This document shows, in pieces, positions 1 through 64,000 of a stretch of DNA of 64,000 nucleotides. Source of the DNA: Halodesulfovibrio sp. MK-HDV (GTDB taxonomy: Bacteria; Desulfobacterota; Desulfovibrionia; Desulfovibrionales; Desulfovibrionaceae); contig NZ_WYDS01000002.1 of the NCBI RefSeq assembly GCF_009914765.1, positions 176,852 through 240,851 of the forward strand, given 5' to 3'. The notes below the pieces were generated by a model that saw only the letters and a program-made list of their open reading frames with translations, did not search any database and had not been told where the DNA came from. Made by a program: the position numbers and the translations under genes. Position 1 is the first letter of the stretch. Each line of letters begins with the position of its first letter.

Positions 1-150
1 CTTTTTTTGCTTGGCGTCTTTTTTTTGATCGCTTTGGAATTGTTTATCTATTTAGTGTCGAGATATTAAATGCTTATTATTAAGTGCGTTGCTGTGAATG
101 ATGCTTTTATATGCTGACGAAGTGAAAAGGGTGTACTGATGTGAAAGCAG

Positions 151-170
151 TTTGACAATGTGTTGTCAAA
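151..170. promoter_or_regulatory. Perfect palindrome, candidate MarR operator
   Basis: TTTGACAA-TGTG-TTGTCAAA is a perfect 8-bp-arm dyad with a 4-bp centre. It ends 16 bases before the chosen ATG of the MarR gene. MarR regulators commonly bind such 16-20 bp dyads in their own promoters, so autoregulation of this unit is inferred. An upstream GTG at 160 would put the start codon inside the palindrome, which argues for the later ATG. Confidence 0.6.
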
Positions 171-186
171 TTGGCAGTATGTTGTC

Positions 187-636
187 ATGAGCGAAGTACA
201 ACACAAATCTCGAACTTCTTCTGCAGAGGCATTTACTCAGTTAATTCTGGAAGTTTTTCAACTGAATGGAAGGTTGCTTGCTGCAGGTGATCAATTAACA
301 AAAGGGTTAGGGCTATCAAGTGCGCTTTGGCAGGTGCTTGGTGCCATTGATGATGAGGCGTTACCTGTGTCTCAAATTGCGAGAAATATGGGGTTAACCA
401 GACAGGGTGTGCTGAGAACAGCCAACGCATTGGAGAAAAAAGGATTTGTCGAATATCAGGATAACCCTAATCATCAACGCGCAAAACTTGTTGTTTTGAC
501 AGACAACGGGCGTGAGTCGCTTGATAAAGTATCTGCGTTACAAATTGAATGGGCTAACAAAATTGCTGATGGAATAGGTGAGGATGACCTTAACGCTGCG
601 ATACGAACAATCCATGGATTGTATGAAAGGTTATAG
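187..636 (+). CDS. MarR-family transcriptional regulator
   Basis: This is a 149-aa winged-helix protein of normal MarR length. The recognition region (QIARNMGLTRQGVLRTANALEKKGFV, written here as QIARNMGLTR then QGVLRTANAL) is followed by the wing with NPNHQRAKLVVLTDNG, the typical MarR signature, and a C-terminal dimerisation helix. The start is placed at the ATG at 187 because a GTG 27 bases upstream lies inside a palindromic operator-like site. It is the first gene of a rightward unit with the DUF169 gene (25-base gap) and an ABM-family gene, which it presumably controls. The ligand cannot be read from sequence. Confidence 0.85.
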   Translation: MSEVQHKSRTSSAEAFTQLILEVFQLNGRLLAAGDQLTKGLGLSSALWQVLGAIDDEALPVSQIARNMGLTRQGVLRTANALEKKGFVEYQDNPNHQRAKLVVLTDNGRESLDKVSALQIEWANKIADGIGEDDLNAAIRTIHGLYERL

Positions 637-661
637 CGGCAGATAGATTCAGGAGAATGCT

Positions 662-1486
662 ATGAGTGAACATACGCTGGAAACGTTTCTTTCTACTTTG
701 GGGCTTGATGAAGAACCAATGGGGATTTTTTTTACAGACGAAGAACCGTCTGAAGGTTTTTCCCCGAAACCTAATGAATTACCCACCCGTGAAAAAGAGA
801 TAGAAAACAAGATAAATTGGCCAGAGCTCTTCGGATCTTTCTCTTGTGTCATCGGAAATATTTGGCGTGCGAGAAAAAAGCAAAGCGTTGCGTATTTTTC
901 CAGTGAACAGTTTGGATGTGCAGGTGGTGCATTTTGGCTCGGATTTTTGAACCCGCAGACAGAAACTATTATCAACTATGTTTCAACGGGCAGTCCAAAT
1001 TTGGGTGACTGTGAGCGGTACTGTGATTCGCCTGACGCACTCAGAAAAATTTTTGAATATGTTGATCCACAACCCGTGATAAAAAAGTATTGTGTAATTA
1101 AGCCCGTCAGCCAGTTTGCAGAAAACGAGACTCCTGAATTGGTAACTTTTTTTGCACGTCCGGAAAGCTTAAGTGGTTTGCATCAATTGGCAGTATTCGT
1201 GACCAATGATCCAGAAGTTGTTGCATCCCCTTGGGGGGCAGCATGCGGAAGCCTTGTTGCTTGGCCACGGCACTATGCATCAAAGGGGCAGAAGAGGGCT
1301 GTGCTTGGTGGCTGGGACCCTTCTGCTAGAAAATTTTTTAAAACAGATGAGCTGTCGTTTACCGTTCCTTTTTCGATGTTCAGTGATATGGTGAGTCGTT
1401 ACAATGAATCTTTCCTAACTACAAAAACCTGGCAAACCGTTCAAAAAAAAATAGAGCGTAGTAATAAGGTGTGGAGTAGTAAGTAA
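662..1486 (+). CDS. DUF169 domain-containing protein
   Basis: A 274-aa protein with the DUF169 pattern: an N-terminal segment around EPMGIFFTDEEP, a cysteine-bearing centre (SCVIGN, FGCAGGAFWLGF), a C-terminal SPWGAACGSLVAWP stretch and then VLGGWDPSARK. No signal peptide or membrane helix is visible, so it is probably cytoplasmic. GGAG lies six bases before the ATG. DUF169 proteins have no agreed biochemical function; the conserved cysteines suggest a metal or thiol role but this is not established. Its place between a MarR regulator and an ABM-family protein suggests a stress- or xenobiotic-induced unit. Confidence 0.75.
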   Translation: MSEHTLETFLSTLGLDEEPMGIFFTDEEPSEGFSPKPNELPTREKEIENKINWPELFGSFSCVIGNIWRARKKQSVAYFSSEQFGCAGGAFWLGFLNPQTETIINYVSTGSPNLGDCERYCDSPDALRKIFEYVDPQPVIKKYCVIKPVSQFAENETPELVTFFARPESLSGLHQLAVFVTNDPEVVASPWGAACGSLVAWPRHYASKGQKRAVLGGWDPSARKFFKTDELSFTVPFSMFSDMVSRYNESFLTTKTWQTVQKKIERSNKVWSSK

Positions 1487-1510
1487 CTATTTGAATAATG
1501 GAGGATGGAT

Positions 1511-1882
1511 ATGCTTAGTTTCAAAGAACTGAATGACAATATTAGCCTGCGCGATCAAATTAGTTCAAGTGAGGAAGGCCCAGTTGTTCTGATCAATGTG
1601 TTTACGGTGGATCCTGAAGATGAAGAAGCACTCGTTGCAGCATGGGCTCACGATGCTACTTATATGAAAAAACAGGCTGGATACATTTCCACTCAGCTGC
1701 ATAAAGGCATTGCCGGAAGTCCAACTTATGTAAACTATGCCATTTGGGAAAACGTCGAATCTTTCCGAAATGCCTTCAGTAATCCCGAATTTCAATCCAG
1801 ACTCGAAGGGTATCCAAAGAGTGCTGTGACATCTCCCCATCTGTTCAAAAAACTTGCCGTCGCAGGGCACTGCGTAGCGTAA
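1511..1882 (+). CDS. Antibiotic biosynthesis monooxygenase (ABM) family protein
   Basis: A 123-aa small alpha/beta-barrel-type protein. The ABM hallmarks are PVVLINVFTVDPEDEEALVAAW near the N terminus, then QAGYISTQLHKG, YVNYAIWENVESFRNAF and a short C-terminal tail. GGAGG sits six bases before the ATG at 1511, which is preferred over an ATG at 1505 that abuts the same GGAGG. The family includes heme-degrading and quinol-oxidising enzymes but most members are uncharacterised. It is the last gene of the MarR-DUF169 unit and is followed by a bidirectional hairpin shared with the convergent porin gene. Confidence 0.7.
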   Translation: MLSFKELNDNISLRDQISSSEEGPVVLINVFTVDPEDEEALVAAWAHDATYMKKQAGYISTQLHKGIAGSPTYVNYAIWENVESFRNAFSNPEFQSRLEGYPKSAVTSPHLFKKLAVAGHCVA

Positions 1883-1896
1883 TGCACTGTAGAAAA

Positions 1897-1929
1897 AACT
1901 TTTACACCGAAATGTAAGAGTTTTTTTAT
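1897..1929. terminator. Bidirectional rho-independent terminator
   Basis: The arms AACTTTTACA and TGTAAGAGTT pair (one G-U), separated by CCGAAA, with an A-run before and a T-run after. It lies between the convergent ABM and porin genes. Confidence 0.75.
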
Positions 1930-1946
1930 TATCGCAGGTCTTCTAG

Positions 1947-3332
1947 CTAGTACGTGTATTTTGTGATGAGGGCTACTCGCCATGAATCTCTTATGTTTGA
2001 GATTCCCCAAGTGTCTTCATCAAGGTCTAAATGGATGTAGGCAATGGAGGGGCTGATGCTTAGCTGGTCGTAGAGCTTGATGGTTGCTTCATAATCTACT
2101 TCAAGTGCAAAATCTTTATCGGTTAAGTATTTTGCAATGTTTGATGAGGGGGTATCTAAATGTCCATTCTTTACGATGCTTGCATCGTTTGTTCCCCACA
2201 TTCCGAGTACCCGTAGTTGCTGTGTCATCCAGCTGATATATGTAATATCATCTAATACAATTCCGGCGCCAATTTTGCCTGTTGCATCAGCAATACGTAC
2301 GCCGGTCTCATTAGCATGGGTGTCATCAAATCCGTATGTGCTGATAAGCCACGAAGCCGTGACAAAAGGCATACGGCCTGAACCGTTCTTATAGGCGTTG
2401 CTGCCGTCACCGGAGCCCCACCAGCCTGTGAGGGCCGGTGTTATATTGTCCAAGGTATAAGAAAGTTTTGCAGCTGTGAACCAACCACTACGCGCGGCAG
2501 CCTTATTGGCATCAAGTCTCCCGTAAATTCCGTCAAAAAGTAACTTGAAATCAGTGTCCAAATTTGCAGTTAAAGCCAACCCTGCCCAAAAAACCTTCGC
2601 ATTTTCTGTTCGTTCAACATTTACGAAACTATTATCGAGACCAAGTGAAGGGCCAATGACATACGTGAAATTGGGACGGCCAAACTTTACGTTTTCGCCA
2701 AGGGCTGTATACGCAAAGTATGTGTTGAAATTCATATTTTCCGGGGCAAAGTAGAGAGAAAGAAGGAACATATCCATTTTGTTGTGTGACGAAACTGACA
2801 GATCGTCAGTAGTGTCTACATCAAAGGGACGAAGCCAGCTCAAAGCAGCGCTGAATTTTTCGGAATGAGCGTAGGATGCAACAATGCCGGCAACATCATC
2901 ATCCAAAATAACGGACCCTGCAACAGCACCTGGATAGGTTAGTCCTATCAGTCCAGCATTTATAGATAATGGAAAGTAAGGGACGTCAATGTGTAAAAAT
3001 AGACGCTTGGTCAATACTCCCACGCCGTCTGTACTAATATCTCCTCCGGCATATCGACCGGAGTTGTTGTCTGGATATTGTCCCCATCTGTGGTTGATTT
3101 CAAAGTAGGCGACGCCTGAAAGCATTTCGGTAGCAAGAATTTCTATCTGGGATCTAAATCGTTGTTGTACTGTGAAGCCGTTTGTTTCGTCATCTTCTTG
3201 AAAATTTTTATGTTCTAGAAGTTGCGTAACATTCCATAATGATCCCCTAGCGTTGATTTCTACGGCAGCAACTGGCGTTATGACTAAGGTGCTCAGTAGT
3301 AATAGAGTAAAAAGACAAAGTAAGTTTTTCAT
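1947..3332 (-). CDS. Outer-membrane homotrimeric porin (minor paralogue)
   Basis: 461 aa with a signal peptide (MKNLLCLFTLLLLSTLVITP then VAA) and a C-terminal barrel strand ending KYTY, as expected for an outer-membrane beta-barrel. It is clearly homologous to the porin at 36936-38195: both carry RFRSQI, an LSG..FEI strand, a long KRLFLHIDVP/KRAYMTFMVP segment and the block LxYPGAVAGS-DDDVAGIVAS. Codon use is much less biased than in that paralogue, suggesting lower expression. AGGAGG precedes the ATG by three bases; the upstream in-frame ATG at 3362 lacks such a site. Function inferred from family: passive uptake of small polar solutes. Confidence 0.85.
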   Translation of the reverse strand: MKNLLCLFTLLLLSTLVITPVAAVEINARGSLWNVTQLLEHKNFQEDDETNGFTVQQRFRSQIEILATEMLSGVAYFEINHRWGQYPDNNSGRYAGGDISTDGVGVLTKRLFLHIDVPYFPLSINAGLIGLTYPGAVAGSVILDDDVAGIVASYAHSEKFSAALSWLRPFDVDTTDDLSVSSHNKMDMFLLSLYFAPENMNFNTYFAYTALGENVKFGRPNFTYVIGPSLGLDNSFVNVERTENAKVFWAGLALTANLDTDFKLLFDGIYGRLDANKAAARSGWFTAAKLSYTLDNITPALTGWWGSGDGSNAYKNGSGRMPFVTASWLISTYGFDDTHANETGVRIADATGKIGAGIVLDDITYISWMTQQLRVLGMWGTNDASIVKNGHLDTPSSNIAKYLTDKDFALEVDYEATIKLYDQLSISPSIAYIHLDLDEDTWGISNIRDSWRVALITKYTY

Positions 3333-3656
3333 ACGCCTCCTGTGCCAAAAAATCGTTTGCACAGAAGATAGCTCGCTGAGTTTTTAGGATGAATTATTTT
3401 CCGTATAGCGTGTTGTATCTGTGTGTTGCGACGTGTTTGAATGAACACGTGAATAGGCGATTGCCCAAAGATGTGTGTGAATGATTCGTGTGGTGCTTTG
3501 AACAAAAAAAGTACGTGACGGGGAAAATTCGTGAGCAGGCTTTTGCTTTTGGAAGGAAGTACTGTGCAGTATTTAGAGGAGAAGTTTTGTGAGTAAGTGT
3601 TTACTCGTTCGGAAGGAGGGCAGGATAGTGTTCGGTGGCGATTGTGCTTTTAGGGG
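3333..3656. other. Intergenic region upstream of the minor porin
   Basis: No gene is supported here. It should hold the porin promoter. The one visible structure is a perfect dyad at 3431-3450 (ACGTGTT-TGAATG-AACACGT), about 100 bases upstream of the porin start, which could be an operator. Confidence 0.5.
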
Positions 3657-4997
3657 TTATGAAGCTTTTGTGCCTTCACGGCTTGTTGTGTCGATAATAT
3701 TTAAGCAATGCTGGCGGATTAGCTCGTGCCTTTTTTCTTGGGTGATTCGTTTGTTTTTGTACATATGGCTGTCAGCGTTAGAAGCCAGTGTGCAAAGTTC
3801 ATCAGGGAACATCGCTGTGGATACGCCGAAGGAAACAAATGGCGAGCCATCAATACTGTTTTGCTCTTCAACTTTGCTCTTTAAACGAAACAATGCTTCA
3901 TTGGCGTTGTTATATCCTGTGTTCGGAAGCAGTATGACAAATTCATCTCCGCCGATGCGGTATATACTGTCACGGTCACGAGTGTACGTGGCGAGCATTG
4001 AAGAGATTTTCCGCAAGTATTCATCACCAAATGTATGTCCAAGTAGATCGTTAACGATTTTAAGCCCGTCTGCATCAACATATATAAGACTTACAGGGTA
4101 ATCTTCAGGCGTTATGGTTTTGAGTTTTTGTTCGAAAGAATAACGACTGTAGACTGCGGTCAGTGTGTCTTTTTTTAACGTTTTAATGAGTTTTTCTTTC
4201 GCGTTTTGCAATTCGTTAATGTCTATATGAACCCCAGTAACTCGGCGTGCTTTGCCTTCAGCAGTCCTGCTGGTTACGACTCCTTTTCCAAGAATCCATA
4301 TCCAGAATTCCTTTTTATGAAGAAAGCGGTAAACGCATTCGAAGCTGTCACCATGCTCGGGGCTATTAATAATTTTTAATTGCATGGAAACGGTGTTTTC
4401 GTAGTCATCAGGATGAACCCGTGATGCCCATGAGTCTGCTGTGGGTGGGAACTCATCTTCAGTATAGCCCCCCATAGCAATGTACTTATGGCTATAGTAA
4501 ACATGGTTTGTTTCTGCGTTCCAGTCCCAGATCCCGTCCTCTGCTGCTTGCAAAGCAAACTTCATGCGTTGTTGTTCATGATCGATAGCAGTGACGCGCT
4601 CGCTGTTGATATGGAATCCGCTGACCATGGTTGCCTTTTGTTCGGCATTACGATGAAGAATGTATCCATGGACTACCACAGATGAATACTTACCGTTTTT
4701 TCGGCGAATACGAAGTGGGTGTTCGTATCTGTTTCCACACTTTGCGGACTGAATGTAATTTTCTAAAAGATATTTAATAACTTCAGTGTCTTCATCGTGA
4801 ATAATGTTCATCCAATCTGATATTGATGTGGGGAGTTCGCTCTCAGTGTACCCTAAGCAGGTAAGGTATGATTCGCTGAAGTACAAAGAGTCTGCTAACG
4901 GCTCCCAATACCACATTCCTGTTTCATTTTCCTGAACTGTATCTTGAGAAACTTCAAAAGGCGTGATGATAGCTTTTGTCGAAAGAGAGTTTTGCAT
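3657..4997 (-). CDS. Diguanylate cyclase with two PAS domains
   Basis: 446 aa. Residues about 15-130 and 145-270 are two PAS/PAC sensor domains (the second with DGIWDWNAETN and FECVYRFLHKKEFWIW), and about 275-430 is a GGDEF domain with VDADGLKIVND, LGHTFGDEYL and an intact GGDEF active site. An RxxD inhibitory site (RDRD) lies five residues before GGDEF, so product inhibition is expected. It would make cyclic di-GMP from GTP in the cytosol; no membrane helix is present. The ATG at 4997 is chosen because homology starts just after it. The sensed signal is unknown. Confidence 0.88.
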   Translation of the reverse strand: MQNSLSTKAIITPFEVSQDTVQENETGMWYWEPLADSLYFSESYLTCLGYTESELPTSISDWMNIIHDEDTEVIKYLLENYIQSAKCGNRYEHPLRIRRKNGKYSSVVVHGYILHRNAEQKATMVSGFHINSERVTAIDHEQQRMKFALQAAEDGIWDWNAETNHVYYSHKYIAMGGYTEDEFPPTADSWASRVHPDDYENTVSMQLKIINSPEHGDSFECVYRFLHKKEFWIWILGKGVVTSRTAEGKARRVTGVHIDINELQNAKEKLIKTLKKDTLTAVYSRYSFEQKLKTITPEDYPVSLIYVDADGLKIVNDLLGHTFGDEYLRKISSMLATYTRDRDSIYRIGGDEFVILLPNTGYNNANEALFRLKSKVEEQNSIDGSPFVSFGVSTAMFPDELCTLASNADSHMYKNKRITQEKRHELIRQHCLNIIDTTSREGTKAS

Positions 4998-5172
4998 AAT
5001 AAACCTTGTAAAAGAAGAAACTGGTATTCTCAACCTATTGCTATTTAAGTTAATTCTTGCACAAACTATTAAGCGAAATTTTGAGTATGACGAAACTGTC
5101 GCTCTGGTTGCGTAGATTTCTTTGCGAAAAATGTTGCACCAGAACAAGACAACAAGATCTTTTTCTTCTTCT

Positions 5173-5204
5173 AAAAGCTCCCGTACAAAGTGTAGGAGTT
5201 TTTA
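5173..5204 (-). terminator. Weak hairpin after the DsrE-fusion gene
   Basis: In the 306-base gap 4998-5303 no gene is seen. An imperfect hairpin (AAAACTCC-TACA, loop, TGTA-C-GGGAGCTTTT on the minus strand) lies downstream of the leftward gene at 5304-6011 and is a plausible terminator. Confidence 0.45.
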
Positions 5205-5303
5205 CTTTCTAAGAATGAAGCATGGAGAGGCGCTTGATTCTGTCTTTTGGCTGAGATCTTTTTGACAGTACGTATAGGTAATGACGTTATAAATATGTGC
5301 AGG

Positions 5304-6011
5304 TTATGGTTTGATGTATGCATAACCTTTGCGCTGGAGGTCAATTATTTCCAGTAGTCCGGCTGGAATAATTTTTCCTGATGGTAATAGCCACTCCGGT
5401 TTAAGTTGGAAATGGTTCATAGCATTTTGACAAACTTTTATTTCTAAACCAAGATCTGCAAGTTCAGTTAATTTTTGAGCATGGGGATCATCTTTTCCTA
5501 ATAATTTGATACCGGGGCCATTTACCACAAGACAAGCAGTGAATTTTTTCCCTGAAAGCTCTTCAAAATAATTTTTTATGTTGCTGATTGTAACATCCAA
5601 TTCTTCATTGCCTTTATCAAAATGGAAAATCACATCATAATGCATTGGAATTTCTCTTTTGTGTGCGTTATTCCTTTTTCTAGTATGGTAAAAAAGATAA
5701 CTTGCTTCAGAGTTAGAATGAAGAATTTGATTTATAAGAGTGTCATGAAACTGCATACGGGTGAAGCCCCTGCGAATGAAGTAGACTCCAAGAGTTAACA
5801 TGAGCACACTACCAGCACCGAGAATGGTAAACACAATTCCTTCTAAGTTGCTGGTTACTCGGGATGCCATAAGAAGAATAAAAGAGATGATTGTCATGGA
5901 AAAGGCGCAAAGAGCAATGCCGGAACGTAATGTGGTATGTGCAGTGCGCTTTTCTGCCAGAAGCAGCATTAGCTTTTGAAAATCTGTTTGTGATATTTTT
6001 TTGTCACTCAT
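5304..6011 (-). CDS. Membrane-anchored DsrE-like protein with DUF202-like N-terminus
   Basis: 235 aa. Residues about 12-95 resemble DUF202/YidH: LAEKRTAHTTLRSGIALCAF followed by two hydrophobic helices and a basic loop. Residues about 122-235 look like a DsrE/DsrF-type domain: YDVIFHFDKGNEELDVTISN, TACLVVNGPGIKLL, then LGLEIKVCQNAM with the single cysteine that is the usual active cysteine, and a final PAGLLEIIDLQRKGYAYIKP. DsrE-like proteins handle sulfane sulfur in known cases. A fusion to a membrane anchor is unusual and would hold this chemistry at the inner membrane. GGGGGA precedes the ATG. No operon partner is evident. Confidence 0.65.
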   Translation of the reverse strand: MSDKKISQTDFQKLMLLLAEKRTAHTTLRSGIALCAFSMTIISFILLMASRVTSNLEGIVFTILGAGSVLMLTLGVYFIRRGFTRMQFHDTLINQILHSNSEASYLFYHTRKRNNAHKREIPMHYDVIFHFDKGNEELDVTISNIKNYFEELSGKKFTACLVVNGPGIKLLGKDDPHAQKLTELADLGLEIKVCQNAMNHFQLKPEWLLPSGKIIPAGLLEIIDLQRKGYAYIKP

Positions 6012-6330
6012 TGGATATGGTCCCCCTTGGTAATTAGAGGCGTATTGCTGTAGTCAGTTTTTCATTTTTTTGATGTTTTGTTCAAGTTGACTGGAAGTAG
6101 AAAAGGTCGGATGCGTTGTATAAGAAAGACATTCGAGCGTAGTAATGAAATTCTCATTCAACTTACGAATAAATATAGTAATATTCCTGCGTACGAAAAA
6201 TGATATCTATCTTTGCCAACGCACATGAGTGGTGGGTGTTATGAACGTATGATATAGCTTTTCTGTGTAGATGATGTAAATTTTACGGTAGGGATTTTTG
6301 ATGAGCGTTCTTGTTTTTTAAGCAAAAAAA

Positions 6331-6357
6331 AGACTCCTGCATTACGTGCAGGAGTCT
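6331..6357 (-). terminator. Strong rho-independent terminator
   Basis: AGACTCCTGCA / TGCAGGAGTCT arms (11 bp perfect) with a 5-base loop and A/T runs on both sides. It lies downstream of the leftward permease gene and could act in both directions. Confidence 0.85.
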
Positions 6358-6416
6358 TTTTAATAACATTGTATACGGAATTAACCGCAAGTTTTACAGG
6401 TAGTTTGCAGCAATAA

Positions 6417-7538
6417 TCACAAGGCCGAAAAGGAAACTTGCAAAAACAGCAGGCTTCCGCCAACTGCTCTGAATGCCTGATTCTTACCGGCAGAGCGCAT
6501 TTTCAATACCATGATGCATGGGAGGAAAATGGCAATGATAGCAAGTGCTGAGCCTGCATGGGAAAGAGCGGCAATGAAGCTGCCCGGGGCTAGCACGGAT
6601 GCGGCAAGTGGTGGAAGGAATACCAGTGCGCTTGTTCCGGCGCGGCTGGTTCTGTCATTACCTCGTTTGAATGTTTCAGCAACAAGATCAAACAGACCAA
6701 GGGATACACCAAAGAAGGATGTAACAAGAGCGAGTACAGCGAAGAAAGATACTACTCGACCAATCCATGTGGAACCGCCGCTGATGAGGGCAACAAGTGC
6801 ATCCACATTTGCCATGCCTGCGAGTTGCTCCGGTGAAGCACTGCCAAGCGAGAGCATTAACCAGGCAACATAGCAGAGGCCGGGAATCGTACTGCCGATT
6901 ATCAGAATTTTAACCAAAGATTTTTTGCTTTCACCTACAAAGCTTACCACGCTCGGGATAGATGCATGAAAGCCGAAAGAGGTAAAGAGTACAGGAAGAG
7001 CAAAGAGCAAACCTTTTGATGTCGGGGTACCAAGTGTAAGGTTTTGCAGGTTGAGCTGCCCGCCAAGGCAAGCGAAGCTGACAACCATTGCTCCGAGCAT
7101 AATAGAGAATAAGGTTTTGTTTGCAGATACAAGGGCGTTGGTGCCGATGTAGAAAATTATGGCACTGATAACAGCAAAGGCTGCGGAGCCAATGCGGGCA
7201 TCTACGCTGATTACGCTGGAGATAAGGCTGCCCATGCCAGTCATGTAAGCAACCAGAAGACAGTAGGCGAGAAAAAATACACTGCCTGTGGCAACGATCT
7301 GTCCGGGGCGACCTAGAACTTCGCGTGTCATGAAGTTGAAGTTGACGCCGGGGCCAAATTCAAGGTTGATTTCAATTAGCATTAAGCCGGAATATACAGC
7401 CAGAGCCCACATTATGAGTAGAATCAGACAGCCCGTAAAGAAACCGAGACTTCCGATCACCATAGGAAGGCCAAGCATACCTGCACCAATAGCGGTACCG
7501 GCAACAATACTAATCGCACCAATGTTCTTAGAACTCAT
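6417..7538 (-). CDS. Aromatic amino acid (tyrosine/tryptophan) permease, 3' frameshift
   Basis: 373 aa in the uninterrupted frame. The N terminus GAISIVAGTAIGAGMLGLP is the signature of the HAAAP family (TyrP/Mtr), and about ten further hydrophobic helices follow. Near the C terminus (around 6450-6465) the frame appears to have lost one base: the present end reads VGGSLLFLQVSFSAL, whereas the neighbouring frame continues as PAVFASFLFGLVIIAANYL to a stop at 6394, which is a better last membrane helix. The gene may be intact in reality (sequence error) or mildly truncated. The ATG at 7538 has GGAG six bases upstream. Its neighbours oxidise amino acids, so it likely feeds that module. Confidence 0.8.
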   Translation of the reverse strand: MSSKNIGAISIVAGTAIGAGMLGLPMVIGSLGFFTGCLILLIMWALAVYSGLMLIEINLEFGPGVNFNFMTREVLGRPGQIVATGSVFFLAYCLLVAYMTGMGSLISSVISVDARIGSAAFAVISAIIFYIGTNALVSANKTLFSIMLGAMVVSFACLGGQLNLQNLTLGTPTSKGLLFALPVLFTSFGFHASIPSVVSFVGESKKSLVKILIIGSTIPGLCYVAWLMLSLGSASPEQLAGMANVDALVALISGGSTWIGRVVSFFAVLALVTSFFGVSLGLFDLVAETFKRGNDRTSRAGTSALVFLPPLAASVLAPGSFIAALSHAGSALAIIAIFLPCIMVLKMRSAGKNQAFRAVGGSLLFLQVSFSAL

Positions 7539-8061
7539 ACAACTCTCCAATTTTCAATGCTGAAATAATGTTCAGCACTGAGCAGTGAGCCACCACACGC
7601 CTGCGGGGTCCCTGTTTGAACACAAGGGCATTTTGTTCATTTGCGTGTACTCAAGGCTAGTTGTCTCGTCTATTAAACAGGTCAGCGTATGTGCTGTTTT
7701 CATGGGCGAAAAAATGGAGAACTTTTATGAAAGCATAAAAGAAAATGACACCTACATACAATGCACCATGAAGTTACGTTTCGCGTGGCTGAATAATCTG
7801 ACAAGGAACAGCATGAGAAATTTTGTTGTTAACCCATTCGAGATAAATGGCTAAGAAGCGCAGCCAGCATATTCCCGACTTACCCAAGGAGAATATATCT
7901 GCCGCTGCTGTTACAGCGTCGGCTCTGTAACTCATCTTCCAATGCAGCTTCCATTTTACTCATTCCTGAACGTGGAATGCCCTGCAATATACCACCGTGT
8001 TTCCATAGACTGCTGTGGCAACATGAGGGACTCTCATAGTACCACAGCAGAAATAATGGAA
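7539..8061. other. Intergenic region between permease and dehydrogenase
   Basis: About 520 bases. A weak rightward frame exists but has no convincing ribosome site or homology. At 8010-8050 a long imperfect hairpin (CTGCTGTGG ... CCACAGCAG, with an inner ATGAG/CTCAT pair) follows the leftward dehydrogenase gene; it lacks a T-run, so it may be a processing or weak termination structure. The permease promoter should lie just after 7538. Confidence 0.45.
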
Positions 8062-9291
8062 TTAGTTCATTAACTTTTTCAAAACTGTTTCAAGGGCAGT
8101 TGCAGCTTTTTTAGTTTTGGATGTAGATACTTTCTGCACTTCATCCATAGCATTGTAGATTGTCTGGGAGACGTCTTCGAAGATTTCTCCTGCATTAAGG
8201 TTAACTTTGTTGCTCATCAGGTAGTTAAAGGCGCGTGCCATACCGCAGTTTGCAATGAAGTCAGGAATAACGCTGAAGTTATTGTCTGCATATTCTGCAG
8301 TTGCACCGTAGAAAATGTCTTCATCATGGAACGGTACGTTTGCACCACATGCAATAACTTGCAGACCATGTTCTTTCATAGTTTCAAGCTGTTCTTTGGT
8401 GACAAGGCGGGAAGCAGCACAAGGCAGGAAGATTTCTGCGCCAACGCTCCATACTTTAGCCTGAGTTTCTTCTGCAGAAAGAGCATTCTCAGCAACAAGA
8501 GTGTTGCCGGTGCGGTTCAGAAGAAGCTCGCGTATCTGTTCGACGTTTAAGCCGTCTGTTTCAACCAGGCCAGCTTCGCGATCGATGATGCCTACGATGA
8601 GTGCACCGCGGGATGCGAGGTAGTATGCTGCAGTTGCGCCTACGTTGCCCCAGCCCTGCACGATTACGCGCTTGCCTTTGAGTGGAATGTTATTGAGCTC
8701 GTGGAAATGACGAACAGACTCTGCAACGCCCCAGCCTGTGATCAGATCGGCAACAAGATAGCCGCGTGATGGTTCAGGTGAGTATGTTGCGGATGTTACA
8801 GGAAGACATACACCGCCACGGAGCTGACTGATCTGCTGGATCTTTTTCTCTTCAGTCGGCATAAAGTGGCCGTTAACAATGCCTTCTTGCGGGTGCCATA
8901 AACCGTATGCTTCTGTGTGCGGGATTACGTCTTTAATTTCACACACGTTCAAGTCACCACCGGTGCCGTAGTAGCTTTTAAGCAGTGGCATAACAGCTTT
9001 GTACCAACGATCGAGCACTTCATCTTTGCGCGGATCATTCGGGTCAAAGTTGATACCGGATTTTGCACCGCCGATATGCGGGCCGGATACGGCAAATTTG
9101 ATTTCCATAGTTTTTGCGAGTGAAACTACTTCATGCTTGTTCAAGCCTTTTCTCATGCGGGTACCGCCGCCAGCAGCGCCCCCACGCAAGGAGTTAATAA
9201 CAACCCATCCCTGCGCATCTGTTTCAGAGTCACTCCATTCAAAAACGATTTCCGGTGTGTTTTCTTCAAAAGCAGTTAACAGTTCTTTCAT
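8062..9291 (-). CDS. Glu/Leu/Phe/Val dehydrogenase
   Basis: 409 aa, the normal length for the family. The catalytic region is visible as GGGTRMRKGLN and GPHIGGAKSGINFDP (conserved lysines), followed by the NAD(P)-binding Rossmann segment KRVIVQGWGNVGATAAYYL. It reversibly deaminates an amino acid to a 2-oxo acid, NAD(P)H and ammonium; the exact amino acid is not evident. GGAG lies seven bases before the ATG at 9291. The next genes upstream encode an ADP-forming acyl-CoA synthetase and IorAB, so it probably supplies 2-oxo acids for that route. Confidence 0.85.
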   Translation of the reverse strand: MKELLTAFEENTPEIVFEWSDSETDAQGWVVINSLRGGAAGGGTRMRKGLNKHEVVSLAKTMEIKFAVSGPHIGGAKSGINFDPNDPRKDEVLDRWYKAVMPLLKSYYGTGGDLNVCEIKDVIPHTEAYGLWHPQEGIVNGHFMPTEEKKIQQISQLRGGVCLPVTSATYSPEPSRGYLVADLITGWGVAESVRHFHELNNIPLKGKRVIVQGWGNVGATAAYYLASRGALIVGIIDREAGLVETDGLNVEQIRELLLNRTGNTLVAENALSAEETQAKVWSVGAEIFLPCAASRLVTKEQLETMKEHGLQVIACGANVPFHDEDIFYGATAEYADNNFSVIPDFIANCGMARAFNYLMSNKVNLNAGEIFEDVSQTIYNAMDEVQKVSTSKTKKAATALETVLKKLMN

Positions 9292-9431
9292 GTCTATTCT
9301 CCACAAGCTAACTAGATGTTATGTGAGTTTCTTGAACCAATGGGATATCGAGCAACAAACTGCGGTTGCAGATGCCGCTTTGAAAAAACAGAAGCCTTCT
9401 GCCGGAGCATCAGGCCCCCACAATTATGTGT

Positions 9432-11837
9432 TTAAGAAGACAATCGAATAGTGTCTGCGTGCAGACGCGCTTCGATGTATAAGGACAGTGCCGCAACTGC
9501 ACGGTCGCATACTGGGAACACAGGTACGCCGCTTTTATTGAAAGCGTCGCGCATAGGGTCATACAAGCGCCCCCCGTCGATTACACCGACTACCGGCTTT
9601 TCACTTTCCTGCGCCATTTTGGTGAGGAGAGGGATAATACCGTTTTCTGCATCCATGGAGAAAGCAGGGATCGGGGTGTCCGCGAGGGTATGCATACTAG
9701 GGGAAAGTGGGTCCAGCCCAATTACAACGGCATCTACGCCACTGTCTTTGGACAGGATGTCTGCGATAACGGTATGGGTTTCGTCATCAGCGGATGGGTT
9801 GATGTCCAGCGGATTGTTGATGGTAACAAGGCTGGCCAGTTTTTTTGATTCGAGCACTTTGGCGATCTGGTTGTGTGATGCTTCTTCAAATGCTGCAAGT
9901 TGCATTTGATAGTCATCAGACTGAATAGAGTCGGCCATGCCTACAGCTTCAAATCCGGCACCACTCACAGCAGCGAGGCGGTTGCCCTGAATTTTTTTGC
10001 TGGCCATGTTTTCAGCCAGCAGGAATAAATCCTGAAACTCTGTAAAGGTTCGGGCTACAATTGCACCGGCCTGTCGAACGCAAGATTCGCAAACCATGTA
10101 GTCGCCAGCTAAGGAAGCCGTGTGTCCGCTGGTGGCGCTCTTGCCCTCAGGGGTTCGGCCTGCTTTGTAGAAGACTACTTCCTTTCCTGCCAGAACTGCA
10201 TCACGCACTGCCGTGCAGAATTCCAATCCATCCAGATCGTTAAATCCTTCAGCATAGATAGCAATGACATCCACGTTGTCGGCATCTTTGAAGTACTTCA
10301 CCATGTCGCCAAGGGTGAGGTCTGTCTGGTTGCCCATGGAAACCATGTAGGAAGGATTCAGTTCAGGGCACTGGCTGCTACGGTGGAGCATAAATGCGCC
10401 ACTTTGGCTGACAAGCGCAGAGCGGTGATGCTGAACAGTGCGGTCTTTAGGAAGCTTTTCTTCCGGAATAAACCATGTGTCGTAATTACCGGGATGGGAA
10501 ACAACACCCATGCAGTTTGCGCCGATAAATACAGGGCCGCCGTCTTTGGTGCCGTGCACCGCATCAATGGCAGCCATCAGGTTTTCAGCACGTTCCTTAC
10601 TTTCTTCAGTTTCGCCCATGCCGCCCGGAATGAGCATGACGCTGTTAGCGGCATCAAGACGAATAACCTCATCTACAAGGTCAGGAACTTGTGCTGCAGC
10701 TACAGCAACGACAAACATGTCGAGTTTTTCAGGCAGTGCTTCCAGATTTGGAAAGCATTTTACGCCTTCAATTTCGTCTACGCCGTCACGCAGGATGTAC
10801 ACATCTTCTTTCGCAAATCCTTCTGCCAGAATGTTGTCGAGGATGATGCGGCCAAAGTTTTTGCGCTTGATAGATGCGCCAATGAGTCCGATTTTTTTCG
10901 GATGCAATAAATTGTGGATTTTAGCGATAGGGCGGCTGTTTTCACGAGCCTTCGGCAGGGAGAAACGGCACATGCCGTCAAGTGGAACCATCAGGTAGTC
11001 TGTGAAAGCGTATGGGTTGATTTCCATTTCTTCGATAACAAACTCTGCCTCGGGGTTGGAGGAAGAATATTTGCGACCCATTTCGATGAAGGAAGAGAAG
11101 CATTCCATGAGCTGTTCATCCGTAACCACTCTACGCTGCCCGCGAGTAAGGCCAGCAAGCTTTTGGTAAGAGATGGTTTTGCGGAATTGGGCAAAGAAGC
11201 TTTCACCGTCAATCAGTTCACAGGACGCTGCTACGATTGCCTGTCCTTTTCTAAAACGCTTTGCGTACAGTTCTGTGTCTGTTCCGCCGAGTCCTGCGCT
11301 GAGAATCATACCGAATTCACGAGTATTGCGCAGACCCACAATGAGTTCGTTGCCGAATGCGCCGGAATCCGGCGGCATAAACTGCACCATGAGCACGCCT
11401 TTCAGGTCGCGGCGAATGGCGGTGAGGAGCGCGTCTCCTGTGAGCCCTTTGTATTCCTCTGCCGCATGGGACGGATCAAGGTTGATCATGGTCGCATAGT
11501 TTTCCGGTACTTCGTAGAGCATACGGCGAACCGCGGAACGGATGCGATCAGGATTTTTTTCGACGACGCGTACTCCGCCGACTTCAGTCTTATGAATGAT
11601 AGTCGGAGAGACAATTTTTATGACAACTTTTTCACCCGGCATAGAGTTCAGTGCTTCGTCAGAAACCTTTGCTCCTTGAGGGATGAGGATAGATTTAGGC
11701 GGTGTTTCTGCACCTGATCGTGAGAGCAGGTTGTATACTTCGTATTCAAAAAGATAATCACGCTTTTCGTCCTGTGCGGCTTTGAACAGGTCGCTTATGG
11801 CGTCAAAATCTATGGAGACGTCTGTTTGTACTTCCAT
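9432..11837 (-). CDS. ADP-forming acyl-CoA synthetase (acetate-CoA ligase type)
   Basis: 801 aa, a single-chain enzyme with beta (ATP-grasp) domain first (about 20-250) and the CoA-binding/ligase alpha part after it (about 305-790; GLIGASIKRKNFGRIILDN, GANCMGVV, and SATSGHTASLAGDY with the phosphorylated histidine). It converts acyl-CoA, ADP and phosphate to acid, CoA and ATP, giving substrate-level phosphorylation. Lying directly downstream of IorAB it would harvest the acyl-CoA made there, for example arylacetyl-CoA. AAGGA precedes the ATG. A strong hairpin separates it from iorAB, so levels of the two may differ. Confidence 0.85.
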   Translation of the reverse strand: MEVQTDVSIDFDAISDLFKAAQDEKRDYLFEYEVYNLLSRSGAETPPKSILIPQGAKVSDEALNSMPGEKVVIKIVSPTIIHKTEVGGVRVVEKNPDRIRSAVRRMLYEVPENYATMINLDPSHAAEEYKGLTGDALLTAIRRDLKGVLMVQFMPPDSGAFGNELIVGLRNTREFGMILSAGLGGTDTELYAKRFRKGQAIVAASCELIDGESFFAQFRKTISYQKLAGLTRGQRRVVTDEQLMECFSSFIEMGRKYSSSNPEAEFVIEEMEINPYAFTDYLMVPLDGMCRFSLPKARENSRPIAKIHNLLHPKKIGLIGASIKRKNFGRIILDNILAEGFAKEDVYILRDGVDEIEGVKCFPNLEALPEKLDMFVVAVAAAQVPDLVDEVIRLDAANSVMLIPGGMGETEESKERAENLMAAIDAVHGTKDGGPVFIGANCMGVVSHPGNYDTWFIPEEKLPKDRTVQHHRSALVSQSGAFMLHRSSQCPELNPSYMVSMGNQTDLTLGDMVKYFKDADNVDVIAIYAEGFNDLDGLEFCTAVRDAVLAGKEVVFYKAGRTPEGKSATSGHTASLAGDYMVCESCVRQAGAIVARTFTEFQDLFLLAENMASKKIQGNRLAAVSGAGFEAVGMADSIQSDDYQMQLAAFEEASHNQIAKVLESKKLASLVTINNPLDINPSADDETHTVIADILSKDSGVDAVVIGLDPLSPSMHTLADTPIPAFSMDAENGIIPLLTKMAQESEKPVVGVIDGGRLYDPMRDAFNKSGVPVFPVCDRAVAALSLYIEARLHADTIRLSS

Positions 11838-11888
11838 GGTGTGTTTTCCTTCCCGTCTATTTTCTCAAGTGGTCACGCAGTGATGTAT

Positions 11889-11932
11889 AAAAAAGTACCC
11901 AGTAAGAAGCCGATGTCCGGCTTCTTACTGGG
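11889..11932 (-). terminator. Terminator or attenuator between iorAB and the acyl-CoA synthetase
   Basis: CCCAGTAAGAAGCCG pairs perfectly with CGGCTTCTTACTGGG (15 bp, 5-base loop); on the minus strand it is followed by TAC and a T-run. It ends 8 bases after the iorAB stop, so the synthetase is expressed either by read-through or from its own promoter in 11838-11890. Confidence 0.8.
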
Positions 11933-11940
11933 AATGATAT

Positions 11941-14439
11941 TTAGAACAATGCGCGTCCTGCGCTGAAGGCAGCATGGTTAGCTGTCCAGATGGCAGGTTT
12001 AGGGCTTACATTTTTCAGTGCCTGCAACCATAGTTCAGCAGGGAACTCGTTGAACGGAGCGAGCGTGCTGAGCGCGCCGATCATTACAACGTTTGCGATT
12101 CGTCCGCTTGGGTCACCAAGGGCGAATGCCTGTTCCAGAACATCAATTTCAACAACATTGTAGTTGGCAAGGGTGTCCATAATTTGCTTATGAGCAGGGT
12201 AGGCTTCTTCTGCTACACCGTATGGAAGCACGTGTGTTTTTGCTAACAGCACTGTTCCGCCCGGTCTGAGCATATCCACAAAACCCTGACGCAGTATTTC
12301 GCTTTGTTCCATGCTGACAAGACAGTCGGCAGTACCCGGTAAGAGAACTGGTGAACAGACGTTACCGCAGCTGAAGGTAGAAATAACAGGGCCGCCCATT
12401 TGAGCCATGCCGTGAGTTTCACCTTTAACAATGTTGGTATCTCCGTAGCCTGCAAGGAATGCCAGCTGTGTGAGAACGCGACCGAAGAAGAGGTTGCCCT
12501 GACCACCGACACCGCGGATTGCTAACGCGACTCTTTCCGGCAGAGTAAATGAACCGGCATCCGGTGCGGTGATTGTTTCAGGAGCTTCTGGAAGTGTTAC
12601 GCGATCAGCGGCACTTTTTTCGGAAGGTTCTGCAATGGTAATCGCATTAACAGGACACATCTGCGCACATGCAGCGGACTGGCTTACACAACCGGTACAC
12701 ATGTTGTTAAATGATGGAAGCCCGTCTTTGTCTGCCTGAATACCCGGACAGATCTGACAGAGTCCACAGCGTTTACAGATGTCTGCATCCACAGTCATCT
12801 GGGTGCCGTAAGAAGATTTAGGCATTTTGCGGATACAGACACCGGTAATTACCAGTGTGGTGAATACATCGTTTTCTGCATCAGCGAGTGCGCCTGTAAG
12901 CGCTTTTTTGATTCCTTTACGATCGTAGCCGCTTACTTCCACAACTTTAGCGCCGTGTGCAGCAAGGGATGACTGGAGATCAAATGTATTAGTCTGGCCT
13001 GCAAGGTTTACAGGAGATGTCGGGCCAGGCTGACCGCCTGTCATGGCTGTCCAGTTGTTATCCAGAACAACTTTTACACCAGGGATATGGCGGAAAATAG
13101 TGTTTCTGGTGCTGTCCATGCCGCTGTGACATTCTGTGCCGTCACCAAGCATGCTAAGACATTTGGATGCTTTTTCCGGATTAGCCAGAACATAACCAGC
13201 ACGGTTTGATTCGCCTGTGCCCATAGCCACGTTGGTGTCCACAGCATCCATGAAGTATAGAAGGGTGTTACAGCCGATGTCACCAAAACATGTTTCCAGT
13301 TTGCCTTTCTTTTTCATCTGACGAACGGTTTCGCCAAAGAGTCGGTAAGGGCAGCCTGCACAGATCATTGGTGGACGGCTCAGGGGGGCGACCTCATTTG
13401 AAGCGGGTGATTCAAGGGAGTATCCAAGGCGGCCCGCAACCTGAGCTGGTGTCCATTCTGTCAACGTTTCGATTGCGTCTTTGCCCTGAATGGCTAGACC
13501 GTTGCGTTCAATTTCTTCCTGAACAAAACGGTAGCCGTCTTCGATGACATACACGTCGCCGTCGATTGAATCGTAAAATTTGCGAATGAGATTCATAGGG
13601 AGCGGGAAGGTGAAACCGAGGGAGAGGATGTCTATGTCTTCACCGAGAGACTCTTTAACTTCCTTCACCATCATTTCGTTGATTCCGTAGGTGATAACAC
13701 CAACTTTACCAGCGCCTTTTTCCCATTTGTTGAGCGGGGAATTTTCTACCATTTCTGTAAGCGCAGGCATGCGCTCAGTAACAACGGTGTTGTAGTTTCC
13801 GCGTGCGACAACAGGGAGTGTGTTGAACTTTTTAAGAGGAACGGTGAGTTCAACACGGTCGCGTGTTTTGACGTCTGAAAGATGTACTAAGCCTTCACTG
13901 TGACAGAGAGTGCCGTTGGCGAGGATTACAATAGGGGTTTTGAACTGGCGACTGATGTCGGCTGCAATTTCAGAAGCTTCGTGCAGCTCCTGATGGTTGC
14001 GCGGTTCAAAAATAGGGACAAAACAGCTTTTGATAAATGGGCGGGGATCAACGAGGTGCTGTGTGGAGCTTGGTGTGAAATCTGACGCGAGGTAGTAAAC
14101 GAGCGCGCCGCGGTCTTCGTTGAAAAATGCAGAGCTGCTGAATGGGTCACCTGCCTGAAAGAGGCCGGGAATTTTCATGGTGACAACACAGTCCTGCCCC
14201 GCGAGAGAGTGTCCGTAACCTACGGAAACAGCGGTGGCTTCACTAATGGACCAGCCTACAGAGATCATATCCTGTACGTTGCTGAGTCCTTTATCGATAA
14301 CTTCGGTACTTGGAGTTCCCGGATATCCATCAACTGCATGGATGCCGGTGCGGACACAGCCGACTGCAAAGGCCATGTTACCCTGCAGAACGGCAGCTTC
14401 GCCTGACTCTTGCGTACAAAGTTTCTTAACTGGGTTCAT
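11941..14439 (-). CDS. iorA: Indolepyruvate ferredoxin oxidoreductase, IorA-IorB fusion
   Basis: 832 aa, joining the two usual subunits. The IorA part has the pyrimidine domain (GYPGTPSTEVID), a thiamine-diphosphate region (GDGTECHSGMDSTRNT, DNNWTAMTGGQPGPTSP) and near residues 570-615 a 2x[4Fe-4S] region, CKRCGLCQICPG then CTGC-x7-CAQMCP with unusually wide spacing in the second cluster. Residues about 640-832 are the IorB part (RGVGGQGNLFFGRVL, ETHGMAQMGGPV). It oxidatively decarboxylates aromatic 2-oxo acids to acyl-CoA, reducing ferredoxin. AGGAG precedes the ATG. The divergent GntR gene is the likely regulator. Confidence 0.9.
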   Translation of the reverse strand: MNPVKKLCTQESGEAAVLQGNMAFAVGCVRTGIHAVDGYPGTPSTEVIDKGLSNVQDMISVGWSISEATAVSVGYGHSLAGQDCVVTMKIPGLFQAGDPFSSSAFFNEDRGALVYYLASDFTPSSTQHLVDPRPFIKSCFVPIFEPRNHQELHEASEIAADISRQFKTPIVILANGTLCHSEGLVHLSDVKTRDRVELTVPLKKFNTLPVVARGNYNTVVTERMPALTEMVENSPLNKWEKGAGKVGVITYGINEMMVKEVKESLGEDIDILSLGFTFPLPMNLIRKFYDSIDGDVYVIEDGYRFVQEEIERNGLAIQGKDAIETLTEWTPAQVAGRLGYSLESPASNEVAPLSRPPMICAGCPYRLFGETVRQMKKKGKLETCFGDIGCNTLLYFMDAVDTNVAMGTGESNRAGYVLANPEKASKCLSMLGDGTECHSGMDSTRNTIFRHIPGVKVVLDNNWTAMTGGQPGPTSPVNLAGQTNTFDLQSSLAAHGAKVVEVSGYDRKGIKKALTGALADAENDVFTTLVITGVCIRKMPKSSYGTQMTVDADICKRCGLCQICPGIQADKDGLPSFNNMCTGCVSQSAACAQMCPVNAITIAEPSEKSAADRVTLPEAPETITAPDAGSFTLPERVALAIRGVGGQGNLFFGRVLTQLAFLAGYGDTNIVKGETHGMAQMGGPVISTFSCGNVCSPVLLPGTADCLVSMEQSEILRQGFVDMLRPGGTVLLAKTHVLPYGVAEEAYPAHKQIMDTLANYNVVEIDVLEQAFALGDPSGRIANVVMIGALSTLAPFNEFPAELWLQALKNVSPKPAIWTANHAAFSAGRALF

Positions 14440-14475
14440 CGTTAATTCTCCTTGAAATGGGCGTGTCTCTCGAAA

Positions 14476-14488
14476 AGTTGTTACAACT
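14476..14488. promoter_or_regulatory. Dyad in the iorAB-gntR divergent promoter
   Basis: AGTTGT-T-ACAACT is a perfect 13-bp dyad of the TTGTNACAA kind that FCD-type GntR regulators often bind. It lies about 37 bases upstream of the iorAB start. A second, wider inverted repeat, AAATTGTC/GACAATTT with a 10-base spacer, lies at 14675-14700 close to the gntR start. Assignment to this regulator is inference. Confidence 0.4.
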
Positions 14489-14519
14489 ATCTGTGACGTT
14501 GTTTTCCTTGGAGTTATTA

Positions 14520-14534
14520 AAAGTCTGACTTTAT
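14520..14534. repeat. 15-bp palindromic motif, copy 1
   Basis: AAAGTCTGACTTTAT (AAAGT-CTG-ACTTT dyad) lies about 80 bases upstream of iorAB and recurs exactly at 15565-15579 just after gntR. It is a candidate operator for the GntR protein. Confidence 0.55.
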
Positions 14535-14766
14535 GTCAATGGGGTTTATAAAAAAAAGATGTGTCTCTATATCATTACTTTATAAGGTGTTTTGGATAAA
14601 ATTGTTAATTTCGACACTGCCATATATTTTGTTTTGTTTGCTTTTCTGCGTAGAAATGGCAACATTTCGGACTAAAATTGTCGTAAAAGACTGACAATTT
14701 AAATCGACAGAAAGTGGGTTTTACGGTATTTGTCATAGATAATGAAAATTTTGACAGGAGTGATTG

Positions 14767-15504
14767 ATGCCTCAACATACTATGAAGACAGATACTATGC
14801 GCTCGAGCAGCCGTTGTGAGGACGTAGTTGCAACGCTGAAGCGAGAAATCCTGCTACAACAGTATGTTCCGGGTGATGTGCTCCCAAGAGAAGAGATGCT
14901 GGCGCAACAGTTCGGCGTAAGCCGTGCCATGATTCGCGAGGCACTGGGTATTCTTAAGACACAAGGATACTTGGAGTCTAAACGTGGAAAGAATGGTGGG
15001 ACGTTTGTTAAAAACATCTTAGAGTCCAGCGCCATGGGTGCATTGTTCAGTGATCTGGTTCTGATGGGTAAAATGAAGGTAGATGATCTGCTTTCTGCGC
15101 GTCTTCTTATTGAGCCTGAAGCCACACGATTGGCGACTTTGCGGGCATCATCCATGGATTTGCAGCAATTGACTGACTTGAATGAGTTCGTGTCGAATGA
15201 AAAAGACAGAATGAAGCGCGTTGAGCATAATATTGAATTTCATATTTTGCTCGGACAGCTAAGCGGTAACCCGTTTTATGATATTTCTATCCGCAGTTTT
15301 ATGACGTTTACTCGAATGTTCACTGGGATGATGGATGAGTCCTTGCCGTATGTGCATGATGACTCGGCGCATATGGATATTTTGAACGCGATTGCAGCAC
15401 GTAACCCTCAGCTTGCATTTGAGAAAATGTATGTGCACGTTTCCGGTATGAAGTCTGCGATGGGCTCTCAGGAAAAGCTTATACGTGATGCCAGATTAAG
15501 CTAG
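14767..15504 (+). CDS. GntR-family regulator, FCD (FadR) subfamily
   Basis: 245 aa. The N-terminal winged helix shows VVATLKREILLQQYVPGDVL, then PREEMLAQQFGVSRAMIREA and LGILKTQGYLESKRGKNGGTF, the classical GntR pattern. The helical C-terminal domain (about 100-235) has the FCD features LLSARLLIEPEATRLA, EFHILLGQLSGNPFYD and a late HMDILNAI, including the histidines and aspartate that usually bind a metal and an organic acid. AGGAG lies six bases before the ATG. It is divergent from iorAB, so an organic acid from amino acid breakdown is the likely effector. Confidence 0.88.
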   Translation: MPQHTMKTDTMRSSSRCEDVVATLKREILLQQYVPGDVLPREEMLAQQFGVSRAMIREALGILKTQGYLESKRGKNGGTFVKNILESSAMGALFSDLVLMGKMKVDDLLSARLLIEPEATRLATLRASSMDLQQLTDLNEFVSNEKDRMKRVEHNIEFHILLGQLSGNPFYDISIRSFMTFTRMFTGMMDESLPYVHDDSAHMDILNAIAARNPQLAFEKMYVHVSGMKSAMGSQEKLIRDARLS

Positions 15505-15733
15505 TCTGGCTGAAGATGCAGTGCTGACTGAATATTTGGGATGGGTGGAGAATAGGAGAGTGATAAAGTCTGACTTTATCTTTTGAAGGAACTTATTACC
15601 ATACCCATCTGAAAATAAATAACATCTAAAAGTTACTTACGTGCATTTTGAACCTGAAAGGTATTACTTTGCGATGGTAAGAGATATTTCTCCGCGTATA
15701 ATCACGTTTTAAGCGTGATATGTTACAACATGA
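15505..15733. other. Gap after gntR: second operator copy, possible small RNA
   Basis: No protein gene is supported. The exact 15-bp motif AAAGTCTGACTTTAT recurs at 15565-15579 within a larger dyad, GATAAAGT-CTG-ACTTTATC (15562-15580). A transcript starting near it and running to the terminator at 15734-15768 would be about 150-190 nt, so a small RNA under the same regulator is possible. This is speculative. Confidence 0.35.
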
Positions 15734-15768
15734 AACGCCCCTGCGACCATTCGCAAGGGCGTTTTTTT
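15734..15768. terminator. Rho-independent terminator
   Basis: AACGCCC-C-TGCGA and TCGCA-A-GGGCGTT form a stem with a CCAT loop and a run of seven T. It lies between the convergent gntR and histidine kinase genes. Confidence 0.8.
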
Positions 15769-15798
15769 ATATTCAGAGAGTCCATAATGTGAATATTT

Positions 15799-17094
15799 CT
15801 ATGCAGAATCCTCTTCTGTATTTTCAGGTAAGGTTCCATCCATCTGTAACGTTACTGAGAAGAACTCATCAGAATCTTCAAAGGTGATATCCCAGCCCAT
15901 TTTTTCAACAAGTTGTTCAATGAGCATGATGCCAAGGCCGTAACTTTCAGCATCAGTAACATCTCCTTCAGATGACCTGCTGTTGAATACCGCAAAGGTG
16001 TCTGATGTGTTGTGGATGCTGATTTCACCCTCAAATGTATGCTGGAATGCGTTACGGAGAATATTCCCGAGGATAATACGCAGTACATGTTTTGAGGCTA
16101 TGATGGTTGTATTTGAAAGTAATTTTGACACAGTCACTGGCTTATCTCTGAGCAGGTAATTGTTCTCGGCAATAAGATCTTCGATTAATTCCTCAAGATT
16201 AATCTCAGCAGTAAGAGGCGGTTCACTTTCTTTTCTACTTGCCCACAGTAAGGTCGTGGTTAAGTGGTGCATGTTATGTACTGAGTTGGTCATGCGGGTA
16301 AAGGACGCAGCAAATCGTGGATCTGTGTTTAGCCCTTTGTATTCAAGTAATTCAAGATTGTTTTGCAATATTGCAATCGGAGTACGGAGTTCGTGGCTTG
16401 CGTTTTCTAAGAAACGCTGCTCGCGTTCCACTCCGGAGGCAATACGTTTTGTGTTGCTGTAGATCAGGTCAGCAAGTTGATTTAATTCTTTGTATTTGAA
16501 TGACTTCTTCTGCTGTTCTAACGTTTTAGCCTCTAAGCTGTTTGCCCATTCTCGTAATTCATCAATGGAGCGGGATATGCGATGTAGAAATGCGAGCATG
16601 ATTACGACGATAATGGCAAGTACCGTAAGTCCCGTTTTTCCGATAAACGAGAGCATGTTATCAAGGTCCTGCACTATTCGATCTGTGGCATCATCAAAAT
16701 GCACGGTAAAAATAAAGTACACCCATCTATTGTCCGGTCGCTGCCACGGATAAATGAATTGCATAATATCTTCGTCAAAGGGATCAAAAACATCCATTGT
16801 TTTAGAGTAGAAGTCACTTTCGGGTATCGCATTTTGAATTGCTTGTGGAAGGTTGTGGTACCCCAAGTATGTCTTAAAATTTGTGTATTCCGGTAACGGA
16901 GTGTCTGGATTTAGATCATACTTTTTTGAGTATGCTTGTACTTCCATATCTAAGCGAACTTCGACAGCCAGATCTAACCCCCTCTCTCCAAAATCAATCA
17001 GTAATGTTGTGTAGCCCAGAATGAAAATGAGCCCGAAAAAACACACTGTGTAAATAATGGTCCGCCGAAGGCTAGGAGTTTTTCTCATCGTCAT
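15799..17094 (-). CDS. Sensor histidine kinase
   Basis: 431 aa. Membrane helix at about 12-32, a periplasmic sensor of roughly 110 residues, a second helix at about 148-170, then a linker and the dimerisation box with NASHELRTPIAILQNNLELL (phospho-acceptor histidine). The ATPase domain has the N box GNILRNAFQHT and the G box SYGLGIMLIEQL. Its start overlaps the response regulator stop by 23 bases, so the pair is translationally coupled. It sits behind an RND efflux operon and probably senses an envelope or toxic-compound signal that controls it. Confidence 0.85.
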   Translation of the reverse strand: MTMRKTPSLRRTIIYTVCFFGLIFILGYTTLLIDFGERGLDLAVEVRLDMEVQAYSKKYDLNPDTPLPEYTNFKTYLGYHNLPQAIQNAIPESDFYSKTMDVFDPFDEDIMQFIYPWQRPDNRWVYFIFTVHFDDATDRIVQDLDNMLSFIGKTGLTVLAIIVVIMLAFLHRISRSIDELREWANSLEAKTLEQQKKSFKYKELNQLADLIYSNTKRIASGVEREQRFLENASHELRTPIAILQNNLELLEYKGLNTDPRFAASFTRMTNSVHNMHHLTTTLLWASRKESEPPLTAEINLEELIEDLIAENNYLLRDKPVTVSKLLSNTTIIASKHVLRIILGNILRNAFQHTFEGEISIHNTSDTFAVFNSRSSEGDVTDAESYGLGIMLIEQLVEKMGWDITFEDSDEFFSVTLQMDGTLPENTEEDSA

Positions 17095-17758
17095 TTCTCA
17101 GTACAAACCCATGTCGGGGAAGTGTTGTAATTAGTGGTGTTTTGAATGGTTTATCAACTTTTTGCCGCAGCTTATGCATGTGTACTTTCAACGTATTACT
17201 TTCCGGTGTGTCATCACCCCACACGGCTCGCATGAGTTGCTCACGTGTTACAACCTGAGGGCTGTGACGGGTCAATTCCAAAAGTAATTTCCATTCTGTC
17301 GGCGTAAGCACAAGTGCCTTGCCGTCTCTTCGGGCAATCAGAGCTTCGGTATCCAGTTCCAGATTCGCAACCGTGTACTTTCGAGACTGACTGCTCCGGC
17401 GTTTTGCCAGAGCGCGGACACGAATAAGCAGCTCTTTCAGAGCAAAAGGCTTAATCAGATAATCATCTGTGCCCACACTGAATCCTGCAATCTTGTCATC
17501 GAGCGTGTCACGCGCTGTCAACATAAGCACCGGTGTATCCACACCGTCTTTGCGAAGGGTGTCGCACAGAGATAATCCATCCATTTTTGGCATCATGACA
17601 TCAAGTAGAAGTACGTCGTACTGATTCTGCTGCGTGAGCTCCAAGCCATGAAGCCCGTTTGCAGCATGGTCGCAGGTAATATTTTCCAGCTCAAGATACT
17701 CCACAAGTGAGGCAGCAAGATCGTAATCATCTTCAACAAGTAATACATGCAGATTCAT
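17072..17758 (-). CDS. OmpR/PhoB-type response regulator
   Basis: 228 aa. The receiver has the acidic pair in LLVEDDYDLA, the phospho-acceptor in LLLDVMMPKMDG, and the conserved threonine and lysine (LTARD, LIKPF). The C-terminal domain (about 130-225) is an OmpR-type winged helix with LTPTEWKLLLELTRHSPQVV and WGDDTPESNTLKVHMHKLRQ. GAGGAG lies six bases before the ATG at 17758. It lies 80 bases after the RND pump gene and upstream of the kinase, so it is likely the local regulator of the efflux operon. Confidence 0.88.
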   Translation of the reverse strand: MNLHVLLVEDDYDLAASLVEYLELENITCDHAANGLHGLELTQQNQYDVLLLDVMMPKMDGLSLCDTLRKDGVDTPVLMLTARDTLDDKIAGFSVGTDDYLIKPFALKELLIRVRALAKRRSSQSRKYTVANLELDTEALIARRDGKALVLTPTEWKLLLELTRHSPQVVTREQLMRAVWGDDTPESNTLKVHMHKLRQKVDKPFKTPLITTLPRHGFVLRNDDEKNS

Positions 17759-17838
17759 CATAAACTCCTCTAGATCATATGGCATGTGGAGCATAGCTGT
17801 CGCTGTGCTTTCCAGTGTCGGCCTTTATTGTAACGTTG

Positions 17839-20800
17839 CTATTCATGTGCGGCTCTTTTGGGCTGGTACGATAATGCTGTCCAGAGCTTAGTAAGTGCAA
17901 CGTGTGTATTGTGTGAAAAACGGATTAATGCAGGAATCAAAAGAAGCGTAATGGCTGTCGCGAAGAGTATACCATACGCCATGGAGATTGCTGCCGGAAT
18001 AAGATATTGAGCTTGTTCCGAGGTCTCAAGCAGTAATGGAACAAGCCCGATAAATGTTGTGATGGATGTTAATAAAATAGAACGCATGCGCTTACAGGAT
18101 GCTTTGATGAGTGCCTCATCAAGCGATAGACCATTTGCTCTTTGCGTCGAGTATTCTGTTACCAGTAACAGGCTGTCGTTAACAACAACACCGCATAATG
18201 CCAACACGCCGAAGAGTGAGAGCATGCTTATAGGATAGCCGAGTATCATGTGGCCGCCAATAGCACCGATAAACCCGAAAGGAATTGCTGCCATAATAAT
18301 TAACGGTTTTGTGTACGACTTCAGCGGGATGGCAATGAGGGTGTAGATCATGATGAGTGTAATCATAAATGCACCCCATAATGACCCTGTCGCTTCTGCC
18401 TCTTCCTGTGCTTCGCCGGAAAGACGGATCGTAATTTCCGGATACTGTTTTCGGAGTTTCGGGAACAGGCTGGTTTCTAAGTTTTCAACAACTTTACTCG
18501 GAGAGGTAATGCTTTTGTTGGTTGATGCAAAAATATTCGCAACTCGTCCGCCGTTTGATCTGTTGATTTCAACGGGAGCGTATCCGGGAATAATATCTGC
18601 TACCACTTCAAGTGGAACCAGCGAACCATTGGCTGTTCGTATACGCGCTCTACGCAAGTCTTCAAAATGTTTCCGCTCAGCAGCCGGATAGCGAACCTGA
18701 ACTTTTACATTATCCTGTCCTTGTTGGAAACGCTGTACCTCATACCCTTGAAATCCTCCCCGCAGTTGGGATACCAAGTCGTTAAGTGTTACTCCCAAGC
18801 TTCTGGCGTCTGGTTTTATGAGCAATCGGAATTGAGGCTGTCCAGTCTTCAGGTTGTCACGGATGTTGTAGACGCCTGCATATTCTCCAAGCTTGTCTGT
18901 AATTTTTTTTGAAGCAGCAGCAAGAGATTCCGGCGATGCTCCGATAATTTCAATGTAAATATTCTTCATAGTAGAAGTGCTTGCGTCAAAGTTTACGGTG
19001 TCTGTCCCTTCCATTTCGCCTACAGCTTTTTGCCAGCGAGCGACTAACGTTTCTGTCGGTACGCTGTTTTTCTGTTGCTGATTAAGCTGTGCGGTGACTG
19101 CAAACCCTGTTGAGCTTGTGACATCCGTTTGTACATTGCGTATAGGCGGTTTTTTTAGGCCGTATTCTTTTTGCAGCGCAACAGATGTTGTATAGAGGGC
19201 AGACTCAACTTTGTCTGCGTTTCGCAACGTAATTCGCTTACCTGCTTCTTGATCCATGTCGACAGTTACTGTGATGATGTTGCCGGTGATGTTAGGGAAA
19301 AATACGGTTCGTATACGTCCGCTTATCATGATCGCAAAAAGGCAGATGAGTATGCAGAAAAAACTTAACAGTGTAAGACCGGGAGCTTTTAAAACACGAC
19401 GTAATGCAGGAGTGTAAAAGCGTTCCTTAAAGGTCTCAAGCGAGCGGGTCACCCATTGTTGTACGCGAGCAAGAGGGCGTGAAAATCGTGAGTTTTTCCC
19501 GCTGCTGGTTAATCGTGTTCTGGCTAAATGAGACGGCAAAATAAATTTCGACTCAATGAGTGAAAATATGAGGCAAAAGATGACTACGAGGGCAAATTGC
19601 CCGAAGATTTGTCCAAATTCACCTTTAATAAATGCAAGCGGAAGAAACGCTGCCACTGTGGTGAGAACCCCGAAGGTTGCGGGAGTCGCCACTTCTGAGG
19701 CACCGGCAATGGTTGCAGCAACAGGATCGTCCATTGTACCGCGTACGGTATATATATTTTCGCCGATGACAATGGCATCATCAACCAGAATCCCGAGTGC
19801 AACAATGAACCCGAACGACGTCAGTTCATTGATTGAAAAGTTGAATGCATTTCCCCCCATGAGCAGTAATGCTCCCGCGATGGATACAGGGATGCCGCAT
19901 GAAACCCACAGTGCGAGTCGCAGGTTAAGAAAGAGAGTCAAAACAATAATGATGAGCAACATGCCCATAAGTCCGTTGGAAACAAGCAGAGAAACTCTGC
20001 TGTTAATGTATTTACTTTGATCGTGCCATGTAGCGATGGAAATATTCTGCGGGAGCAAGCCGGACTTTTTGACGGAGTCCACAACCTGCATTGCCTCTGC
20101 CGAGGCAGCCGTGATGTCGTTCCCACCAACGTCTACAAGCTCTAAGCCTATGGACGGTGCACCTTGAAATCTATTGAGGATAGTTTCCTCTTCATAACCA
20201 GAGCGAACAGTTGCTACATCCCCAAGCGTAATTAAGGCACCGTTAGCAGTGGTGCGTAAGGGGATGGAGCGGAATTGATCTTCCCCGTATGCCTGATTGT
20301 CAGCACGCAGGGTAATGGTTGTGAGATCTGTTTTAAGCTCACCGCCTGAGTCGATAACAGATTCATTTTGAATGCGTTGCGAGACGTCCTGCAATGTCAG
20401 CCCGCTTGCTTGCAACATCCCTTCATTAACTTCAATGGAAATTTCTTTGGTGCGTCTGCCTACGTAGTTTACCTTGCCGATGTTTGGTTTCAGCAGCAGT
20501 TTCCGGCGTATGGAATCTGCCAGTGTTTGCAGGGTCTTCTGACGGGCGTCACCAAAAAGATGGATGTAAAGAATGTGTTCGTTCCATTCTTCCTGCGAGA
20601 TGACAGGGCGTTCTGCTCTGGCTGGAAGTGTGTCGATGGCGTCAACCTTACTTTTAATGTCACGCATGAGGGTAGTAAGGGAGTAATCAGCCTTTTTTTC
20701 AACCATCACGCTGGAGTTGTCACGTGTGGACGTACTGGTGATCTCTTTAATCCCGTTAATGCCGTTGAGGGCTTCCTCAATTTTTATTGTGACTCCTTTT

Positions 20801-20997
20801 TCCACGGATTCAGCGGAGCTGCTGTTGTAGGCTACAGAGATAGTAACGAGCTTTGGCGGAAAGGGCGGGAATGCCTGCTTGGGACGATTGAAACCGACAA
20901 CACAGCCGCCGATAAGAATGAGGATAACAAGCAGGTTTGCTGCCACAGGATTGTGGACAAACCACGCAATAATTCCTGAATGTGGTTTCTTATTCAT
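17839..20997 (-). CDS. RND efflux pump, inner-membrane subunit
   Basis: 1052 aa, the usual length for AcrB-like HAE1 pumps. First helix is VAANLLVILILIGGCVVGF; the proton-relay aspartates are in GILVDDAIVIGENIY of helix 4; two large periplasmic loops and a second set of helices (LFGVLALCGVVVNDSLLLV) follow. It drives drug or toxic-compound export across the inner membrane with the proton gradient, together with the adaptor and TolC-like protein encoded just upstream. The ATG at 20997 overlaps the adaptor stop by eight bases. Confidence 0.9.
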   Translation of the reverse strand: MNKKPHSGIIAWFVHNPVAANLLVILILIGGCVVGFNRPKQAFPPFPPKLVTISVAYNSSSAESVEKGVTIKIEEALNGINGIKEITSTSTRDNSSVMVEKKADYSLTTLMRDIKSKVDAIDTLPARAERPVISQEEWNEHILYIHLFGDARQKTLQTLADSIRRKLLLKPNIGKVNYVGRRTKEISIEVNEGMLQASGLTLQDVSQRIQNESVIDSGGELKTDLTTITLRADNQAYGEDQFRSIPLRTTANGALITLGDVATVRSGYEEETILNRFQGAPSIGLELVDVGGNDITAASAEAMQVVDSVKKSGLLPQNISIATWHDQSKYINSRVSLLVSNGLMGMLLIIIVLTLFLNLRLALWVSCGIPVSIAGALLLMGGNAFNFSINELTSFGFIVALGILVDDAIVIGENIYTVRGTMDDPVAATIAGASEVATPATFGVLTTVAAFLPLAFIKGEFGQIFGQFALVVIFCLIFSLIESKFILPSHLARTRLTSSGKNSRFSRPLARVQQWVTRSLETFKERFYTPALRRVLKAPGLTLLSFFCILICLFAIMISGRIRTVFFPNITGNIITVTVDMDQEAGKRITLRNADKVESALYTTSVALQKEYGLKKPPIRNVQTDVTSSTGFAVTAQLNQQQKNSVPTETLVARWQKAVGEMEGTDTVNFDASTSTMKNIYIEIIGASPESLAAASKKITDKLGEYAGVYNIRDNLKTGQPQFRLLIKPDARSLGVTLNDLVSQLRGGFQGYEVQRFQQGQDNVKVQVRYPAAERKHFEDLRRARIRTANGSLVPLEVVADIIPGYAPVEINRSNGGRVANIFASTNKSITSPSKVVENLETSLFPKLRKQYPEITIRLSGEAQEEAEATGSLWGAFMITLIMIYTLIAIPLKSYTKPLIIMAAIPFGFIGAIGGHMILGYPISMLSLFGVLALCGVVVNDSLLLVTEYSTQRANGLSLDEALIKASCKRMRSILLTSITTFIGLVPLLLETSEQAQYLIPAAISMAYGILFATAITLLLIPALIRFSHNTHVALTKLWTALSYQPKRAAHE

Positions 20998-22165
20998 ATG
21001 CAACCTCAGCAGTAACCGGAGCGACCGAGGTTCCTGGGAGATAGGTGCCAAGTGGCTTTAGCACAACATTCATAGATACATTGCTCTGTTGCGCAAACGG
21101 GAGACGGGCATAGATCGTCCCCTGCTTACGGAATTTGATGTCTGCTTTAATCTTTTGCAGAGTGTTAGCGGTGTCGACGAACCAGAGATTGCCGTTCTGG
21201 GTCAGCGAGCTTTCAGGAATGGCGAAGACGTTATCAAGCGAAATTCCGGAAATTTCCGCTTTGATAAAAGTACCCGGAAACAGAGGCGTTTTGCTTGTTA
21301 ACGGGCTGGAAATGCGGACGATGGCGATACGTTGGCGTGTGGCTTTGGAGATTTGCAAGTCCACGGCAACGAGTCGTCCTTTCCACTGTTGGTCGGGAGT
21401 TGTGACGGATGTCAGCTCTACGGGAATTTCATTCCAAACTGCGCTATGCGATATCCCTTGCAAAGGCAGTAGGTTGAATTGAGCTTCTGTTAGTGGAATC
21501 TGGACATCAAGTTGACCTGTTCCGTACAGGGTTCCAATAACAGTACCTTCGGAAACAAAGGAGCCTATGGCAACTTTTCGACTGATGACGGCTGCATCGT
21601 ATGGTGCAACAATGCGTGTGTTTTTGAGATCATTTCGTGATTTAGCAAGGGATGCTTTTGCCGCGTAGACCCGAGCCTGTGCGGCGTCGAGTTGCGGCTT
21701 GTGCAGAACCAGAGAGGAAGCAGGCGTTTTGCTGTTTCCCATCCGTTTCCAGTCTTTTTTTGCCTGCAATGCGCGGCGTTCTTCTTGTAGAAATGCAAGG
21801 TTCGCATCGGCTAGCTCTTTTTGTTGCAAGGACACGGCAGAACGATATGCAACGTCTTCAACTGTTGCGAGAAGCTCTCCTTTGGCAACAAGCATACCTT
21901 TATCAAACACGTCACTGCGTTGAACCAAACGACCGGACACCGCGGAAACAATGTCCGTTTTCCTGTATGGTGCCACCTGTCCGTATGCGATGACGGATGC
22001 TGTATGTGCAGATGAGTTTATTTGCACAACCGAAACAGGATGCGGAATACTTTTTTCTTCCGCCAATGTTGGTTCTACCGGGGTTGAAACAAGCCAGAAG
22101 CATAATGCGACGGTAATCGTTAAGATTATCGAACCTAAAATGAGATGGAAATGTTTATTTTTCAT
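20990..22165 (-). CDS. RND periplasmic adaptor (HlyD/membrane fusion protein)
   Basis: 391 aa. An N-terminal helix (FHLILGSIILTITVALCFWL) anchors it in the inner membrane; residues about 60-110 and 190-225 are the two lipoyl halves (SAVSGRLVQRSDVFDKGMLV, NTRIVAPYDAAVISRK), separated by a coiled-coil hairpin around LQQKELADANLAFLQEERRA. A beta-barrel and a membrane-proximal domain follow. It links the RND pump to the outer-membrane channel. The ATG at 22165 overlaps the stop of the TolC-like gene, which fits a tightly coupled operon. Confidence 0.88.
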   Translation of the reverse strand: MKNKHFHLILGSIILTITVALCFWLVSTPVEPTLAEEKSIPHPVSVVQINSSAHTASVIAYGQVAPYRKTDIVSAVSGRLVQRSDVFDKGMLVAKGELLATVEDVAYRSAVSLQQKELADANLAFLQEERRALQAKKDWKRMGNSKTPASSLVLHKPQLDAAQARVYAAKASLAKSRNDLKNTRIVAPYDAAVISRKVAIGSFVSEGTVIGTLYGTGQLDVQIPLTEAQFNLLPLQGISHSAVWNEIPVELTSVTTPDQQWKGRLVAVDLQISKATRQRIAIVRISSPLTSKTPLFPGTFIKAEISGISLDNVFAIPESSLTQNGNLWFVDTANTLQKIKADIKFRKQGTIYARLPFAQQSNVSMNVVLKPLGTYLPGTSVAPVTAEVAYE

Positions 22166-23588
22166 GGCTTGTATCCTTAGTACTGCTTTTCGCCGCCTGT
22201 ATAAGCGGGGCATTATGTTCGCTGCTTAATCCCACAGCTACGGCAAGGGTAATACGATTTGTTGTGCGGGAGGTTCGGATAGCCAGAAGCTCCGCCTCCG
22301 TGTTTAATTCGTTGTTTTTTGCCGTCAGCAAATTGAGTATGTCTGTTAACCCTTCCCGATATTGCTGCTCATAATTGATTCGGCTTTCCCGTGCGTATTG
22401 AAGTGAAGATTTAAGAAACTGTTCCTGTTTTTCGAGGCTGGTTTCGTTTTCCAGTGCATTTTCCACTTCCGAGGCAGCGTTGAGCACCACCTGTCGATAC
22501 TCTTCCCACACAGCTTTGCTTTCTTCAGAACTAGCAGCAGCCGTATCTTTGAGTTTCCCACCCATAAAAAGAGGCTGACTAAGGGAGCCGACAAGATTCC
22601 AGACGGACGGGCCAGTACCGATGGAGCTGAACCCGTTGGATGAGTAACCTACGTCGGCGGAAAGCGTAAAAGTTGGCAGCATGGCTTTGTTTGTTGCAGA
22701 AACATTTGTGTCCGCCTGCTGTATTCGAAACCATGCAGCTTTAATGTCTGGCCTGTTTGTGAGCACGGACGACGGAAGAGCAACAATCGGTGCAGCCATA
22801 ACTGGCAAAGCAGTTTCCCCGCTGACAAGTCCGGAAGGATACCGACCGAGAAGTATTTCCATGGTTCTTTTTGATTTAGTCACATCGAGCATATTCGCTA
22901 CGAGCACCTGCCGTGCGGCTTCTGTGTTGGCCTTTGCGGTTGCAAGGTCTTCCGGCTTGCCGATGCCCATGCTGTATCTGTCGAGCACGATGTCTTCAGC
23001 ATTTTTGAGTGCTTCAATGCGGCGGTGTTGAATTTCTACTGCAAGATTTCGCGATGAAAGGTCTATCCATGCCTGCATGACACGAGCGACGAGTGCATTG
23101 CGTGCGGCAATGTAGTCTTCTGTTTTTGCGGCAACACTGAGCTTGTCTGCTTTGTACAGATCTGCCAGTCGTCCCCATAAATCTATTTCCCAGCGCACAT
23201 TCATTGATGAAGAGTATGAATCTGCTTCGTTGCCGGATGCATTGCTTCGTGTTCCAGAGCCTCCCAGTGATACAGAAGGCATATAAGCAGAGGACGTCAC
23301 ACTTAGCAGCAGTCCGGAGGCTTGCAGTCTGTACGCTGTGGCAAGAATATTGGGGTTAGCGTTGAGTGCTTCCTGCACCAGTGTTTTGAGTTCCTGATTG
23401 TTGGTGAGTTCTTCCAGATGCGCAGCCGTTCCAACCTCAGTAAGGGGTTCTTTCCATGCGGATGGAAACTGTTTTGCGAGCGCGTCTTGTCTGGCAGGAA
23501 TGTTGATTCGTGAAGCGCAACCTGTAAGCGTGAGAAAAGACAGGCTAAGGATGAAAATTGTGAGCTTATGGAGAAGTGAATTGTTCAT
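22155..23588 (-). CDS. TolC-like outer-membrane efflux lipoprotein (NodT family)
   Basis: 477 aa with a lipoprotein signal peptide (FILSLSFLTLTGC, the lipidated cysteine after TLTG). Two OEP repeats are visible: DLWGRLADLYKADKL in the first half and SLSQPLFMGGKLKDTAAAS in the second, the latter diagnostic of TolC-type trimers. First gene of the leftward efflux operon with the adaptor and the pump. Its promoter must lie in 23589-24101, next to the heptamer repeat. Confidence 0.9.
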   Translation of the reverse strand: MNNSLLHKLTIFILSLSFLTLTGCASRINIPARQDALAKQFPSAWKEPLTEVGTAAHLEELTNNQELKTLVQEALNANPNILATAYRLQASGLLLSVTSSAYMPSVSLGGSGTRSNASGNEADSYSSSMNVRWEIDLWGRLADLYKADKLSVAAKTEDYIAARNALVARVMQAWIDLSSRNLAVEIQHRRIEALKNAEDIVLDRYSMGIGKPEDLATAKANTEAARQVLVANMLDVTKSKRTMEILLGRYPSGLVSGETALPVMAAPIVALPSSVLTNRPDIKAAWFRIQQADTNVSATNKAMLPTFTLSADVGYSSNGFSSIGTGPSVWNLVGSLSQPLFMGGKLKDTAAASSEESKAVWEEYRQVVLNAASEVENALENETSLEKQEQFLKSSLQYARESRINYEQQYREGLTDILNLLTAKNNELNTEAELLAIRTSRTTNRITLAVAVGLSSEHNAPLIQAAKSSTKDTSHEK

Positions 23589-24101
<513 letters not shown>

Positions 24102-25037
24102 ATGGATATTCAGGGTGTAAAAAGAAGAATGGTGTTCTGTTATCTTATGATGACAATGCTGTTGTTACTTTCAGTAGGAATAACTTTCGCTGCAGATACT
24201 ACACTGCAGTATGATCTTGATGAAAATTGTGAAGAAATAGAAGAAGGGATTCCAGTTGAGGTCATAGCATTCGGGGGATTCATATCTGAAGCCGATTTCA
24301 ATAACTCTGGTGCATCATTTTCTCAGCAAAACTATGAGATTGGTGTGACAGGCGGTTTTTTCAGAATGCAATATCAGAATTCCCAATTTAATTGGCATGA
24401 TACTGAAAAACTTAAGTTCGGTAGGGATAAGTCCAAAGATCCATGGAAGAGTTTAAATACCCTTTCTTTTGGCATGAGCATTCCTATTGAGCTTTCCGAT
24501 GCATGGTTCGTGATGGTCGATCTTGATGCCTACACAGGCTACGAGGACAGGATTACATCAGACTCATTCGGGTATTCCGGCATGGTTATGGTTGGATATA
24601 CGGTGAATGAGTATTTTAAAATATATGCGGGTGCTGGTGTTAATAAAGACCCTTTACGATGGGGTTTTGCTCCGGTGGCAGGGATTCAGTATGAAAATGA
24701 CGATTGGCTTATTGCGATTGGCTTTCCGTCAACTGTTGTGCAGTACAGAGTAGCTCCGGAATGGATCGTTAGAACAGAGTATTCCTCGACTGGTGGGATT
24801 TACAAATTATCCAAAAATAGTGCAGCTGAACGTAATGGTTTTGCGAGTATTCAAGGGAGTGTTGTCGGCATTTATGCAGATTGGATTCCTATGGATGGAC
24901 TGATGATTTCATTAGGGCCGGAGTATCATTTTGATCGCAGTATTCGTCTGTACGATAAAGATGGTCATAGAGTAGGCAGTAAAAGCAAGCCTGATAACGC
25001 ATTCGGCGCTGCGCTTAATATCTCGTATGGTTTTTAG
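24102..25037 (+). CDS. Predicted outer-membrane beta-barrel protein
   Basis: 311 aa with a signal peptide (MVFCYLMMTMLLLLSVGITF then AADT) and alternating aromatic/polar strands through to the C terminus, which ends ALNISYGF with the terminal phenylalanine typical of barrels recognised by BamA. The pattern is one of short strands (VMVGYTVNEYFKIYAGAGV, MISLGPEYHF). No family name is recognised with confidence; DUF6268-like barrels are one possibility. Placed beside a heptamer repeat, so expression might vary. Confidence 0.65.
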   Translation: MDIQGVKRRMVFCYLMMTMLLLLSVGITFAADTTLQYDLDENCEEIEEGIPVEVIAFGGFISEADFNNSGASFSQQNYEIGVTGGFFRMQYQNSQFNWHDTEKLKFGRDKSKDPWKSLNTLSFGMSIPIELSDAWFVMVDLDAYTGYEDRITSDSFGYSGMVMVGYTVNEYFKIYAGAGVNKDPLRWGFAPVAGIQYENDDWLIAIGFPSTVVQYRVAPEWIVRTEYSSTGGIYKLSKNSAAERNGFASIQGSVVGIYADWIPMDGLMISLGPEYHFDRSIRLYDKDGHRVGSKSKPDNAFGAALNISYGF

Positions 25038-25235
25038 ACGACAGCTCTAGTTACTTTAGCTATTTCTTGCTGTTGTATATCTATCCGCCCCCCTCAAACT
25101 GCGGAGAGCATAGTCCCCAAATTGCTTTAGCTGGCACAGGTAAAGAAAATACAAAGTAACTCGGTTTAGTAACTTACTATTGGTTTTTGTTCGAACTGCC
25201 TATGTACCGGTATTCTTCGGCATTTGCTCAATGAC

Positions 25236-25264
25236 AAAGGGGCTCAGATTTCTGAGCCCCTTTT
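25236..25264. terminator. Bidirectional terminator
   Basis: AAAGGGGCTCAGA and TCTGAGCCCCTTTT pair over 13 bp with a TT loop. It serves the rightward barrel gene and possibly the leftward operon. Confidence 0.8.
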
Positions 25265-25423
25265 CAGTGGGTAGGGGTTTTCGATATGCCGTTCGAATAC
25301 CTTGCCATACGATATGCATAGCGCATTATGTTAGATTGCTGACAAACCTGCACATTGCTGCGCACCCCTAGGGCACTTGTTCCCGTGGGACTCGAAGACT
25401 CGCTAACGGTTGACTGGCGTTAC

Positions 25424-25512
25424 TTCAAAAAAGTCAGATGCTCACATAGATCTAACTATGCTTCGCCCCTGACTTTTTCTTGCGCCTTGCACTGCACAGG
25501 TTTGTCTCAATC
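25424..25512. repeat. Dispersed intergenic repeat, copy 1
   Basis: Starts TTCAAAAAAGTC and ends with TTGCACTGCACAGG then a TTGTCTCAATC block. The last 26 bases match 55079-55104 with one mismatch, and the flanking AAAAAAGTC...GACTTTTT inverted arms are also shared. Likely a small non-coding family such as a REP- or MITE-like element. Confidence 0.65.
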
Positions 25513-25550
25513 TGTTTAAAAATAATTTTGTCAGAAACTTCTATGTATAA

Positions 25551-27224
25551 TTATTTTCCAAATGGGCACTTAGGGAAGGAGCAGTTTGCGCAGTTAAGGC
25601 ACATGCCGCCTTCGCCCATGGAAGCAAGTTCTTCTCTTGTAATTTGCACTCCGGCTAAAAGACGCGGAAGAATAAGGTCGAGGCTGGTGTGCTTAAAGAA
25701 TAACGCACATGCCGGAACCCCGAGTAACGGGATTGAGCCTATTTTACCAACGAGAGTCATTGCACCGGGAAGAATTGGTGCGCCGTAGAGCAGGTTATGC
25801 GCTCCGGCATCAAGCAGTCCCTGTCGTGTTACATCGTCAGGGTCTACAGAAAGTCCTGCTGTTGTAATTATGATATTACAGCCAGCCTGAACAAATTCAT
25901 GTGCGGCGTCGCTGATTGCGGTGCGATTATCCGGAACAATCTTCGAGCGGTGAACATCACCGCCGAGACCGAGCATTTTTTTATGAATGATGCTGTGAAA
26001 TTTATCTTCGATAATGCCGTTGAATACTTCATCACCGGTGATTAAAAGACCGGCTCGAGCTGTCATAAGCGGACGTACTTCAAAAAGCGGGGTTTCCTGC
26101 AAGGAGTGCAATGCTTGTTCAAACTGGAGGCGTTGCAGATATAGAGGAATAGCACGGGTTCCGCCGATCTCTGTACCTTTGCGGACAATGGTGTTTCCGT
26201 TACGTGATGCAGCCATTACACCCGAACACATGTTGAACCGTTTCATGGCGTCTGCGTTTACTCTCAGCAGGCCGTCAAGTTCTGCCACAAGTGTTACTTT
26301 GCCTTCGTGCGGTTCGCCTTGTGTGCTCACTCCTGTCCCACACATGGCGGTGGCAAATGCATTAGCACAGTCGTCTTCATGCACCCATTCTTTGCCCACG
26401 TCTGCATCTGCTACATAGACATTGTTTTTTCCCATTTGCTGTAATCTGCATAAATCACCTGCACCAAACGTATCGCCGCGTTTAAATGCTGCGCCTTTGC
26501 TGGTGCCGGGCAGAATGCTTGTCATGTCATGTACAACGTCTTTGCCTAGTGCTGTGTCAGCAGGTACGGTTTTCAGCGCTTCCGGTACTGGGAATACAAT
26601 ATCAGAAGGGACAGCAAGGGTTGTGTGACCTGCATACGGGGATTCACCCTGACAGGCTCGGCACAGTGCACCGTGAGAAGAAGGATATGGCTCACCGCAG
26701 GCAGAACATGGAAGAATGCTGCCTTTGCTGCGTTTAATCAGCTTAGGCTTTGGAACGGAAATTGGTATTGTGGAAAGAATATCTGCACCGTAGCACCCAA
26801 TTTCTTTTCGCAGTCTGTCTGAATCTTGCTCCTGCTTAGGCTTTTCTTTCATCAGCCATACTAGAATCTCTGAATCTTCTGGAATCTTTGTAATGTCCAG
26901 CCATACACGCACACCTTCACCGGTGTGTTTGTCGTACAAGCTCATGGCATACCGACCAAGATTCAGGACATTCATCCACCCGTTACCGATGGTGCAGGGG
27001 GTGAGCATTTGAATTGCATCCGGCAGGCACCATGTAGTTTCTGAAATGGCCTCGTACAGCGTGCCTTCAGGCATGTGTTTTCGGGCTTCTTCCACCATAT
27101 ATCCACCAATGAGCAAACCTGGTGCAGGATAGTTGTGAAAGAGCGTTGCCATGTCTATAAATTGATCAAAGGTATGACTACCTATGTTTTTAAAAGCAGG
27201 TTGATGGTCGTGAGCTTGAGACAT
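25551..27224 (-). CDS. FmdE domain / molybdopterin-binding (MoeA/MogA-like) protein
   Basis: 557 aa. Residues about 10-150 are an FmdE-like domain (HNYPAPGLLIGGYMVEEAR, GNGWMNVLNLGRYAMSLYDK); about 185-205 is a zinc-ribbon-like CSACGEPYPSSHGALCRAC; the latter half holds a molybdopterin-binding fold (GLLITGDEVFNGIIEDKF, NIIITTAGLSVDPDDVT); and a cysteine-rich tail CLNCANCSFPKCPFGK ends it. It probably helps insert or modify the molybdenum/tungsten cofactor of the neighbouring formate dehydrogenase. The ATG at 27224 has GGAG upstream and lies 34 bases after fdhD. Confidence 0.75.
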   Translation of the reverse strand: MSQAHDHQPAFKNIGSHTFDQFIDMATLFHNYPAPGLLIGGYMVEEARKHMPEGTLYEAISETTWCLPDAIQMLTPCTIGNGWMNVLNLGRYAMSLYDKHTGEGVRVWLDITKIPEDSEILVWLMKEKPKQEQDSDRLRKEIGCYGADILSTIPISVPKPKLIKRSKGSILPCSACGEPYPSSHGALCRACQGESPYAGHTTLAVPSDIVFPVPEALKTVPADTALGKDVVHDMTSILPGTSKGAAFKRGDTFGAGDLCRLQQMGKNNVYVADADVGKEWVHEDDCANAFATAMCGTGVSTQGEPHEGKVTLVAELDGLLRVNADAMKRFNMCSGVMAASRNGNTIVRKGTEIGGTRAIPLYLQRLQFEQALHSLQETPLFEVRPLMTARAGLLITGDEVFNGIIEDKFHSIIHKKMLGLGGDVHRSKIVPDNRTAISDAAHEFVQAGCNIIITTAGLSVDPDDVTRQGLLDAGAHNLLYGAPILPGAMTLVGKIGSIPLLGVPACALFFKHTSLDLILPRLLAGVQITREELASMGEGGMCLNCANCSFPKCPFGK

Positions 27225-27258
27225 TATATTGCTCCAATAATCAATGTGTTGGGAATAA

Positions 27259-28146
27259 TTACAGGACGTAGTTAACAGAGGCTGTTTCGGGCAGCATTTG
27301 CGGGCTCGGTGATGAAAGCCCAAGTCGTTCGCTATGGGAATAAATGTTCATTCTACCGTTACGAACAAAGCCGAGAAGCGTTCTGTTGGTTTGTTCAGCC
27401 AGATGGATTGCAGAGCTGGTTACGGCGGAAAATCCAGCAATAACCTGCGCGTTTACTGCGGCAGATTTGCGCAGCATTTCGTGACTTACCCGTGAGGATA
27501 GAAGGATAAGTCGGATATCGCCGATACAGCCGGACTGCATGGTTTGCCCGATGGATTTGTCCAGAGCATTATGCCGTCCCACATCCTCGCTATATGCGAT
27601 GAGAGAAAGATTCTTGTCGTACAGGGCGCAGAAGTGTGTTGCCCCTGTGCTGCTGAACAGAGCCTGACATGCTTCGGATTCTTTTTGCAGTGAGTGAACC
27701 TGTGAAGGAGACAGAGAGAAGTCATTTCCTACGTCAGGGAAGCGAGTGGAAGCACCATGTGCGCCACTGCCGTAACAAGAGCTGCTGACGCGAACGCCTT
27801 TGTGTTGCAGAATCTGGTACACACGTTCTTTGCCGCCCTTTATGGAAAGGGCGACTTCAGCCTCTTCTGGTGAACTTTTGTGATGTAGCAGTCGCACTTG
27901 CTCCGTGGTTGAAATGAGCTGTTCTGTAATACAAAAGCCCAGTGCAAGCGCCACTTCATTCCCCGGTGTACATTCAAGCGTGGCAATAGGGATTGCATTC
28001 AGCGTGATGACAAGGGGAAATTCTACCAGAATTTGATCATCTGAAGGATGCGACTTTTGCTCACGATACCGCAGAATAGTGCGGGTCAACATTTGTTGGA
28101 CTGCTGAGCTTGAATCTGTTGTGACAGCTGATGATTGTTTCTGCAT
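27259..28146 (-). CDS. fdhD: FdhD formate dehydrogenase sulfurtransferase, variant cysteine loop
   Basis: 295 aa. The C-terminal motif YSEDVGRHNALDKSIG is diagnostic for FdhD, as is LSSRVSHEMLRKSAAVNAQV. FdhD passes sulfur from a cysteine desulfurase to the molybdopterin cofactor of formate dehydrogenase. In E. coli the mobile loop holds two cysteines (CxxC); here it reads SSSCYGSGAHG, so the first cysteine (C124) is kept but the second is serine (S127). The gene sits 17 bases after fdhE in the same operon. Confidence 0.88.
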   Translation of the reverse strand: MQKQSSAVTTDSSSAVQQMLTRTILRYREQKSHPSDDQILVEFPLVITLNAIPIATLECTPGNEVALALGFCITEQLISTTEQVRLLHHKSSPEEAEVALSIKGGKERVYQILQHKGVRVSSSCYGSGAHGASTRFPDVGNDFSLSPSQVHSLQKESEACQALFSSTGATHFCALYDKNLSLIAYSEDVGRHNALDKSIGQTMQSGCIGDIRLILLSSRVSHEMLRKSAAVNAQVIAGFSAVTSSAIHLAEQTNRTLLGFVRNGRMNIYSHSERLGLSSPSPQMLPETASVNYVL

Positions 28147-28163
28147 AGGATGTCCTACTCAAC

Positions 28164-29102
28164 TTAAAAAGTGTTCCAAAGGCTGTGAACGAGCGGTTTA
28201 AGTTTCTTCTGTGCTGCCTTCATATCAAGATGAATCAAAGTTATTGGCGCAACAGCAAGGTCTGGAGTGGCGGTTGAATTTCGTAGGTCGATATTGTTGA
28301 GGTATGAATTACATTTATTACAGTACTCAACACGTTCGCCTGTTTGTTCTTCAATATGGAAATAGTGGATGGCGCCAGCTTCATCGTTATTGCAGGCAGG
28401 ACAAGTGCCGCGACGGAAATGCCACTGGTGGGAACAGCAGGAACAATGCATCATTTTTTTACCGCCACCACCGGCGAGATATTCAGACTGATCGACATCC
28501 GGACGTTGCAGCACGCTCATGTCTGGAAAAGATCCACAGACAGGGCAGTATGCTTCGCGCCAGAAAATTTTTGATAATGCTTCGTTATGTACAATGGCAT
28601 ACGCACCAAGAACACAGCTTACGATTTGCTGAGTGATGAAAAGCAATGCGGCAGGTTCCATGTCCGCAGCCTTCGCACTTTTAGAAAAGGCAGACTCATT
28701 GGAATTCAGTGCGGCACGGAGCAGTGAGGTGATAGAAACTTCTTCTTCTGCAATAGCTTTTTTGTACTGTGCTACTGCTGGTTCCAGAGTTCCGATTGTC
28801 TCAAGGTTTCCGAACAGAGATTCTTCGATTTCTGAATAATAAGCGCCAGCCCATTCGATATCGCTATCTGAAAGGACAGGGACACCCTGCTGAAGGCGTT
28901 CTTCGCTAATGATCGGTGCAGGACAGTTTTTGTCCTTTGCAAGCTCGTCTGCAAGGGATTCGATAAGTTCAGCTCGCGCAGAATATAGTGTGGTAAATTG
29001 CTCAATAATCGGCGTAAGCGCAGGGTGTTTTTCGCACGCTGCATGCAATGTTTGCGATACGGAAAGTGATTTCTTGTGGGAAGTGGCGGCAACAGTTTGC
29101 AT
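28164..29102 (-). CDS. fdhE: FdhE formate dehydrogenase accessory protein
   Basis: 312 aa. Rubredoxin-like metal sites appear as CPVCGSFPD, CSCCSHQWHFRRGTCPACNN and EYCNKC in the C-terminal half, after a helical N-terminal domain, as in FdhE. It is needed for maturation of exported formate dehydrogenases in enterobacteria. The ATG at 29102 with GGAGAAAAC is preferred over an in-frame start 54 bases upstream which has no site. Located between the structural genes and fdhD. Confidence 0.87.
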   Translation of the reverse strand: MQTVAATSHKKSLSVSQTLHAACEKHPALTPIIEQFTTLYSARAELIESLADELAKDKNCPAPIISEERLQQGVPVLSDSDIEWAGAYYSEIEESLFGNLETIGTLEPAVAQYKKAIAEEEVSITSLLRAALNSNESAFSKSAKAADMEPAALLFITQQIVSCVLGAYAIVHNEALSKIFWREAYCPVCGSFPDMSVLQRPDVDQSEYLAGGGGKKMMHCSCCSHQWHFRRGTCPACNNDEAGAIHYFHIEEQTGERVEYCNKCNSYLNNIDLRNSTATPDLAVAPITLIHLDMKAAQKKLKPLVHSLWNTF

Positions 29103-29159
29103 GTTTTCTCCTGTCCAGATAGGGAGTGGCGAATTTCGCCACTCCCCTGAGGTCAACAG

Positions 29160-29888
29160 CTAGGATTTAGAAGCGGGTGTCAAAGAGGGACGCAATGATG
29201 CAAAGAGCTGTCTGCGCGATTTTGGCGCAGGAGCTTCGGCAACCACATGGGTGTGGTAGCGTTCCGGTGCATCTGCAAGCAGGTAAATGACGCTTACGTC
29301 ATCCGGATCTGCGAGCATTGCGTTAGGATGATCCTTTTTGACCTGAGCAAGGCGTTTTTCTGCAAGGGCGAGCATTTCGTCCCTGTCGCCAAAGTTCATT
29401 GTGCCAGTCGGGCATACTTGTACGCACGCCGGAAGCTGGCCAGCCTGAACTCTGTCGATACACATAATGCATTTGCCCGGGCGTTTTGTCGCCGCATCCC
29501 AGCGAGGGATATCGTACGGGCAGGATTCTCTGACGTATTGTAAATCTTCGTCGGAGAACTGCTTCATTTTATCTGTAAAGATAACTGCGCCTGTGGCTTC
29601 ATCTTTAATAACGGCACCTTCTTCAACTGTATCAGCAGCGCCCTGACATGGAGGCTCTTCACAGTGGCGGCATTGGTCGGGGAAGAAGTTCCAAGTAATG
29701 GTATCTCCGTCCATATGCTCGCTGAAGCGCACCAGTTTGTAGTTATTTGCATTCAAATCAGGTGGGTTCTGGTGTGTACCTACCTGTTTGGTTTTATTAG
29801 CCGGAAGCTCATACCATTCTTTACAAGCAAGCTGGCAGCCCCGACAAGCCGTGCACCGTGTGGTGTCTATAAGAAAGGCTTTTGACAT
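29160..29888 (-). CDS. fdhB: Formate dehydrogenase beta subunit, [4Fe-4S] ferredoxin-like
   Basis: 242 aa. Four cysteine clusters are visible: CTACRGCQLACKEW, CRHCEEPPC, SCPYDIPRW with CIMCIDRVQ, and CVQVCPTGTM, the pattern of FdnH/HybA-like electron-transfer subunits. There is no transmembrane tail, which matches the soluble periplasmic FdhAB type of Desulfovibrio that gives electrons to cytochrome c3 rather than the membrane FdnGHI type. AGGAG precedes the ATG. It is 46 bases after fdhA. Confidence 0.9.
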   Translation of the reverse strand: MSKAFLIDTTRCTACRGCQLACKEWYELPANKTKQVGTHQNPPDLNANNYKLVRFSEHMDGDTITWNFFPDQCRHCEEPPCQGAADTVEEGAVIKDEATGAVIFTDKMKQFSDEDLQYVRESCPYDIPRWDAATKRPGKCIMCIDRVQAGQLPACVQVCPTGTMNFGDRDEMLALAEKRLAQVKKDHPNAMLADPDDVSVIYLLADAPERYHTHVVAEAPAPKSRRQLFASLRPSLTPASKS

Positions 29889-29934
29889 GTTCTTGCTCCT
29901 TTAATTCCACTGCATACGCAGCAGATGTGATGAT

Positions 29935-32900
29935 CTATCTATCAATCTCTGTAAGCTTGTCAGCTTTACGGACATTGACGCAACTAGCCTTGTATTCAGG
30001 AATAGTTGTATTCGGATCACCTACAGAAGGAGTAAGTCTGTTCGTTGAATCGCCTGTTCCGGGAGTTGTCCAACCGAAGCAGAAAGGCATACCCACAAGG
30101 TGAACAATATTGCCCTGTACTTTCAGAGGACGGATACGAACGGTCACCATCGCGATGGCTTCAACTTTACCGCGAATACTTTCCACAATAACACCGTCGC
30201 CGTTTGCAATGCCTTTTTCTTTAGCCAATTCTGGGCTCATCTCAACATACAGCTGAGGTTCGGCTTCAAGCAGGTTCGGTACATTTCGTGTTTCACCGCC
30301 GCCACACCAATGTTCGGTAAGGCTGTATGTGGTGAGAACAATCGGGAAGTTCGGATCAGCAGGTTTAGCAAGCTTGTCCATTGAACTTTCAATATGTTTG
30401 TAAACAGGACTGCTGAGCTGTTTTGAGAACGGATGAGACTTGATTGGAGTCTCAACTGGCTCGTAATGCTCAGGGATTGGACCGTCTTTTCTGCCAGGGC
30501 CGAAAATCTGACCGTGTCCGTGTTTGCTCATAATGAACGGATGTTTGCCTTCACCGCTGGACATAGGCTTCCAGCCGCCATCCGGCACGTCACCAATCCA
30601 TTTTTTGCCATCCCATTTGATAACAGCTTTTTTAGGATTGAGCGGCATACCGTCTGCATTAACAGAAGCTCTGTTGTACAGAATACGGCGGTTAACAGGC
30701 CAGCACCATGCCCAGTTAGGGTACAGGCCAATGTTTGCCTGCATGTCGGTCTGTTTAGGGTTACGGCGTTTTGCTTTGTTGCCGTCTTCTTCGGTGTAAC
30801 TGCCTGCATAGAGCCAGTTAAGGGACATGGTGGAACCATCGTCACCCAGAGCCGTAAAGGACGGAACCTGCTGGCCTTTTTTGTATTTCTTGCCTTTAAC
30901 AACAGTGTCTTTAGTGAACTGACCGTTGATAATACGGGTCCAGTACTCGGCATTGTATGTTTCAGGCCAGTTCTGCAATGTGATTGCTTCCGGCAGCTTG
31001 CCGCCTTCTTTTTTGTACAGACCGCGTACCTTGTTCATCATAGGTACGAAGGCAGCACCAAAGGAGCGTGCTTCTGCTTCTGGCTCAATGGCTTTGTCAT
31101 GCCAGCCGATCCAACGACCGGAGTTGGTAACTGTGCCTTCTTTTTCTACACGGTGTGCAGAAGGAAGCAGGAACACCTCGGTTTTGATCGTTTTAGGGTC
31201 TACACCGGGACGTTGCCAGTTATCTGTGGTTTCGGAATGATGAAGTTCCTGTGTTACCAGCCAGTCCAAGTTATCAAGTGCTTTACGCACTTTGTTGGAG
31301 TTAGGCACACTGTTCATTGGGTTCAAGCCAATGATGAAACCGCCGGTGATTTTATTTTTGAACATGCGGTCGAACAGGTACATGTAAGAATGGTCTGCGC
31401 CTTTTTCAATTTTAGGGAGCAGTCCGTAACAGTATCCGTTGTCGGCAGTCGCATTGTCACCGTACCAACCTTTCAACAAACTAGTGAAGTACTTAGGCTT
31501 ATGCTGCCACCAGTTTGCACTCTGTGTATCGGTGGAAACTGGGGTGTTGGCTTTATTGTACTCAGCATATGTCTGCCAGTCGGCTTTTGGCATAGCCATG
31601 TAGCCCGGAATAATATGATAGAGAAGTGTATGGTCAGTTGAACCCTGTACGTTAGGCTCACCACGCAGTGCGTTGATACCGCCGCCAGCAATACCTATGT
31701 TACCAAGAAGTAACTGAAGGATTGCAGCACTGCGGATGTTCTGTACGCCAACTGTATGCTGGGTCCAGCCCAGTGCATACATGATGGTACCGGCACGTTC
31801 AGGTGTGCCTGTGGAACCGAAGTTCTCATACACTTTGGTCAGATTTTCTTTAGATACGCCCGAAACGGAAGACACGTTATCAAGTGAGTAACGTGAGAAG
31901 TGTTTTTTCAGCAGATTGAAAACACAGCGTGGGTGTTTGAGAGACGCATCTTTTTTAGGAACACCATCAGAATCGAGATCAAATTTCCAAGAACTTTGAT
32001 CGTACATACGATTTTTAGGATCATAACCACTAAAGAGACCGTCATTAAATTCAAAACCTTCACTCACGATGTACGGAGCGTTGGTGTAGTCTACTACGTA
32101 GTCTTTAAAGTACTTTTCGTTTTGGAGCACATAGTTAATCATACCACCCATGAAGGCGATGTCTGTACCGGAACGAAGAGGTACGTGGAAATCAGAACGG
32201 GCAGAAGTACGGGAGAACTTAGGGTCAACATGCATTACTGTTGCGCCTGCGTCTTTAGCCCGTAATACCCATTTGAAGGAAATAGGGTGATGTTCAGCGG
32301 CATTACTGCCGATGATCAGGATTGAATCGGCATTCTTGATGTCGATCCAGTGGTTTGTCATAGCACCGCGCCCAAACGACTCTCCCAGAGCCGCTACAGT
32401 TGCGCTGTGTCAAATACGTGCCTGGTGGTCCATGTGGACGACACCGAGGCTGCGCATAGATTGATGGATAAGGGCACATTCCTCGTTGCTTGCATGCGAA
32501 GTACCAAGCAGGAACATTGATTCCAGACGGTTAACGGTCTGGCCTTTATCGTTCTTTAAGATGATTTCTTTGTCTCGGGTATCTTTGACCTTACGGGCAA
32601 TTTTAGTGAGTACCCAATCCCAGTCTTTTTCTTCCCACTTGTCGCTGTATGGAGCACGATACATAGGTTTTTTAACCCTGTGCTCATTGCGTGACATGGA
32701 AAGAAGAGCAGCGCCTTTAGCACAAAGTGCACCTTCGTTGATTGGGAAGTCCGGATCACCTTCTGTACTGATGAGCTTACCGTCGCGTACATGCGCAATG
32801 ATGTGACAGCTTACAGAACAGAAAGGACAGATTGTGATGACTTCCTTAGCGCCCTTTGTTTTGAGGGAAGTCGCGTAAGCATGCGCTTCCGTCAAATCAA

Positions 32901-32976
32901 AGCCCAATTGGCCCAATGAGAGGCAGGCTACCCCTGCACTGGTGAGCTTAAGGAATCCTCGCCGCGTATAACTCAT
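29935..32976 (-). CDS. fdhA: Selenocysteine-containing periplasmic formate dehydrogenase alpha subunit
   Basis: 1013 codons with an in-frame UGA at 32410-32412 (residue 189) between DHQARI and HSATVAALGES, the position of selenocysteine in FdnG-type enzymes. The start at 32976 gives a Tat signal (MSYTRRGFLKL), so the protein is exported folded with its partner. A [4Fe-4S] motif (CPFCSVSCHIIAHVRDGKLI) and the molybdopterin dinucleotide domains follow; the C-terminal binding domain contains WCGGGETRN and PFCFGWTTP. It oxidises formate to CO2. If UGA is read as a stop, two false genes result. A ModE-like regulator lies upstream. Confidence 0.92.
32377..32412 (-). promoter_or_regulatory. UGA selenocysteine codon with SECIS-like hairpin
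   Basis: The UGA (32410-32412) is followed 16 bases later by a hairpin in the mRNA, CGGCTCT-GGG-AGAGTCG (32393 to 32377), seven pairs including one G-U. Bacterial SECIS elements lie in the coding region at about this distance. The apical loop is smaller than in E. coli fdhF if all pairs form. Confidence 0.65.
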
Positions 32977-33178
32977 GCGTTGGCCTCCTGTTGTGAGTAA
33001 AAGAAATGCACTGCATCCATACAATGCTTAGAGCAAACTCTCACACGCTGTACGTTTTTTTTGCAAGATAAATCTATAAAATCAGTATGTTAACATTAGC
33101 ACGGCTACGGACGCACCTTTCCCGTTCATGTGTCCACAAAGTATTTAGACACATGCAAAAGTAGGAAAAGAAGACAGG

Positions 33179-33577
33179 TTACTTTTTTGAGATTGCTGGG
33201 GACGGCAGGTCTTTTATTGACCAGTATTTGTCAGGAGCATATCCGAAGTGTTCTGAAGCAGAGGAGAGTGCGTATTGTTCCACATTAGTCAGCCAATCTT
33301 TATAGGACGAAATAAGATGTTTTGCGGCTGTACTGAGCTGGGCAGAGGAACCTTTTCCAGCTTGTTGTTCCAGCAGCTTAACACCGAGAATTTCTTCAGA
33401 TGCTTTAATTTTGCCCCAGGCTGCTCTGTAAGACATACCTAAAGCTTTCGCGGCAGCACTGAGCGAGCCTGTGTGCCCTATGTATTCAAGCAGTTGCAGT
33501 CTACCTTGTCCCATCAGAACTCCGGCGGAGGTCTCGAGCCATAGGTGAATTCGCATTGTAGGAGCGCCTGTTGTCAT
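33179..33577 (-). CDS. ModE-like winged-helix regulator without molybdate-binding domain
   Basis: 132 aa. It corresponds to the DNA-binding half of ModE: GRLQLLEYIGHTGSLSAAAK, ALGMSYRAAWGKIKASEEIL, then GKGSSAQLSTAAKHLISSY. The C-terminal TOBE/molbindin domains of full ModE are absent, so any metal sensing would be indirect or by a partner. Directly upstream of fdhA in the same orientation, it is the likely regulator of this molybdenum/tungsten enzyme. A ModE-style operator lies 30 bases upstream of its start. Confidence 0.78.
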   Translation of the reverse strand: MTTGAPTMRIHLWLETSAGVLMGQGRLQLLEYIGHTGSLSAAAKALGMSYRAAWGKIKASEEILGVKLLEQQAGKGSSAQLSTAAKHLISSYKDWLTNVEQYALSSASEHFGYAPDKYWSIKDLPSPAISKK

Positions 33578-33991
33578 ATTCTCTATCCATGTTGAGCGTT
33601 GTAATTTTTGTTATGCCTAACTAGATATAACAAATTGCAAAAGTAGTAAGATTTAAAATAATTACGCACTGTTTGACACTAAGTTCCATAACTCCTTTAA
33701 ATAAGGGGAGTTCATCAGTTTTTCAGCAATAGTGACGCTGGGTGTGTTAAATAAAACATAGGAATAAGAACCTTGCAGGTTTGAAAAGAGAAACCTATGT
33801 CTAAAAAGACATAGGTTAAGATTAGAAGTGATCTTAGGCTTTCTGTATGGATTAAAATTGGAAGTTTAGACTTTGTTATCGGCAGTGTTGAAAGGAACGT
33901 AGGAAAATGCTGCAAACTGCTATATCTGCAATGATCTGAACAAAATTTTTGAGGGTTTGTAGTACTAAAATAAAAAAAGATGGAGGGATGT
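33578..33991. other. Intergenic region with a perfect hairpin
   Basis: Divergent promoters of the ModE-like and flavin-binding genes. At 33792-33817 AACCTATGTCT and AGACATAGGTT form an 11-bp stem with a 4-base A loop. It has no T-run, so it may be a regulatory site or part of a leader. No gene recognised. Confidence 0.5.
33607..33634. promoter_or_regulatory. ModE-type operator in the regulator's own promoter
   Basis: TTTGTTAT and ATAACAAA are 8-bp inverted arms with a 12-base spacer. The GTTAT-N12-ATAAC arrangement has the same spacing as the E. coli modA operator as recalled. It starts 30 bases before the ATG, so autorepression is likely. Confidence 0.6.
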
Positions 33992-34468
33992 ATGAGACGT
34001 AAAGAAGGAGATGTTACCTGTCCTGCGAGTATCGACAAGGTATTACAGACGGTTTCTGTATGTCGGCTGGGAATGTGCTCGAATGATACTCCTTATGTTG
34101 TTCCGTTAAATTTCACTCATCAAGGCACAACGGTTTTTCTTCACGGGAGCAAGGTGGGCAGAAAGATTGATGTGTTGAATGAAAATCCGAATGTGTTTTT
34201 TGAAGCAACTCGCGAAGGGACACTGGTTTCTACTCCAACTGAAAAAAATATCTGCAAGAGTGATTTTTCATATCAGTGTTTGATGGCGCGGGGAGTTGTT
34301 GAGTTTGTTGATGATGTGGGCGAGAAAATGCAGATTCTTGATGCCATTTGTTGGAAGTACTATGGAAGAGCAGGGACAATGCCTGAAGCTGCTGTTCGCG
34401 GAACCTGTGTGCTGAAGATTGAACTTAAGGATATCAGCGTGAAGCAATCTGGAGTTTGGGCAGAATAG
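33992..34468 (+). CDS. Pyridoxamine 5'-phosphate oxidase-like (NimA-type) flavin-binding protein
   Basis: 158 aa with the split-barrel pattern of the family: VCRLGMCSNDTPYVVPLNFT, VFLHGSKVGRKIDVLNENP, then SYQCLMARGVVEFVDD. Related proteins bind FMN or heme; NimA members reduce nitroimidazoles. The ATG at 33992 with GGAGG six bases upstream is better placed than the in-frame ATG at 33980 (MEGC). It stands alone; the substrate is unknown. Confidence 0.75.
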   Translation: MRRKEGDVTCPASIDKVLQTVSVCRLGMCSNDTPYVVPLNFTHQGTTVFLHGSKVGRKIDVLNENPNVFFEATREGTLVSTPTEKNICKSDFSYQCLMARGVVEFVDDVGEKMQILDAICWKYYGRAGTMPEAAVRGTCVLKIELKDISVKQSGVWAE

Positions 34469-34625
34469 ACCAAGAAAGATCAGAATAAACCAGATAGAAT
34501 AGACGAGGTATGAGCAGAGGGATAAAACGTTTTTCCAGAATTACGGGTAAGTATAGTAATTGAAAAAGTAATTCTTTTAATGCAGTGTGGCGACCGATAT
34601 TTATTCTATGAATGAGGATTATATA

Positions 34626-35074
34626 ATGATTTTAGATGTTCTGGAACATGCTGCAAGATATGAATCGTTATCCCCGTATTTTGCTGATGCTTTTGCTTTT
34701 CTACGTCGAGGTGACTTGCGAGAGTTGGCTGATGGGCAATATGAAATTGTGGGACGAAGTCTTTTTGCCACAGTGGTTCATCAAAAGGGAAAAGCTGTTG
34801 AAGATGCAAAGCTTGAAGCGCATGACGAATATATTGATATTCAGTTTGTGATTCAGGGTAATGAGCAGGTGGCTGGAAATCTCGGGGAGAGATTACTGTG
34901 CCTGCTGAAAAGCCGGAAGAGTACCCTGATGTGTATTTTTACGATGATGTTCCGGCTAGCTGGAATACCGTTTTGTCGGGATCATTTGCTATCTTTTTTC
35001 CTGAAGACGCACACATGCCTCTTATTTCGAATGATGAGATTCATAAGGTTATTCTCAAAGTAGCAGTTAGCTAA
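34626..35074 (+). pseudogene. YhcH/YjgK/YiaL family protein, frameshifted
   Basis: The first about 85 residues (from MILDVLEHAARYESLSPYF to EAHDEYIDIQFVIQGNEQV) fit the YhcH/YiaL beta-barrel family. Near 34880-34890 (CTCGGGGAGAGATT) the frame must lose one base to continue: the other frame gives ITVPAEKPEEYPDVYFYDD and later SFAIFFPEDAHMPLIS, the family's metal-binding C-terminal part with its histidine, ending at 35074. A missing G in the GGGG run would explain it. Either a sequence error or a real inactivation. GAGG precedes the ATG at 34626. Confidence 0.75.
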
Positions 35075-35172
35075 TATAGATAGAGTGTGCGATGGTTCTC
35101 CGATCAAAAATCAGTGAGGCGTCGCACATTTTTTGCTTGTTCTTTATGCTAGAATACGATTCAGGGTACGGC

Positions 35173-36261
35173 TTATTCCAGAATTGTAGAGTCAGTTTCA
35201 GGCACAGGTTGCTGAGGGATTTCCGGTGTAATATATGTGTTGATCTCATCGATAGCTGCTTGTTGTCCCTGCCGTGCTGCTTCTTCTATCCAGTATACAA
35301 ATTGCTCTAGATTCTTTTCAACACCTTCACCGAATTTGTAGCACATAGCCATACGGTATTGTGCATCCTTATCGCTCTGCATTGCAGATTCAAGATACAG
35401 GTAGGCCGCTTCGGTCAATTTTTTCTCACCATCGCTTCCGATTCTGTAACGTTCAGCAAGGTTATATTGTGCAATTGCATGCCCTTGCTTTGCTGCATGG
35501 TAGTACCAGAACGTTGCTTTTTCTTCATCCTGCACAACGCCGGTTCCGGTCGTGTAATAGTAGCCCATATTATTCTGTGCCACAGCATCGCCGTGTTCTG
35601 CCGCTTTTGCATACCATGAAATGGCTTTGTTCAAATCGGTACCAACGCCTTCACCACGTGCATAACTTGCAGCGACGTGAATATAAGCATCAGCAAAATC
35701 TTGATCAGCAGCCCGTTTGAACCAGTAGAACGCGGTGATAGGATCGTACTCCACCTCTATACCTTTAGTATAGAAGCTTGCGAGCGTGAACTGTGCTATG
35801 GCGTTGCCGCCTTCAGCAGCGTCAGCATAGAGTTCTAGTGCTTTGGTTAGATTTTGATCAACACCTTCACCATATTCATAGCAATGAGCAACTTCCGCAA
35901 TGGCATCTGGGTTACCAGTCGCTTGAGCTCGTTCGTACCACTGCAAGGACGTCTTACAATCTGCCGTAACGCCGTACCCGTGACGATAAATATAGCCGAG
36001 CTCTATTTGAGCCTGACAGTAGCCTTGTTCGGCTGCGGCAATAAACAGGCGGAGTCCTTTTTCCTGATTGCTTTCTGTTCCCAGCCCCCAAAAATAGCAT
36101 GTGCCAAGGTAATAGAGTGCCTTGGGAGTTCTGTCGCGTGCCAACGACTCAAAAAGAGAAATGGCGAGCTCATACTCTTCAGTGTCATAGGCTAGGAGAG
36201 CTTGCTCAAGGGAATAATTTTGGGATGCTTTGGTAAATAGCTTTTTTACGGAAGAAAACAC
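35173..36261 (-). CDS. Sel1-like (TPR) repeat protein
   Basis: 362 aa composed of about eight Sel1 repeats of roughly 36 residues, for instance AQIELGYIYRHGYGVTADCK, AIAEVAHCYEYGEGVDQNLT, AYIHVAASYARGEGVGTDLN and AQNNMGYYYTTGTGVVQDEE. No signal peptide is clear, so it may be cytoplasmic. Sel1 proteins are scaffolds for protein-protein contact; the partner is unknown. It is a single gene convergent with the frameshifted YhcH gene. Confidence 0.88.
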   Translation of the reverse strand: MFSSVKKLFTKASQNYSLEQALLAYDTEEYELAISLFESLARDRTPKALYYLGTCYFWGLGTESNQEKGLRLFIAAAEQGYCQAQIELGYIYRHGYGVTADCKTSLQWYERAQATGNPDAIAEVAHCYEYGEGVDQNLTKALELYADAAEGGNAIAQFTLASFYTKGIEVEYDPITAFYWFKRAADQDFADAYIHVAASYARGEGVGTDLNKAISWYAKAAEHGDAVAQNNMGYYYTTGTGVVQDEEKATFWYYHAAKQGHAIAQYNLAERYRIGSDGEKKLTEAAYLYLESAMQSDKDAQYRMAMCYKFGEGVEKNLEQFVYWIEEAARQGQQAAIDEINTYITPEIPQQPVPETDSTILE

Positions 36262-36935
36262 AGGCGCTCCAGTCAGTCATGAATAGTGTACGAATCAGTA
36301 AGGTGTATATTTGCATTACATTGCAATGCGCGCGGGTACAAGTTTGAAACACGGTTATGAACAAATTGTACGCGTTGCCTTGTTCCATACTATTTAAAAA
36401 ATAAAAAGTAGCGAATCAAAGGTGGATATGTTTTTGGGCAAATGGAATTTTGTTAGAAGATATTGCGGAAAAAGTGTTTCGTACTACGACATCCAGAGGA
36501 TTAAAAAAATACTTATCTACACAAATATATGTATGAAAGTAGACTTAAACATGTAGGTATAAAGAGACTCAATTCTAAGTTTTTATTGATGCGAAAACAT
36601 CAAACCATGTATAAACCAAGTGCAGGAAAAAGATTTTTGTCTAGACCATATGTTCTGCTTGTAGGCGAAACGTATGAGAATAATTTTATTAGTTATGCCT
36701 AGAGAAAATGAATAAGAATTTCCATTCTGCATGAACTGAGAGTTTAGCCATTCTCATTCATATATGGAGCTCACCGCAGAGGCATGTAATTTCTTCGTTA
36801 GCCACGAAAAATTGTATGAAGCCACCTCAGCAACAAGAGCTTCACCCTCGGCTGCATATTTTTTTACCTATGGGTACAAAAAATTGAACGGCCACTGACT
36901 TTGGAATTTAGTGAACTTAAGAAGGAAAATTTATT
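36262..36935. other. Long leader and promoter region of the major porin
   Basis: About 670 bases without a supported gene. It is AT-rich (around 36400-36720) and holds the porin promoter and a long untranslated leader, with the ribosome site AAGGAAAATTTATT before the ATG. No operator was identified. Confidence 0.5.
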
Positions 36936-38195
36936 ATGAAACGTATTATCGTTCTCGCACTTGCTGCTTGCATGGTGCTTGGTGCTGCTTTAGGCGCATC
37001 TGCTGCTGAATTTAAGGCTTCCGGTTACCTTTACGCTGGTTACGACTACCTTAACGTAGACGAACAGGGCAAAGTTAACGATTTCTCCCAGCGCTTCCGT
37101 TCCCAGATCGACATCATCGCATCTGAAGCTCTTTCCGGTACTGTATTCTTCGAAATCGACCAGGACTGGGGTTACACCAAAGCTGGTAACGTTGGCGGCG
37201 GTTCCGGTGGTCGTATTGGCGCTGACGGCGTTAACATCGAAACTAAACGTGCTTACATGACTTTCATGGTTCCTTCCACTACCGTTCAGGTACGTGCTGG
37301 TATCCAGGGTCTCGCACTTCCAGGTGCTGTTGCTGGTTCCCCAATCATCAACGACGACGTTGCAGCTATCGTAGCTAGCACTTCTTACGACAACGTTGGC
37401 GTAACAGCTTTCTTTGCTCGTCCATACGCTGGTTCTAAAGACAAGTTCCAGAATGCTGGTACTATTGGCGACCTCTTCGGTGCTATCGTTTCCGCTGATT
37501 TCGACGTAGTAACTGTTTCTCCTTACTTCATGTTCTCCAACAACGGCGAGAACTCTGCACTTGGTTACGACAATCTTGCTGGTACTGCTGGTAAAGAAGC
37601 TCAGTGGATCGGTGTTGCTGTAGAAGCTGCTCCAATCGAAAACCTTACCCTTACATTCGACGGTATCTACGGTAAAGTTGATACCCTCGACGCAGGTTAC
37701 TTCGTAGCAGCTAAAGCTGCTTACGCAATGGATTTCGCAGTTCCTGCAATCCTCGCATGGTACGGTTCTGGCCTCGACGACGATGGTGACAACTTGTTCC
37801 CAGTAATCAACGGTGGTCTTAACTTCGTTCCTACTACTCTCGTAGGTTTCGGTGCTGCTGCAACTTCTGAAGATGCTCTCTTCGGTAGCGCAGCTGGCAA
37901 ATGGGGCGTATCCCTTCAGGCTTCTGAAATGTCCTTCATCGAAAAAGTATCTCACACTTTCCGTGCTACTTACATCCAGGGCACTAACGACGACGACTTC
38001 GCATCTGTTGCAAGCCTCAGCGACTGGACCACCGATGACAAAGCATACGAATTTGACTTCGTAACTACTTACGCAATGTACGACAATCTTGATCTCATCG
38101 TTGACCTTGCTTACGTAGTAACTGATCTCGACGACGCTGCTCCTAGCACCGACGACGTTTTCAAAGCTGCTATCGGCGCAAAATACAACTTCTAA
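36936..38195 (+). CDS. Major outer-membrane homotrimeric porin
   Basis: 419 aa with a signal peptide (MKRIIVLALAACMVLGAALG then ASAAEF) and a Desulfovibrio-type porin barrel ending in KYNF with a terminal phenylalanine. The codons are strongly biased to a few choices (for example GCT, GGT, GTA, AAC, TTC), unlike nearly all neighbours, as expected for a very abundant protein. It shares blocks with the paralogue at 1947-3332 (RFRSQIDI, LPGAVAGS, NDDVAAIVAS). It is followed by a strong terminator and lets small solutes cross the outer membrane. Confidence 0.93.
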   Translation: MKRIIVLALAACMVLGAALGASAAEFKASGYLYAGYDYLNVDEQGKVNDFSQRFRSQIDIIASEALSGTVFFEIDQDWGYTKAGNVGGGSGGRIGADGVNIETKRAYMTFMVPSTTVQVRAGIQGLALPGAVAGSPIINDDVAAIVASTSYDNVGVTAFFARPYAGSKDKFQNAGTIGDLFGAIVSADFDVVTVSPYFMFSNNGENSALGYDNLAGTAGKEAQWIGVAVEAAPIENLTLTFDGIYGKVDTLDAGYFVAAKAAYAMDFAVPAILAWYGSGLDDDGDNLFPVINGGLNFVPTTLVGFGAAATSEDALFGSAAGKWGVSLQASEMSFIEKVSHTFRATYIQGTNDDDFASVASLSDWTTDDKAYEFDFVTTYAMYDNLDLIVDLAYVVTDLDDAAPSTDDVFKAAIGAKYNF

Positions 38196-38240
38196 TTTAG
38201 AAGTAGTTTTCATAAAGTCAGTGAGCTAACAGCCACTATA

Positions 38241-38270
38241 AGAGGTACCCTGGCGGGTACCTCTTTTTTT
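38241..38270 (+). terminator. Porin terminator
   Basis: AGAGGTACCC and GGGTACCTCT pair over 10 bp with a TGGC loop, then a run of T. Confidence 0.9.
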
Positions 38271-38280
38271 GCGTAAAAAA

Positions 38281-38309
38281 AGCCCCGTTACACGATGTGT
38301 AACGGGGCT
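38281..38309. terminator. Second terminator, shared with the NarL-type gene
   Basis: AGCCCCGTTACAC and GTGTAACGGGGCT pair over 13 bp with a 3-base loop, flanked by A- and T-runs. It acts on the leftward regulator gene and backs up the porin terminator. Confidence 0.88.
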
Positions 38310-38336
38310 TTTTCATTTGTACGGTAACAGTTCAAT

Positions 38337-39002
38337 CTATGCGAGGGAAGATAGTCCCTTGCGTAGGGCATACAGTGTTGCTTGCACTCTATTGGAAAGA
38401 TGTAATTTGGTGAGAATATTATTCATGTGCGTACTTACTGTCGCTTCACTTACTGTGAGGTCCTCGGCAATTGTCTTATTGCCTTTACCCTTCGCAACGA
38501 GCTGGAGAATTTCTACTTCTCTTGGGGTGAGCGGATGTGGCTCAGCATGTTTATGCTCGCCCGGTGAAGCGATAATTGAAAGAGCTTCGAGGGCAATTGA
38601 TGGTGTAAATGCAGGTTCTCCACTTTGAACTTTGCGTATATTCTGCGCAAGGTCCGATAATGAAATATCTTTGAGTAAGTATCCCATTGCACCTGATTTG
38701 ATAGCAGAAAATACGGCGTCTCCAGAAGTATTATGCGTAAGAATGACAATTTTACTGGAAATGTTGCGTTTTTTCATTTCTAAACTTGTCTGGATACCAT
38801 CCATGACAGGCATTCCAATATTCATGAGAATGACATCAGGTAAAACGAGTTTTACTTGAGAAAGCGCATCTTCGCCATTTGAAGCTTCTCCAACGATGGT
38901 AATATCATCATTTGTAGAGAGGCCTTCGCGTAAACCCATCCGAAATATTTCGTGATTATCAACGATAAGAATACGAATCGGTTTGTTCGGGCTGTTTTTC
39001 AT
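38337..39002 (-). CDS. NarL/LuxR-type regulator with atypical receiver (Asn at phospho site)
   Basis: 221 aa. The C-terminal LuxR helix-turn-helix is normal (LTPREVEILQLVAKGKGNKT, TVSEATVSTHMNNILTKLHL). In the receiver the phospho-acceptor aspartate of the LMDxxMP motif is replaced: PDVILMNIGMPVMDG has asparagine at residue 61, and the acidic pair reads VDNHEIF rather than VDDH. The threonine (LTHNT) and lysine (LLKDIS) are kept. So phosphorylation is unlikely in the usual way, and the protein may be a pseudo-receiver responding to another signal or always active. No kinase gene is adjacent. Confidence 0.85.
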   Translation of the reverse strand: MKNSPNKPIRILIVDNHEIFRMGLREGLSTNDDITIVGEASNGEDALSQVKLVLPDVILMNIGMPVMDGIQTSLEMKKRNISSKIVILTHNTSGDAVFSAIKSGAMGYLLKDISLSDLAQNIRKVQSGEPAFTPSIALEALSIIASPGEHKHAEPHPLTPREVEILQLVAKGKGNKTIAEDLTVSEATVSTHMNNILTKLHLSNRVQATLYALRKGLSSLA

Positions 39003-39180
39003 TGTTCTAATCCAGCTAATTTAAAGAAGAGATAAAGTGTGTGTCATCCATTAAAACATAGGGCAGTGTATTCTGGTCGATTTGTGAATACAGTATGGAG
39101 GAACAGGTGTTAAGTGTGCCTTCAACCCATGTTACAAGGTTAGCAGTGGTCAATCTGCGTGCTAACGGAGCTTGGTCGGC

Positions 39181-39783
39181 CTATAAGGCAAGCCCGTGTA
39201 AATATATGTTGAGTAGCTCATGAGCGTCATCTTCAGCAGAGTTACCAACCGTAGAAACAATTCGTCGTGTCATTGCTCCATCGATCGAATCAATAAAAAA
39301 GATAGCTGTTCTATTGGCATCCATTGGGCGTAATAATTTTTTAGAAATTCCATCTTCAAATGTACGTGCAAAAATATTAATCATTTCCCAGTACGTTGAA
39401 GTTTTATCGTTAATGTCTTTCTCAATGAGAGTAATAAAAGTAAGTTGTAATTCGTAATATACAGCTTTATTTTGTTCGATATGAGTAAAAGACAGATGAA
39501 TATATTTTTCAAGCTTATCCAATGGATTAATGTCGCTGGCGAAAACTTTTCGAATATTGCGACTCAACGGTTCAAAGCAATGCCCTGCAACAGAAAGTAA
39601 GAGTTCATTTTTATTTTTGAAATAAAGATACAGCGTGCCTTTTGCTATTCCAGTCTGATTAGCAACTTTATGCATAGTAAAATTTTCCAGACCGTGGGTC
39701 TGAATTATCGAAACTCCGCTTTCTAGAATTGAATGGCGGGTTTTTTGTTCTGCTTTTTGCTTACGTGTTATCTTTATTGTCAC
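39181..39783 (-). CDS. TetR-family transcriptional regulator
   Basis: 200 aa. The N-terminal helix-turn-helix is typical (TRHSILESGVSIIQTHGLEN, FTMHKVANQTGIAKGTLYLY, FKNKNELLLSV), followed by an all-helical ligand domain. There is no adjacent transporter or enzyme gene in the same direction that would be an obvious target. Two dyads sit in its promoter. The ligand is unknown. Confidence 0.88.
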   Translation of the reverse strand: MTIKITRKQKAEQKTRHSILESGVSIIQTHGLENFTMHKVANQTGIAKGTLYLYFKNKNELLLSVAGHCFEPLSRNIRKVFASDINPLDKLEKYIHLSFTHIEQNKAVYYELQLTFITLIEKDINDKTSTYWEMINIFARTFEDGISKKLLRPMDANRTAIFFIDSIDGAMTRRIVSTVGNSAEDDAHELLNIYLHGLAL

Positions 39784-39814
39784 AGTCGGAGTGTCTTTCT
39801 GGTTACAGTGAAAA

Positions 39815-39849
39815 ATGAATAGTTATTCATAAAATGACCAATAGTCATT
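39815..39849. promoter_or_regulatory. Two dyads in the TetR promoter
   Basis: ATGAATA-GT-TATTCAT (39815-39830) and AATGAC-CAATA-GTCATT (39833-39849) lie back to back 30-70 bases upstream of the TetR start. They are probable operators for autoregulation. Confidence 0.55.
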
Positions 39850-40197
39850 GCATGAGTATTACTCCTACAGGATGAGTAAAAATAAAGTCAAGCTCACTGT
39901 TTAGGTAACCAGTGCGAATTGTGTACGGAAATCGAGACGGAGTGTAACTCAGGTTAGTGGTTTGTCAGTAGAAAATAATACGTATTTTATATTTTGTTTT
40001 GTCGAAACATTTGCATGTAAAAAAGCCTTGCCGACTTTTGTCGGCAAGGCTTTACGTTGCATGCAACTATCTATTGTGAATAGACATATCTGCCTAGATA
40101 AAACGAATGGTGAGTCGAGGTAGTATGTCTGAAGCACAAATAGACATGCATTAGCAACGGTGCCGACGGCGGACAAATAACATTTCGTTGAGTCTGG
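39850..40197. other. Intergenic region with terminator
   Basis: Between TetR and azlD. A strong hairpin at 40021-40054 (AAAGCCTTGCCGAC-TTTT-GTCGGCAAGGCTTT) terminates the leftward azlCD transcript about 145 bases after azlD. No gene is seen. Confidence 0.7.
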
Positions 40198-40533
40198 CTA
40201 CATAACCAGAACGTAACGCCAGCCGGCAATAACAATCATTCCAGTCACGATAGTTCCGAAGAAACTTTTTGTACGGATGGCAACAATGAATACAGGTAGT
40301 GAGGACCATAGGTACATGTTGTCAAACGAAAGGGAAAAATTACCTTCATGAATAAACAAAGACGGGGCGAGTAGGGCACTTAAAATTGCTGCCGGAACAT
40401 AACTGAGCCATTGGGTAACAATGGCTGGAAATTGCTTATTAGAAAGAAGAGCAATCGGTAGTAACCTAGGGATATAAGTAACGACCATCATGCCGACTAT
40501 TGTCATCAAAATTACTTCTTGCGAATATTGCAT
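40198..40533 (-). CDS. azlD: AzlD-family branched-chain amino acid export subunit
   Basis: 111 aa, four hydrophobic helices, typical AzlD size. The start at 40533 (MQYSQEVILM) is chosen because an upstream in-frame ATG at 40671 would add a non-hydrophobic out-of-family stretch overlapping azlC. It overlaps the azlC end by 22 bases. AzlCD exports branched-chain amino acids or their analogues. Confidence 0.85.
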   Translation of the reverse strand: MQYSQEVILMTIVGMMVVTYIPRLLPIALLSNKQFPAIVTQWLSYVPAAILSALLAPSLFIHEGNFSLSFDNMYLWSSLPVFIVAIRTKSFFGTIVTGMIVIAGWRYVLVM

Positions 40534-41249
40534 AAAACAACTCCTGCTGTTGCGCCGATGATAGCGGCAAGGATAACGCAAAGCTGTTCTGCGCCTGCCA
40601 GATATAATCCAATGGCTGCTCCGGCTGAAATGAACGCCACGATTGCATGCATGTTCGATTTTATTTGCCAAACAAGTAGCACGACGAACATGGCAGGCAG
40701 CGCGTAATCAAAGCCTAGTGGTCTAATGTCAGCAACAAGATGTGAACCACATACACCTAAGAGGGTGCCTGTGACCCAACAGAAATGCGCAATGCAGTTA
40801 ACTGTGACAGCCTGCGTTTCACCAAAGTTGTTCCGGTCAATATTCGCCATGTGTATGGCAAAGCTTTCATCAATGAGTTGAAAACCAAATAGTAGCTTTC
40901 GCGACATTGGAATTTTTGAAAGATGCGGAGCTATAGCTGCGGACATAAGGAAATGCCGTAGGTTAACAATAAAAGTCGTAATGATAATTGTAATTGGCGA
41001 CATTGATGCCGCAAACAGGCTGACAGCAATAAACTGTGAGGAGCCTGCGAAAACAAGAAACGACATGAGTACTGTCATGTGTCCGGGGAGTCCGTTTTTT
41101 GTAGCAAGGACGCCAAATGTAAACCCTACAGGGATAAAGCCCACGATAATCGGGATGGCCTGCTTGAACCCATCCATTATGCCTGAGCGTAAGGTGCTCT
41201 TTTCATAATTTTCGGATGTAGCTGTGTTTTCAATTACTTCGCTTTGCAT
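40512..41249 (-). CDS. azlC: AzlC-family branched-chain amino acid exporter
   Basis: 245 aa membrane protein. It contains the AzlC core GFIPVGFTFGVLATKNGLPG, FAGSSQFIAVSLF and NLRHFLMSAAIAPHL. It is the first gene of an azlCD pair. A MocR-type regulator is encoded divergently 117 bases away, suggesting joint control. Confidence 0.88.
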   Translation of the reverse strand: MQSEVIENTATSENYEKSTLRSGIMDGFKQAIPIIVGFIPVGFTFGVLATKNGLPGHMTVLMSFLVFAGSSQFIAVSLFAASMSPITIIITTFIVNLRHFLMSAAIAPHLSKIPMSRKLLFGFQLIDESFAIHMANIDRNNFGETQAVTVNCIAHFCWVTGTLLGVCGSHLVADIRPLGFDYALPAMFVVLLVWQIKSNMHAIVAFISAGAAIGLYLAGAEQLCVILAAIIGATAGVVLCNIRKK

Positions 41250-41366
41250 ATCTAATTCCTTCTAATGCGTTTCAATCTGCTTGAATTGAAACATGAAATC
41301 TGGCAACATAACAGATGCAGTTTTTACAAAAAAACGATAAGTACAGATTAGAAAAAGCAGACAGGT

Positions 41367-42815
41367 ATGGCTATGCAGATGATTTCAAAAGATTTTAAAT
41401 ATCAGAATTTAGAGCATTATTTGATTGATATGATTGAAACAGGGCGATTCGATGTGGGTGAAAAGCTTCCATCATTGCGCGATGTCAGTCAGAAAATGAA
41501 TGTGTCGCTTGCGACAGTAACTCATGCATATATGGAATTGGAAAAGAAAGGGATCATTGAAGCGAGACCCCGTTCCGGCTATTACGTACGACAGAAAGTT
41601 GCCCATTTACCTATTCCGGATTCTCCAGAGCATAATGTGCAGCGAGGGAACCTGAGCAGAACACAACTTATTCAAACTGTACTCGGTATTGTCGGTGAGA
41701 AAGGGATGCTTCCGTTCGGCTGCATCTGTGCAGATAGTTCATTGCTTCCCCATAAGGCGCTGGCTCGAATAATGAATTCAGTTCTGCGGTCAAGTGGTCA
41801 GGATATTGTGGGTTATGAGTCAATTCAGGGAAATCCTTTGCTTCGCAAACAGGTCAGCTGGCGAATGCAGGAGCACGGCTGTCGGGTTACTAGCAATGAT
41901 GTTCTGGTGACTTTCGGGGCAATGGAAGCACTGTACTTAGCGTTACGTTCCACTACGCGTCCCGGTGACAATGTTGTTATCCAGTCTCCAACATATTTTT
42001 GTTTTCTTCAGCTGCTGGAAAATCTTGGTTTGAGAGCTATTGAAGTGGCGTCTTGCCCAACGAACGGAGTTTCTCCGCGTGATCTGGATAGAGCATTTTC
42101 ACGGTTTGATATCGCAGCTTGTATTCTTGCACCAAATTTCAATAATCCTGACGGCTCGCTTATTCCTGATGTTGTAAAGAAAGAGATAGTTACCCTTTGT
42201 GAGTCATACCATATACCGTTGATTGAAGATGACGTATCCGGTGATTTGTATTGCGATACAGACGGACGCCCGCGTCCTCTTAAATCTTTTGATAAGACAG
42301 GGAATGTCATTCACTGCTCCTCTTTTTCTAAGACAATCGCACCGGGATTCCGTGTCGGGTATATGATTCCGGGTAAGAAGCTGGATAAAGCTCTTGAGAT
42401 TAAGGCAACAACAAATGTTTCCTGCTCTACACCTACTCAATTAGCAGTGGGAAAATACCTTGAAGAAGGGCTTTACGACAGACACTTGCGCAAATTGCGC
42501 ACATGTATCTGCAATCAGCGTAGCACGATGCAGCAGTATCTTCCGGAATATTTTCCTGAAGGGACGCGAGCAACGCAGCCTAAGGGTGGCGGTGTGCTGT
42601 GGGTGGAATTACCGAAACAGGTAGACGGAACAAAGCTCTTTTTTGATGTAAAAAAGTACAATATCAGTATCTCACCGGGCGCTATCTTTTCTACGAGCGA
42701 TAGTTTTACTAACTTTATTCGCCTATCTTGTGTGGGATTCTGGAATGAGGATATGCGTGCAGGGTTGGAGACCATCGGGCGACTTGCAAAAGAGCAGATT
42801 GAACAAAACGGCTAA
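41367..42815 (+). CDS. MocR-type GntR regulator with aminotransferase domain
   Basis: 482 aa. An N-terminal GntR winged helix (VGEKLPSLRDVSQKMNVSLA, TVTHAYMELEKKGIIEARPR) is joined to an aspartate-aminotransferase-like domain with the PLP lysine in HCSSFSKTIAPGFRVGYMIP, and SPTYFCFLQLLENLGL. MocR proteins sense PLP or amino acid derivatives. Divergent from azlCD, so it may regulate amino acid export. The start could also be the ATG at 41373; the site AGG is weak. Confidence 0.87.
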   Translation: MAMQMISKDFKYQNLEHYLIDMIETGRFDVGEKLPSLRDVSQKMNVSLATVTHAYMELEKKGIIEARPRSGYYVRQKVAHLPIPDSPEHNVQRGNLSRTQLIQTVLGIVGEKGMLPFGCICADSSLLPHKALARIMNSVLRSSGQDIVGYESIQGNPLLRKQVSWRMQEHGCRVTSNDVLVTFGAMEALYLALRSTTRPGDNVVIQSPTYFCFLQLLENLGLRAIEVASCPTNGVSPRDLDRAFSRFDIAACILAPNFNNPDGSLIPDVVKKEIVTLCESYHIPLIEDDVSGDLYCDTDGRPRPLKSFDKTGNVIHCSSFSKTIAPGFRVGYMIPGKKLDKALEIKATTNVSCSTPTQLAVGKYLEEGLYDRHLRKLRTCICNQRSTMQQYLPEYFPEGTRATQPKGGGVLWVELPKQVDGTKLFFDVKKYNISISPGAIFSTSDSFTNFIRLSCVGFWNEDMRAGLETIGRLAKEQIEQNG

Positions 42816-42840
42816 GCCATATTTTGATTTTTCAATAAAA

Positions 42841-42871
42841 AGCCCCTGCCTGCAATATGCGGACAGGGGCT
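42841..42871. terminator. Terminator shared by the MocR and MCP genes
   Basis: AGCCCCTG and CAGGGGCT pair, with further pairing around the loop, flanked by A and T runs, between convergent genes. Confidence 0.8.
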
Positions 42872-42885
42872 TTGGTCTTATTTAA

Positions 42886-45015
42886 CTAACCTTTTTGCAG
42901 CGTGTGCATCATGCCTTTTAGTGAATCAGAAACGCCGGAAAGGGTGTCTACAGATTGCTTTGCCTGTTGCATTTTATCAGCGGTGACAGTGGAGATATGG
43001 CTGATCTCATCGATTGCCTGAGTAATCTCTTCACTGGCAGCTGACTGCTGTTCTGCAGCCGTTGCGATGGCTCTAACCTGATCGGTTGCCGGAGTAACTT
43101 TTGAGACAATTCGTCCGAAAGCATCGCCGGATTCCGTTACAAGTTTGGTGGCTTCTTCAACAGCTTTGGCAGTGTTGGTCATTGCATCAATATTCTGATG
43201 TGTTCCGGACTGGATGGTCTGAATTGCATTGCCGACTCGTCTGGTTGCTTCCATCGTGTTTTCAGCAAGTTTTCGAACCTCATCCGCAACAACTGCGAAT
43301 CCTCGTCCAGCATCACCGGCACGTGCGGCCTCGATGGCTGCGTTTAATGCCAGTAAGTTTGTCTGGTCAGCAATGTCACTGATCACATTCAGAATGTCGC
43401 TGATAGATTCAACCTGTCCGCCAAGCTCGCCCATCTCTTTTTTGAGATGCTCGCTGAGGGAGTATACATTCTGAATTGTGGAAACTGAGTGCCCAACAAC
43501 TTTCAGGCCGGACTGTGCTTCATGGTAAACAGATTCAACACTGGTTGCAGCTTCAGATGCGTTTCGAGCTACTTCCAGAATAGTACTGTTCATCTCTTCC
43601 ATAGCTGTTGCAGTTTCACTGTTTCGTGTGTCCTGCTGCTCAACCCCTTCAGAGGTAGTCCGAACTTGTGTATCGAGTTCAGAAGAAACATCAGTCAAAT
43701 TATGAACTAACACTTCAAGCTGACCCGCAGCGGCAAGTTGACCGTTGCGATGTGCTTTAATTGCTTCTTCTTGCGCTTGTTCAGCTCTTGCCGTGGCGCG
43801 CTCAGCTTCTTCAGAACGGAGCTGAACTTCTTTCATATTCTTATCGATTTCTTCCATATTTTTCTGAAGAGTTCCTGCCATGCTGTTTACAGCATTCTGC
43901 ATTTCAGCAATTTCATCCTGTCCTTTTGGATTACAGCGGACAGTAAGATCGCCTTCAGCAATTTTGGAAATAACAGAAGAGGTTTCGATAATTGGTCGTG
44001 AGATAAGCGTAACGAGGTAGAAAATGCCTGCGAGAGCAACCAGAAGACCGGCAATACCGGTTATAAGAAGAGTTCTGGTAATCTGGTTTGCGTGTGCAAG
44101 AACAATATCCATTGGCACTGACAATGAAACAACCCAGTTTTTCTGGGAGTTGCCGAAGGTTACAGGTACTAATACACGTAACTCTTTGTCTGTTTCACTT
44201 ACAGTAATGTCACCGCGCATTGCTTTTTGCAGCAAGGACGCGCCGCCTTGAACAGATGACGCAAAAGATTGTCCGAACAGTTCCGCCTTGCGTGTGGCAG
44301 CCTGAATATTGCCGTCAAAAGCAATCAAGCTCATGGTGCAATTGCCGTCAAATGCTTTGATGTCGTTAACAATGTTTTTTAAAAATCCAGCGGATAAATC
44401 TACACCAACAACGCCGATGGCTTTGCCATTTACGAGAACAGGTACAGAAAGACTGGATACACTGTATTTTGAACCAGCGGTGCTGGTATACTCTGTTACA
44501 ATTGTTGCTGCTTCTTCGCGAGTATTACGACTGTAGGTGTACCAAGTGCCGTTAAGATCGGTACACGGTGCTAAATCCATCGCTCCGTCTGACTTACTCC
44601 AGTACGGAATAAATCTGCCGTCCGCAGCGCTAAATCTCCCATCATCCTCATAGCGACTGTCTTCCCCGTCAAAAGCCATTGGCTCAGTGGCCATCCATAC
44701 ACCGTACAGTCGGTGCTGTTTCAGTGCAATTTGCTTCATGATGCGGGCAACATGTTCACGATCTGGTTTGTTTTGGTAAGATTTAACACCTTCAACTGTG
44801 TTCGCTAAAGTACGAGCAACAGCAAAGCCTTCGTCAAATTCCTGTTTGACGAGCAGTGCCTGTTTTTCCGCAGCATCCTGTGTCATGACACGCGCAGTTT
44901 CAATAGCTGCTGTACGCGTGAAGTTAATGGTTACCGCAAGTAACCCTCCTATGAATACAATCGAACATCCCGAAATGATTAATAGAAGTTTCATTTTAAG
45001 AGATTTGAACTGCAT
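42886..45015 (-). CDS. Methyl-accepting chemotaxis protein
   Basis: 709 aa. Residues about 10-30 and 310-335 are membrane helices enclosing a large periplasmic dCache-type sensor ([34 protein letters not shown]). A HAMP domain follows ([20 protein letters not shown]) and then the signalling coiled coil with the conserved tip [20 protein letters not shown] and [20 protein letters not shown]. Sensed ligand unknown; dCache receptors often bind amino acids or small organic acids. Confidence 0.92.
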
Positions 45016-45534
45016 AGTTCCCTCCAGTGTGGTGAGGCTAGTAAGTATTCATTACAAGATTAAGGCGAGTGTAGTGAATTAATATGACAGGAGCAAAATA
45101 GAAACGTGCATAATGATTCTAAAAGGTTATCTCTCTCATATTATGGGGTTTTCCTAATAATTCTTCTCGGTGCACAACGGTTTAGCTTTAATCAAAAGTG
45201 CGAAATTTTACATCTTTTACATGACAGGAGGCGAATTATAAAAGCGGTCTTTAGTAATGAAAAAAGAGCGGTTAGACTATGGAGAAGGAGTGCCTTTTTT
45301 CTTTTTATGATGCAGTTAATTGTAAAATAGATAGTACATCTTTAATAATAGAAGAAGAAAAGATGTTTTTATTTGCAGAAAATATTTTGGAAAAAAGTGT
45401 TGAAATTATGACTCGTGTTTAAAGAGGTTTGTTGTGTTAAATAGCATGTTCCATAAAAAAAAACGGCTCTGTTTATACAGAGCCGTTTTTGTGTGTACTG
45501 GTCACACTGAAGATAGTGTGTGGCGTATTTTGAG
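45016..45534. other. Intergenic region with terminator
   Basis: About 520 bases, AT-rich. A hairpin at 45462-45487 (AACGGCTCTGT / ACAGAGCCGTT, then T-run) ends the leftward transporter operon. The region also carries the chemoreceptor promoter. A 74-codon rightward frame was not accepted. Confidence 0.65.
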
Positions 45535-46542
45535 TTATGGCATTGTGGCTAAATGGCAACAGGCTCTACGACCCGGTGCAATTTCGGTATCTACCGGAGC
45601 TGCCTTTCGGCATATGTCCATGACATGCGGACAACGCGGATGGAAATGGCAACCGGACGGCGGATCCAATGGTGAAGGAATTTCACCTTCCAGCGGGCTG
45701 AAATCAACGCCGCGGCGGTCAAGACGCGGTACTTCTTCCAGCAATGCCTGAGTGTATGGGTGGAATGGACTGCTGAAAATGTCATCCACAGATGCAACTT
45801 CAACAACGCGCCCGAGATACATAACCGCAATTCTGTCGGAGATGTGCTCAACCACACCCAGATCATGACTGATGAACAGACATGTCAGGTTCAGCTCATT
45901 ACGTAGATCCATAAAGAGGTTAAGAATCTGTGCCTGAATGGACACGTCCAATGCTGCTACAGACTCATCGCAAACAAGGCATTCCGGCTGCACAGCCATA
46001 GCGCGGGCAATGCCGATACGCTGGCGCTGGCCACCGGAAAACTGGTGCGGGTAACGATGCGTGTATGATGGATCAAGTCCGCAGCGAAGCATCACTTTTT
46101 CAAGGTAGCCATCAAGTTCGGAAGAGGTGGTCAGCTTATGATACAGCGGAGCCTCACCAATAATATTGCGGACACGCTTACGCGGGTTAAGTGATGCAAA
46201 CGGGTCCTGAAAGATCATCTGCACGTTAATATTGTACTCTTTAAGGTCTTGACCCTTCAGAGTATCAACATCCTGCCCTTTGTAATAAATTTTACCTTCA
46301 CTGCGCGGAAGAATGCCGCACAGCATACGCCCCAGAGTGGATTTACCACAGCCGGATTCTCCTACAAGACCGAGCACTTCGCCCGGCATAACAGAGAGAT
46401 TTACTGAATCAACTGCCTGTACCCGTTCCTCACGCAAGTTGGAACCAAGGGAACGGGCAATACGTCCGGCTAAGTCGAGCTTTTTAACAAAAACGCGGCT
46501 TAGTCCTTCACATCGAAGATAAGGTGTATTGTTATCGTTCAT
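45535..46542 (-). CDS. Dipeptide/oligopeptide ABC transporter ATP-binding protein (DppF/OppF type)
   Basis: 335 aa. Walker A is GLVGESGCGKSTLGRML, the signature is HQFSGGQRQRIGIARAM, Walker B ECLVCDESVAALDV. The C-terminal oligopeptide/dipeptide transporter cysteine region is present (CHFHPRCPHVMDICRK), which in related proteins binds an Fe-S cluster. It supplies energy for the transporter and is the last gene of the leftward operon. Confidence 0.9.
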   Translation of the reverse strand: MNDNNTPYLRCEGLSRVFVKKLDLAGRIARSLGSNLREERVQAVDSVNLSVMPGEVLGLVGESGCGKSTLGRMLCGILPRSEGKIYYKGQDVDTLKGQDLKEYNINVQMIFQDPFASLNPRKRVRNIIGEAPLYHKLTTSSELDGYLEKVMLRCGLDPSYTHRYPHQFSGGQRQRIGIARAMAVQPECLVCDESVAALDVSIQAQILNLFMDLRNELNLTCLFISHDLGVVEHISDRIAVMYLGRVVEVASVDDIFSSPFHPYTQALLEEVPRLDRRGVDFSPLEGEIPSPLDPPSGCHFHPRCPHVMDICRKAAPVDTEIAPGRRACCHLATMP

Positions 46543-46562
46543 ATACGTTTCCGTTGCATGGA

Positions 46563-47528
46563 TTACAGGTTTGGGTGGAAACAGCAGACACGACGGCCGT
46601 CGCTTATTTCTGTCACAGGCGGTTCACATAAGCATATATCTGTCGCTTTAGGACATCGCATGCGGAAGGAACAGCCATCCGGCAAATTGATAAGAGAAGG
46701 CGTCATACCCGGAATCTGGTAGAGCGGTTCACCGCGATGGTTACGGCTCGGCACAGATCCGACAAGACCTTCGGTGTATGGATGCAGTGGTTTATCGAGA
46801 ACAGCTTCAACAGTGCCTTCTTCGATAATTTTGCCTGCGTACATAACAGCGACACGGTTTGCCAGACCGGCAATTACAGTAAGGTCGTGCGTAATCCACA
46901 TGAGAGACATGCCTGTTTTGCGGCAAAGCTGCTGCATCTCAGACAAAATCTGACTCTGAATTGTTACGTCCAGCGCGGTTGTCGGTTCGTCCGCAATAAT
47001 GAGATCAGGACGGTTTACCAAACCTGTTGCAATGGCAACACGCTGGCGCATACCGCCGGAGAACTGATGTGGGTAGGCTTTAATCCGTTCTTCAGGAGAT
47101 GGAATACTCACCATTGCCAGCGCTTCAATTGCACGTTTGCGTGCTTCTGCTTTGCTGACTTTTTTATGTGCCCGTACTGCTTCGATCATCTGGGTATCGA
47201 TGCGCAGAACCGGGTTCAGCGTCATCATCGGGTCCTGAAAGATCATAGCAACTTCGTTTCCGCGGAAATTGCGCCATTCTTCAACCGACTGCGTTAACAG
47301 TTCACGACCTTTGAATTTGATCGACCCGCCAACAACGCGCCCGGGTTCATCCACAAGTCCCATAATGGAAAAGCCTGTTACGGATTTACCACTGCCGGAT
47401 TCGCCGACAATACCCACAACTTCACCCTTATCGATATGGAGGGAAATGCCGTTAACGGCTTTTGCCACACCGGCGCGCGTGAAGAAGTGTGTTTTAAGGT
47501 GCTTGATTTCAAGAAGTGGAGTGCTCAT
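46563..47528 (-). CDS. Dipeptide/oligopeptide ABC transporter ATP-binding protein (DppD/OppD type)
   Basis: 321 aa. Walker [18 protein letters not shown], signature [17 protein letters not shown], Walker [14 protein letters not shown], and the C-terminal [16 protein letters not shown] motif as in DppF. It overlaps the permease gene stop by four bases, which fits coupled expression. The DppD and DppF proteins form the ATPase pair. Confidence 0.9.
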
Positions 47529-48448
47529 CGTTTCAACCTCGGGTTCAGAACGTCACGTAATCTGTCACCAACAAGGTTGATGCTTACAATAAGGATAAGC
47601 AGGGCAACGCCCGGGTAGAAGCTGATCCAGTAGTATCCACTCTGTAGGTATTTAAAACCGTTGGAGATAAGCAGACCAAGAGATGGCTCGGTAATAGGCA
47701 TACCAAGACCAAGGAAGGAAAGGGTTGCTTCAAGTGCAATGGCACTCGCTACTTTTACGGTCGAGATTACAATAAGTTCCGGGGTACAGTTCGGTAATAC
47801 ATGCGAAAACATGATCCTGCGTTGCGGTAAAGCAAGGCATTTTGCTGCTTCAACATATTCTTTGCTGCGCTCAACAAGTACGTTGGAGCGAATGGCACGG
47901 GCATAATACGCCCACTGAACCAGAATCAGAGCAAGGATGATTTTATCAACCCCCTTACCGAGAATCGCCAGCAGGATAAGTGCCACAAGAATTGCCGGAA
48001 AGCTGAGCTGTAAGTCAACAATACGCATGATGACGGAATCTGTTTTACCACCCACATAAGCAGCCCACAGTCCGATAACTGCACCGATAACCAGAGCGAC
48101 AAGGGTAGATACAACACCTACGCCAAGAGAAATGCGCAATCCGTAAAGGATAGAGCTGTACATGTCTCGACCCTGACTGTCTGTACCAAGCCAGAAAGAC
48201 ATGGAGTCATCGAATGAAGTGGAACCCGGTGCGAGCTTGCCGTCCATAATATCAATAGACATTAAATCGTACGGGTTTTGTGGTGCAATGTATGGCGCAA
48301 ACAGCGCAACACCGATCATAACAATAAGAATGACCAGTCCGAGAGCTGCCACACGGTTTTCAAAAAACTCTTTTACTGCCTCTAGGAACAGGGATTCATT
48401 TTGAACCGCCGGAGCCACAGCAATAGCTTCTGTAATATTTTCTGCCAT
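47525..48448 (-). CDS. Dipeptide/oligopeptide ABC transporter permease (DppC/OppC type)
   Basis: 307 aa with six predicted membrane helices. The N-terminal OppC-type helix (AALGLVILIVMIGVALFAPY) and the EAA loop (EYVEAAKCLALPQRRIMFSHVLPN) are visible. It pairs with the DppB-type permease encoded upstream, forming the channel. Confidence 0.9.
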   Translation of the reverse strand: MAENITEAIAVAPAVQNESLFLEAVKEFFENRVAALGLVILIVMIGVALFAPYIAPQNPYDLMSIDIMDGKLAPGSTSFDDSMSFWLGTDSQGRDMYSSILYGLRISLGVGVVSTLVALVIGAVIGLWAAYVGGKTDSVIMRIVDLQLSFPAILVALILLAILGKGVDKIILALILVQWAYYARAIRSNVLVERSKEYVEAAKCLALPQRRIMFSHVLPNCTPELIVISTVKVASAIALEATLSFLGLGMPITEPSLGLLISNGFKYLQSGYYWISFYPGVALLILIVSINLVGDRLRDVLNPRLKR

Positions 48449-48463
48449 ATCAGATCCTTGCGG

Positions 48464-49438
48464 TTATCGTTCCTGACCGAGGCGAACACGCGGGTCAAGG
48501 ATGGAGTACATTATGTCCACAATCAGGTTAATGATGATGAACATAGTTACAGTGATGAGCAGGTAGGCAACGATAATCGGGCGATCAAGTACGCCGATGG
48601 AGTCGATAACCAGCTTACCCATTCCCGGCCATGCAAAGATAGTTTCAGTAACTACTGCAAACGCAATAAGGCTACCGAACTCCATACCGAGAACTGTAAT
48701 AACAGGAATCATGATATTCTTCATAACATGCAGCCCGATAACGCGAGTTTCTGATAACCCTTTTGCGCGGGCAAACTTTACGTAGTCCATCTGCATGTTT
48801 TCCTGCACACCAGCGCGTGTAAGGCGGATGGCAAGAGAAGTTTTAAAAAGGGCAAGGTTGGTGGCTGGCAAAATAAGATGCGCAAGGCCGCCAAGCGTCA
48901 GGAAGCTTACCGGTATGCCCAGCAGCATTACCGTTTCGCCTCGTCCCCCTGATGGTAACCAGTTTAGCTGTACCGAAAATATAATAATAAGCATAAGCCC
49001 GACCCAGAATGTTGGCAGGCTGAAACCAAGAATGGAAAAGCGCATAATATTGCGTCCAATCCAGTGGTTTGCTTTCATACCGGCAACCATACCGAGTGGA
49101 ATACCAAAAATTACAGCGATAAACATAGCGGTAAACGCAAGTTCCAGTGTAGCCGGAAGACGATCAAGAATAACCTTGAGAGCCGGTTCGTTGTACACAA
49201 AGGAGTTGCCAAAATCACCGTGGAGTGCGCCTTTAAGGAAGATGGCGTACTGATCCCACAGCGGTTTATCCAGTCCCAGTTCATGGACAGCGCGTGCATA
49301 TTCAGCCGGAGTTGCATCTGGTGCAATCAGGATATCGATAGGGTTACCGATGTAGAATACGCCTACAAAAACCAATAGGGACATAACGAGCAGAACGACA
49401 GCGCTCTGCGAAATACGACGTATGAGGAAAGCGAGCAT
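48464..49438 (-). CDS. Dipeptide/oligopeptide ABC transporter permease (DppB/OppB type)
   Basis: 324 aa. First helix MLAFLIRRISQSAVVLLVMS is typical of DppB; a later EAA loop contains DYVKFARAKGLSETRVIGLH. GGAG lies ten bases before the ATG at 49438. A hairpin between it and the binding-protein gene probably lowers its expression relative to that gene. Confidence 0.9.
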   Translation of the reverse strand: MLAFLIRRISQSAVVLLVMSLLVFVGVFYIGNPIDILIAPDATPAEYARAVHELGLDKPLWDQYAIFLKGALHGDFGNSFVYNEPALKVILDRLPATLELAFTAMFIAVIFGIPLGMVAGMKANHWIGRNIMRFSILGFSLPTFWVGLMLIIIFSVQLNWLPSGGRGETVMLLGIPVSFLTLGGLAHLILPATNLALFKTSLAIRLTRAGVQENMQMDYVKFARAKGLSETRVIGLHVMKNIMIPVITVLGMEFGSLIAFAVVTETIFAWPGMGKLVIDSIGVLDRPIIVAYLLITVTMFIIINLIVDIMYSILDPRVRLGQER

Positions 49439-49481
49439 AAATTGATGACGCTCCAAAAAAGCCAAAAGGGGTAAAAACAGG

Positions 49482-49512
49482 CTGAAGGGACGTGATGGTC
49501 ACGTCCCTTCAG
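49482..49512 (-). terminator. Partial terminator between binding protein and permease genes
   Basis: CTGAAGGGACGTGA and TCACGTCCCTTCAG (14 bp, 3-base loop), followed on the minus strand by CCTGTTTTTACC. Such hairpins let the binding protein be made in excess over the membrane components. Confidence 0.7.
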
Positions 49513-49579
49513 AATTATAACAATAAGAGTAGCTTATGATCGACACAACAGTGTCGTGATGTAAAGCTAAACCAAGATG

Positions 49580-51151
49580 CTATTTAACAACACTGATATG
49601 ACGTGGAAGGGTGTAACCGTCAGTACGTCCTTTGTAGTCGAGGTCTTTTGTCATACCCCAAACGTTCACTTGATAGTGAACAGGAACAATACCTACTTCG
49701 CCAAGACTAATTTCAACACCTTCAATGAGAAGTTCGTTATGTTTTTTAGGATCAACAGTAACGAGTGCTTCTTCGAGCAACTGGTCAACCTTAGGGTTGG
49801 AGTAACGACCGCGGTTAGCAGAACCGAAGCCTTTATCTTTGTCGTAAGTGTGAAGCAGTGCGCTGAGGCAGTTGGAATGTTCACCGGTGTCAGTGGCCCA
49901 ACCAAGAAGCATGAGGCTGAATTCAAGTTTGGAAGCTTTACCGAAGTATACACTCTTAGGCATTGTGATTACTTCAGTTCTAATACCAACCTTGGTCAGC
50001 ATCTGAGCAATTGCCTGTGCGATATCGCCATCGTTTACGTAACGGTCGTTAGGGCCGTGGATGGTGATTTTAAAACCGTCAGGGTAGCCAGCTTCTGCGA
50101 GCAGAGCTTTAGCGCCTTTAGGGTCATATGCTTCAGGCTTAAGTTTTTTACTTGTGCCTTCGTAACCTTCAGGAACCATCTGCGCGGCAGGAACAGCAAG
50201 GCCTTCCATGATGCGTGCAGCGATAGCTTTACGGTTAATTGCCTTAGAAATAGCTTTACGTACGCGTACGTCTTTCAAAGGGTTTTTGATTTTGTTACCG
50301 TCGTTGTCAGTCACCATCGGTGAGTAATCGCGGTCAGAATCAAGGTGCAAGTAGATAAGGCGAGTAGATGGAGATTTAGCAAGAGTAAGTCTTGCGTCTT
50401 TAGAAAGGTGAGCTACGTCTGCCGGTGGAACGAAGTTGATGAGATCAACGTCGCCGGATTTGAGCGCTGCTACACGTGTACCATCATTAGTAATAGGCTT
50501 AGCAATAATGGTTTCCCAAGGCTGTTTTTCGCCCCAGTAGTTATCGTTACGTTTGTAGATAATGGAGTCACCACGTTTCCATTCAACCAACATGTAAGGG
50601 CCGGTACCGATAGTTGCTTTACCTGAGTTAAAGTCAGCTGTGGTAGCGCCTTCACCGTATTTCTTAGAAACAACGTTGAAAGTGGCAAGGTTACGTGGAA
50701 GAAGAGGGGAAGGACCTTCTGTGTGGAATCGGATAGTAAGTGGGTCCACAATTTCAATTTCTTTAATGGCATTAACCATGGCTGTGAAAGAAGACGGGCT
50801 GTTAGGAACAGTAGGGATACGTTCGATAGTAAATTTAACGTCTTCTGCAGTAAACGGAGAACCGTCGTGGAAAGTAACGCCTTCACGGAGTTTAACTTCC
50901 CATACATTATCGCTTACTGGAGACCAGGAAACAGCGAGACCCGGCATCAGTTTCTGACGTTCATCCTGACGGATAAGTTTGTCGAAAACATAAATTGCCT
51001 GTTCGTTGTTTGCATTCACGTTATGGAAATGCGGGTCAAGAGAGGTTGGTTCACCTTTCAGACCGATAGTCAACGTCTGTGCAAATGCACCGGAGGCGCA
51101 TACGAGCAGCAGCATGCAGACGGTGACGATAGCCATAAATTTATTACGCAT
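49580..51151 (-). CDS. ABC transporter periplasmic peptide-binding protein (DppA/OppA, SBP family 5)
   Basis: 523 aa with a signal peptide (MAIVTVCMLLLVCASGAFAQ) and the family 5 pattern: LKGEPTSLDPHFHNVNANNE, VKLREGVTFHDGSPFTAEDV and GTGPYMLVEWKRGDSIIYKR. AGGAG lies six bases before the ATG at 51151. It captures peptides (or related solutes) in the periplasm for the transporter. The divergent M20 peptidase suggests the imported substrate is a dipeptide or N-acyl amino acid. Confidence 0.92.
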   Translation of the reverse strand: MRNKFMAIVTVCMLLLVCASGAFAQTLTIGLKGEPTSLDPHFHNVNANNEQAIYVFDKLIRQDERQKLMPGLAVSWSPVSDNVWEVKLREGVTFHDGSPFTAEDVKFTIERIPTVPNSPSSFTAMVNAIKEIEIVDPLTIRFHTEGPSPLLPRNLATFNVVSKKYGEGATTADFNSGKATIGTGPYMLVEWKRGDSIIYKRNDNYWGEKQPWETIIAKPITNDGTRVAALKSGDVDLINFVPPADVAHLSKDARLTLAKSPSTRLIYLHLDSDRDYSPMVTDNDGNKIKNPLKDVRVRKAISKAINRKAIAARIMEGLAVPAAQMVPEGYEGTSKKLKPEAYDPKGAKALLAEAGYPDGFKITIHGPNDRYVNDGDIAQAIAQMLTKVGIRTEVITMPKSVYFGKASKLEFSLMLLGWATDTGEHSNCLSALLHTYDKDKGFGSANRGRYSNPKVDQLLEEALVTVDPKKHNELLIEGVEISLGEVGIVPVHYQVNVWGMTKDLDYKGRTDGYTLPRHISVVK

Positions 51152-51349
51152 AAATATCTCCTTGCTTGTTAGTCTCACTCAAAACCGCGCGACTATACGA
51201 GAAATAAGCTTGAGAATCAAGAGAGTCTGAAGAAATCCGCATGAGTCGCCGCTTTTTTGCGGTGATTATATCTAAACCTGCCTAACAGTGCATACAATAA
51301 AAAGTAATTTCTGTCTTGCTGAAACTGACAAAAAAGTAAGGAATTAGAC

Positions 51350-52513
51350 GTGATTAAGAATGTACGAAAGTTCATCAATGAGCATGAACAAAACATGGTC
51401 TCACTGCTTAAAAAATTAGTTGAAATAAATAGCTACACTGGAAACAAAGAAGGCGTGAATGCAGTTGCCTCGGTCATCCAGGCAGAATGCGAAGCAATAG
51501 GGCTGCATGTTCGCCGTGAATCCAGCGAGCAGGCAGGAGACAATCTCGTAATTGAAACGCAGCTTCATAAGGAAGGAAAAAAAGGTATTCTCATGTGCGG
51601 TCACATGGATACCGTTTTCCCTCCAGAGCTCGGATTCAACACTTTTACGCACGATGAAACAAATTTCTATGGTCCTGGTGTGGCAGACATGAAATGCGGT
51701 CTTGTTGAAGGTATCTATGTTTTAAAAGCGCTCGATGCGCTTGGGCTGCTTCAAGACATGTCCATAGTCTTCATCTGCAACTCTGACGAAGAAACCGGCT
51801 CAATTAATTCTTCTGAACTCATTTTGAAAGAAGCCAGAAACAGCTTTGTAGGATTCGTGCTCGAATCTACCAGAGCAGGCGGTGAGCTTGTTATCGGTAG
51901 GAAAGGGCGCATGACTTTCGAGCTGGAAGTTACAGGTGAAGCTGCACATGCAGGAAACGTCGGAGCAGCTAAAGTCAGTGCAATCCTCGAGCTCGCGCGG
52001 CAGATTCAAGCACTTGAAGAACTCAATGATCTTCCTCAAGGACTAAGCGTCAACGTCGGAAAAATTGAAGGCGGAGTTGGTGCCAACACCGTATCCGAAA
52101 AAGCTCGTGCCATTGTCGAGTTTCGTTACACCAAGAAGGATAGCGGCGACAAAGTATGGGAAGCTGTTCAACAGCTTGCAGCAAAGCCGTTCACCAAAGG
52201 TACGTCCTGCACCGTCAGAACCATCACTGCGCGTCCTTCAATGGATACCAACGATGCAATCCTCGGCCTGTACGACATGATCAAAGAAATTGGCACCGAG
52301 CATGGGTACGACATTCAATGTGCCCAGTGCGGTGGCGGTTCCGATGCAAACTATATTTCTCAGACCGGAATTCCCGTTATCGACGGAATTGGCCCCATAG
52401 GTGGCAAGCTACATTCTGTGGATGAATACCTAGTGTCTAGCACTGTACCGGAGCGAGCAGTCCTTGCAACGCTCGTTATTGCCAAAGCTTGGGATTTATA
52501 CTGCTGCAAATAA
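51350..52513 (+). CDS. M20-family metallopeptidase (carboxypeptidase G2-like)
   Basis: 387 aa starting with GTG; AAGGA lies eight bases upstream. Zinc ligands are visible in MCGHMDTVFP, VADMKCG and NSDEETGS, and the lid domain is at about 180-290 (GRKGRMTFELEVTGEAAHAG). No signal peptide, so it is cytoplasmic. It probably hydrolyses C-terminal glutamate or other peptide/amide bonds of the imported substrate. It is divergent from the peptide-transport operon and ends with a strong terminator at 52721-52752. Confidence 0.87.
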   Translation: MIKNVRKFINEHEQNMVSLLKKLVEINSYTGNKEGVNAVASVIQAECEAIGLHVRRESSEQAGDNLVIETQLHKEGKKGILMCGHMDTVFPPELGFNTFTHDETNFYGPGVADMKCGLVEGIYVLKALDALGLLQDMSIVFICNSDEETGSINSSELILKEARNSFVGFVLESTRAGGELVIGRKGRMTFELEVTGEAAHAGNVGAAKVSAILELARQIQALEELNDLPQGLSVNVGKIEGGVGANTVSEKARAIVEFRYTKKDSGDKVWEAVQQLAAKPFTKGTSCTVRTITARPSMDTNDAILGLYDMIKEIGTEHGYDIQCAQCGGGSDANYISQTGIPVIDGIGPIGGKLHSVDEYLVSSTVPERAVLATLVIAKAWDLYCCK

Positions 52514-52530
52514 GTTGCGTTTAGGTGGTT

Positions 52531-52633
52531 GCCTTCGGCGAGTCTGCAACGCTGCCTTTGGTGAGTCTACGACGTTTTTAATTTTGTCTCCGACGGCTGG
52601 GGGAAACCTTGTTGAAACAAGGTTCTCCCCCAG
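52531..52633. repeat. GC-rich intergenic repeat unit
   Basis: Two 23-bp imperfect tandem copies (52531-52553 and 52554-52576; GCCTTCGGCGAGTCTGCAAC versus GCCTTTGGTGAGTCTACGAC) are followed by a long hairpin at 52597-52633, CTGGGGGAAACCTTGTT / AACAAGGTTCTCCCCCAG, with one bulged G. This resembles the GC-rich palindromic intergenic units seen in Desulfovibrio genomes. Confidence 0.65.
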
Positions 52634-52720
52634 ACCCCTTTCCAAAAACTTTTATTTGCGAGGTCAGCACGTTTTTTACGTAACTCTCGGCTTTATTCCA
52701 CTACCTTTCGTTAACTGAGA

Positions 52721-52752
52721 AAAGGCTGTCCTTCGTATGAAGGACAGCCTTT
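52721..52752. terminator. Terminator of the M20 peptidase gene
   Basis: AAAGGCTGTCCTTC and GAAGGACAGCCTTT pair over 14 bp with a GTAT loop. Confidence 0.85.
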
Positions 52753-52899
52753 GTTATTTATTCAGACGGTGAAACCAACTCTCGGAAATATTACCCTCTT
52801 GTTTGCCTCACCCGCTAACATACCTTTAATACGATAAAAGCGAGGTAGCTTCTTCGTGGCTTCTAACGAGATAAGTTACGAACTGAAATCACGTAAAAT

Positions 52900-52975
52900 C
52901 GGGGTCAAGGGGCGAGCCCCTTGCGGGCGCAGGGCAGAGCCCTTGCCCCTCGGAGAGTCGTCGAAGACCCACTGT
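52900..52975. repeat. Second GC-rich intergenic palindrome unit
   Basis: CAAGGGGC-GA-GCCCCTTG at 52906-52923 and AGGGC-AGA-GCCCT at 52931-52943 lie between GGGGTC and a GAAGACCC end. The composition is far more GC-rich than the surroundings. Related in style to the unit at 52531-52633. No gene is present in 52753-53129. Confidence 0.6.
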
Positions 52976-53002
52976 AAGAAACAGAAAAATGTCAGAAATA
53001 CA

Positions 53003-53033
53003 AAAAGGTGGAGTATCAAGTACTCCACCTTTT
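53003..53033. terminator. Terminator after the SnoaL-like gene
   Basis: AAAAGGTGGAGTA and TACTCCACCTTTT pair (13 bp, 5-base loop) about 95 bases beyond the stop of the leftward SnoaL-like gene. Confidence 0.75.
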
Positions 53034-53129
53034 CTTTTGGCCGTGTATTCCGGCTGAACGTTGCGACAGAACATGTAGGTAAGTGTAAAAACACTTACGC
53101 CAGAAACAGGATTACTCGTTGCGATTTGC

Positions 53130-53507
53130 TTACTTAGCGATTGGCTCGGAGTGGAAAGTTTTGGATACGATAATCCATTCACCGTTGTTCTTGATAAGAG
53201 AAAGGTAGTCGGTGAAGAGGCGGTCAACGATTACGAGGTTAACTTTAACCATAGCGTAGTTAGCGTTGATGAAATCGATAGCGAGGATGTTGTCTTCGCG
53301 TGCCACTCCCGCGTCTTTAGAAGACTGACGGCTTGCAATACGTCCTTTAAGAACGTCGCGGCCTGCGATTGTTACTTCGCCGTTATCGATAAATGAAATG
53401 TGAGCGCCGGGATGGAAAACTTTTTCCATGGTATCTGCGTCACCTTCGTAAAGCATTACAAAGTAAGTTTCTAAAAATTCAATAATTTCTTTAATTTCAG
53501 CTTGCAT
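53130..53507 (-). CDS. SnoaL/NTF2-like protein
   Basis: 125 aa with the cone-shaped NTF2 fold pattern: an N-terminal helix IIEFLETYFVMLYEGDADTM, EKVFHPGAHISFIDNGEVTI, and later VKVNLVIVDRLFTDYLSLIK. Family members (lumazine-binding/SnoaL-like) are often small-molecule-binding or isomerase domains. It is the last gene of the leftward amine-oxidation region and may process or bind its product. A hairpin leader at 53566-53605 precedes it. Function not assigned. Confidence 0.7.
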   Translation of the reverse strand: MQAEIKEIIEFLETYFVMLYEGDADTMEKVFHPGAHISFIDNGEVTIAGRDVLKGRIASRQSSKDAGVAREDNILAIDFINANYAMVKVNLVIVDRLFTDYLSLIKNNGEWIIVSKTFHSEPIAK

Positions 53508-54006
53508 GTCTTTTTCCTTGCAGAGGGAAACAGCGGGTATCGTTATGGGCGATATCTGCTGTTATCGAAAAACACAGACCCTAGATGCGCTAGCTGTGTT
53601 TTTCGGTAAAAGTATACTGTTTGTTCTGTCGCAAAATTCAGCCAGAATCGACCAAGGGAACACGGTTCCCTATTATGAAATCATATCTCTGCATAGATTG
53701 ATTCTATGGGAGTGGATGTTAGGATAGCTGAAAAATGTTGTCCACCGAAAAGACCATGTTGTAGAAAAGAAATGCTCAGGTAGAGAATGGTGTACGATGG
53801 TTTCAATAATGCAACACTGTTCACTAGTGCAGTTTTAAATCTATTCAAATTTGAATAATACAATGAAAAAAGCCTTACATAAAATATGTAAGGCTTAAAT
53901 AAGCTGTTATTACATTGTCTGGAGGTCATGAAACTTCGTGGGACAAAGAGTACCTACAAAAAGGCTGCTGATGGACAGCGGTAATGTAAAACAAACTTAG
54001 TAAAAA
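53508..54006. other. Leader of the SnoaL gene and terminator of the racemase gene
   Basis: A hairpin CGAAAAACACAG / CTGTGTTTTTCG (12 bp arms, 53566-53577 and 53594-53605) lies in the SnoaL leader, with an inner CTAG/CTAG pair. The terminator at 53871-53897 (AAGCCTTACATA / TATGTAAGGCTT) ends the racemase transcript. No other gene seen in this 500-base gap. Confidence 0.6.
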
Positions 54007-54723
54007 CTATTTGCGATAATCGGTACGGCGAACGCAGAATGCTGCGTATTCGATGAGTGCGTTAATATCGTATACAGGAAGGCCGATACGTTTATGTACA
54101 GCGTGTGAGAATGCAGGAAGATCTGTGCATTCGAGGATGAGTGCATCAAGATTGTGTTCTTTTACAAGAGTGTCGGCTGCGTCGCAGATTTCATCTTCCA
54201 TGCGATCCATATCGATATCGTCGTTTCTGCCTTCAATGATCGTATTCCAGAAGTAATCGTATCCTTCCATGCCTTTGATTACAAAGTCATTAATGTCGGA
54301 ATTAACACCTTTGAAATGTGCTTCGGTGAGCGCTTTGTTGCTTGCGGTAAGAATACCGATGTTGGCATCTTTACCGTGCATTGTGCGAACCATTGGAGCT
54401 TGCACGAGGCTTGAAACAAGCACTGGAATGTTTACTTCCGCTGCAATTTCTTGCTGGAAGCGAGCCATAAAGCCGCAGCTTCCGGTGATGGCTTTTACGC
54501 CTTCAGCCTCAAGTTCTTTTGCTGCATCAATAAACGGCTGCATGAGATCCGGTGTCGGATTAAAAAGCAGGCGAGGAATATCGATGTTTTTGAGAACCTT
54601 GTGCACTGTCGGAAAATTAAATGTGTAGTGGTTGCGCAGGTGACCTTTTGGCTTCGCGAAAGAAGATTCAAGGCAAATGATACCTACTGGTACGTCTTGA
54701 TATAAGTAGCCGCCTTTCAACAT
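54007..54723 (-). CDS. Asp/Glu/hydantoin racemase-family protein
   Basis: 238 aa. The two catalytic-type cysteines of the family are present: C83 in ITGSCGFMA and C199 in LILECTDLP. The fold has two alpha/beta halves (IGILTASNKALTEAHF near 122-138). Members invert the alpha carbon of amino acids or hydantoins, or decarboxylate malonates. Lying with an amino acid-type dehydrogenase, it could convert the L and D forms to feed that enzyme; that link is inference. It has a structured leader (54739-54838). Confidence 0.78.
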   Translation of the reverse strand: MLKGGYLYQDVPVGIICLESSFAKPKGHLRNHYTFNFPTVHKVLKNIDIPRLLFNPTPDLMQPFIDAAKELEAEGVKAITGSCGFMARFQQEIAAEVNIPVLVSSLVQAPMVRTMHGKDANIGILTASNKALTEAHFKGVNSDINDFVIKGMEGYDYFWNTIIEGRNDDIDMDRMEDEICDAADTLVKEHNLDALILECTDLPAFSHAVHKRIGLPVYDINALIEYAAFCVRRTDYRK

Positions 54724-54738
54724 AACATTTCTCCAAAC

Positions 54739-54838
54739 AAAAAAGTTAGACTCAGCCTAGAGTGGCAAAGGCTGAGGAGTGACCGGCACGGACTATTGCT
54801 AACGTATCCGTGCCGGAGCTTTGCGGAAGAATCACTCC
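54739..54838 (-). promoter_or_regulatory. Structured leader with terminator-like hairpin before the racemase gene
   Basis: On the minus strand: GGAGTGA ... TCACTCC (54838-54832 with 54782-54776) enclose a strong inner hairpin CCGGCACGGA / TCCGTGCCGG (54816-54807 with 54792-54783). Directly after it comes CTCAGCC-N12-GGCTGAG (54776-54751) followed by a T-run at 54744-54739, then the ribosome site GGAG. The terminator stem shares a base with the outer stem, so they may compete. This looks like an attenuator or riboswitch-like leader, though a plain terminator is also possible. Confidence 0.5.
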
Positions 54839-55027
54839 ATGCGTCCTTGGCTAAATAACTGTCAGTTGTCGTTGTGCCGATAGACAGTGAATACATTGCA
54901 GCCGGTTGTGGCAATGTGTTGTCTATGAGGAGGCAAGCATCCACTGGGATAGTGGTGGAATACCGGAACAACTTCAAATGACGAAAGAAACGTAAAGATT
55001 AATACAAAACTGCACTGAGCTGACTGT

Positions 55028-55104
55028 TTCAAAAAAATCGTAGCGTATGGATGTTGCGATTTGACTTTTTGTCACGTTTTGCACTGCACAGGCTTGTCTC
55101 AATC
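55028..55104. repeat. Dispersed intergenic repeat, copy 2
   Basis: Matches 25424-25512: a TTCAAAAAA arm, a GACTTTTT arm, and TTGCACTGCACAGG plus TTGTCTCAATC with one mismatch over the last 26 bases. It lies between the dehydrogenase and the racemase genes; no gene is otherwise visible in 54839-55145. Confidence 0.65.
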
Positions 55105-55145
55105 AATAAAGCAATGCTTTGTAAGTAACCTTACGTTGTTTCTAA

Positions 55146-56528
55146 TTACTTTGCTTCGGGAAAATCACGTAATTCACGAACTGTAATCGGTCTAATTGGT
55201 GGACGGATGTTCAAGGCTCCAACATTAGGAACTTCACTGCCCAGTGCTTCTGCTGCAATTTCAGCAAGCGCTGCGCCGCACATTCGTCCCTGACAAGGGC
55301 CCATTCCACAACGAGTACGTAATTTGATTTCGTTCACGTCGTGGCAGCCTTCTTTGACAGCCTGACGAATATCGCCTGCCGTTACGCCTTCGCATCGGCA
55401 GACAAGTACGTTGTCAGCAACGTCAAAAAGACCTTTTTTAGGTGCAAAGAATGCATCTACAAAGCCACGAGGTGCGAGGGCTTTGAAGAGACGCTTCTTA
55501 GCTGGTTTAATTTGAAGCAGTGCGGCACTTTCGCTGAGTCTTTTGATATGACGGGCAACATCGATACCGGCAAGCTCGCCTTTGGCAGCGGCAGCATAAA
55601 CACCATGGACTTTCTGTCCGTCACCTACAACGTAGATGGAGTCTCTGCTGGAGCGGCCGAATTTGTCCGTTTTTGCATACCAGTAACGCTGTGTTTTATC
55701 CCATTCATGTTCGAGCTGAAGCATACGGGAAACGTGCGTACGTGGAAGCATGCCTTCGTGGACAAGCAAGGTTGCTGCTTCGAGTGTTTTGGTTTTACCA
55801 CCGTGGTTGAAGGTAACTCGTTTAAGTTGTTCATCACCTTCTGCCTTGATGTCACTGGCACCCATGTATTGCTTTACGCCGCTGCGGAACATGTTCACAA
55901 CCATTTTGAGTCCCTTCAAAAGGAAGGGAACATCAACCAAGGCTTGTGGCATGTGCAGCATGGATGTGGCTTTGTTCTGAATGGGGCTTGTATCCAGAAC
56001 ACCTGCGATTTCAACACCCAATTCCGTAAGGTGGTTTGTAACCAGCGGAATAAGAGGGCCGTTGCCCGCAATGACAACAGGGCCGTGCGGTACCATGCCT
56101 GCACTTTTGTATAAAAGGTCGGCAGAACCCGCACTCATTACACCCGGTGTAGTCCAGCCGGGGAATGGTACAGGGCGTTCCATTGCGCCAGTGGCTACAA
56201 TGATACACTGGGCTTTAATTTCACGTGCCGTGCCTTCGGTGCTGCAAAGTACGCGTCCAGGTTCTGCGTCCCATACTGTTGTCTTTGGCAGATAGAGTGC
56301 GCCGCTTTTGTTGAAGCGGCCTACAAGCTCGAGGCCGTCATTACGGTCTTCTTTAGACAGAAAGTTTTTGCTTGAGTTTTTGCCGGATACTGAACGGTAA
56401 ATCTGACCGCCAGGTAACTCCTGCTCATCCAGAAGAACTACATCCAGACCATTTTCAGCGGCTGCGCTTGCGGCAGAAAGACCCGCAGGGCCTGCGCCGA
56501 TAACGAGTAAGTCGTACTGCTGCTGCAT
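55146..56528 (-). CDS. FAD/[2Fe-2S] dehydrogenase subunit (HcnB / D-hydroxyproline dehydrogenase alpha type)
   Basis: 460 aa. N-terminal Rossmann fold (VIGAGPAGLSAASAAAENGL), a second nucleotide-binding motif (VVIAGNGPLIPLVTNHL), and a C-terminal BFD-like [2Fe-2S] domain with C377 and C379 (VCRCEG) and C407 and C412 (RTRCGMGPCQGRMC). This is the pattern of the HcnB/opine or D-hydroxyproline dehydrogenase alpha subunit. Its ATG overlaps the stop of the small [2Fe-2S] gene, so the complex is co-translated. The substrate (glycine, a D-amino acid, imino acid or opine) is not readable from sequence. Confidence 0.85.
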   Translation of the reverse strand: MQQQYDLLVIGAGPAGLSAASAAAENGLDVVLLDEQELPGGQIYRSVSGKNSSKNFLSKEDRNDGLELVGRFNKSGALYLPKTTVWDAEPGRVLCSTEGTAREIKAQCIIVATGAMERPVPFPGWTTPGVMSAGSADLLYKSAGMVPHGPVVIAGNGPLIPLVTNHLTELGVEIAGVLDTSPIQNKATSMLHMPQALVDVPFLLKGLKMVVNMFRSGVKQYMGASDIKAEGDEQLKRVTFNHGGKTKTLEAATLLVHEGMLPRTHVSRMLQLEHEWDKTQRYWYAKTDKFGRSSRDSIYVVGDGQKVHGVYAAAAKGELAGIDVARHIKRLSESAALLQIKPAKKRLFKALAPRGFVDAFFAPKKGLFDVADNVLVCRCEGVTAGDIRQAVKEGCHDVNEIKLRTRCGMGPCQGRMCGAALAEIAAEALGSEVPNVGALNIRPPIRPITVRELRDFPEAK

Positions 56529-56821
56529 TAGTATTTCTCCCTGAGGGTATTCTGGCGTTTAACCTTCATTCCTTCACGTACAGTAACGAGACAGGACTGC
56601 TGGTTAGGGACGCCGTCGATTTCCATCATGCACTCAAAGCAAACGCCCATGAGACATACAGGAGCACGGTTGTCACCTTTTACAGGGTTTTTGCCGGTGT
56701 GTCCGGCATGGCCGGGGCCGAGAACGGCAGCAGCTACAGAAATATCTGCAGGAACGGTAAGTGCTTCATCTTCAAAATAGATGGTTACGGTGTCCTGCGT
56801 GTTCGTTTTGTTTGTAGACAT
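56528..56821 (-). CDS. (2Fe-2S)-binding dehydrogenase subunit (HcnA / gamma type)
   Basis: 97 aa, with one [2Fe-2S] cluster: C56, C61 and C64 in PVCLMGVCFECMMEIDGVP and C77 in NQQSCLVTV. This is the small subunit of HcnABC-type dehydrogenases and passes electrons between the two flavin subunits. It lies 31 bases after the FAD subunit gene and overlaps the next. Confidence 0.85.
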   Translation of the reverse strand: MSTNKTNTQDTVTIYFEDEALTVPADISVAAAVLGPGHAGHTGKNPVKGDNRAPVCLMGVCFECMMEIDGVPNQQSCLVTVREGMKVKRQNTLREKY

Positions 56822-56852
56822 GAAAAAAGCTCCAAATAATGACTACGGCGAG

Positions 56853-57968
56853 CTACTTCTCGTCGAAACGTGAAAGCGTAAAGCTAGCTGCGGTTTTGCA
56901 AATATCGTTGCCCATAATGTAATCAGGCAATTCAGCGACATGGATAGCAGCAAGGGTAACAGCACTGTGGGCATTAAGAATAAAGCCGTTTTCGTGTCCC
57001 GGGATTTTGTCGTAAATCGGGAAACCGTCTTTCGGCCAAACTCGCAGGCAGCTCCATGTACGGATGATGCGAAGATCTGCAAGTGCAGGCCAGATGTCTG
57101 TTGCCCATTTTGCAACGTGGCAGAACTTTTCGGAATGGAGCGAAGTGTCTGTTCCCACGTATTCATGCTCAAACCCGATCATGATTGTGCCACCGCGAGT
57201 GCGGGTGATGCCGAGAAGCGGGGATGGCAGAATGTCCGGTACACGTTCTGTAAGGAAAACTTGTCCTTTATTCGGAACGACAGGAACGTTGACGCCGAAT
57301 TTACCGGCGAGCTGACGGTTGCCAAGACCACCTGCAAGTACCAGACGGGTGCATTCAATCTCACCTTTGTCTGTTGTCACAAGGTAGCCAGAGTCTGTTT
57401 TGACAACATCAATCACGTTGGTGTCCGGAATAAGCGTGCCGCCAAGGTTGGTAATGCCATGACGTAATGCGAACATCAGTTTCAACGGCTCCACAAGGCC
57501 GTCTTCTGCACACCATGTTCCGCCGGTAACGTTCGGGCCGAATGTGACGTTCGGGAGCTTTGCTTCAAGCTCTTCACGAGTCATCATTGTGCCGGGATAC
57601 CCTTCTTCGCCTGCTTCTTTACGGAGCGCGTCGAGATAGTCACTGCGTTTTGTAAATTCTTCTTCACCAAGGCAGGGGATGATGCCGCCGGACTCAGTGT
57701 ATTCGATGTCGATGCCGGAAGTTTCTTTAAGATCTTTGGCAAGGTCGCCAAAAAGCTTGGAAGAGTTGAAGCACCATTCAACATAGTCTCTATTTCCCAG
57801 CGCCTTTGACTGACACCAGACGAGTCCCATGTTGCTTCGGGAGGCTCTGTCTACAGGAGGTGTTGCGTCTACTACGCCAACGCTGACCCCTTTTTTAGCA
57901 AGCCCGTAGCCCACAGCCGCGCCGGTGACGCCGCCGCCCACAATGAGCACATCAAAATTTTGTCGCAT
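56853..57968 (-). CDS. FAD-dependent amino acid dehydrogenase subunit (HcnC / DadA type)
   Basis: 371 aa of the D-amino acid dehydrogenase/HcnC family: LIVGGGVTGAAVGYGLAKKG for the FAD, a VLAGGLGNRQLAGKFGVNVP segment, and the C-terminal GFILNAHSAVTLAAIHVAEL. It is the catalytic subunit that abstracts hydride from the substrate amine, producing an imine. The neighbouring RidA would hydrolyse such an imine or enamine. GAGG lies before the ATG. A 170-base gap with hairpins separates it from ridA. Confidence 0.85.
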   Translation of the reverse strand: MRQNFDVLIVGGGVTGAAVGYGLAKKGVSVGVVDATPPVDRASRSNMGLVWCQSKALGNRDYVEWCFNSSKLFGDLAKDLKETSGIDIEYTESGGIIPCLGEEEFTKRSDYLDALRKEAGEEGYPGTMMTREELEAKLPNVTFGPNVTGGTWCAEDGLVEPLKLMFALRHGITNLGGTLIPDTNVIDVVKTDSGYLVTTDKGEIECTRLVLAGGLGNRQLAGKFGVNVPVVPNKGQVFLTERVPDILPSPLLGITRTRGGTIMIGFEHEYVGTDTSLHSEKFCHVAKWATDIWPALADLRIIRTWSCLRVWPKDGFPIYDKIPGHENGFILNAHSAVTLAAIHVAELPDYIMGNDICKTAASFTLSRFDEK

Positions 57969-58004
57969 TATGCGATCCTCTTTTTACCTGCAGTAACGTC
58001 GTAT

Positions 58005-58062
58005 CTGCTAAAAAATATTTTTAAGCAGCATCCAGATTTCCGGTGCAGTCTCCGTAATCTGG
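58005..58062 (-). promoter_or_regulatory. Hairpins in the leader of the dehydrogenase genes
   Basis: CTGCTTAAAAA / TTTTTTAGCAG (58028-58005) and CCAGATT ... AATCTGG (58062-58032) lie between ridA and the dehydrogenase gene. A further hairpin near 58100-58130 (CCGGC ... GCCGG) follows ridA. These could terminate, process or regulate the downstream message. Confidence 0.4.
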
Positions 58063-58138
58063 AGATAATGAGTAAATGGAAAAAAAGTAGCTGACAGAGT
58101 TACTCCGGCAAGGTTTATGCCGCCGGAAGTACGCCATG

Positions 58139-58513
58139 TTACGGCTTTCTGTAAGCTATTGCGTCAACTTCGATCTTACAGTCGCACATCATAGTTCCCT
58201 GAATGGTTACTCGTGCCGGTGCGTGCTCTATGTCGAAGAATTCAGCGAAAACTTTATTGAATTCAGCAAAGTCGCGTGGGTCATCAATCCATACGCCTAC
58301 GCGTACAACGTCTTTCATTTCGTAGCCGGAGTTGGTGATGACGGTGACAAGGTTCGTTAACGTAAGACGAGCCTGATCAATCATGCTGCCAGCGTTTAAT
58401 TCACCTTTTGCATCGCGAGGAACCTGACCGGTAACGTAAAGCCAACCATTTGCTTCCACCGCGTTAGAAACAGGAAGTCTTGGGTGTGTTCCGTGTCGTG
58501 TAATTGCAGACAT
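58139..58513 (-). CDS. RidA-family imine/enamine deaminase
   Basis: 124 aa, normal RidA length. Motifs: NGWLYVTGQVPRDAKGELNA, LVTVITNSGYEMKDVVRVGV, and the active-site HAPARVTIQG with its conserved arginine. It hydrolyses reactive imines or enamines from amino acid oxidation to 2-oxo acids and ammonium. Position between a symporter and an FAD amine dehydrogenase strongly suggests it handles that enzyme's product. It is separate from the symporter pair by a GC-rich terminator (58771-58793). Confidence 0.88.
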   Translation of the reverse strand: MSAITRHGTHPRLPVSNAVEANGWLYVTGQVPRDAKGELNAGSMIDQARLTLTNLVTVITNSGYEMKDVVRVGVWIDDPRDFAEFNKVFAEFFDIEHAPARVTIQGTMMCDCKIEVDAIAYRKP

Positions 58514-58770
58514 TGTATGAATCCTTTTTGATCTGGGTACTCATGGCTTATTGAACCTGAAAGTACCGATGGATAATGGTAACCTGCGCTCTGGCGCTAT
58601 GAAGGATTTTCCTAGAACGCAGGCACCACATGTACGCTTACGATTAAATCGAAGCAAAAAATTGCAATCTTTTTTATGTAGAATCAGCAGATTGACCCTG
58701 TTGTTTTGTTGAATCTGATTGTTGTGCAATTTGACTGTGTCATTCAACAGGGCACATAATTAAAAATAAT

Positions 58771-58793
58771 GGCCGCCTGCAGCGCAGGCGGCC
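58771..58793 (-). terminator. Terminator after the symporter accessory gene
   Basis: GGCCGCCTGC / GCAGGCGGCC (10 bp, 3-base loop) followed on the minus strand by ATTATTTTTAATTA. It may reduce transcription into ridA. Confidence 0.8.
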
Positions 58794-58800
58794 GCTTGGT

Positions 58801-58917
58801 CTAATCTTTTTTGTTTAAGCTTTTTACCCAGCCTACAACGTTAATGGCTACCCATGTAGCGCAAATAATGTTGGCGGCAAAGGAGGCATAGATAACGTAC
58901 TTAACGATAACTTCCAT
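58801..58917 (-). CDS. Small membrane accessory protein of the sodium:solute symporter
   Basis: 38 aa, reading MEVIVKYVIYASFAANIICA then TWVAINVVGWVKSLNKKD, a single transmembrane helix with a basic tail. GGAGGA of its ribosome site overlaps the symporter stop codon, giving a 9-base gap. Short peptides of this kind (symporter small accessory proteins) accompany SSS transporters in several anaerobes. It is probably needed for assembly or stability of the transporter. Too short to be listed by most gene callers. Confidence 0.72.
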   Translation of the reverse strand: MEVIVKYVIYASFAANIICATWVAINVVGWVKSLNKKD

Positions 58918-58925
58918 ATATCCTC

Positions 58926-60374
58926 CTACAGGAGTTTTTCAGGTACGAATGCACCTTTGGGCTCAATGTTTTTAGTTGCCATATGTACAACGAACAGAAC
59001 AAGACAGTTGGCAAGGATGCCGACTAAGTTAGCCGGAATGCCATATGGTTCGTGCAGTACTTTATCACCCCAGATAAGGCAGGCTGTGAGACCGAAAAGG
59101 ATAGCAGGTGCACCAGCGTATGGGGATATTTTGATGGTACCGAGTTTACCGGAAAGGGCGATAAGCAGTGGAGGAAGAACAGCTGATGGCCAGAGTTTGA
59201 ATACGTACACCATGAGACCGAATACATCCTGGAAAAGGACAGCAACGGCGATAGAACCACCACCGATGATCAAAGTAGCCCAACGGGACTGCTTAAGCAG
59301 GGCGGCTTGTGTTGCCGTTTTATTAATGAATTCGTTGTAGATATCGCGGGTGTAGATAACCGCAGCGGTGTTAATGAATGAATCGCCTGTAGACATAACA
59401 GCAGCGAGCAATGCACCGAATACGATACCAGCGAGACCCATAGGTAACGTGTCACGTACGAGGTTGGTCAATGCAAGACCCGGCTCTACGTTTGGCTGTA
59501 GAACGAGTGAGGCAAGACCGATACCTGCGGTAGTGGCAAGGAAGAAGCCGTAGTAACCTGCAAAGATGAGAACACCTTTTTTGGAATCCTTGGCGGATTT
59601 AGCCGTTGCGTATCGCTGAATAAAGTACGGAGCACAGAATTCACCAAGCAGGAACGCTAGGAAAAATCCTAAGAGTTGTAATGGAGACCAGTCAGCAAAA
59701 GGCTGGAGTTTGGCAGCCATTTCAGGTGTTGAGTGAAGTACTTCCATTATGTGGTCGAAGCCACCGGCATTGTTCATAGCAAGGATACCACACAAGGAGA
59801 TACCAAGTGCGAGAACAACGTACTGAACAGCATCAGTAAGTACTACCGCCAGCATACCGCCGGACCATGTGTAGGCAACTGTAATAACGGAAGAAAGAAT
59901 TGCGGCTGGAATAATATCCATGCCTGTGGCGGTCTGAAGAATTCGACCCATAGCAAGAATCTGAACCCCGAACAGCGCGAGACAGAACAAAAATGCTACA
60001 ATACTTGAGAAAAGGCGTCCCATTCGACCATAATACAGGCCAAATATGTCACCAATACTGTAAATGTTTTTACCGGCTTCACGCACTTTGCCTGCGATGA
60101 AAAAGCCGGACCAGAACTGGTTGATTACTACCCCGAGAAGACCTGCAAAAACTACAATGCCTGCCTTATGCATAAATGCAATACGACCAATTGTTGCCCC
60201 ACCACCACACAGTGTTGCAGCAATTGTAGCAAATAGAATCGCAGTTGGCACACTACGACCAGCAACAGCGTAATCGTCGAAATTTTCGACCTTACTCATT
60301 GTGTAGATGCCCATCCAAATGACAAGCCCGAAGTAAAGAAATACTACGAGCATGTCTAACCAGTGAAGTCCCAT
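58926..60374 (-). CDS. Sodium:solute symporter (SSS family)
   Basis: 482 aa, about 13 helices. The N-terminal FDDYAVAGRSVPTAILFATI and the sodium-site-like GALLAAVMSTGDSFINTAAV are typical of SSS transporters (PutP/PanF group). It imports a solute with sodium, plausibly the amino acid or amine oxidised by the downstream dehydrogenase. GAGGAG precedes the ATG. A sigma-54 promoter lies about 105 bases upstream (60479-60493), and activator sites further up. Confidence 0.9.
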   Translation of the reverse strand: MGLHWLDMLVVFLYFGLVIWMGIYTMSKVENFDDYAVAGRSVPTAILFATIAATLCGGGATIGRIAFMHKAGIVVFAGLLGVVINQFWSGFFIAGKVREAGKNIYSIGDIFGLYYGRMGRLFSSIVAFLFCLALFGVQILAMGRILQTATGMDIIPAAILSSVITVAYTWSGGMLAVVLTDAVQYVVLALGISLCGILAMNNAGGFDHIMEVLHSTPEMAAKLQPFADWSPLQLLGFFLAFLLGEFCAPYFIQRYATAKSAKDSKKGVLIFAGYYGFFLATTAGIGLASLVLQPNVEPGLALTNLVRDTLPMGLAGIVFGALLAAVMSTGDSFINTAAVIYTRDIYNEFINKTATQAALLKQSRWATLIIGGGSIAVAVLFQDVFGLMVYVFKLWPSAVLPPLLIALSGKLGTIKISPYAGAPAILFGLTACLIWGDKVLHEPYGIPANLVGILANCLVLFVVHMATKNIEPKGAFVPEKLL

Positions 60375-60478
60375 GCATACTCCTCATTGTTTGATCGCTA
60401 ATCGACATAAAGTCGTCAACAAATGACAGAATAGCGAGATTATTTTCGTACACTATTCAAAGACTGCATTTGCTATGA

Positions 60479-60493
60479 GCAAGGAGTATACCA
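60479..60493 (-). promoter_or_regulatory. Sigma-54 (-24/-12) promoter of the symporter operon
   Basis: On the minus strand: TGGTATA-CTCC-TTGCT matches TGGCACG-N4-TTGCA with exact GG-N10-GC spacing. It is about 105 bases upstream of the symporter start, next to the gene for a sigma-54 activator. Confidence 0.72.
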
Positions 60494-60561
60494 CTTGATT
60501 TTGTTAGTGTAACTGTATGATATTCTTAAAATAGTGCAGAAATTGTAATAGCTGCTCAATG

Positions 60562-60578
60562 TGTAACATTCTATTACA
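60562..60578. promoter_or_regulatory. Activator-site dyad, copy 1
   Basis: TGTAAC-ATTCT-ATTACA: inverted repeat with N5 spacer. It lies about 70 bases upstream of the -24 element of the symporter promoter. Confidence 0.6.
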
Positions 60579-60600
60579 GTTGAGTGAATGTTCAATAAAA

Positions 60601-60624
60601 AAACAGGGCTGGAGTGCCCTGTTT
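60601..60624 (-). terminator. Terminator of the sigma-54 activator gene
   Basis: AAACAGGGC / GCCCTGTTT with a TGGAGT loop, and a T-run on the minus strand. Placed between the regulator stop and the symporter promoter. Confidence 0.78.
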
Positions 60625-60664
60625 TCGGTAAATAACAAAATTGTTTTTGTGTAATGACTCAGTG

Positions 60665-60698
60665 TGTAACGAATCTTTACATGTAATGAATCGTTACA
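60665..60698. promoter_or_regulatory. Tandem activator-site dyads, copies 2 and 3
   Basis: TGTAAC-GAATC-TTTACA (60665-60681) and TGTAAT-GAATC-GTTACA (60682-60698) lie directly side by side at the end of the regulator gene. Same consensus as 60562-60578 and 62793-62809. Confidence 0.62.
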
Positions 60699-62759
60699 TC
60701 AGTTTTGTGAAAGGTCATATTTTTTAAGCTTTCTATACAATGTCGGTCTGCTTACACCGAGAGAACGTGCTACTTTGCTGATGTTGCTATCATTTTCATT
60801 CATCAAGCGCGCGATAAGTGCCTGTTCCATCTCTCCCAACATTGCTTCACTATTTGTATCCAAATTAGCGACTTCTGCCGGAACATTTGCGTGGTTTGAA
60901 TGGTCGCTGTCAGATGCAATATTCTGCGCTGTTCGTGTATCTGTGTAATCAAGTCCAAGATCATCCGGCATGATCACACGTTGCTCACAAATGTTTACTG
61001 CACGTTCTACAGAGTTTTCAAGTTGGCGAATATTGCCGGGCCATGTGGCCTGTGAAAACGCCTGCAGGGCAGAGCTGCTGTATTCCAAATCCGGCTTTCC
61101 GAGGCGAGGGCGGATGCGGTGAAGAAATGTTTCGGCAAGTGTCAACACGTCATTTCCACGATCACGCAGCGGTGGAATTGTAATGTTCAATGTGCTGATA
61201 CGGTAGAATAAATCTTCACGGAAGGTTCCGCGTTTAATTGCTGTGTCGAGATCTACGTTGGTTGCAGCAATAATGCGCAGGTCAACTTTTATGGTTTGCA
61301 TATCTCCGACACGGTTTACTTCACCGGACTGCAAGGCTCGTAAAATTTTTACCTGCATATCAAGAGGCATGTCTCCGATTTCATCTAGGAACAGTGTGCC
61401 GCCATCTGCCAATTCAAATTTACCCGGACGTCCGCCTTTGCGTGCTCCGGTAAATGCGCCTTCCACATACCCGAATAATTCACTTTCAAGTAATTCGTTC
61501 GGAATAGCTCCGCAGTTGATGACAACAAATGGTTTGTTGTGCCGTGGGCTGGCATTATGAATCGCTTGCGCAAATAATTCTTTACCCGTGCCTGTTTCTC
61601 CATGAAGGAGCACGGCTGCATCGCCTCGTGCGGCTGCGTTTGCGACCTTTTTAGCTTCCTTAAGTGATGAACTGGAACCGATGATAGAATTGAACGTAAA
61701 ACGAGCCTGAGAACCCGCCATTTCGTTTGCCAATTGCAATATCCTGTCGTGTTCTACGACCAAGAGCATACCGCCTGCACTTTCGCCGTCAGGCATTGTG
61801 ATAGGGTCGAGGGTACAGACAAGCTGAAAGCGCGAATCGCCACGAATGAATGTTACTTCCCTTTCTGTGAACCCTTGCTTGGCGCGCAGAGTCTGCTTCC
61901 AGTTCATGCGTGTGCGTGTGAGCGCAGAAATATTAAGGGACTCTTGAGAATCCGGACTGTGAAGAGAAGCGCTGCTAGCATTACTTTGATCAAGTCCAAG
62001 AAGCGCTGTAGCTTTTTTATTGATCTGAACAATGTCTCCATCACCGTTGAGAGTAATGATCCCTCGCTGATCGGATTCCATAAGCGCAGTCATATATGTG
62101 TTACGGATAGCTATTTCGCGTGCTTTTTCAATTTCACCAATCTGAGATCGAATTGCCTTTGCGGTGAGAATAACCATACCGAGCGTGTGAATATGTACAG
62201 CACTGGCTAAACCGCTCAAAGCAATTACGCCGAGGAGCTTGCCGTTGTTGTCATGTACTGGTGTGGCTGAGTTGGTAATATGATGTGCGCGTTTGCAGAA
62301 CATCTCTTTACCGGAAATTTGAATAGGGATGCCTTCAATGAGAACGAGTCCGATGCCGCAAGTACCTACAGCTTCTTCTGTCCAAAGATAACCGGGCATA
62401 CAGTTACCCTTCTTGTAATGCGAGAGCAGGTGGGCATCTCCCAGCGTATGGAGAACATATCCGTCTGCATCAGCAACAGCCATACAGAAACCTGAACCCT
62501 GTAGAATTCGGTACAAGGTGGACATTTGTGTGGTCACAAGGTCGTAGAACGGCTGGCTGTCTTTTATCCGCTGCCGCAGCATTTCTGGAGATATTTTATA
62601 TTTTTCAGGAGCAGAAGTCTGGTTAGGGTCGATCCCTGCGGCTCTGGAACGAGCATGGGATTCTTCGATGATTTGCACATGGCTGCGCGCTTTGAATTGC
62701 GTACTTACAAATAACTCACTGCCCTGAGCAGTTGTGTGTCGTGAACTAATGTTCTGCAT
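60699..62759 (-). CDS. AcoR-like sigma-54-dependent activator with GAF and PAS domains
   Basis: 686 aa. An N-terminal GAF-type sensor (about 90-220; YLWTEEAVGTCGIGLVLIEG), a PAS domain (about 230-330; MESDQRGIITLNGDGDIVQI), the AAA+ domain with HGETGTGKELFAQAIHN (Walker A), the sigma-54-contacting GAFTGA loop, and LFLDEIGDMPLDMQVKILRA, and a Fis-type helix-turn-helix (ISKVARSLGVSRPTLYRKLK). This is the AcoR architecture, sensing a small metabolite. The ATG at 62759 has GGGGGAAG upstream. It most likely activates the symporter and dehydrogenase genes. Confidence 0.9.
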   Translation of the reverse strand: MQNISSRHTTAQGSELFVSTQFKARSHVQIIEESHARSRAAGIDPNQTSAPEKYKISPEMLRQRIKDSQPFYDLVTTQMSTLYRILQGSGFCMAVADADGYVLHTLGDAHLLSHYKKGNCMPGYLWTEEAVGTCGIGLVLIEGIPIQISGKEMFCKRAHHITNSATPVHDNNGKLLGVIALSGLASAVHIHTLGMVILTAKAIRSQIGEIEKAREIAIRNTYMTALMESDQRGIITLNGDGDIVQINKKATALLGLDQSNASSASLHSPDSQESLNISALTRTRMNWKQTLRAKQGFTEREVTFIRGDSRFQLVCTLDPITMPDGESAGGMLLVVEHDRILQLANEMAGSQARFTFNSIIGSSSSLKEAKKVANAAARGDAAVLLHGETGTGKELFAQAIHNASPRHNKPFVVINCGAIPNELLESELFGYVEGAFTGARKGGRPGKFELADGGTLFLDEIGDMPLDMQVKILRALQSGEVNRVGDMQTIKVDLRIIAATNVDLDTAIKRGTFREDLFYRISTLNITIPPLRDRGNDVLTLAETFLHRIRPRLGKPDLEYSSSALQAFSQATWPGNIRQLENSVERAVNICEQRVIMPDDLGLDYTDTRTAQNIASDSDHSNHANVPAEVANLDTNSEAMLGEMEQALIARLMNENDSNISKVARSLGVSRPTLYRKLKKYDLSQN

Positions 62760-62792
62760 TACTTCTTCCCCCAACAGAATGAGCAAAATAGG

Positions 62793-62809
62793 TGTAACAT
62801 TTTGTTACG
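62793..62809. promoter_or_regulatory. Activator-site dyad, copy 4
   Basis: TGTAAC-ATTTT-GTTACG, 34 bases upstream of the regulator ATG. It suggests the activator also controls its own gene. Confidence 0.58.
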
Positions 62810-62883
62810 GTATACCCTGTGTATTGCGTAGAAAAAGTGTAAATGCAAGCGGGAATAAGTTGAGCAATATCAGGTAAATAAAA

Positions 62884-62909
62884 AGCCCCGACACCTAAGT
62901 GCCGGGGCT
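62884..62909 (-). terminator. Terminator of the glycyl radical enzyme gene
   Basis: AGCCCCGACAC / GTGCCGGGGCT with a 4-base loop (one G-U), and T-rich sequence following on the minus strand. Confidence 0.8.
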
Positions 62910-62933
62910 CATTATATCATCTATTGCGTTGTA

Positions 62934-64000
62934 CTAAACAGATTCGTGTGCAGTACGTGCGATGAGGTCGTTCTGGAGATCTGGGGACAGATCTACGAAG
63001 TATGCAGAGTAACCTGCGATACGAACGATAAGGCTACGGTATTTTTCTGGATCTTTCTGAGCAGCAACCAAGGTATCTTTGTTGATAACGTTGAACTGTA
63101 CGTGCCAGAGTTTAAGGTCGCAGAAAGTACGGATGAAGGATACGAGTTTATCGGTACCTTCTTCGCCTTCAACACACTTCGGAGTGAACTTGATGTTCAA
63201 CATACGAGCAGCGCGATCGCGGTGGCCGTAGTTTTTAGAAGTGTAGTTAGAAAGAAGAACTGCGGTAGGACCGTTGTGGTCAGCACCGTGAGATGCTGAT
63301 GAACCGTCAGAGAGAGCAGTCCAAGCAAGACGACCGTTAGGAGATGCACCAACTACTTTACCGAAAGGTACGTGGGAGGTGAACGGTACGTAACGTACGT
63401 CGTTGTGCATGCCGAGTTCTTTAGCGTATTTCTGACCGTAGAGAACGTTGAGGCTATCAACTTTGTTCGCTACTTCATCAGCGTACACGTCGTCGTTGCC
63501 GTAGCAAGGAGCGGTCATGAGGAGCTGACGAACGTCTTCTTTACCTTCGAAGTTGCAATCACAAGCTTCGATAACTTCTTTCATAGTAAGTTTTTTGTCT
63601 TCGAAAACGAGTTTCTTGATAGCGCAGAGTGAGTCTACGAGAGTACCAAGGCCCATGTGCTCGAAGTAACCCATGTTGATTCCTTCAGGAATCTGTGGGG
63701 TATGGAGATCAACACAATGCTTCATGCAGAGATCGTGCATTGCGGAACCCATTGGCTGAGCAAAGTGCTTAGCACGAAGGTTGTTGATCACGTACTGCTG
63801 GTAGAATGCAGTCTTGAGGAAGTGGTGATGCTGTTTTTCATAAGCATTCCAGAATTCGTCCCAAGAGTTCATTTCGAGTGGGTTGCCGGTTTCGAGGCCG
63901 AGAACTTCATCGCCATGTTTGAGCATTTTGCCGTTGTGCAGAACCATTTCGAGAGCTGCTACGAAGTTGATGTATGCACCACCGGATGTGTATGTGTCGC
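62934..64000 (-). CDS. Glycyl radical enzyme, C-terminal part (window cuts the 5' end)
   Basis: About 355 codons, open to the right edge. The glycyl radical motif is near the C terminus: [20 protein letters not shown], with the glycine at 63012-63014. Earlier blocks include [18 protein letters not shown] and [15 protein letters not shown]. The active-site C-x-E region lies outside. In a sulfate reducer isethionate sulfite-lyase is the first candidate; hydroxyproline dehydratase fits less well since the GGARYN-like stretch of that enzyme is not seen here ([19 protein letters not shown] instead). Choline lyase has a different RVSGYAV-type end. The assignment remains open. Codon use is biased, suggesting high expression. 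Confidence 0.85.

Follow-up and report, generated by a model that had tools for sequence, protein, structure and literature searches.

A Racemase, Dehydrogenase and RidA Gene Module with a Putative Sigma-54 Switch in Halodesulfovibrio: A Candidate Route for Amino Acid Oxidation

Introduction

The DadX-DadA-DadY system shows that the logic of racemase, dehydrogenase and Rid protein works, and the account of the Pseudomonas dad locus in the relevant part of PMC9714295 features a PLP-dependent racemase (DadX), a single-subunit FAD dehydrogenase for the D-form (DadA), an imine-clearing Rid2 protein (DadY) and a dedicated AsnC-type regulator (DadR), the racemase being missing in some lineages. Among the flavin opine dehydrogenases OoxAB and OdhABC, the characterized OdhABC substrates are nopaline and octopine, as far as the corresponding section of PMC4575208 goes. 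In the octopine (occ) operon of the Ti plasmid read here, an ABC transporter is followed by the beta, gamma and alpha subunits and RidA, with OccR control and no racemase seen. In the D-hydroxyproline dehydrogenase route, an epimerase likewise precedes a three-subunit dehydrogenase; this epimerase is of the proline racemase type, and a DapA-type deaminase and an aldehyde dehydrogenase also take part.

The locus described here lies in a stretch of 64,000 nucleotides from Halodesulfovibrio sp. MK-HDV, a marine sulfate reducer (contig NZ_WYDS01000002.1), referred to as the window. It shares with the dad locus a racemase, an FAD dehydrogenase, a Rid protein and a dedicated regulator, as well as the absence of the racemase from some lineages, but features an Asp/Glu-type racemase (Asp_Glu_race) instead of a PLP alanine racemase, a three-subunit enzyme instead of the single-subunit DadA, a sigma-54 activator and a built-in transporter. 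Thus, it is not a member of the DadX-DadA-DadY systems and seems to work like them using other proteins. The order of transporter, beta, gamma, alpha and RidA is common to the occ operon, and the beta subunit groups with OoxB in a tree flagged for long branches; the epimerase, deaminase and aldehyde dehydrogenase types of the D-hydroxyproline route are not seen in the module. The preliminary description had called the locus uncharacterized, a label which needs qualifying since the transporter-HcnC-A-B-RidA block also occurs in the occ operon. The parts are of known kinds, and their combination and control switch appear undescribed: a search of mostly open literature, with no query joining all parts, yielded no paper on this module and no match for Halodesulfovibrio combined with glycyl radical.

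Gene Content and Its Conservation

The genes named in the preliminary description are all open on the minus strand at their positions in the window, with Pfam and NCBIfam matches agreeing with their names (Table 1). Reading of 22 clusters, 21 from the window's family and one from another family, revealed a conserved core of RidA (22/22), the HcnC-A-B type FAD/2Fe-2S dehydrogenase, the two-cysteine Asp/Glu-family racemase (20/22), a transporter and the sigma-54 activator. The genes are shuffled between clusters and the transporter is exchanged, so that the gene-order conservation proposed as a check fails if taken literally, whereas gene content is kept. An SSS symporter with a tiny partner is found in ten of the clusters and a tripartite TctBAC system in eleven, with no transporter seen in the remaining one; TctB/TctA-type genes take the SSS position in other clusters. 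Two of the clusters (L078 and L126) are nearly identical and therefore not independent.

An orthologue of the dehydrogenase beta subunit occurs in 19 of the 247 genomes belonging to the window's family, and in 16 of these 19 it is accompanied by a close racemase, a co-occurrence greater than expected by chance, uncorrected for kinship. Close activator orthologues (at least 560 bits) occur in 18 of the 247, all of them module-bearing, namely in 17 of the 19 beta-subunit genomes and in one genome (G176) whose HcnC is cut at a contig end. The module is patchy and present in four of ten genomes of the window's genus. The SnoaL-like protein, named with the locus in the preliminary description, is rejected as a part of the pathway: a terminator-like hairpin separates its gene from those of the module, and it is limited to the four Halodesulfovibrio clusters, being absent from the examined stretches of the other 18. 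An Rfam search gave no family at gathering score in positions 50000-64000 and, behind hcnB, none even at E values up to 1; two weak matches lie near ridA.

Table 1. Positions of module genes and putative regulatory elements in the window.
Feature	Position	Strand	Basis
SnoaL-like	53130-53507	-	Lumazine_bd_2
Cofactor-independent Asp/Glu-family racemase (Asp_Glu_race; PRK07475/NF005679)	54007..54723	-	238 bits over cut-off 231
Dehydrogenase alpha (HcnB type, FAD + BFD-like 2Fe-2S)	55146..56528	-	Pyr_redox_2 87 bits, SO_alpha_A3, Fer2_BFD
Dehydrogenase gamma (HcnA type, 2Fe-2S)	56528..56821	-	Fer2_4 81 bits
Dehydrogenase beta (HcnC/OdhB type, DAO family; putatively catalytic)	56853..57968	-	DAO 180 bits
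RidA imine deaminase	58139..58513	-	Ribonuc_L-PSP 89 bits
Terminator-like hairpin between 38-aa gene and ridA	58771..58793	-	conserved in four species
38-aa single-span candidate symporter partner	58801..58917	-	homologues, one hydrophobic segment
Sodium:solute symporter (SSS)	58926..60374	-	SSF 144 bits
-24/-12 sigma-54 promoter-like element TGGTATACTCCTTGC	60479..60493	-	119 bases upstream of symporter start
Operator-like palindrome, proximal	60562..60578	.	sequence
Operator-like palindrome, distal 2 (one mismatch)	60665..60681	.	sequence
Operator-like palindrome, distal 1	60682..60698	.	sequence
Sigma-54-dependent activator (bEBP)	60699..62786	-	Sigma54_activat 237 bits, PAS, HTH_8; GAFTGA loop
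One-mismatch operator-like palindrome before activator gene	62793..62809	.	sequence

Dehydrogenase, Racemase and RidA

The tandem of DAO, Fer2_4 and Pyr_redox_2 plus BFD 2Fe-2S genes is that of the alpha-beta-gamma FAD/FMN/2Fe-2S dehydrogenases (OdhABC, D-HypDH, HcnABC). In HcnC, R303-x-W305 and R309 are invariant in all 19 aligned sequences, and R309 lines up with the arginine in the 'GLRPGTKDG' stretch of glycine oxidase structures, which we take to be the carboxylate-binding Arg302. The Arg-x-Trp motif of the beta subunit is the putative FMN site of alpha-beta-gamma dehydrogenases according to the part of PMC4575208 that deals with it. The HcnC model is fair (pLDDT 77.6), with glycine oxidase, sarcosine oxidase beta and L-proline dehydrogenase as best folds. 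K55, located near glycine oxidase positions, was considered as a reader of the side chain and rejected, as it is common to the three-subunit family at large, opine-type and TRAP-type relatives included, and therefore uninformative on the substrate. In the beta-subunit tree, a group of 30 rows including OoxB and proteins of Ti and opine plasmids is set apart from the other references with a support of 100/100, the order within this group being partly unsettled in a tree that carries a long-branch warning and includes no OdhB of proven function. The beta subunit shares 32-37% identity with OoxB and with a Ti-plasmid relative and falls outside the branch of one D-hydroxyproline-type reference, itself named from gene neighbors only.

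The racemase belongs to the PRK07475 subfamily (NF005679; 238.1 bits against the curated cut-off of 231), shows the fold of the superfamily and keeps C83 and C199 in 20 of 20 aligned sequences, matching the two catalytic cysteines of the Asp/Glu type. No functional class stood out in the PDB fold search, since Asp, Glu and hydantoin racemases and arylmalonate decarboxylase were about equally close. The inversion step had been regarded as optional, and indeed two of the four Halodesulfovibrio clusters (L027, L077) hold the other core genes in synteny without the racemase. The intergenic DNA flanking the missing gene on either side persists, for the most part in L077 and as short fragments in L027; a search for racemase remnants in both gave short chance-level matches only. 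In RidA, R101 is invariant (14/14 aligned), which is consistent with an active imine deaminase, as this residue is presumably the catalytic arginine from its PAR context.

Transporter and Its Small Partner

The 38-aa open reading frame matched no Pfam or NCBIfam model. Nevertheless, it looks like a genuine gene, judging from six homologues besides itself, substitutions favoring the third codon position (38/20/65 in six pairs from four species), a preceding AGGAGG ribosome-binding site and the hydrophobic segment. A hydrophobic frame of 34-39 aa lies directly 3' of the SSS gene in 10/10 SSS-type clusters (matched by BLAST in seven of them, the window's included), so that the symporter partner suggested earlier persists as a candidate, possibly representing a new small transporter subunit. 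The transporters gave little information on the substrate. Solved relatives of the SSS protein are choline and sugar/sialic-acid-type symporters with weak scores, and the TctC of a relative offers a hint at most: its best solved relatives include 2dvz (presumably BugE) and BugD 2f5x, which we take to bind Glu and Asp, and also terephthalate binders.

Promoter and Operator-Like Sites

In all 14 clusters with an adjacent activator, the first operon gene, whichever gene this is, is preceded by a -24/-12 element together with three palindromes of 17 bp (TGTAAY-N5-RTTACA) whose spacing is nearly fixed, an arrangement of promoter and upstream sites near a bEBP gene that marks sigma-54-controlled operons. 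In the window, the score of the element was reached by 0/300 shuffles, and the element is found in all four Halodesulfovibrio. Across the 14 clusters the lowest score is 11 and twelve reach 12, in a scan that is weak alone, given that 11 of 55 control windows before internal genes reach 11 and three reach 12. Further testable activator promoters agree in four of five cases; the fifth (L244) belongs to a second activator (47%) in a module-bearing genome (G281), has no operator-like sites and adjoins TctA/TctC genes without dehydrogenase genes. The distal palindrome pair of L247 is situated 68 bases upstream compared with about 90 elsewhere. Three clusters without an adjacent activator show neither the -24/-12 element nor the palindromes. 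TRAP-type paralogues carry a -24/-12-like element, with no palindromes in L082 and one far-upstream 10-of-12 site in L083.

Position and co-occurrence suggest that the activator binds the three palindromes. The activator starts at ATG 62759 or at an earlier TTG at 62786, and the palindrome in front of it may be a site of autoregulation. The control by a dedicated activator assumed in the preliminary description is thereby strengthened, with the likely operator located. This distinct region allows for a cheap reporter assay in which the inducer should reveal the substrate.

Proposed Pathway and Alternatives

The scheme of import, inversion, oxidation, imine hydrolysis and dedicated control stays the best reading, since a conserved gene can be assigned to every step, and we lean towards a module devoted to a single amino acid. 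Import of the L- or D-amino acid would fall to the symporter and its 38-aa partner (in relatives, to TctBAC), and the two-cysteine racemase would convert L to D. The three-subunit dehydrogenase is predicted to oxidize the D-form at C-alpha to the 2-imino acid, passing electrons via FAD/FMN/2Fe-2S towards the respiratory chain as presumptive acceptor, and RidA would hydrolyze this imine, releasing ammonium and the 2-oxo acid. The sigma-54 activator on its three palindromes may switch on the unit when the substrate is present. As no downstream enzyme common to the 22 clusters was seen in the stretches read, a central 2-oxo acid is the probable product, and this would favor Ala, Asp or Glu.

The main rival is an opine substrate, because the beta subunit groups with OoxB at full support together with Ti-plasmid loci. 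The dehydrogenase would then cleave an opine or other secondary amine (e.g., the invertebrate opines octopine, strombine, and alanopine), yielding an amino acid plus a 2-oxo acid, and the racemase would act on the released or diastereomeric amino acid. The block common to the occ operon and the OdhABC substrates (PMC4575208, in the part cited above) point the same way, and RidA, being part of the occ operon too, is no proof of a primary-amine substrate. This reading is made unlikely by the racemase, which 20 of 22 clusters possess, and by the single-subunit FAD oxidoreductases that stand next to related racemases elsewhere. We know of no role for a racemase in opine routes. It is still less probable that the cell respires D-amino acids as such (Ala, Asp or Glu released from cell-wall debris) and that the racemase is a secondary addition; this would explain the two syntenic species lacking it with flanking stretches kept, but conflicts with its frequency and its place as first operon gene in five clusters. 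Least credible of all is catabolism of cysteate, a sulfonated amino acid, feeding sulfite to respiration in connection with the neighboring sulfopropanediol dehydratase gene. This HpsG-type gene adjoins the module in all four Halodesulfovibrio, and one Ruegeria locus combines the racemase with a TSUP gene, a CuyA-like protein (337 bits, cut-off 450) and RidA (background on CuyB and CuyA in parts of PMC11382572 and PMC6278857). Still, the examined stretches of the other 18 clusters gave no HpsG match, the CuyB cysteate racemase model (NF052483) gave 33.2 bits (cut-off 190), the CuyA-like gene is missing from a second Ruegeria locus that starts in the same way, and no sulfonate gene common to the clusters was seen.

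Returning to the racemase-dehydrogenase-RidA reading, a wider proposal is put forward more tentatively: sulfate reducers living in sediments and in the guts of animals might oxidize an amino acid via its D-form by an undescribed route linked to the respiratory chain. The parts of this route would be unrelated to DadX and its dehydrogenase different from DadA, with transporters exchanged freely and a single sigma-54 operator conserved. D-amino acids build up in anoxic sediments and guts, and, to our knowledge, anaerobes oxidizing them are poorly known. If true, the D-form route would make these organisms users of D-amino acid debris, and the module offers a concrete gene set for studying anaerobic D-amino acid oxidation.

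Racemase Relatives Beyond the Family

In other Proteobacteria, racemases of the same subfamily adjoin single-subunit DadA-like dehydrogenases. The PRK07475 loci of Roseobacter, Paracoccus, and Oceanisphaera (L165-L168, L175-L177) resemble the module in combining the racemase with an annotated FAD oxidoreductase and a transporter (TRAP-TAXI, TctBAC or SSS), but differ by a single-subunit oxidoreductase and a LysR-type regulator; the literature search yielded no published function for them. This exchange of transporter and dehydrogenase types around one racemase subfamily clearly illustrates how pathways evolve in modules. Counting against the proposed pathway, the link between racemase and dehydrogenase weakens with distance. 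For 15 more distant loci of the phylum (L179-L193; racemases of 33-47% identity), a DAO-type match was obtained in six and none in nine, the matches being mostly of 21-27% identity and some non-adjacent, and among the family racemase loci without close HcnC, L116, L118, L119, L127 and L134 gave no DAO-type match. Related racemases were found in 166 plasmid records, ten of which were examined with their annotation. In eight of these ten an annotated FAD-dependent oxidoreductase lies directly beside the racemase, in two it does not, and it therefore seems that the dehydrogenase type was swapped and the racemase retained. Two neighboring oxidoreductases that were tested matched best to PRK00711, a D-amino acid dehydrogenase, with scores of 184 and 200 bits that fall short of its cut-off of 383. 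The closest examined plasmid racemase, from Oceanisphaera, is 51% identical and stands in the order SSS, FAD oxidoreductase, racemase.

Locus and Conservation

The preliminary description had listed a symporter with a small partner, RidA, a three-subunit HcnABC-like dehydrogenase, a racemase, SnoaL and a sigma-54 activator, all of which are present on the minus strand of the window and belong to the families it had named. The window occupies G000:C2:176852-240851 of a 4.17-Mb assembly, and HcnC, the catalytic subunit, is most similar among named contigs to those of Halodesulfovibrio sp. N3 (94% identity) and H. spirochaetisodalis (90%). In total, 22 clusters with a close HcnC were read, comprising four of Halodesulfovibrio (the window, L026, L027, and L077), those of the same family (L028, L029, L078, L080, L081, L120-L124, L126 with its HcnC cut by a contig end, and L128-L133) and L178 from another family of the phylum. 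Identity of HcnC to the window ranges from 43 to 95% (18 others aligned). RidA accompanies it in 22/22 clusters (partial in L081) and a racemase of at least 49% identity in 20 of the 22, being missing only in L027 and L077. Gene order varies from genus to genus, as does the transporter, with an SSS symporter in 10 clusters, TctB/TctA-type tripartite genes in 11 and no transporter found in L130. Within the stretches examined, SnoaL and HpsG matches are restricted to the four Halodesulfovibrio clusters.

HcnC, racemase and activator were each searched in 247 family genomes (same handles, apparently one draw); the resulting counts ignore kinship among genomes. HcnC orthologues occur in 19 of these, 17 of them scoring at least 585 bits; in G140 the orthologue is split in two, and G251 contributes a fragment of 167 residues. 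Of the 19, 16 also have a close racemase, which is absent from G008, G009, and G165, the last of which has only a more distant one; the racemase of G230 reaches 230.7 bits, just below the cut-off of 231. Outside the 19, G176 is the only genome with a close racemase, and there a contig end truncates HcnC. With a threshold of 560 bits, the activator is present in 18/247 genomes, all within these 20, and not in G165 or G251. Racemases of greater distance were detected in G191, G199, G209, and G284, none of which has a close HcnC. Among 10 genomes of the genus Halodesulfovibrio, 4 carry the module.

A glycyl-radical enzyme gene adjoins the activator, and its last 354 residues, the only part inside the window, match the Desulfovibrio-type sulfopropanediol dehydratase HpsG with 660 bits, the model cut-off of 1000 being set for the full-length protein. 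In this region (L084), the gene is followed by TRAP-like, activase-like and TSUP-like genes, named by eye. The peptide-type genes on the other flank had no match in other module clusters, within the stretches examined.

Positions of features at the locus and of a second copy elsewhere in the genome
Feature	Position	Strand	Remarks
Peptide-type solute-binding protein and M20-type peptidase genes (by eye)	49580-52513	opposite	4/4 Halodesulfovibrio loci
Conserved hairpin element behind hcnB	54760-54880	minus	four species, z -2.75
Strongly structured leader before ridA	58520-58660	minus	z -4.9, 0/200 shuffles
HpsG-type (2S)-3-sulfopropanediol dehydratase gene	62934-63998 and beyond		directly beside activator, 4/4 Halodesulfovibrio clusters
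Second, distant copy (L083)	G000:C4, 6664-15251		TRAP transporter, HcnC-A-B, RidA, own sigma-54 activator

Enzymes and Small ORF

The superfamily cysteines of the racemase, C83 (GSCGF) and C199 (ECTDL), are invariant in 20/20 aligned sequences, and its structural model (pLDDT 89) predicts an Asp/Glu/hydantoin racemase fold. In HcnC, R303-x-W305, described as a putative FMN motif in PMC4575208, and R309, which aligns with the arginine in the glycine-oxidase 'GLRPGTKDG' stretch, are unchanged in all 19 aligned sequences, and R101 of RidA is kept in 14/14. The 38-aa ORF has seven members by BLAST, including that of the window; at the corresponding position, L132 has an ORF of 39 aa that shares its core, and L028 and L029 have 34-aa hydrophobic ORFs without clear similarity. 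Thus, a tiny hydrophobic ORF directly follows the symporter in 10/10 SSS clusters.

Control Region

A -24/-12-like element lies at most 200 bases before the first gene of the unit in 14/14 clusters with an adjacent activator gene, irrespective of whether this gene encodes the racemase (5), SSS (4), RidA (4) or TctB (1). The scores range from 11 to 13.5 of 14.5, each above at least 97% of 300 shuffles; all 14 first-gene windows reach 11 and 12 of them reach 12, compared with 11/55 and 3/55 control windows before internal genes. The three clusters read that have no adjacent activator score 0 (L124), 9 (L028) and 10 (L029). Upstream of the element, the 14 clusters share three 17-bp palindromes, TGTAAY-N5-RTTACA, matching at 10-12 of 12 positions. 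Counted from the -24 element, the proximal one begins 83-101 bases upstream and the distal pair a further 89-103 bases up, with an internal spacing of 17-18 bases in 13/14 clusters and 31 in L122. No site of at least 9 of 12 was found in L124, L028, or L029.

Five more activator promoters, L243, L244 and L246-L248, took no part in deriving the motif (L245, where the contig ends, is not counted). L243, L246, and L248, the last belonging to cluster L178 of another family, show the same layout, in L247 the layout is kept with a distance of 68 bases to the distal pair, and L244 has no palindromes. Exact sites number 40 over 99 related genomes, 13 of them at module activators and including those of L246, compared with 33 for the reversed pattern. 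Every occurrence of two or more within 200 bases (G000, G002, G008, G009, and G021) lies at a module activator. The window's genome holds three, two at the module and one in a coding region resembling a prophage structural gene by eye; a one-mismatch palindrome also precedes the window's activator gene itself.

Behind hcnB, GGAGTGATTCTTCCGCAA followed by a long stem occurs in 4/4 species, including those that lack the racemase; the 19-mer ending in AAA has one exact copy in each of 3/99 related genomes, and the element has no Rfam match. The ridA leader, partly conserved in relatives and without a confident Rfam match, may influence the expression of ridA-hcnCAB, which lies downstream of the hairpin that follows the 38-aa gene.

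Function and Relation to Known Systems

Each module enzyme is of a known kind. With moderate confidence, tempered slightly by the mixed picture at the more distant loci of the phylum and in the control windows of the -24/-12 scan, we read the module as amino acid uptake, L-to-D inversion, oxidation and imine hydrolysis by RidA. Its racemase, dehydrogenase and RidA would follow the logic of DadX-DadA-DadY, already known from dad, in which DadA releases an imine hydrolyzed by DadY (PMC9714295), and Rid genes are known to adjoin genes of FAD amine oxidases (PMC4433059).

Opine catabolism is kept as the main rival, because HcnC, the beta subunit, appears to fall in one group with OoxB and proteins of opine plasmids, and because a Ti-plasmid octopine operon has the order transporter, ooxB, 2Fe-2S protein, ooxA, RidA, so that the transporter-dehydrogenase-RidA block is already known from there. 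Both points count against a simple D-amino acid reading. None of the computed results singles out a substrate. As far as the searched literature goes, the gene combination and its spread with exchanged transporters, as well as the tiny candidate partner of the symporter and the operator-like region of the sigma-54 promoter, are new.

Matches to the racemase occurred in 166 plasmid records; 8 of 10 annotated loci opened, from other Proteobacteria and including close kin (two Ruegeria, two Leisingera), have a same-subfamily racemase next to a transporter gene and a gene annotated as FAD oxidoreductase, and the two others both hold more distant racemases. One further opened locus without annotation was not counted. 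Among phylum racemases of 33-47% identity the link fades, with a DAO-type match in 6/15 loci. The racemases nearest to that of the window thus appear to pair with a D-amino-acid-type dehydrogenase, whatever protein supplies it.

Additional arrangements were observed. L166 on a Ruegeria sp. SCSIO 43209 plasmid has, consecutively, TAXI-TRAP, a D-amino acid dehydrogenase-like protein, a PRK07475 racemase, TSUP, a CuyA-like protein (337 bits, cut-off 450) and RidA, a candidate route for a sulfonated amino acid. L115 and L117 (genomes G191 and G199) contain divergent HcnB-type proteins (29-34%), joined in L115 by HcnC and HcnA (26-31%). These loci also have a PRK07475 racemase (33%), and all adjoin an acylating aldehyde dehydrogenase that is SauS/EutE-like but below cut-offs, perhaps representing another substrate class with the same logic. 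The TRAP proteins of L083 are 56-72% identical to those of an Oceanisphaera plasmid (L165), where the block adjoins an SSS-FAD oxidoreductase-racemase unit and dddP, which suggests gene exchange.
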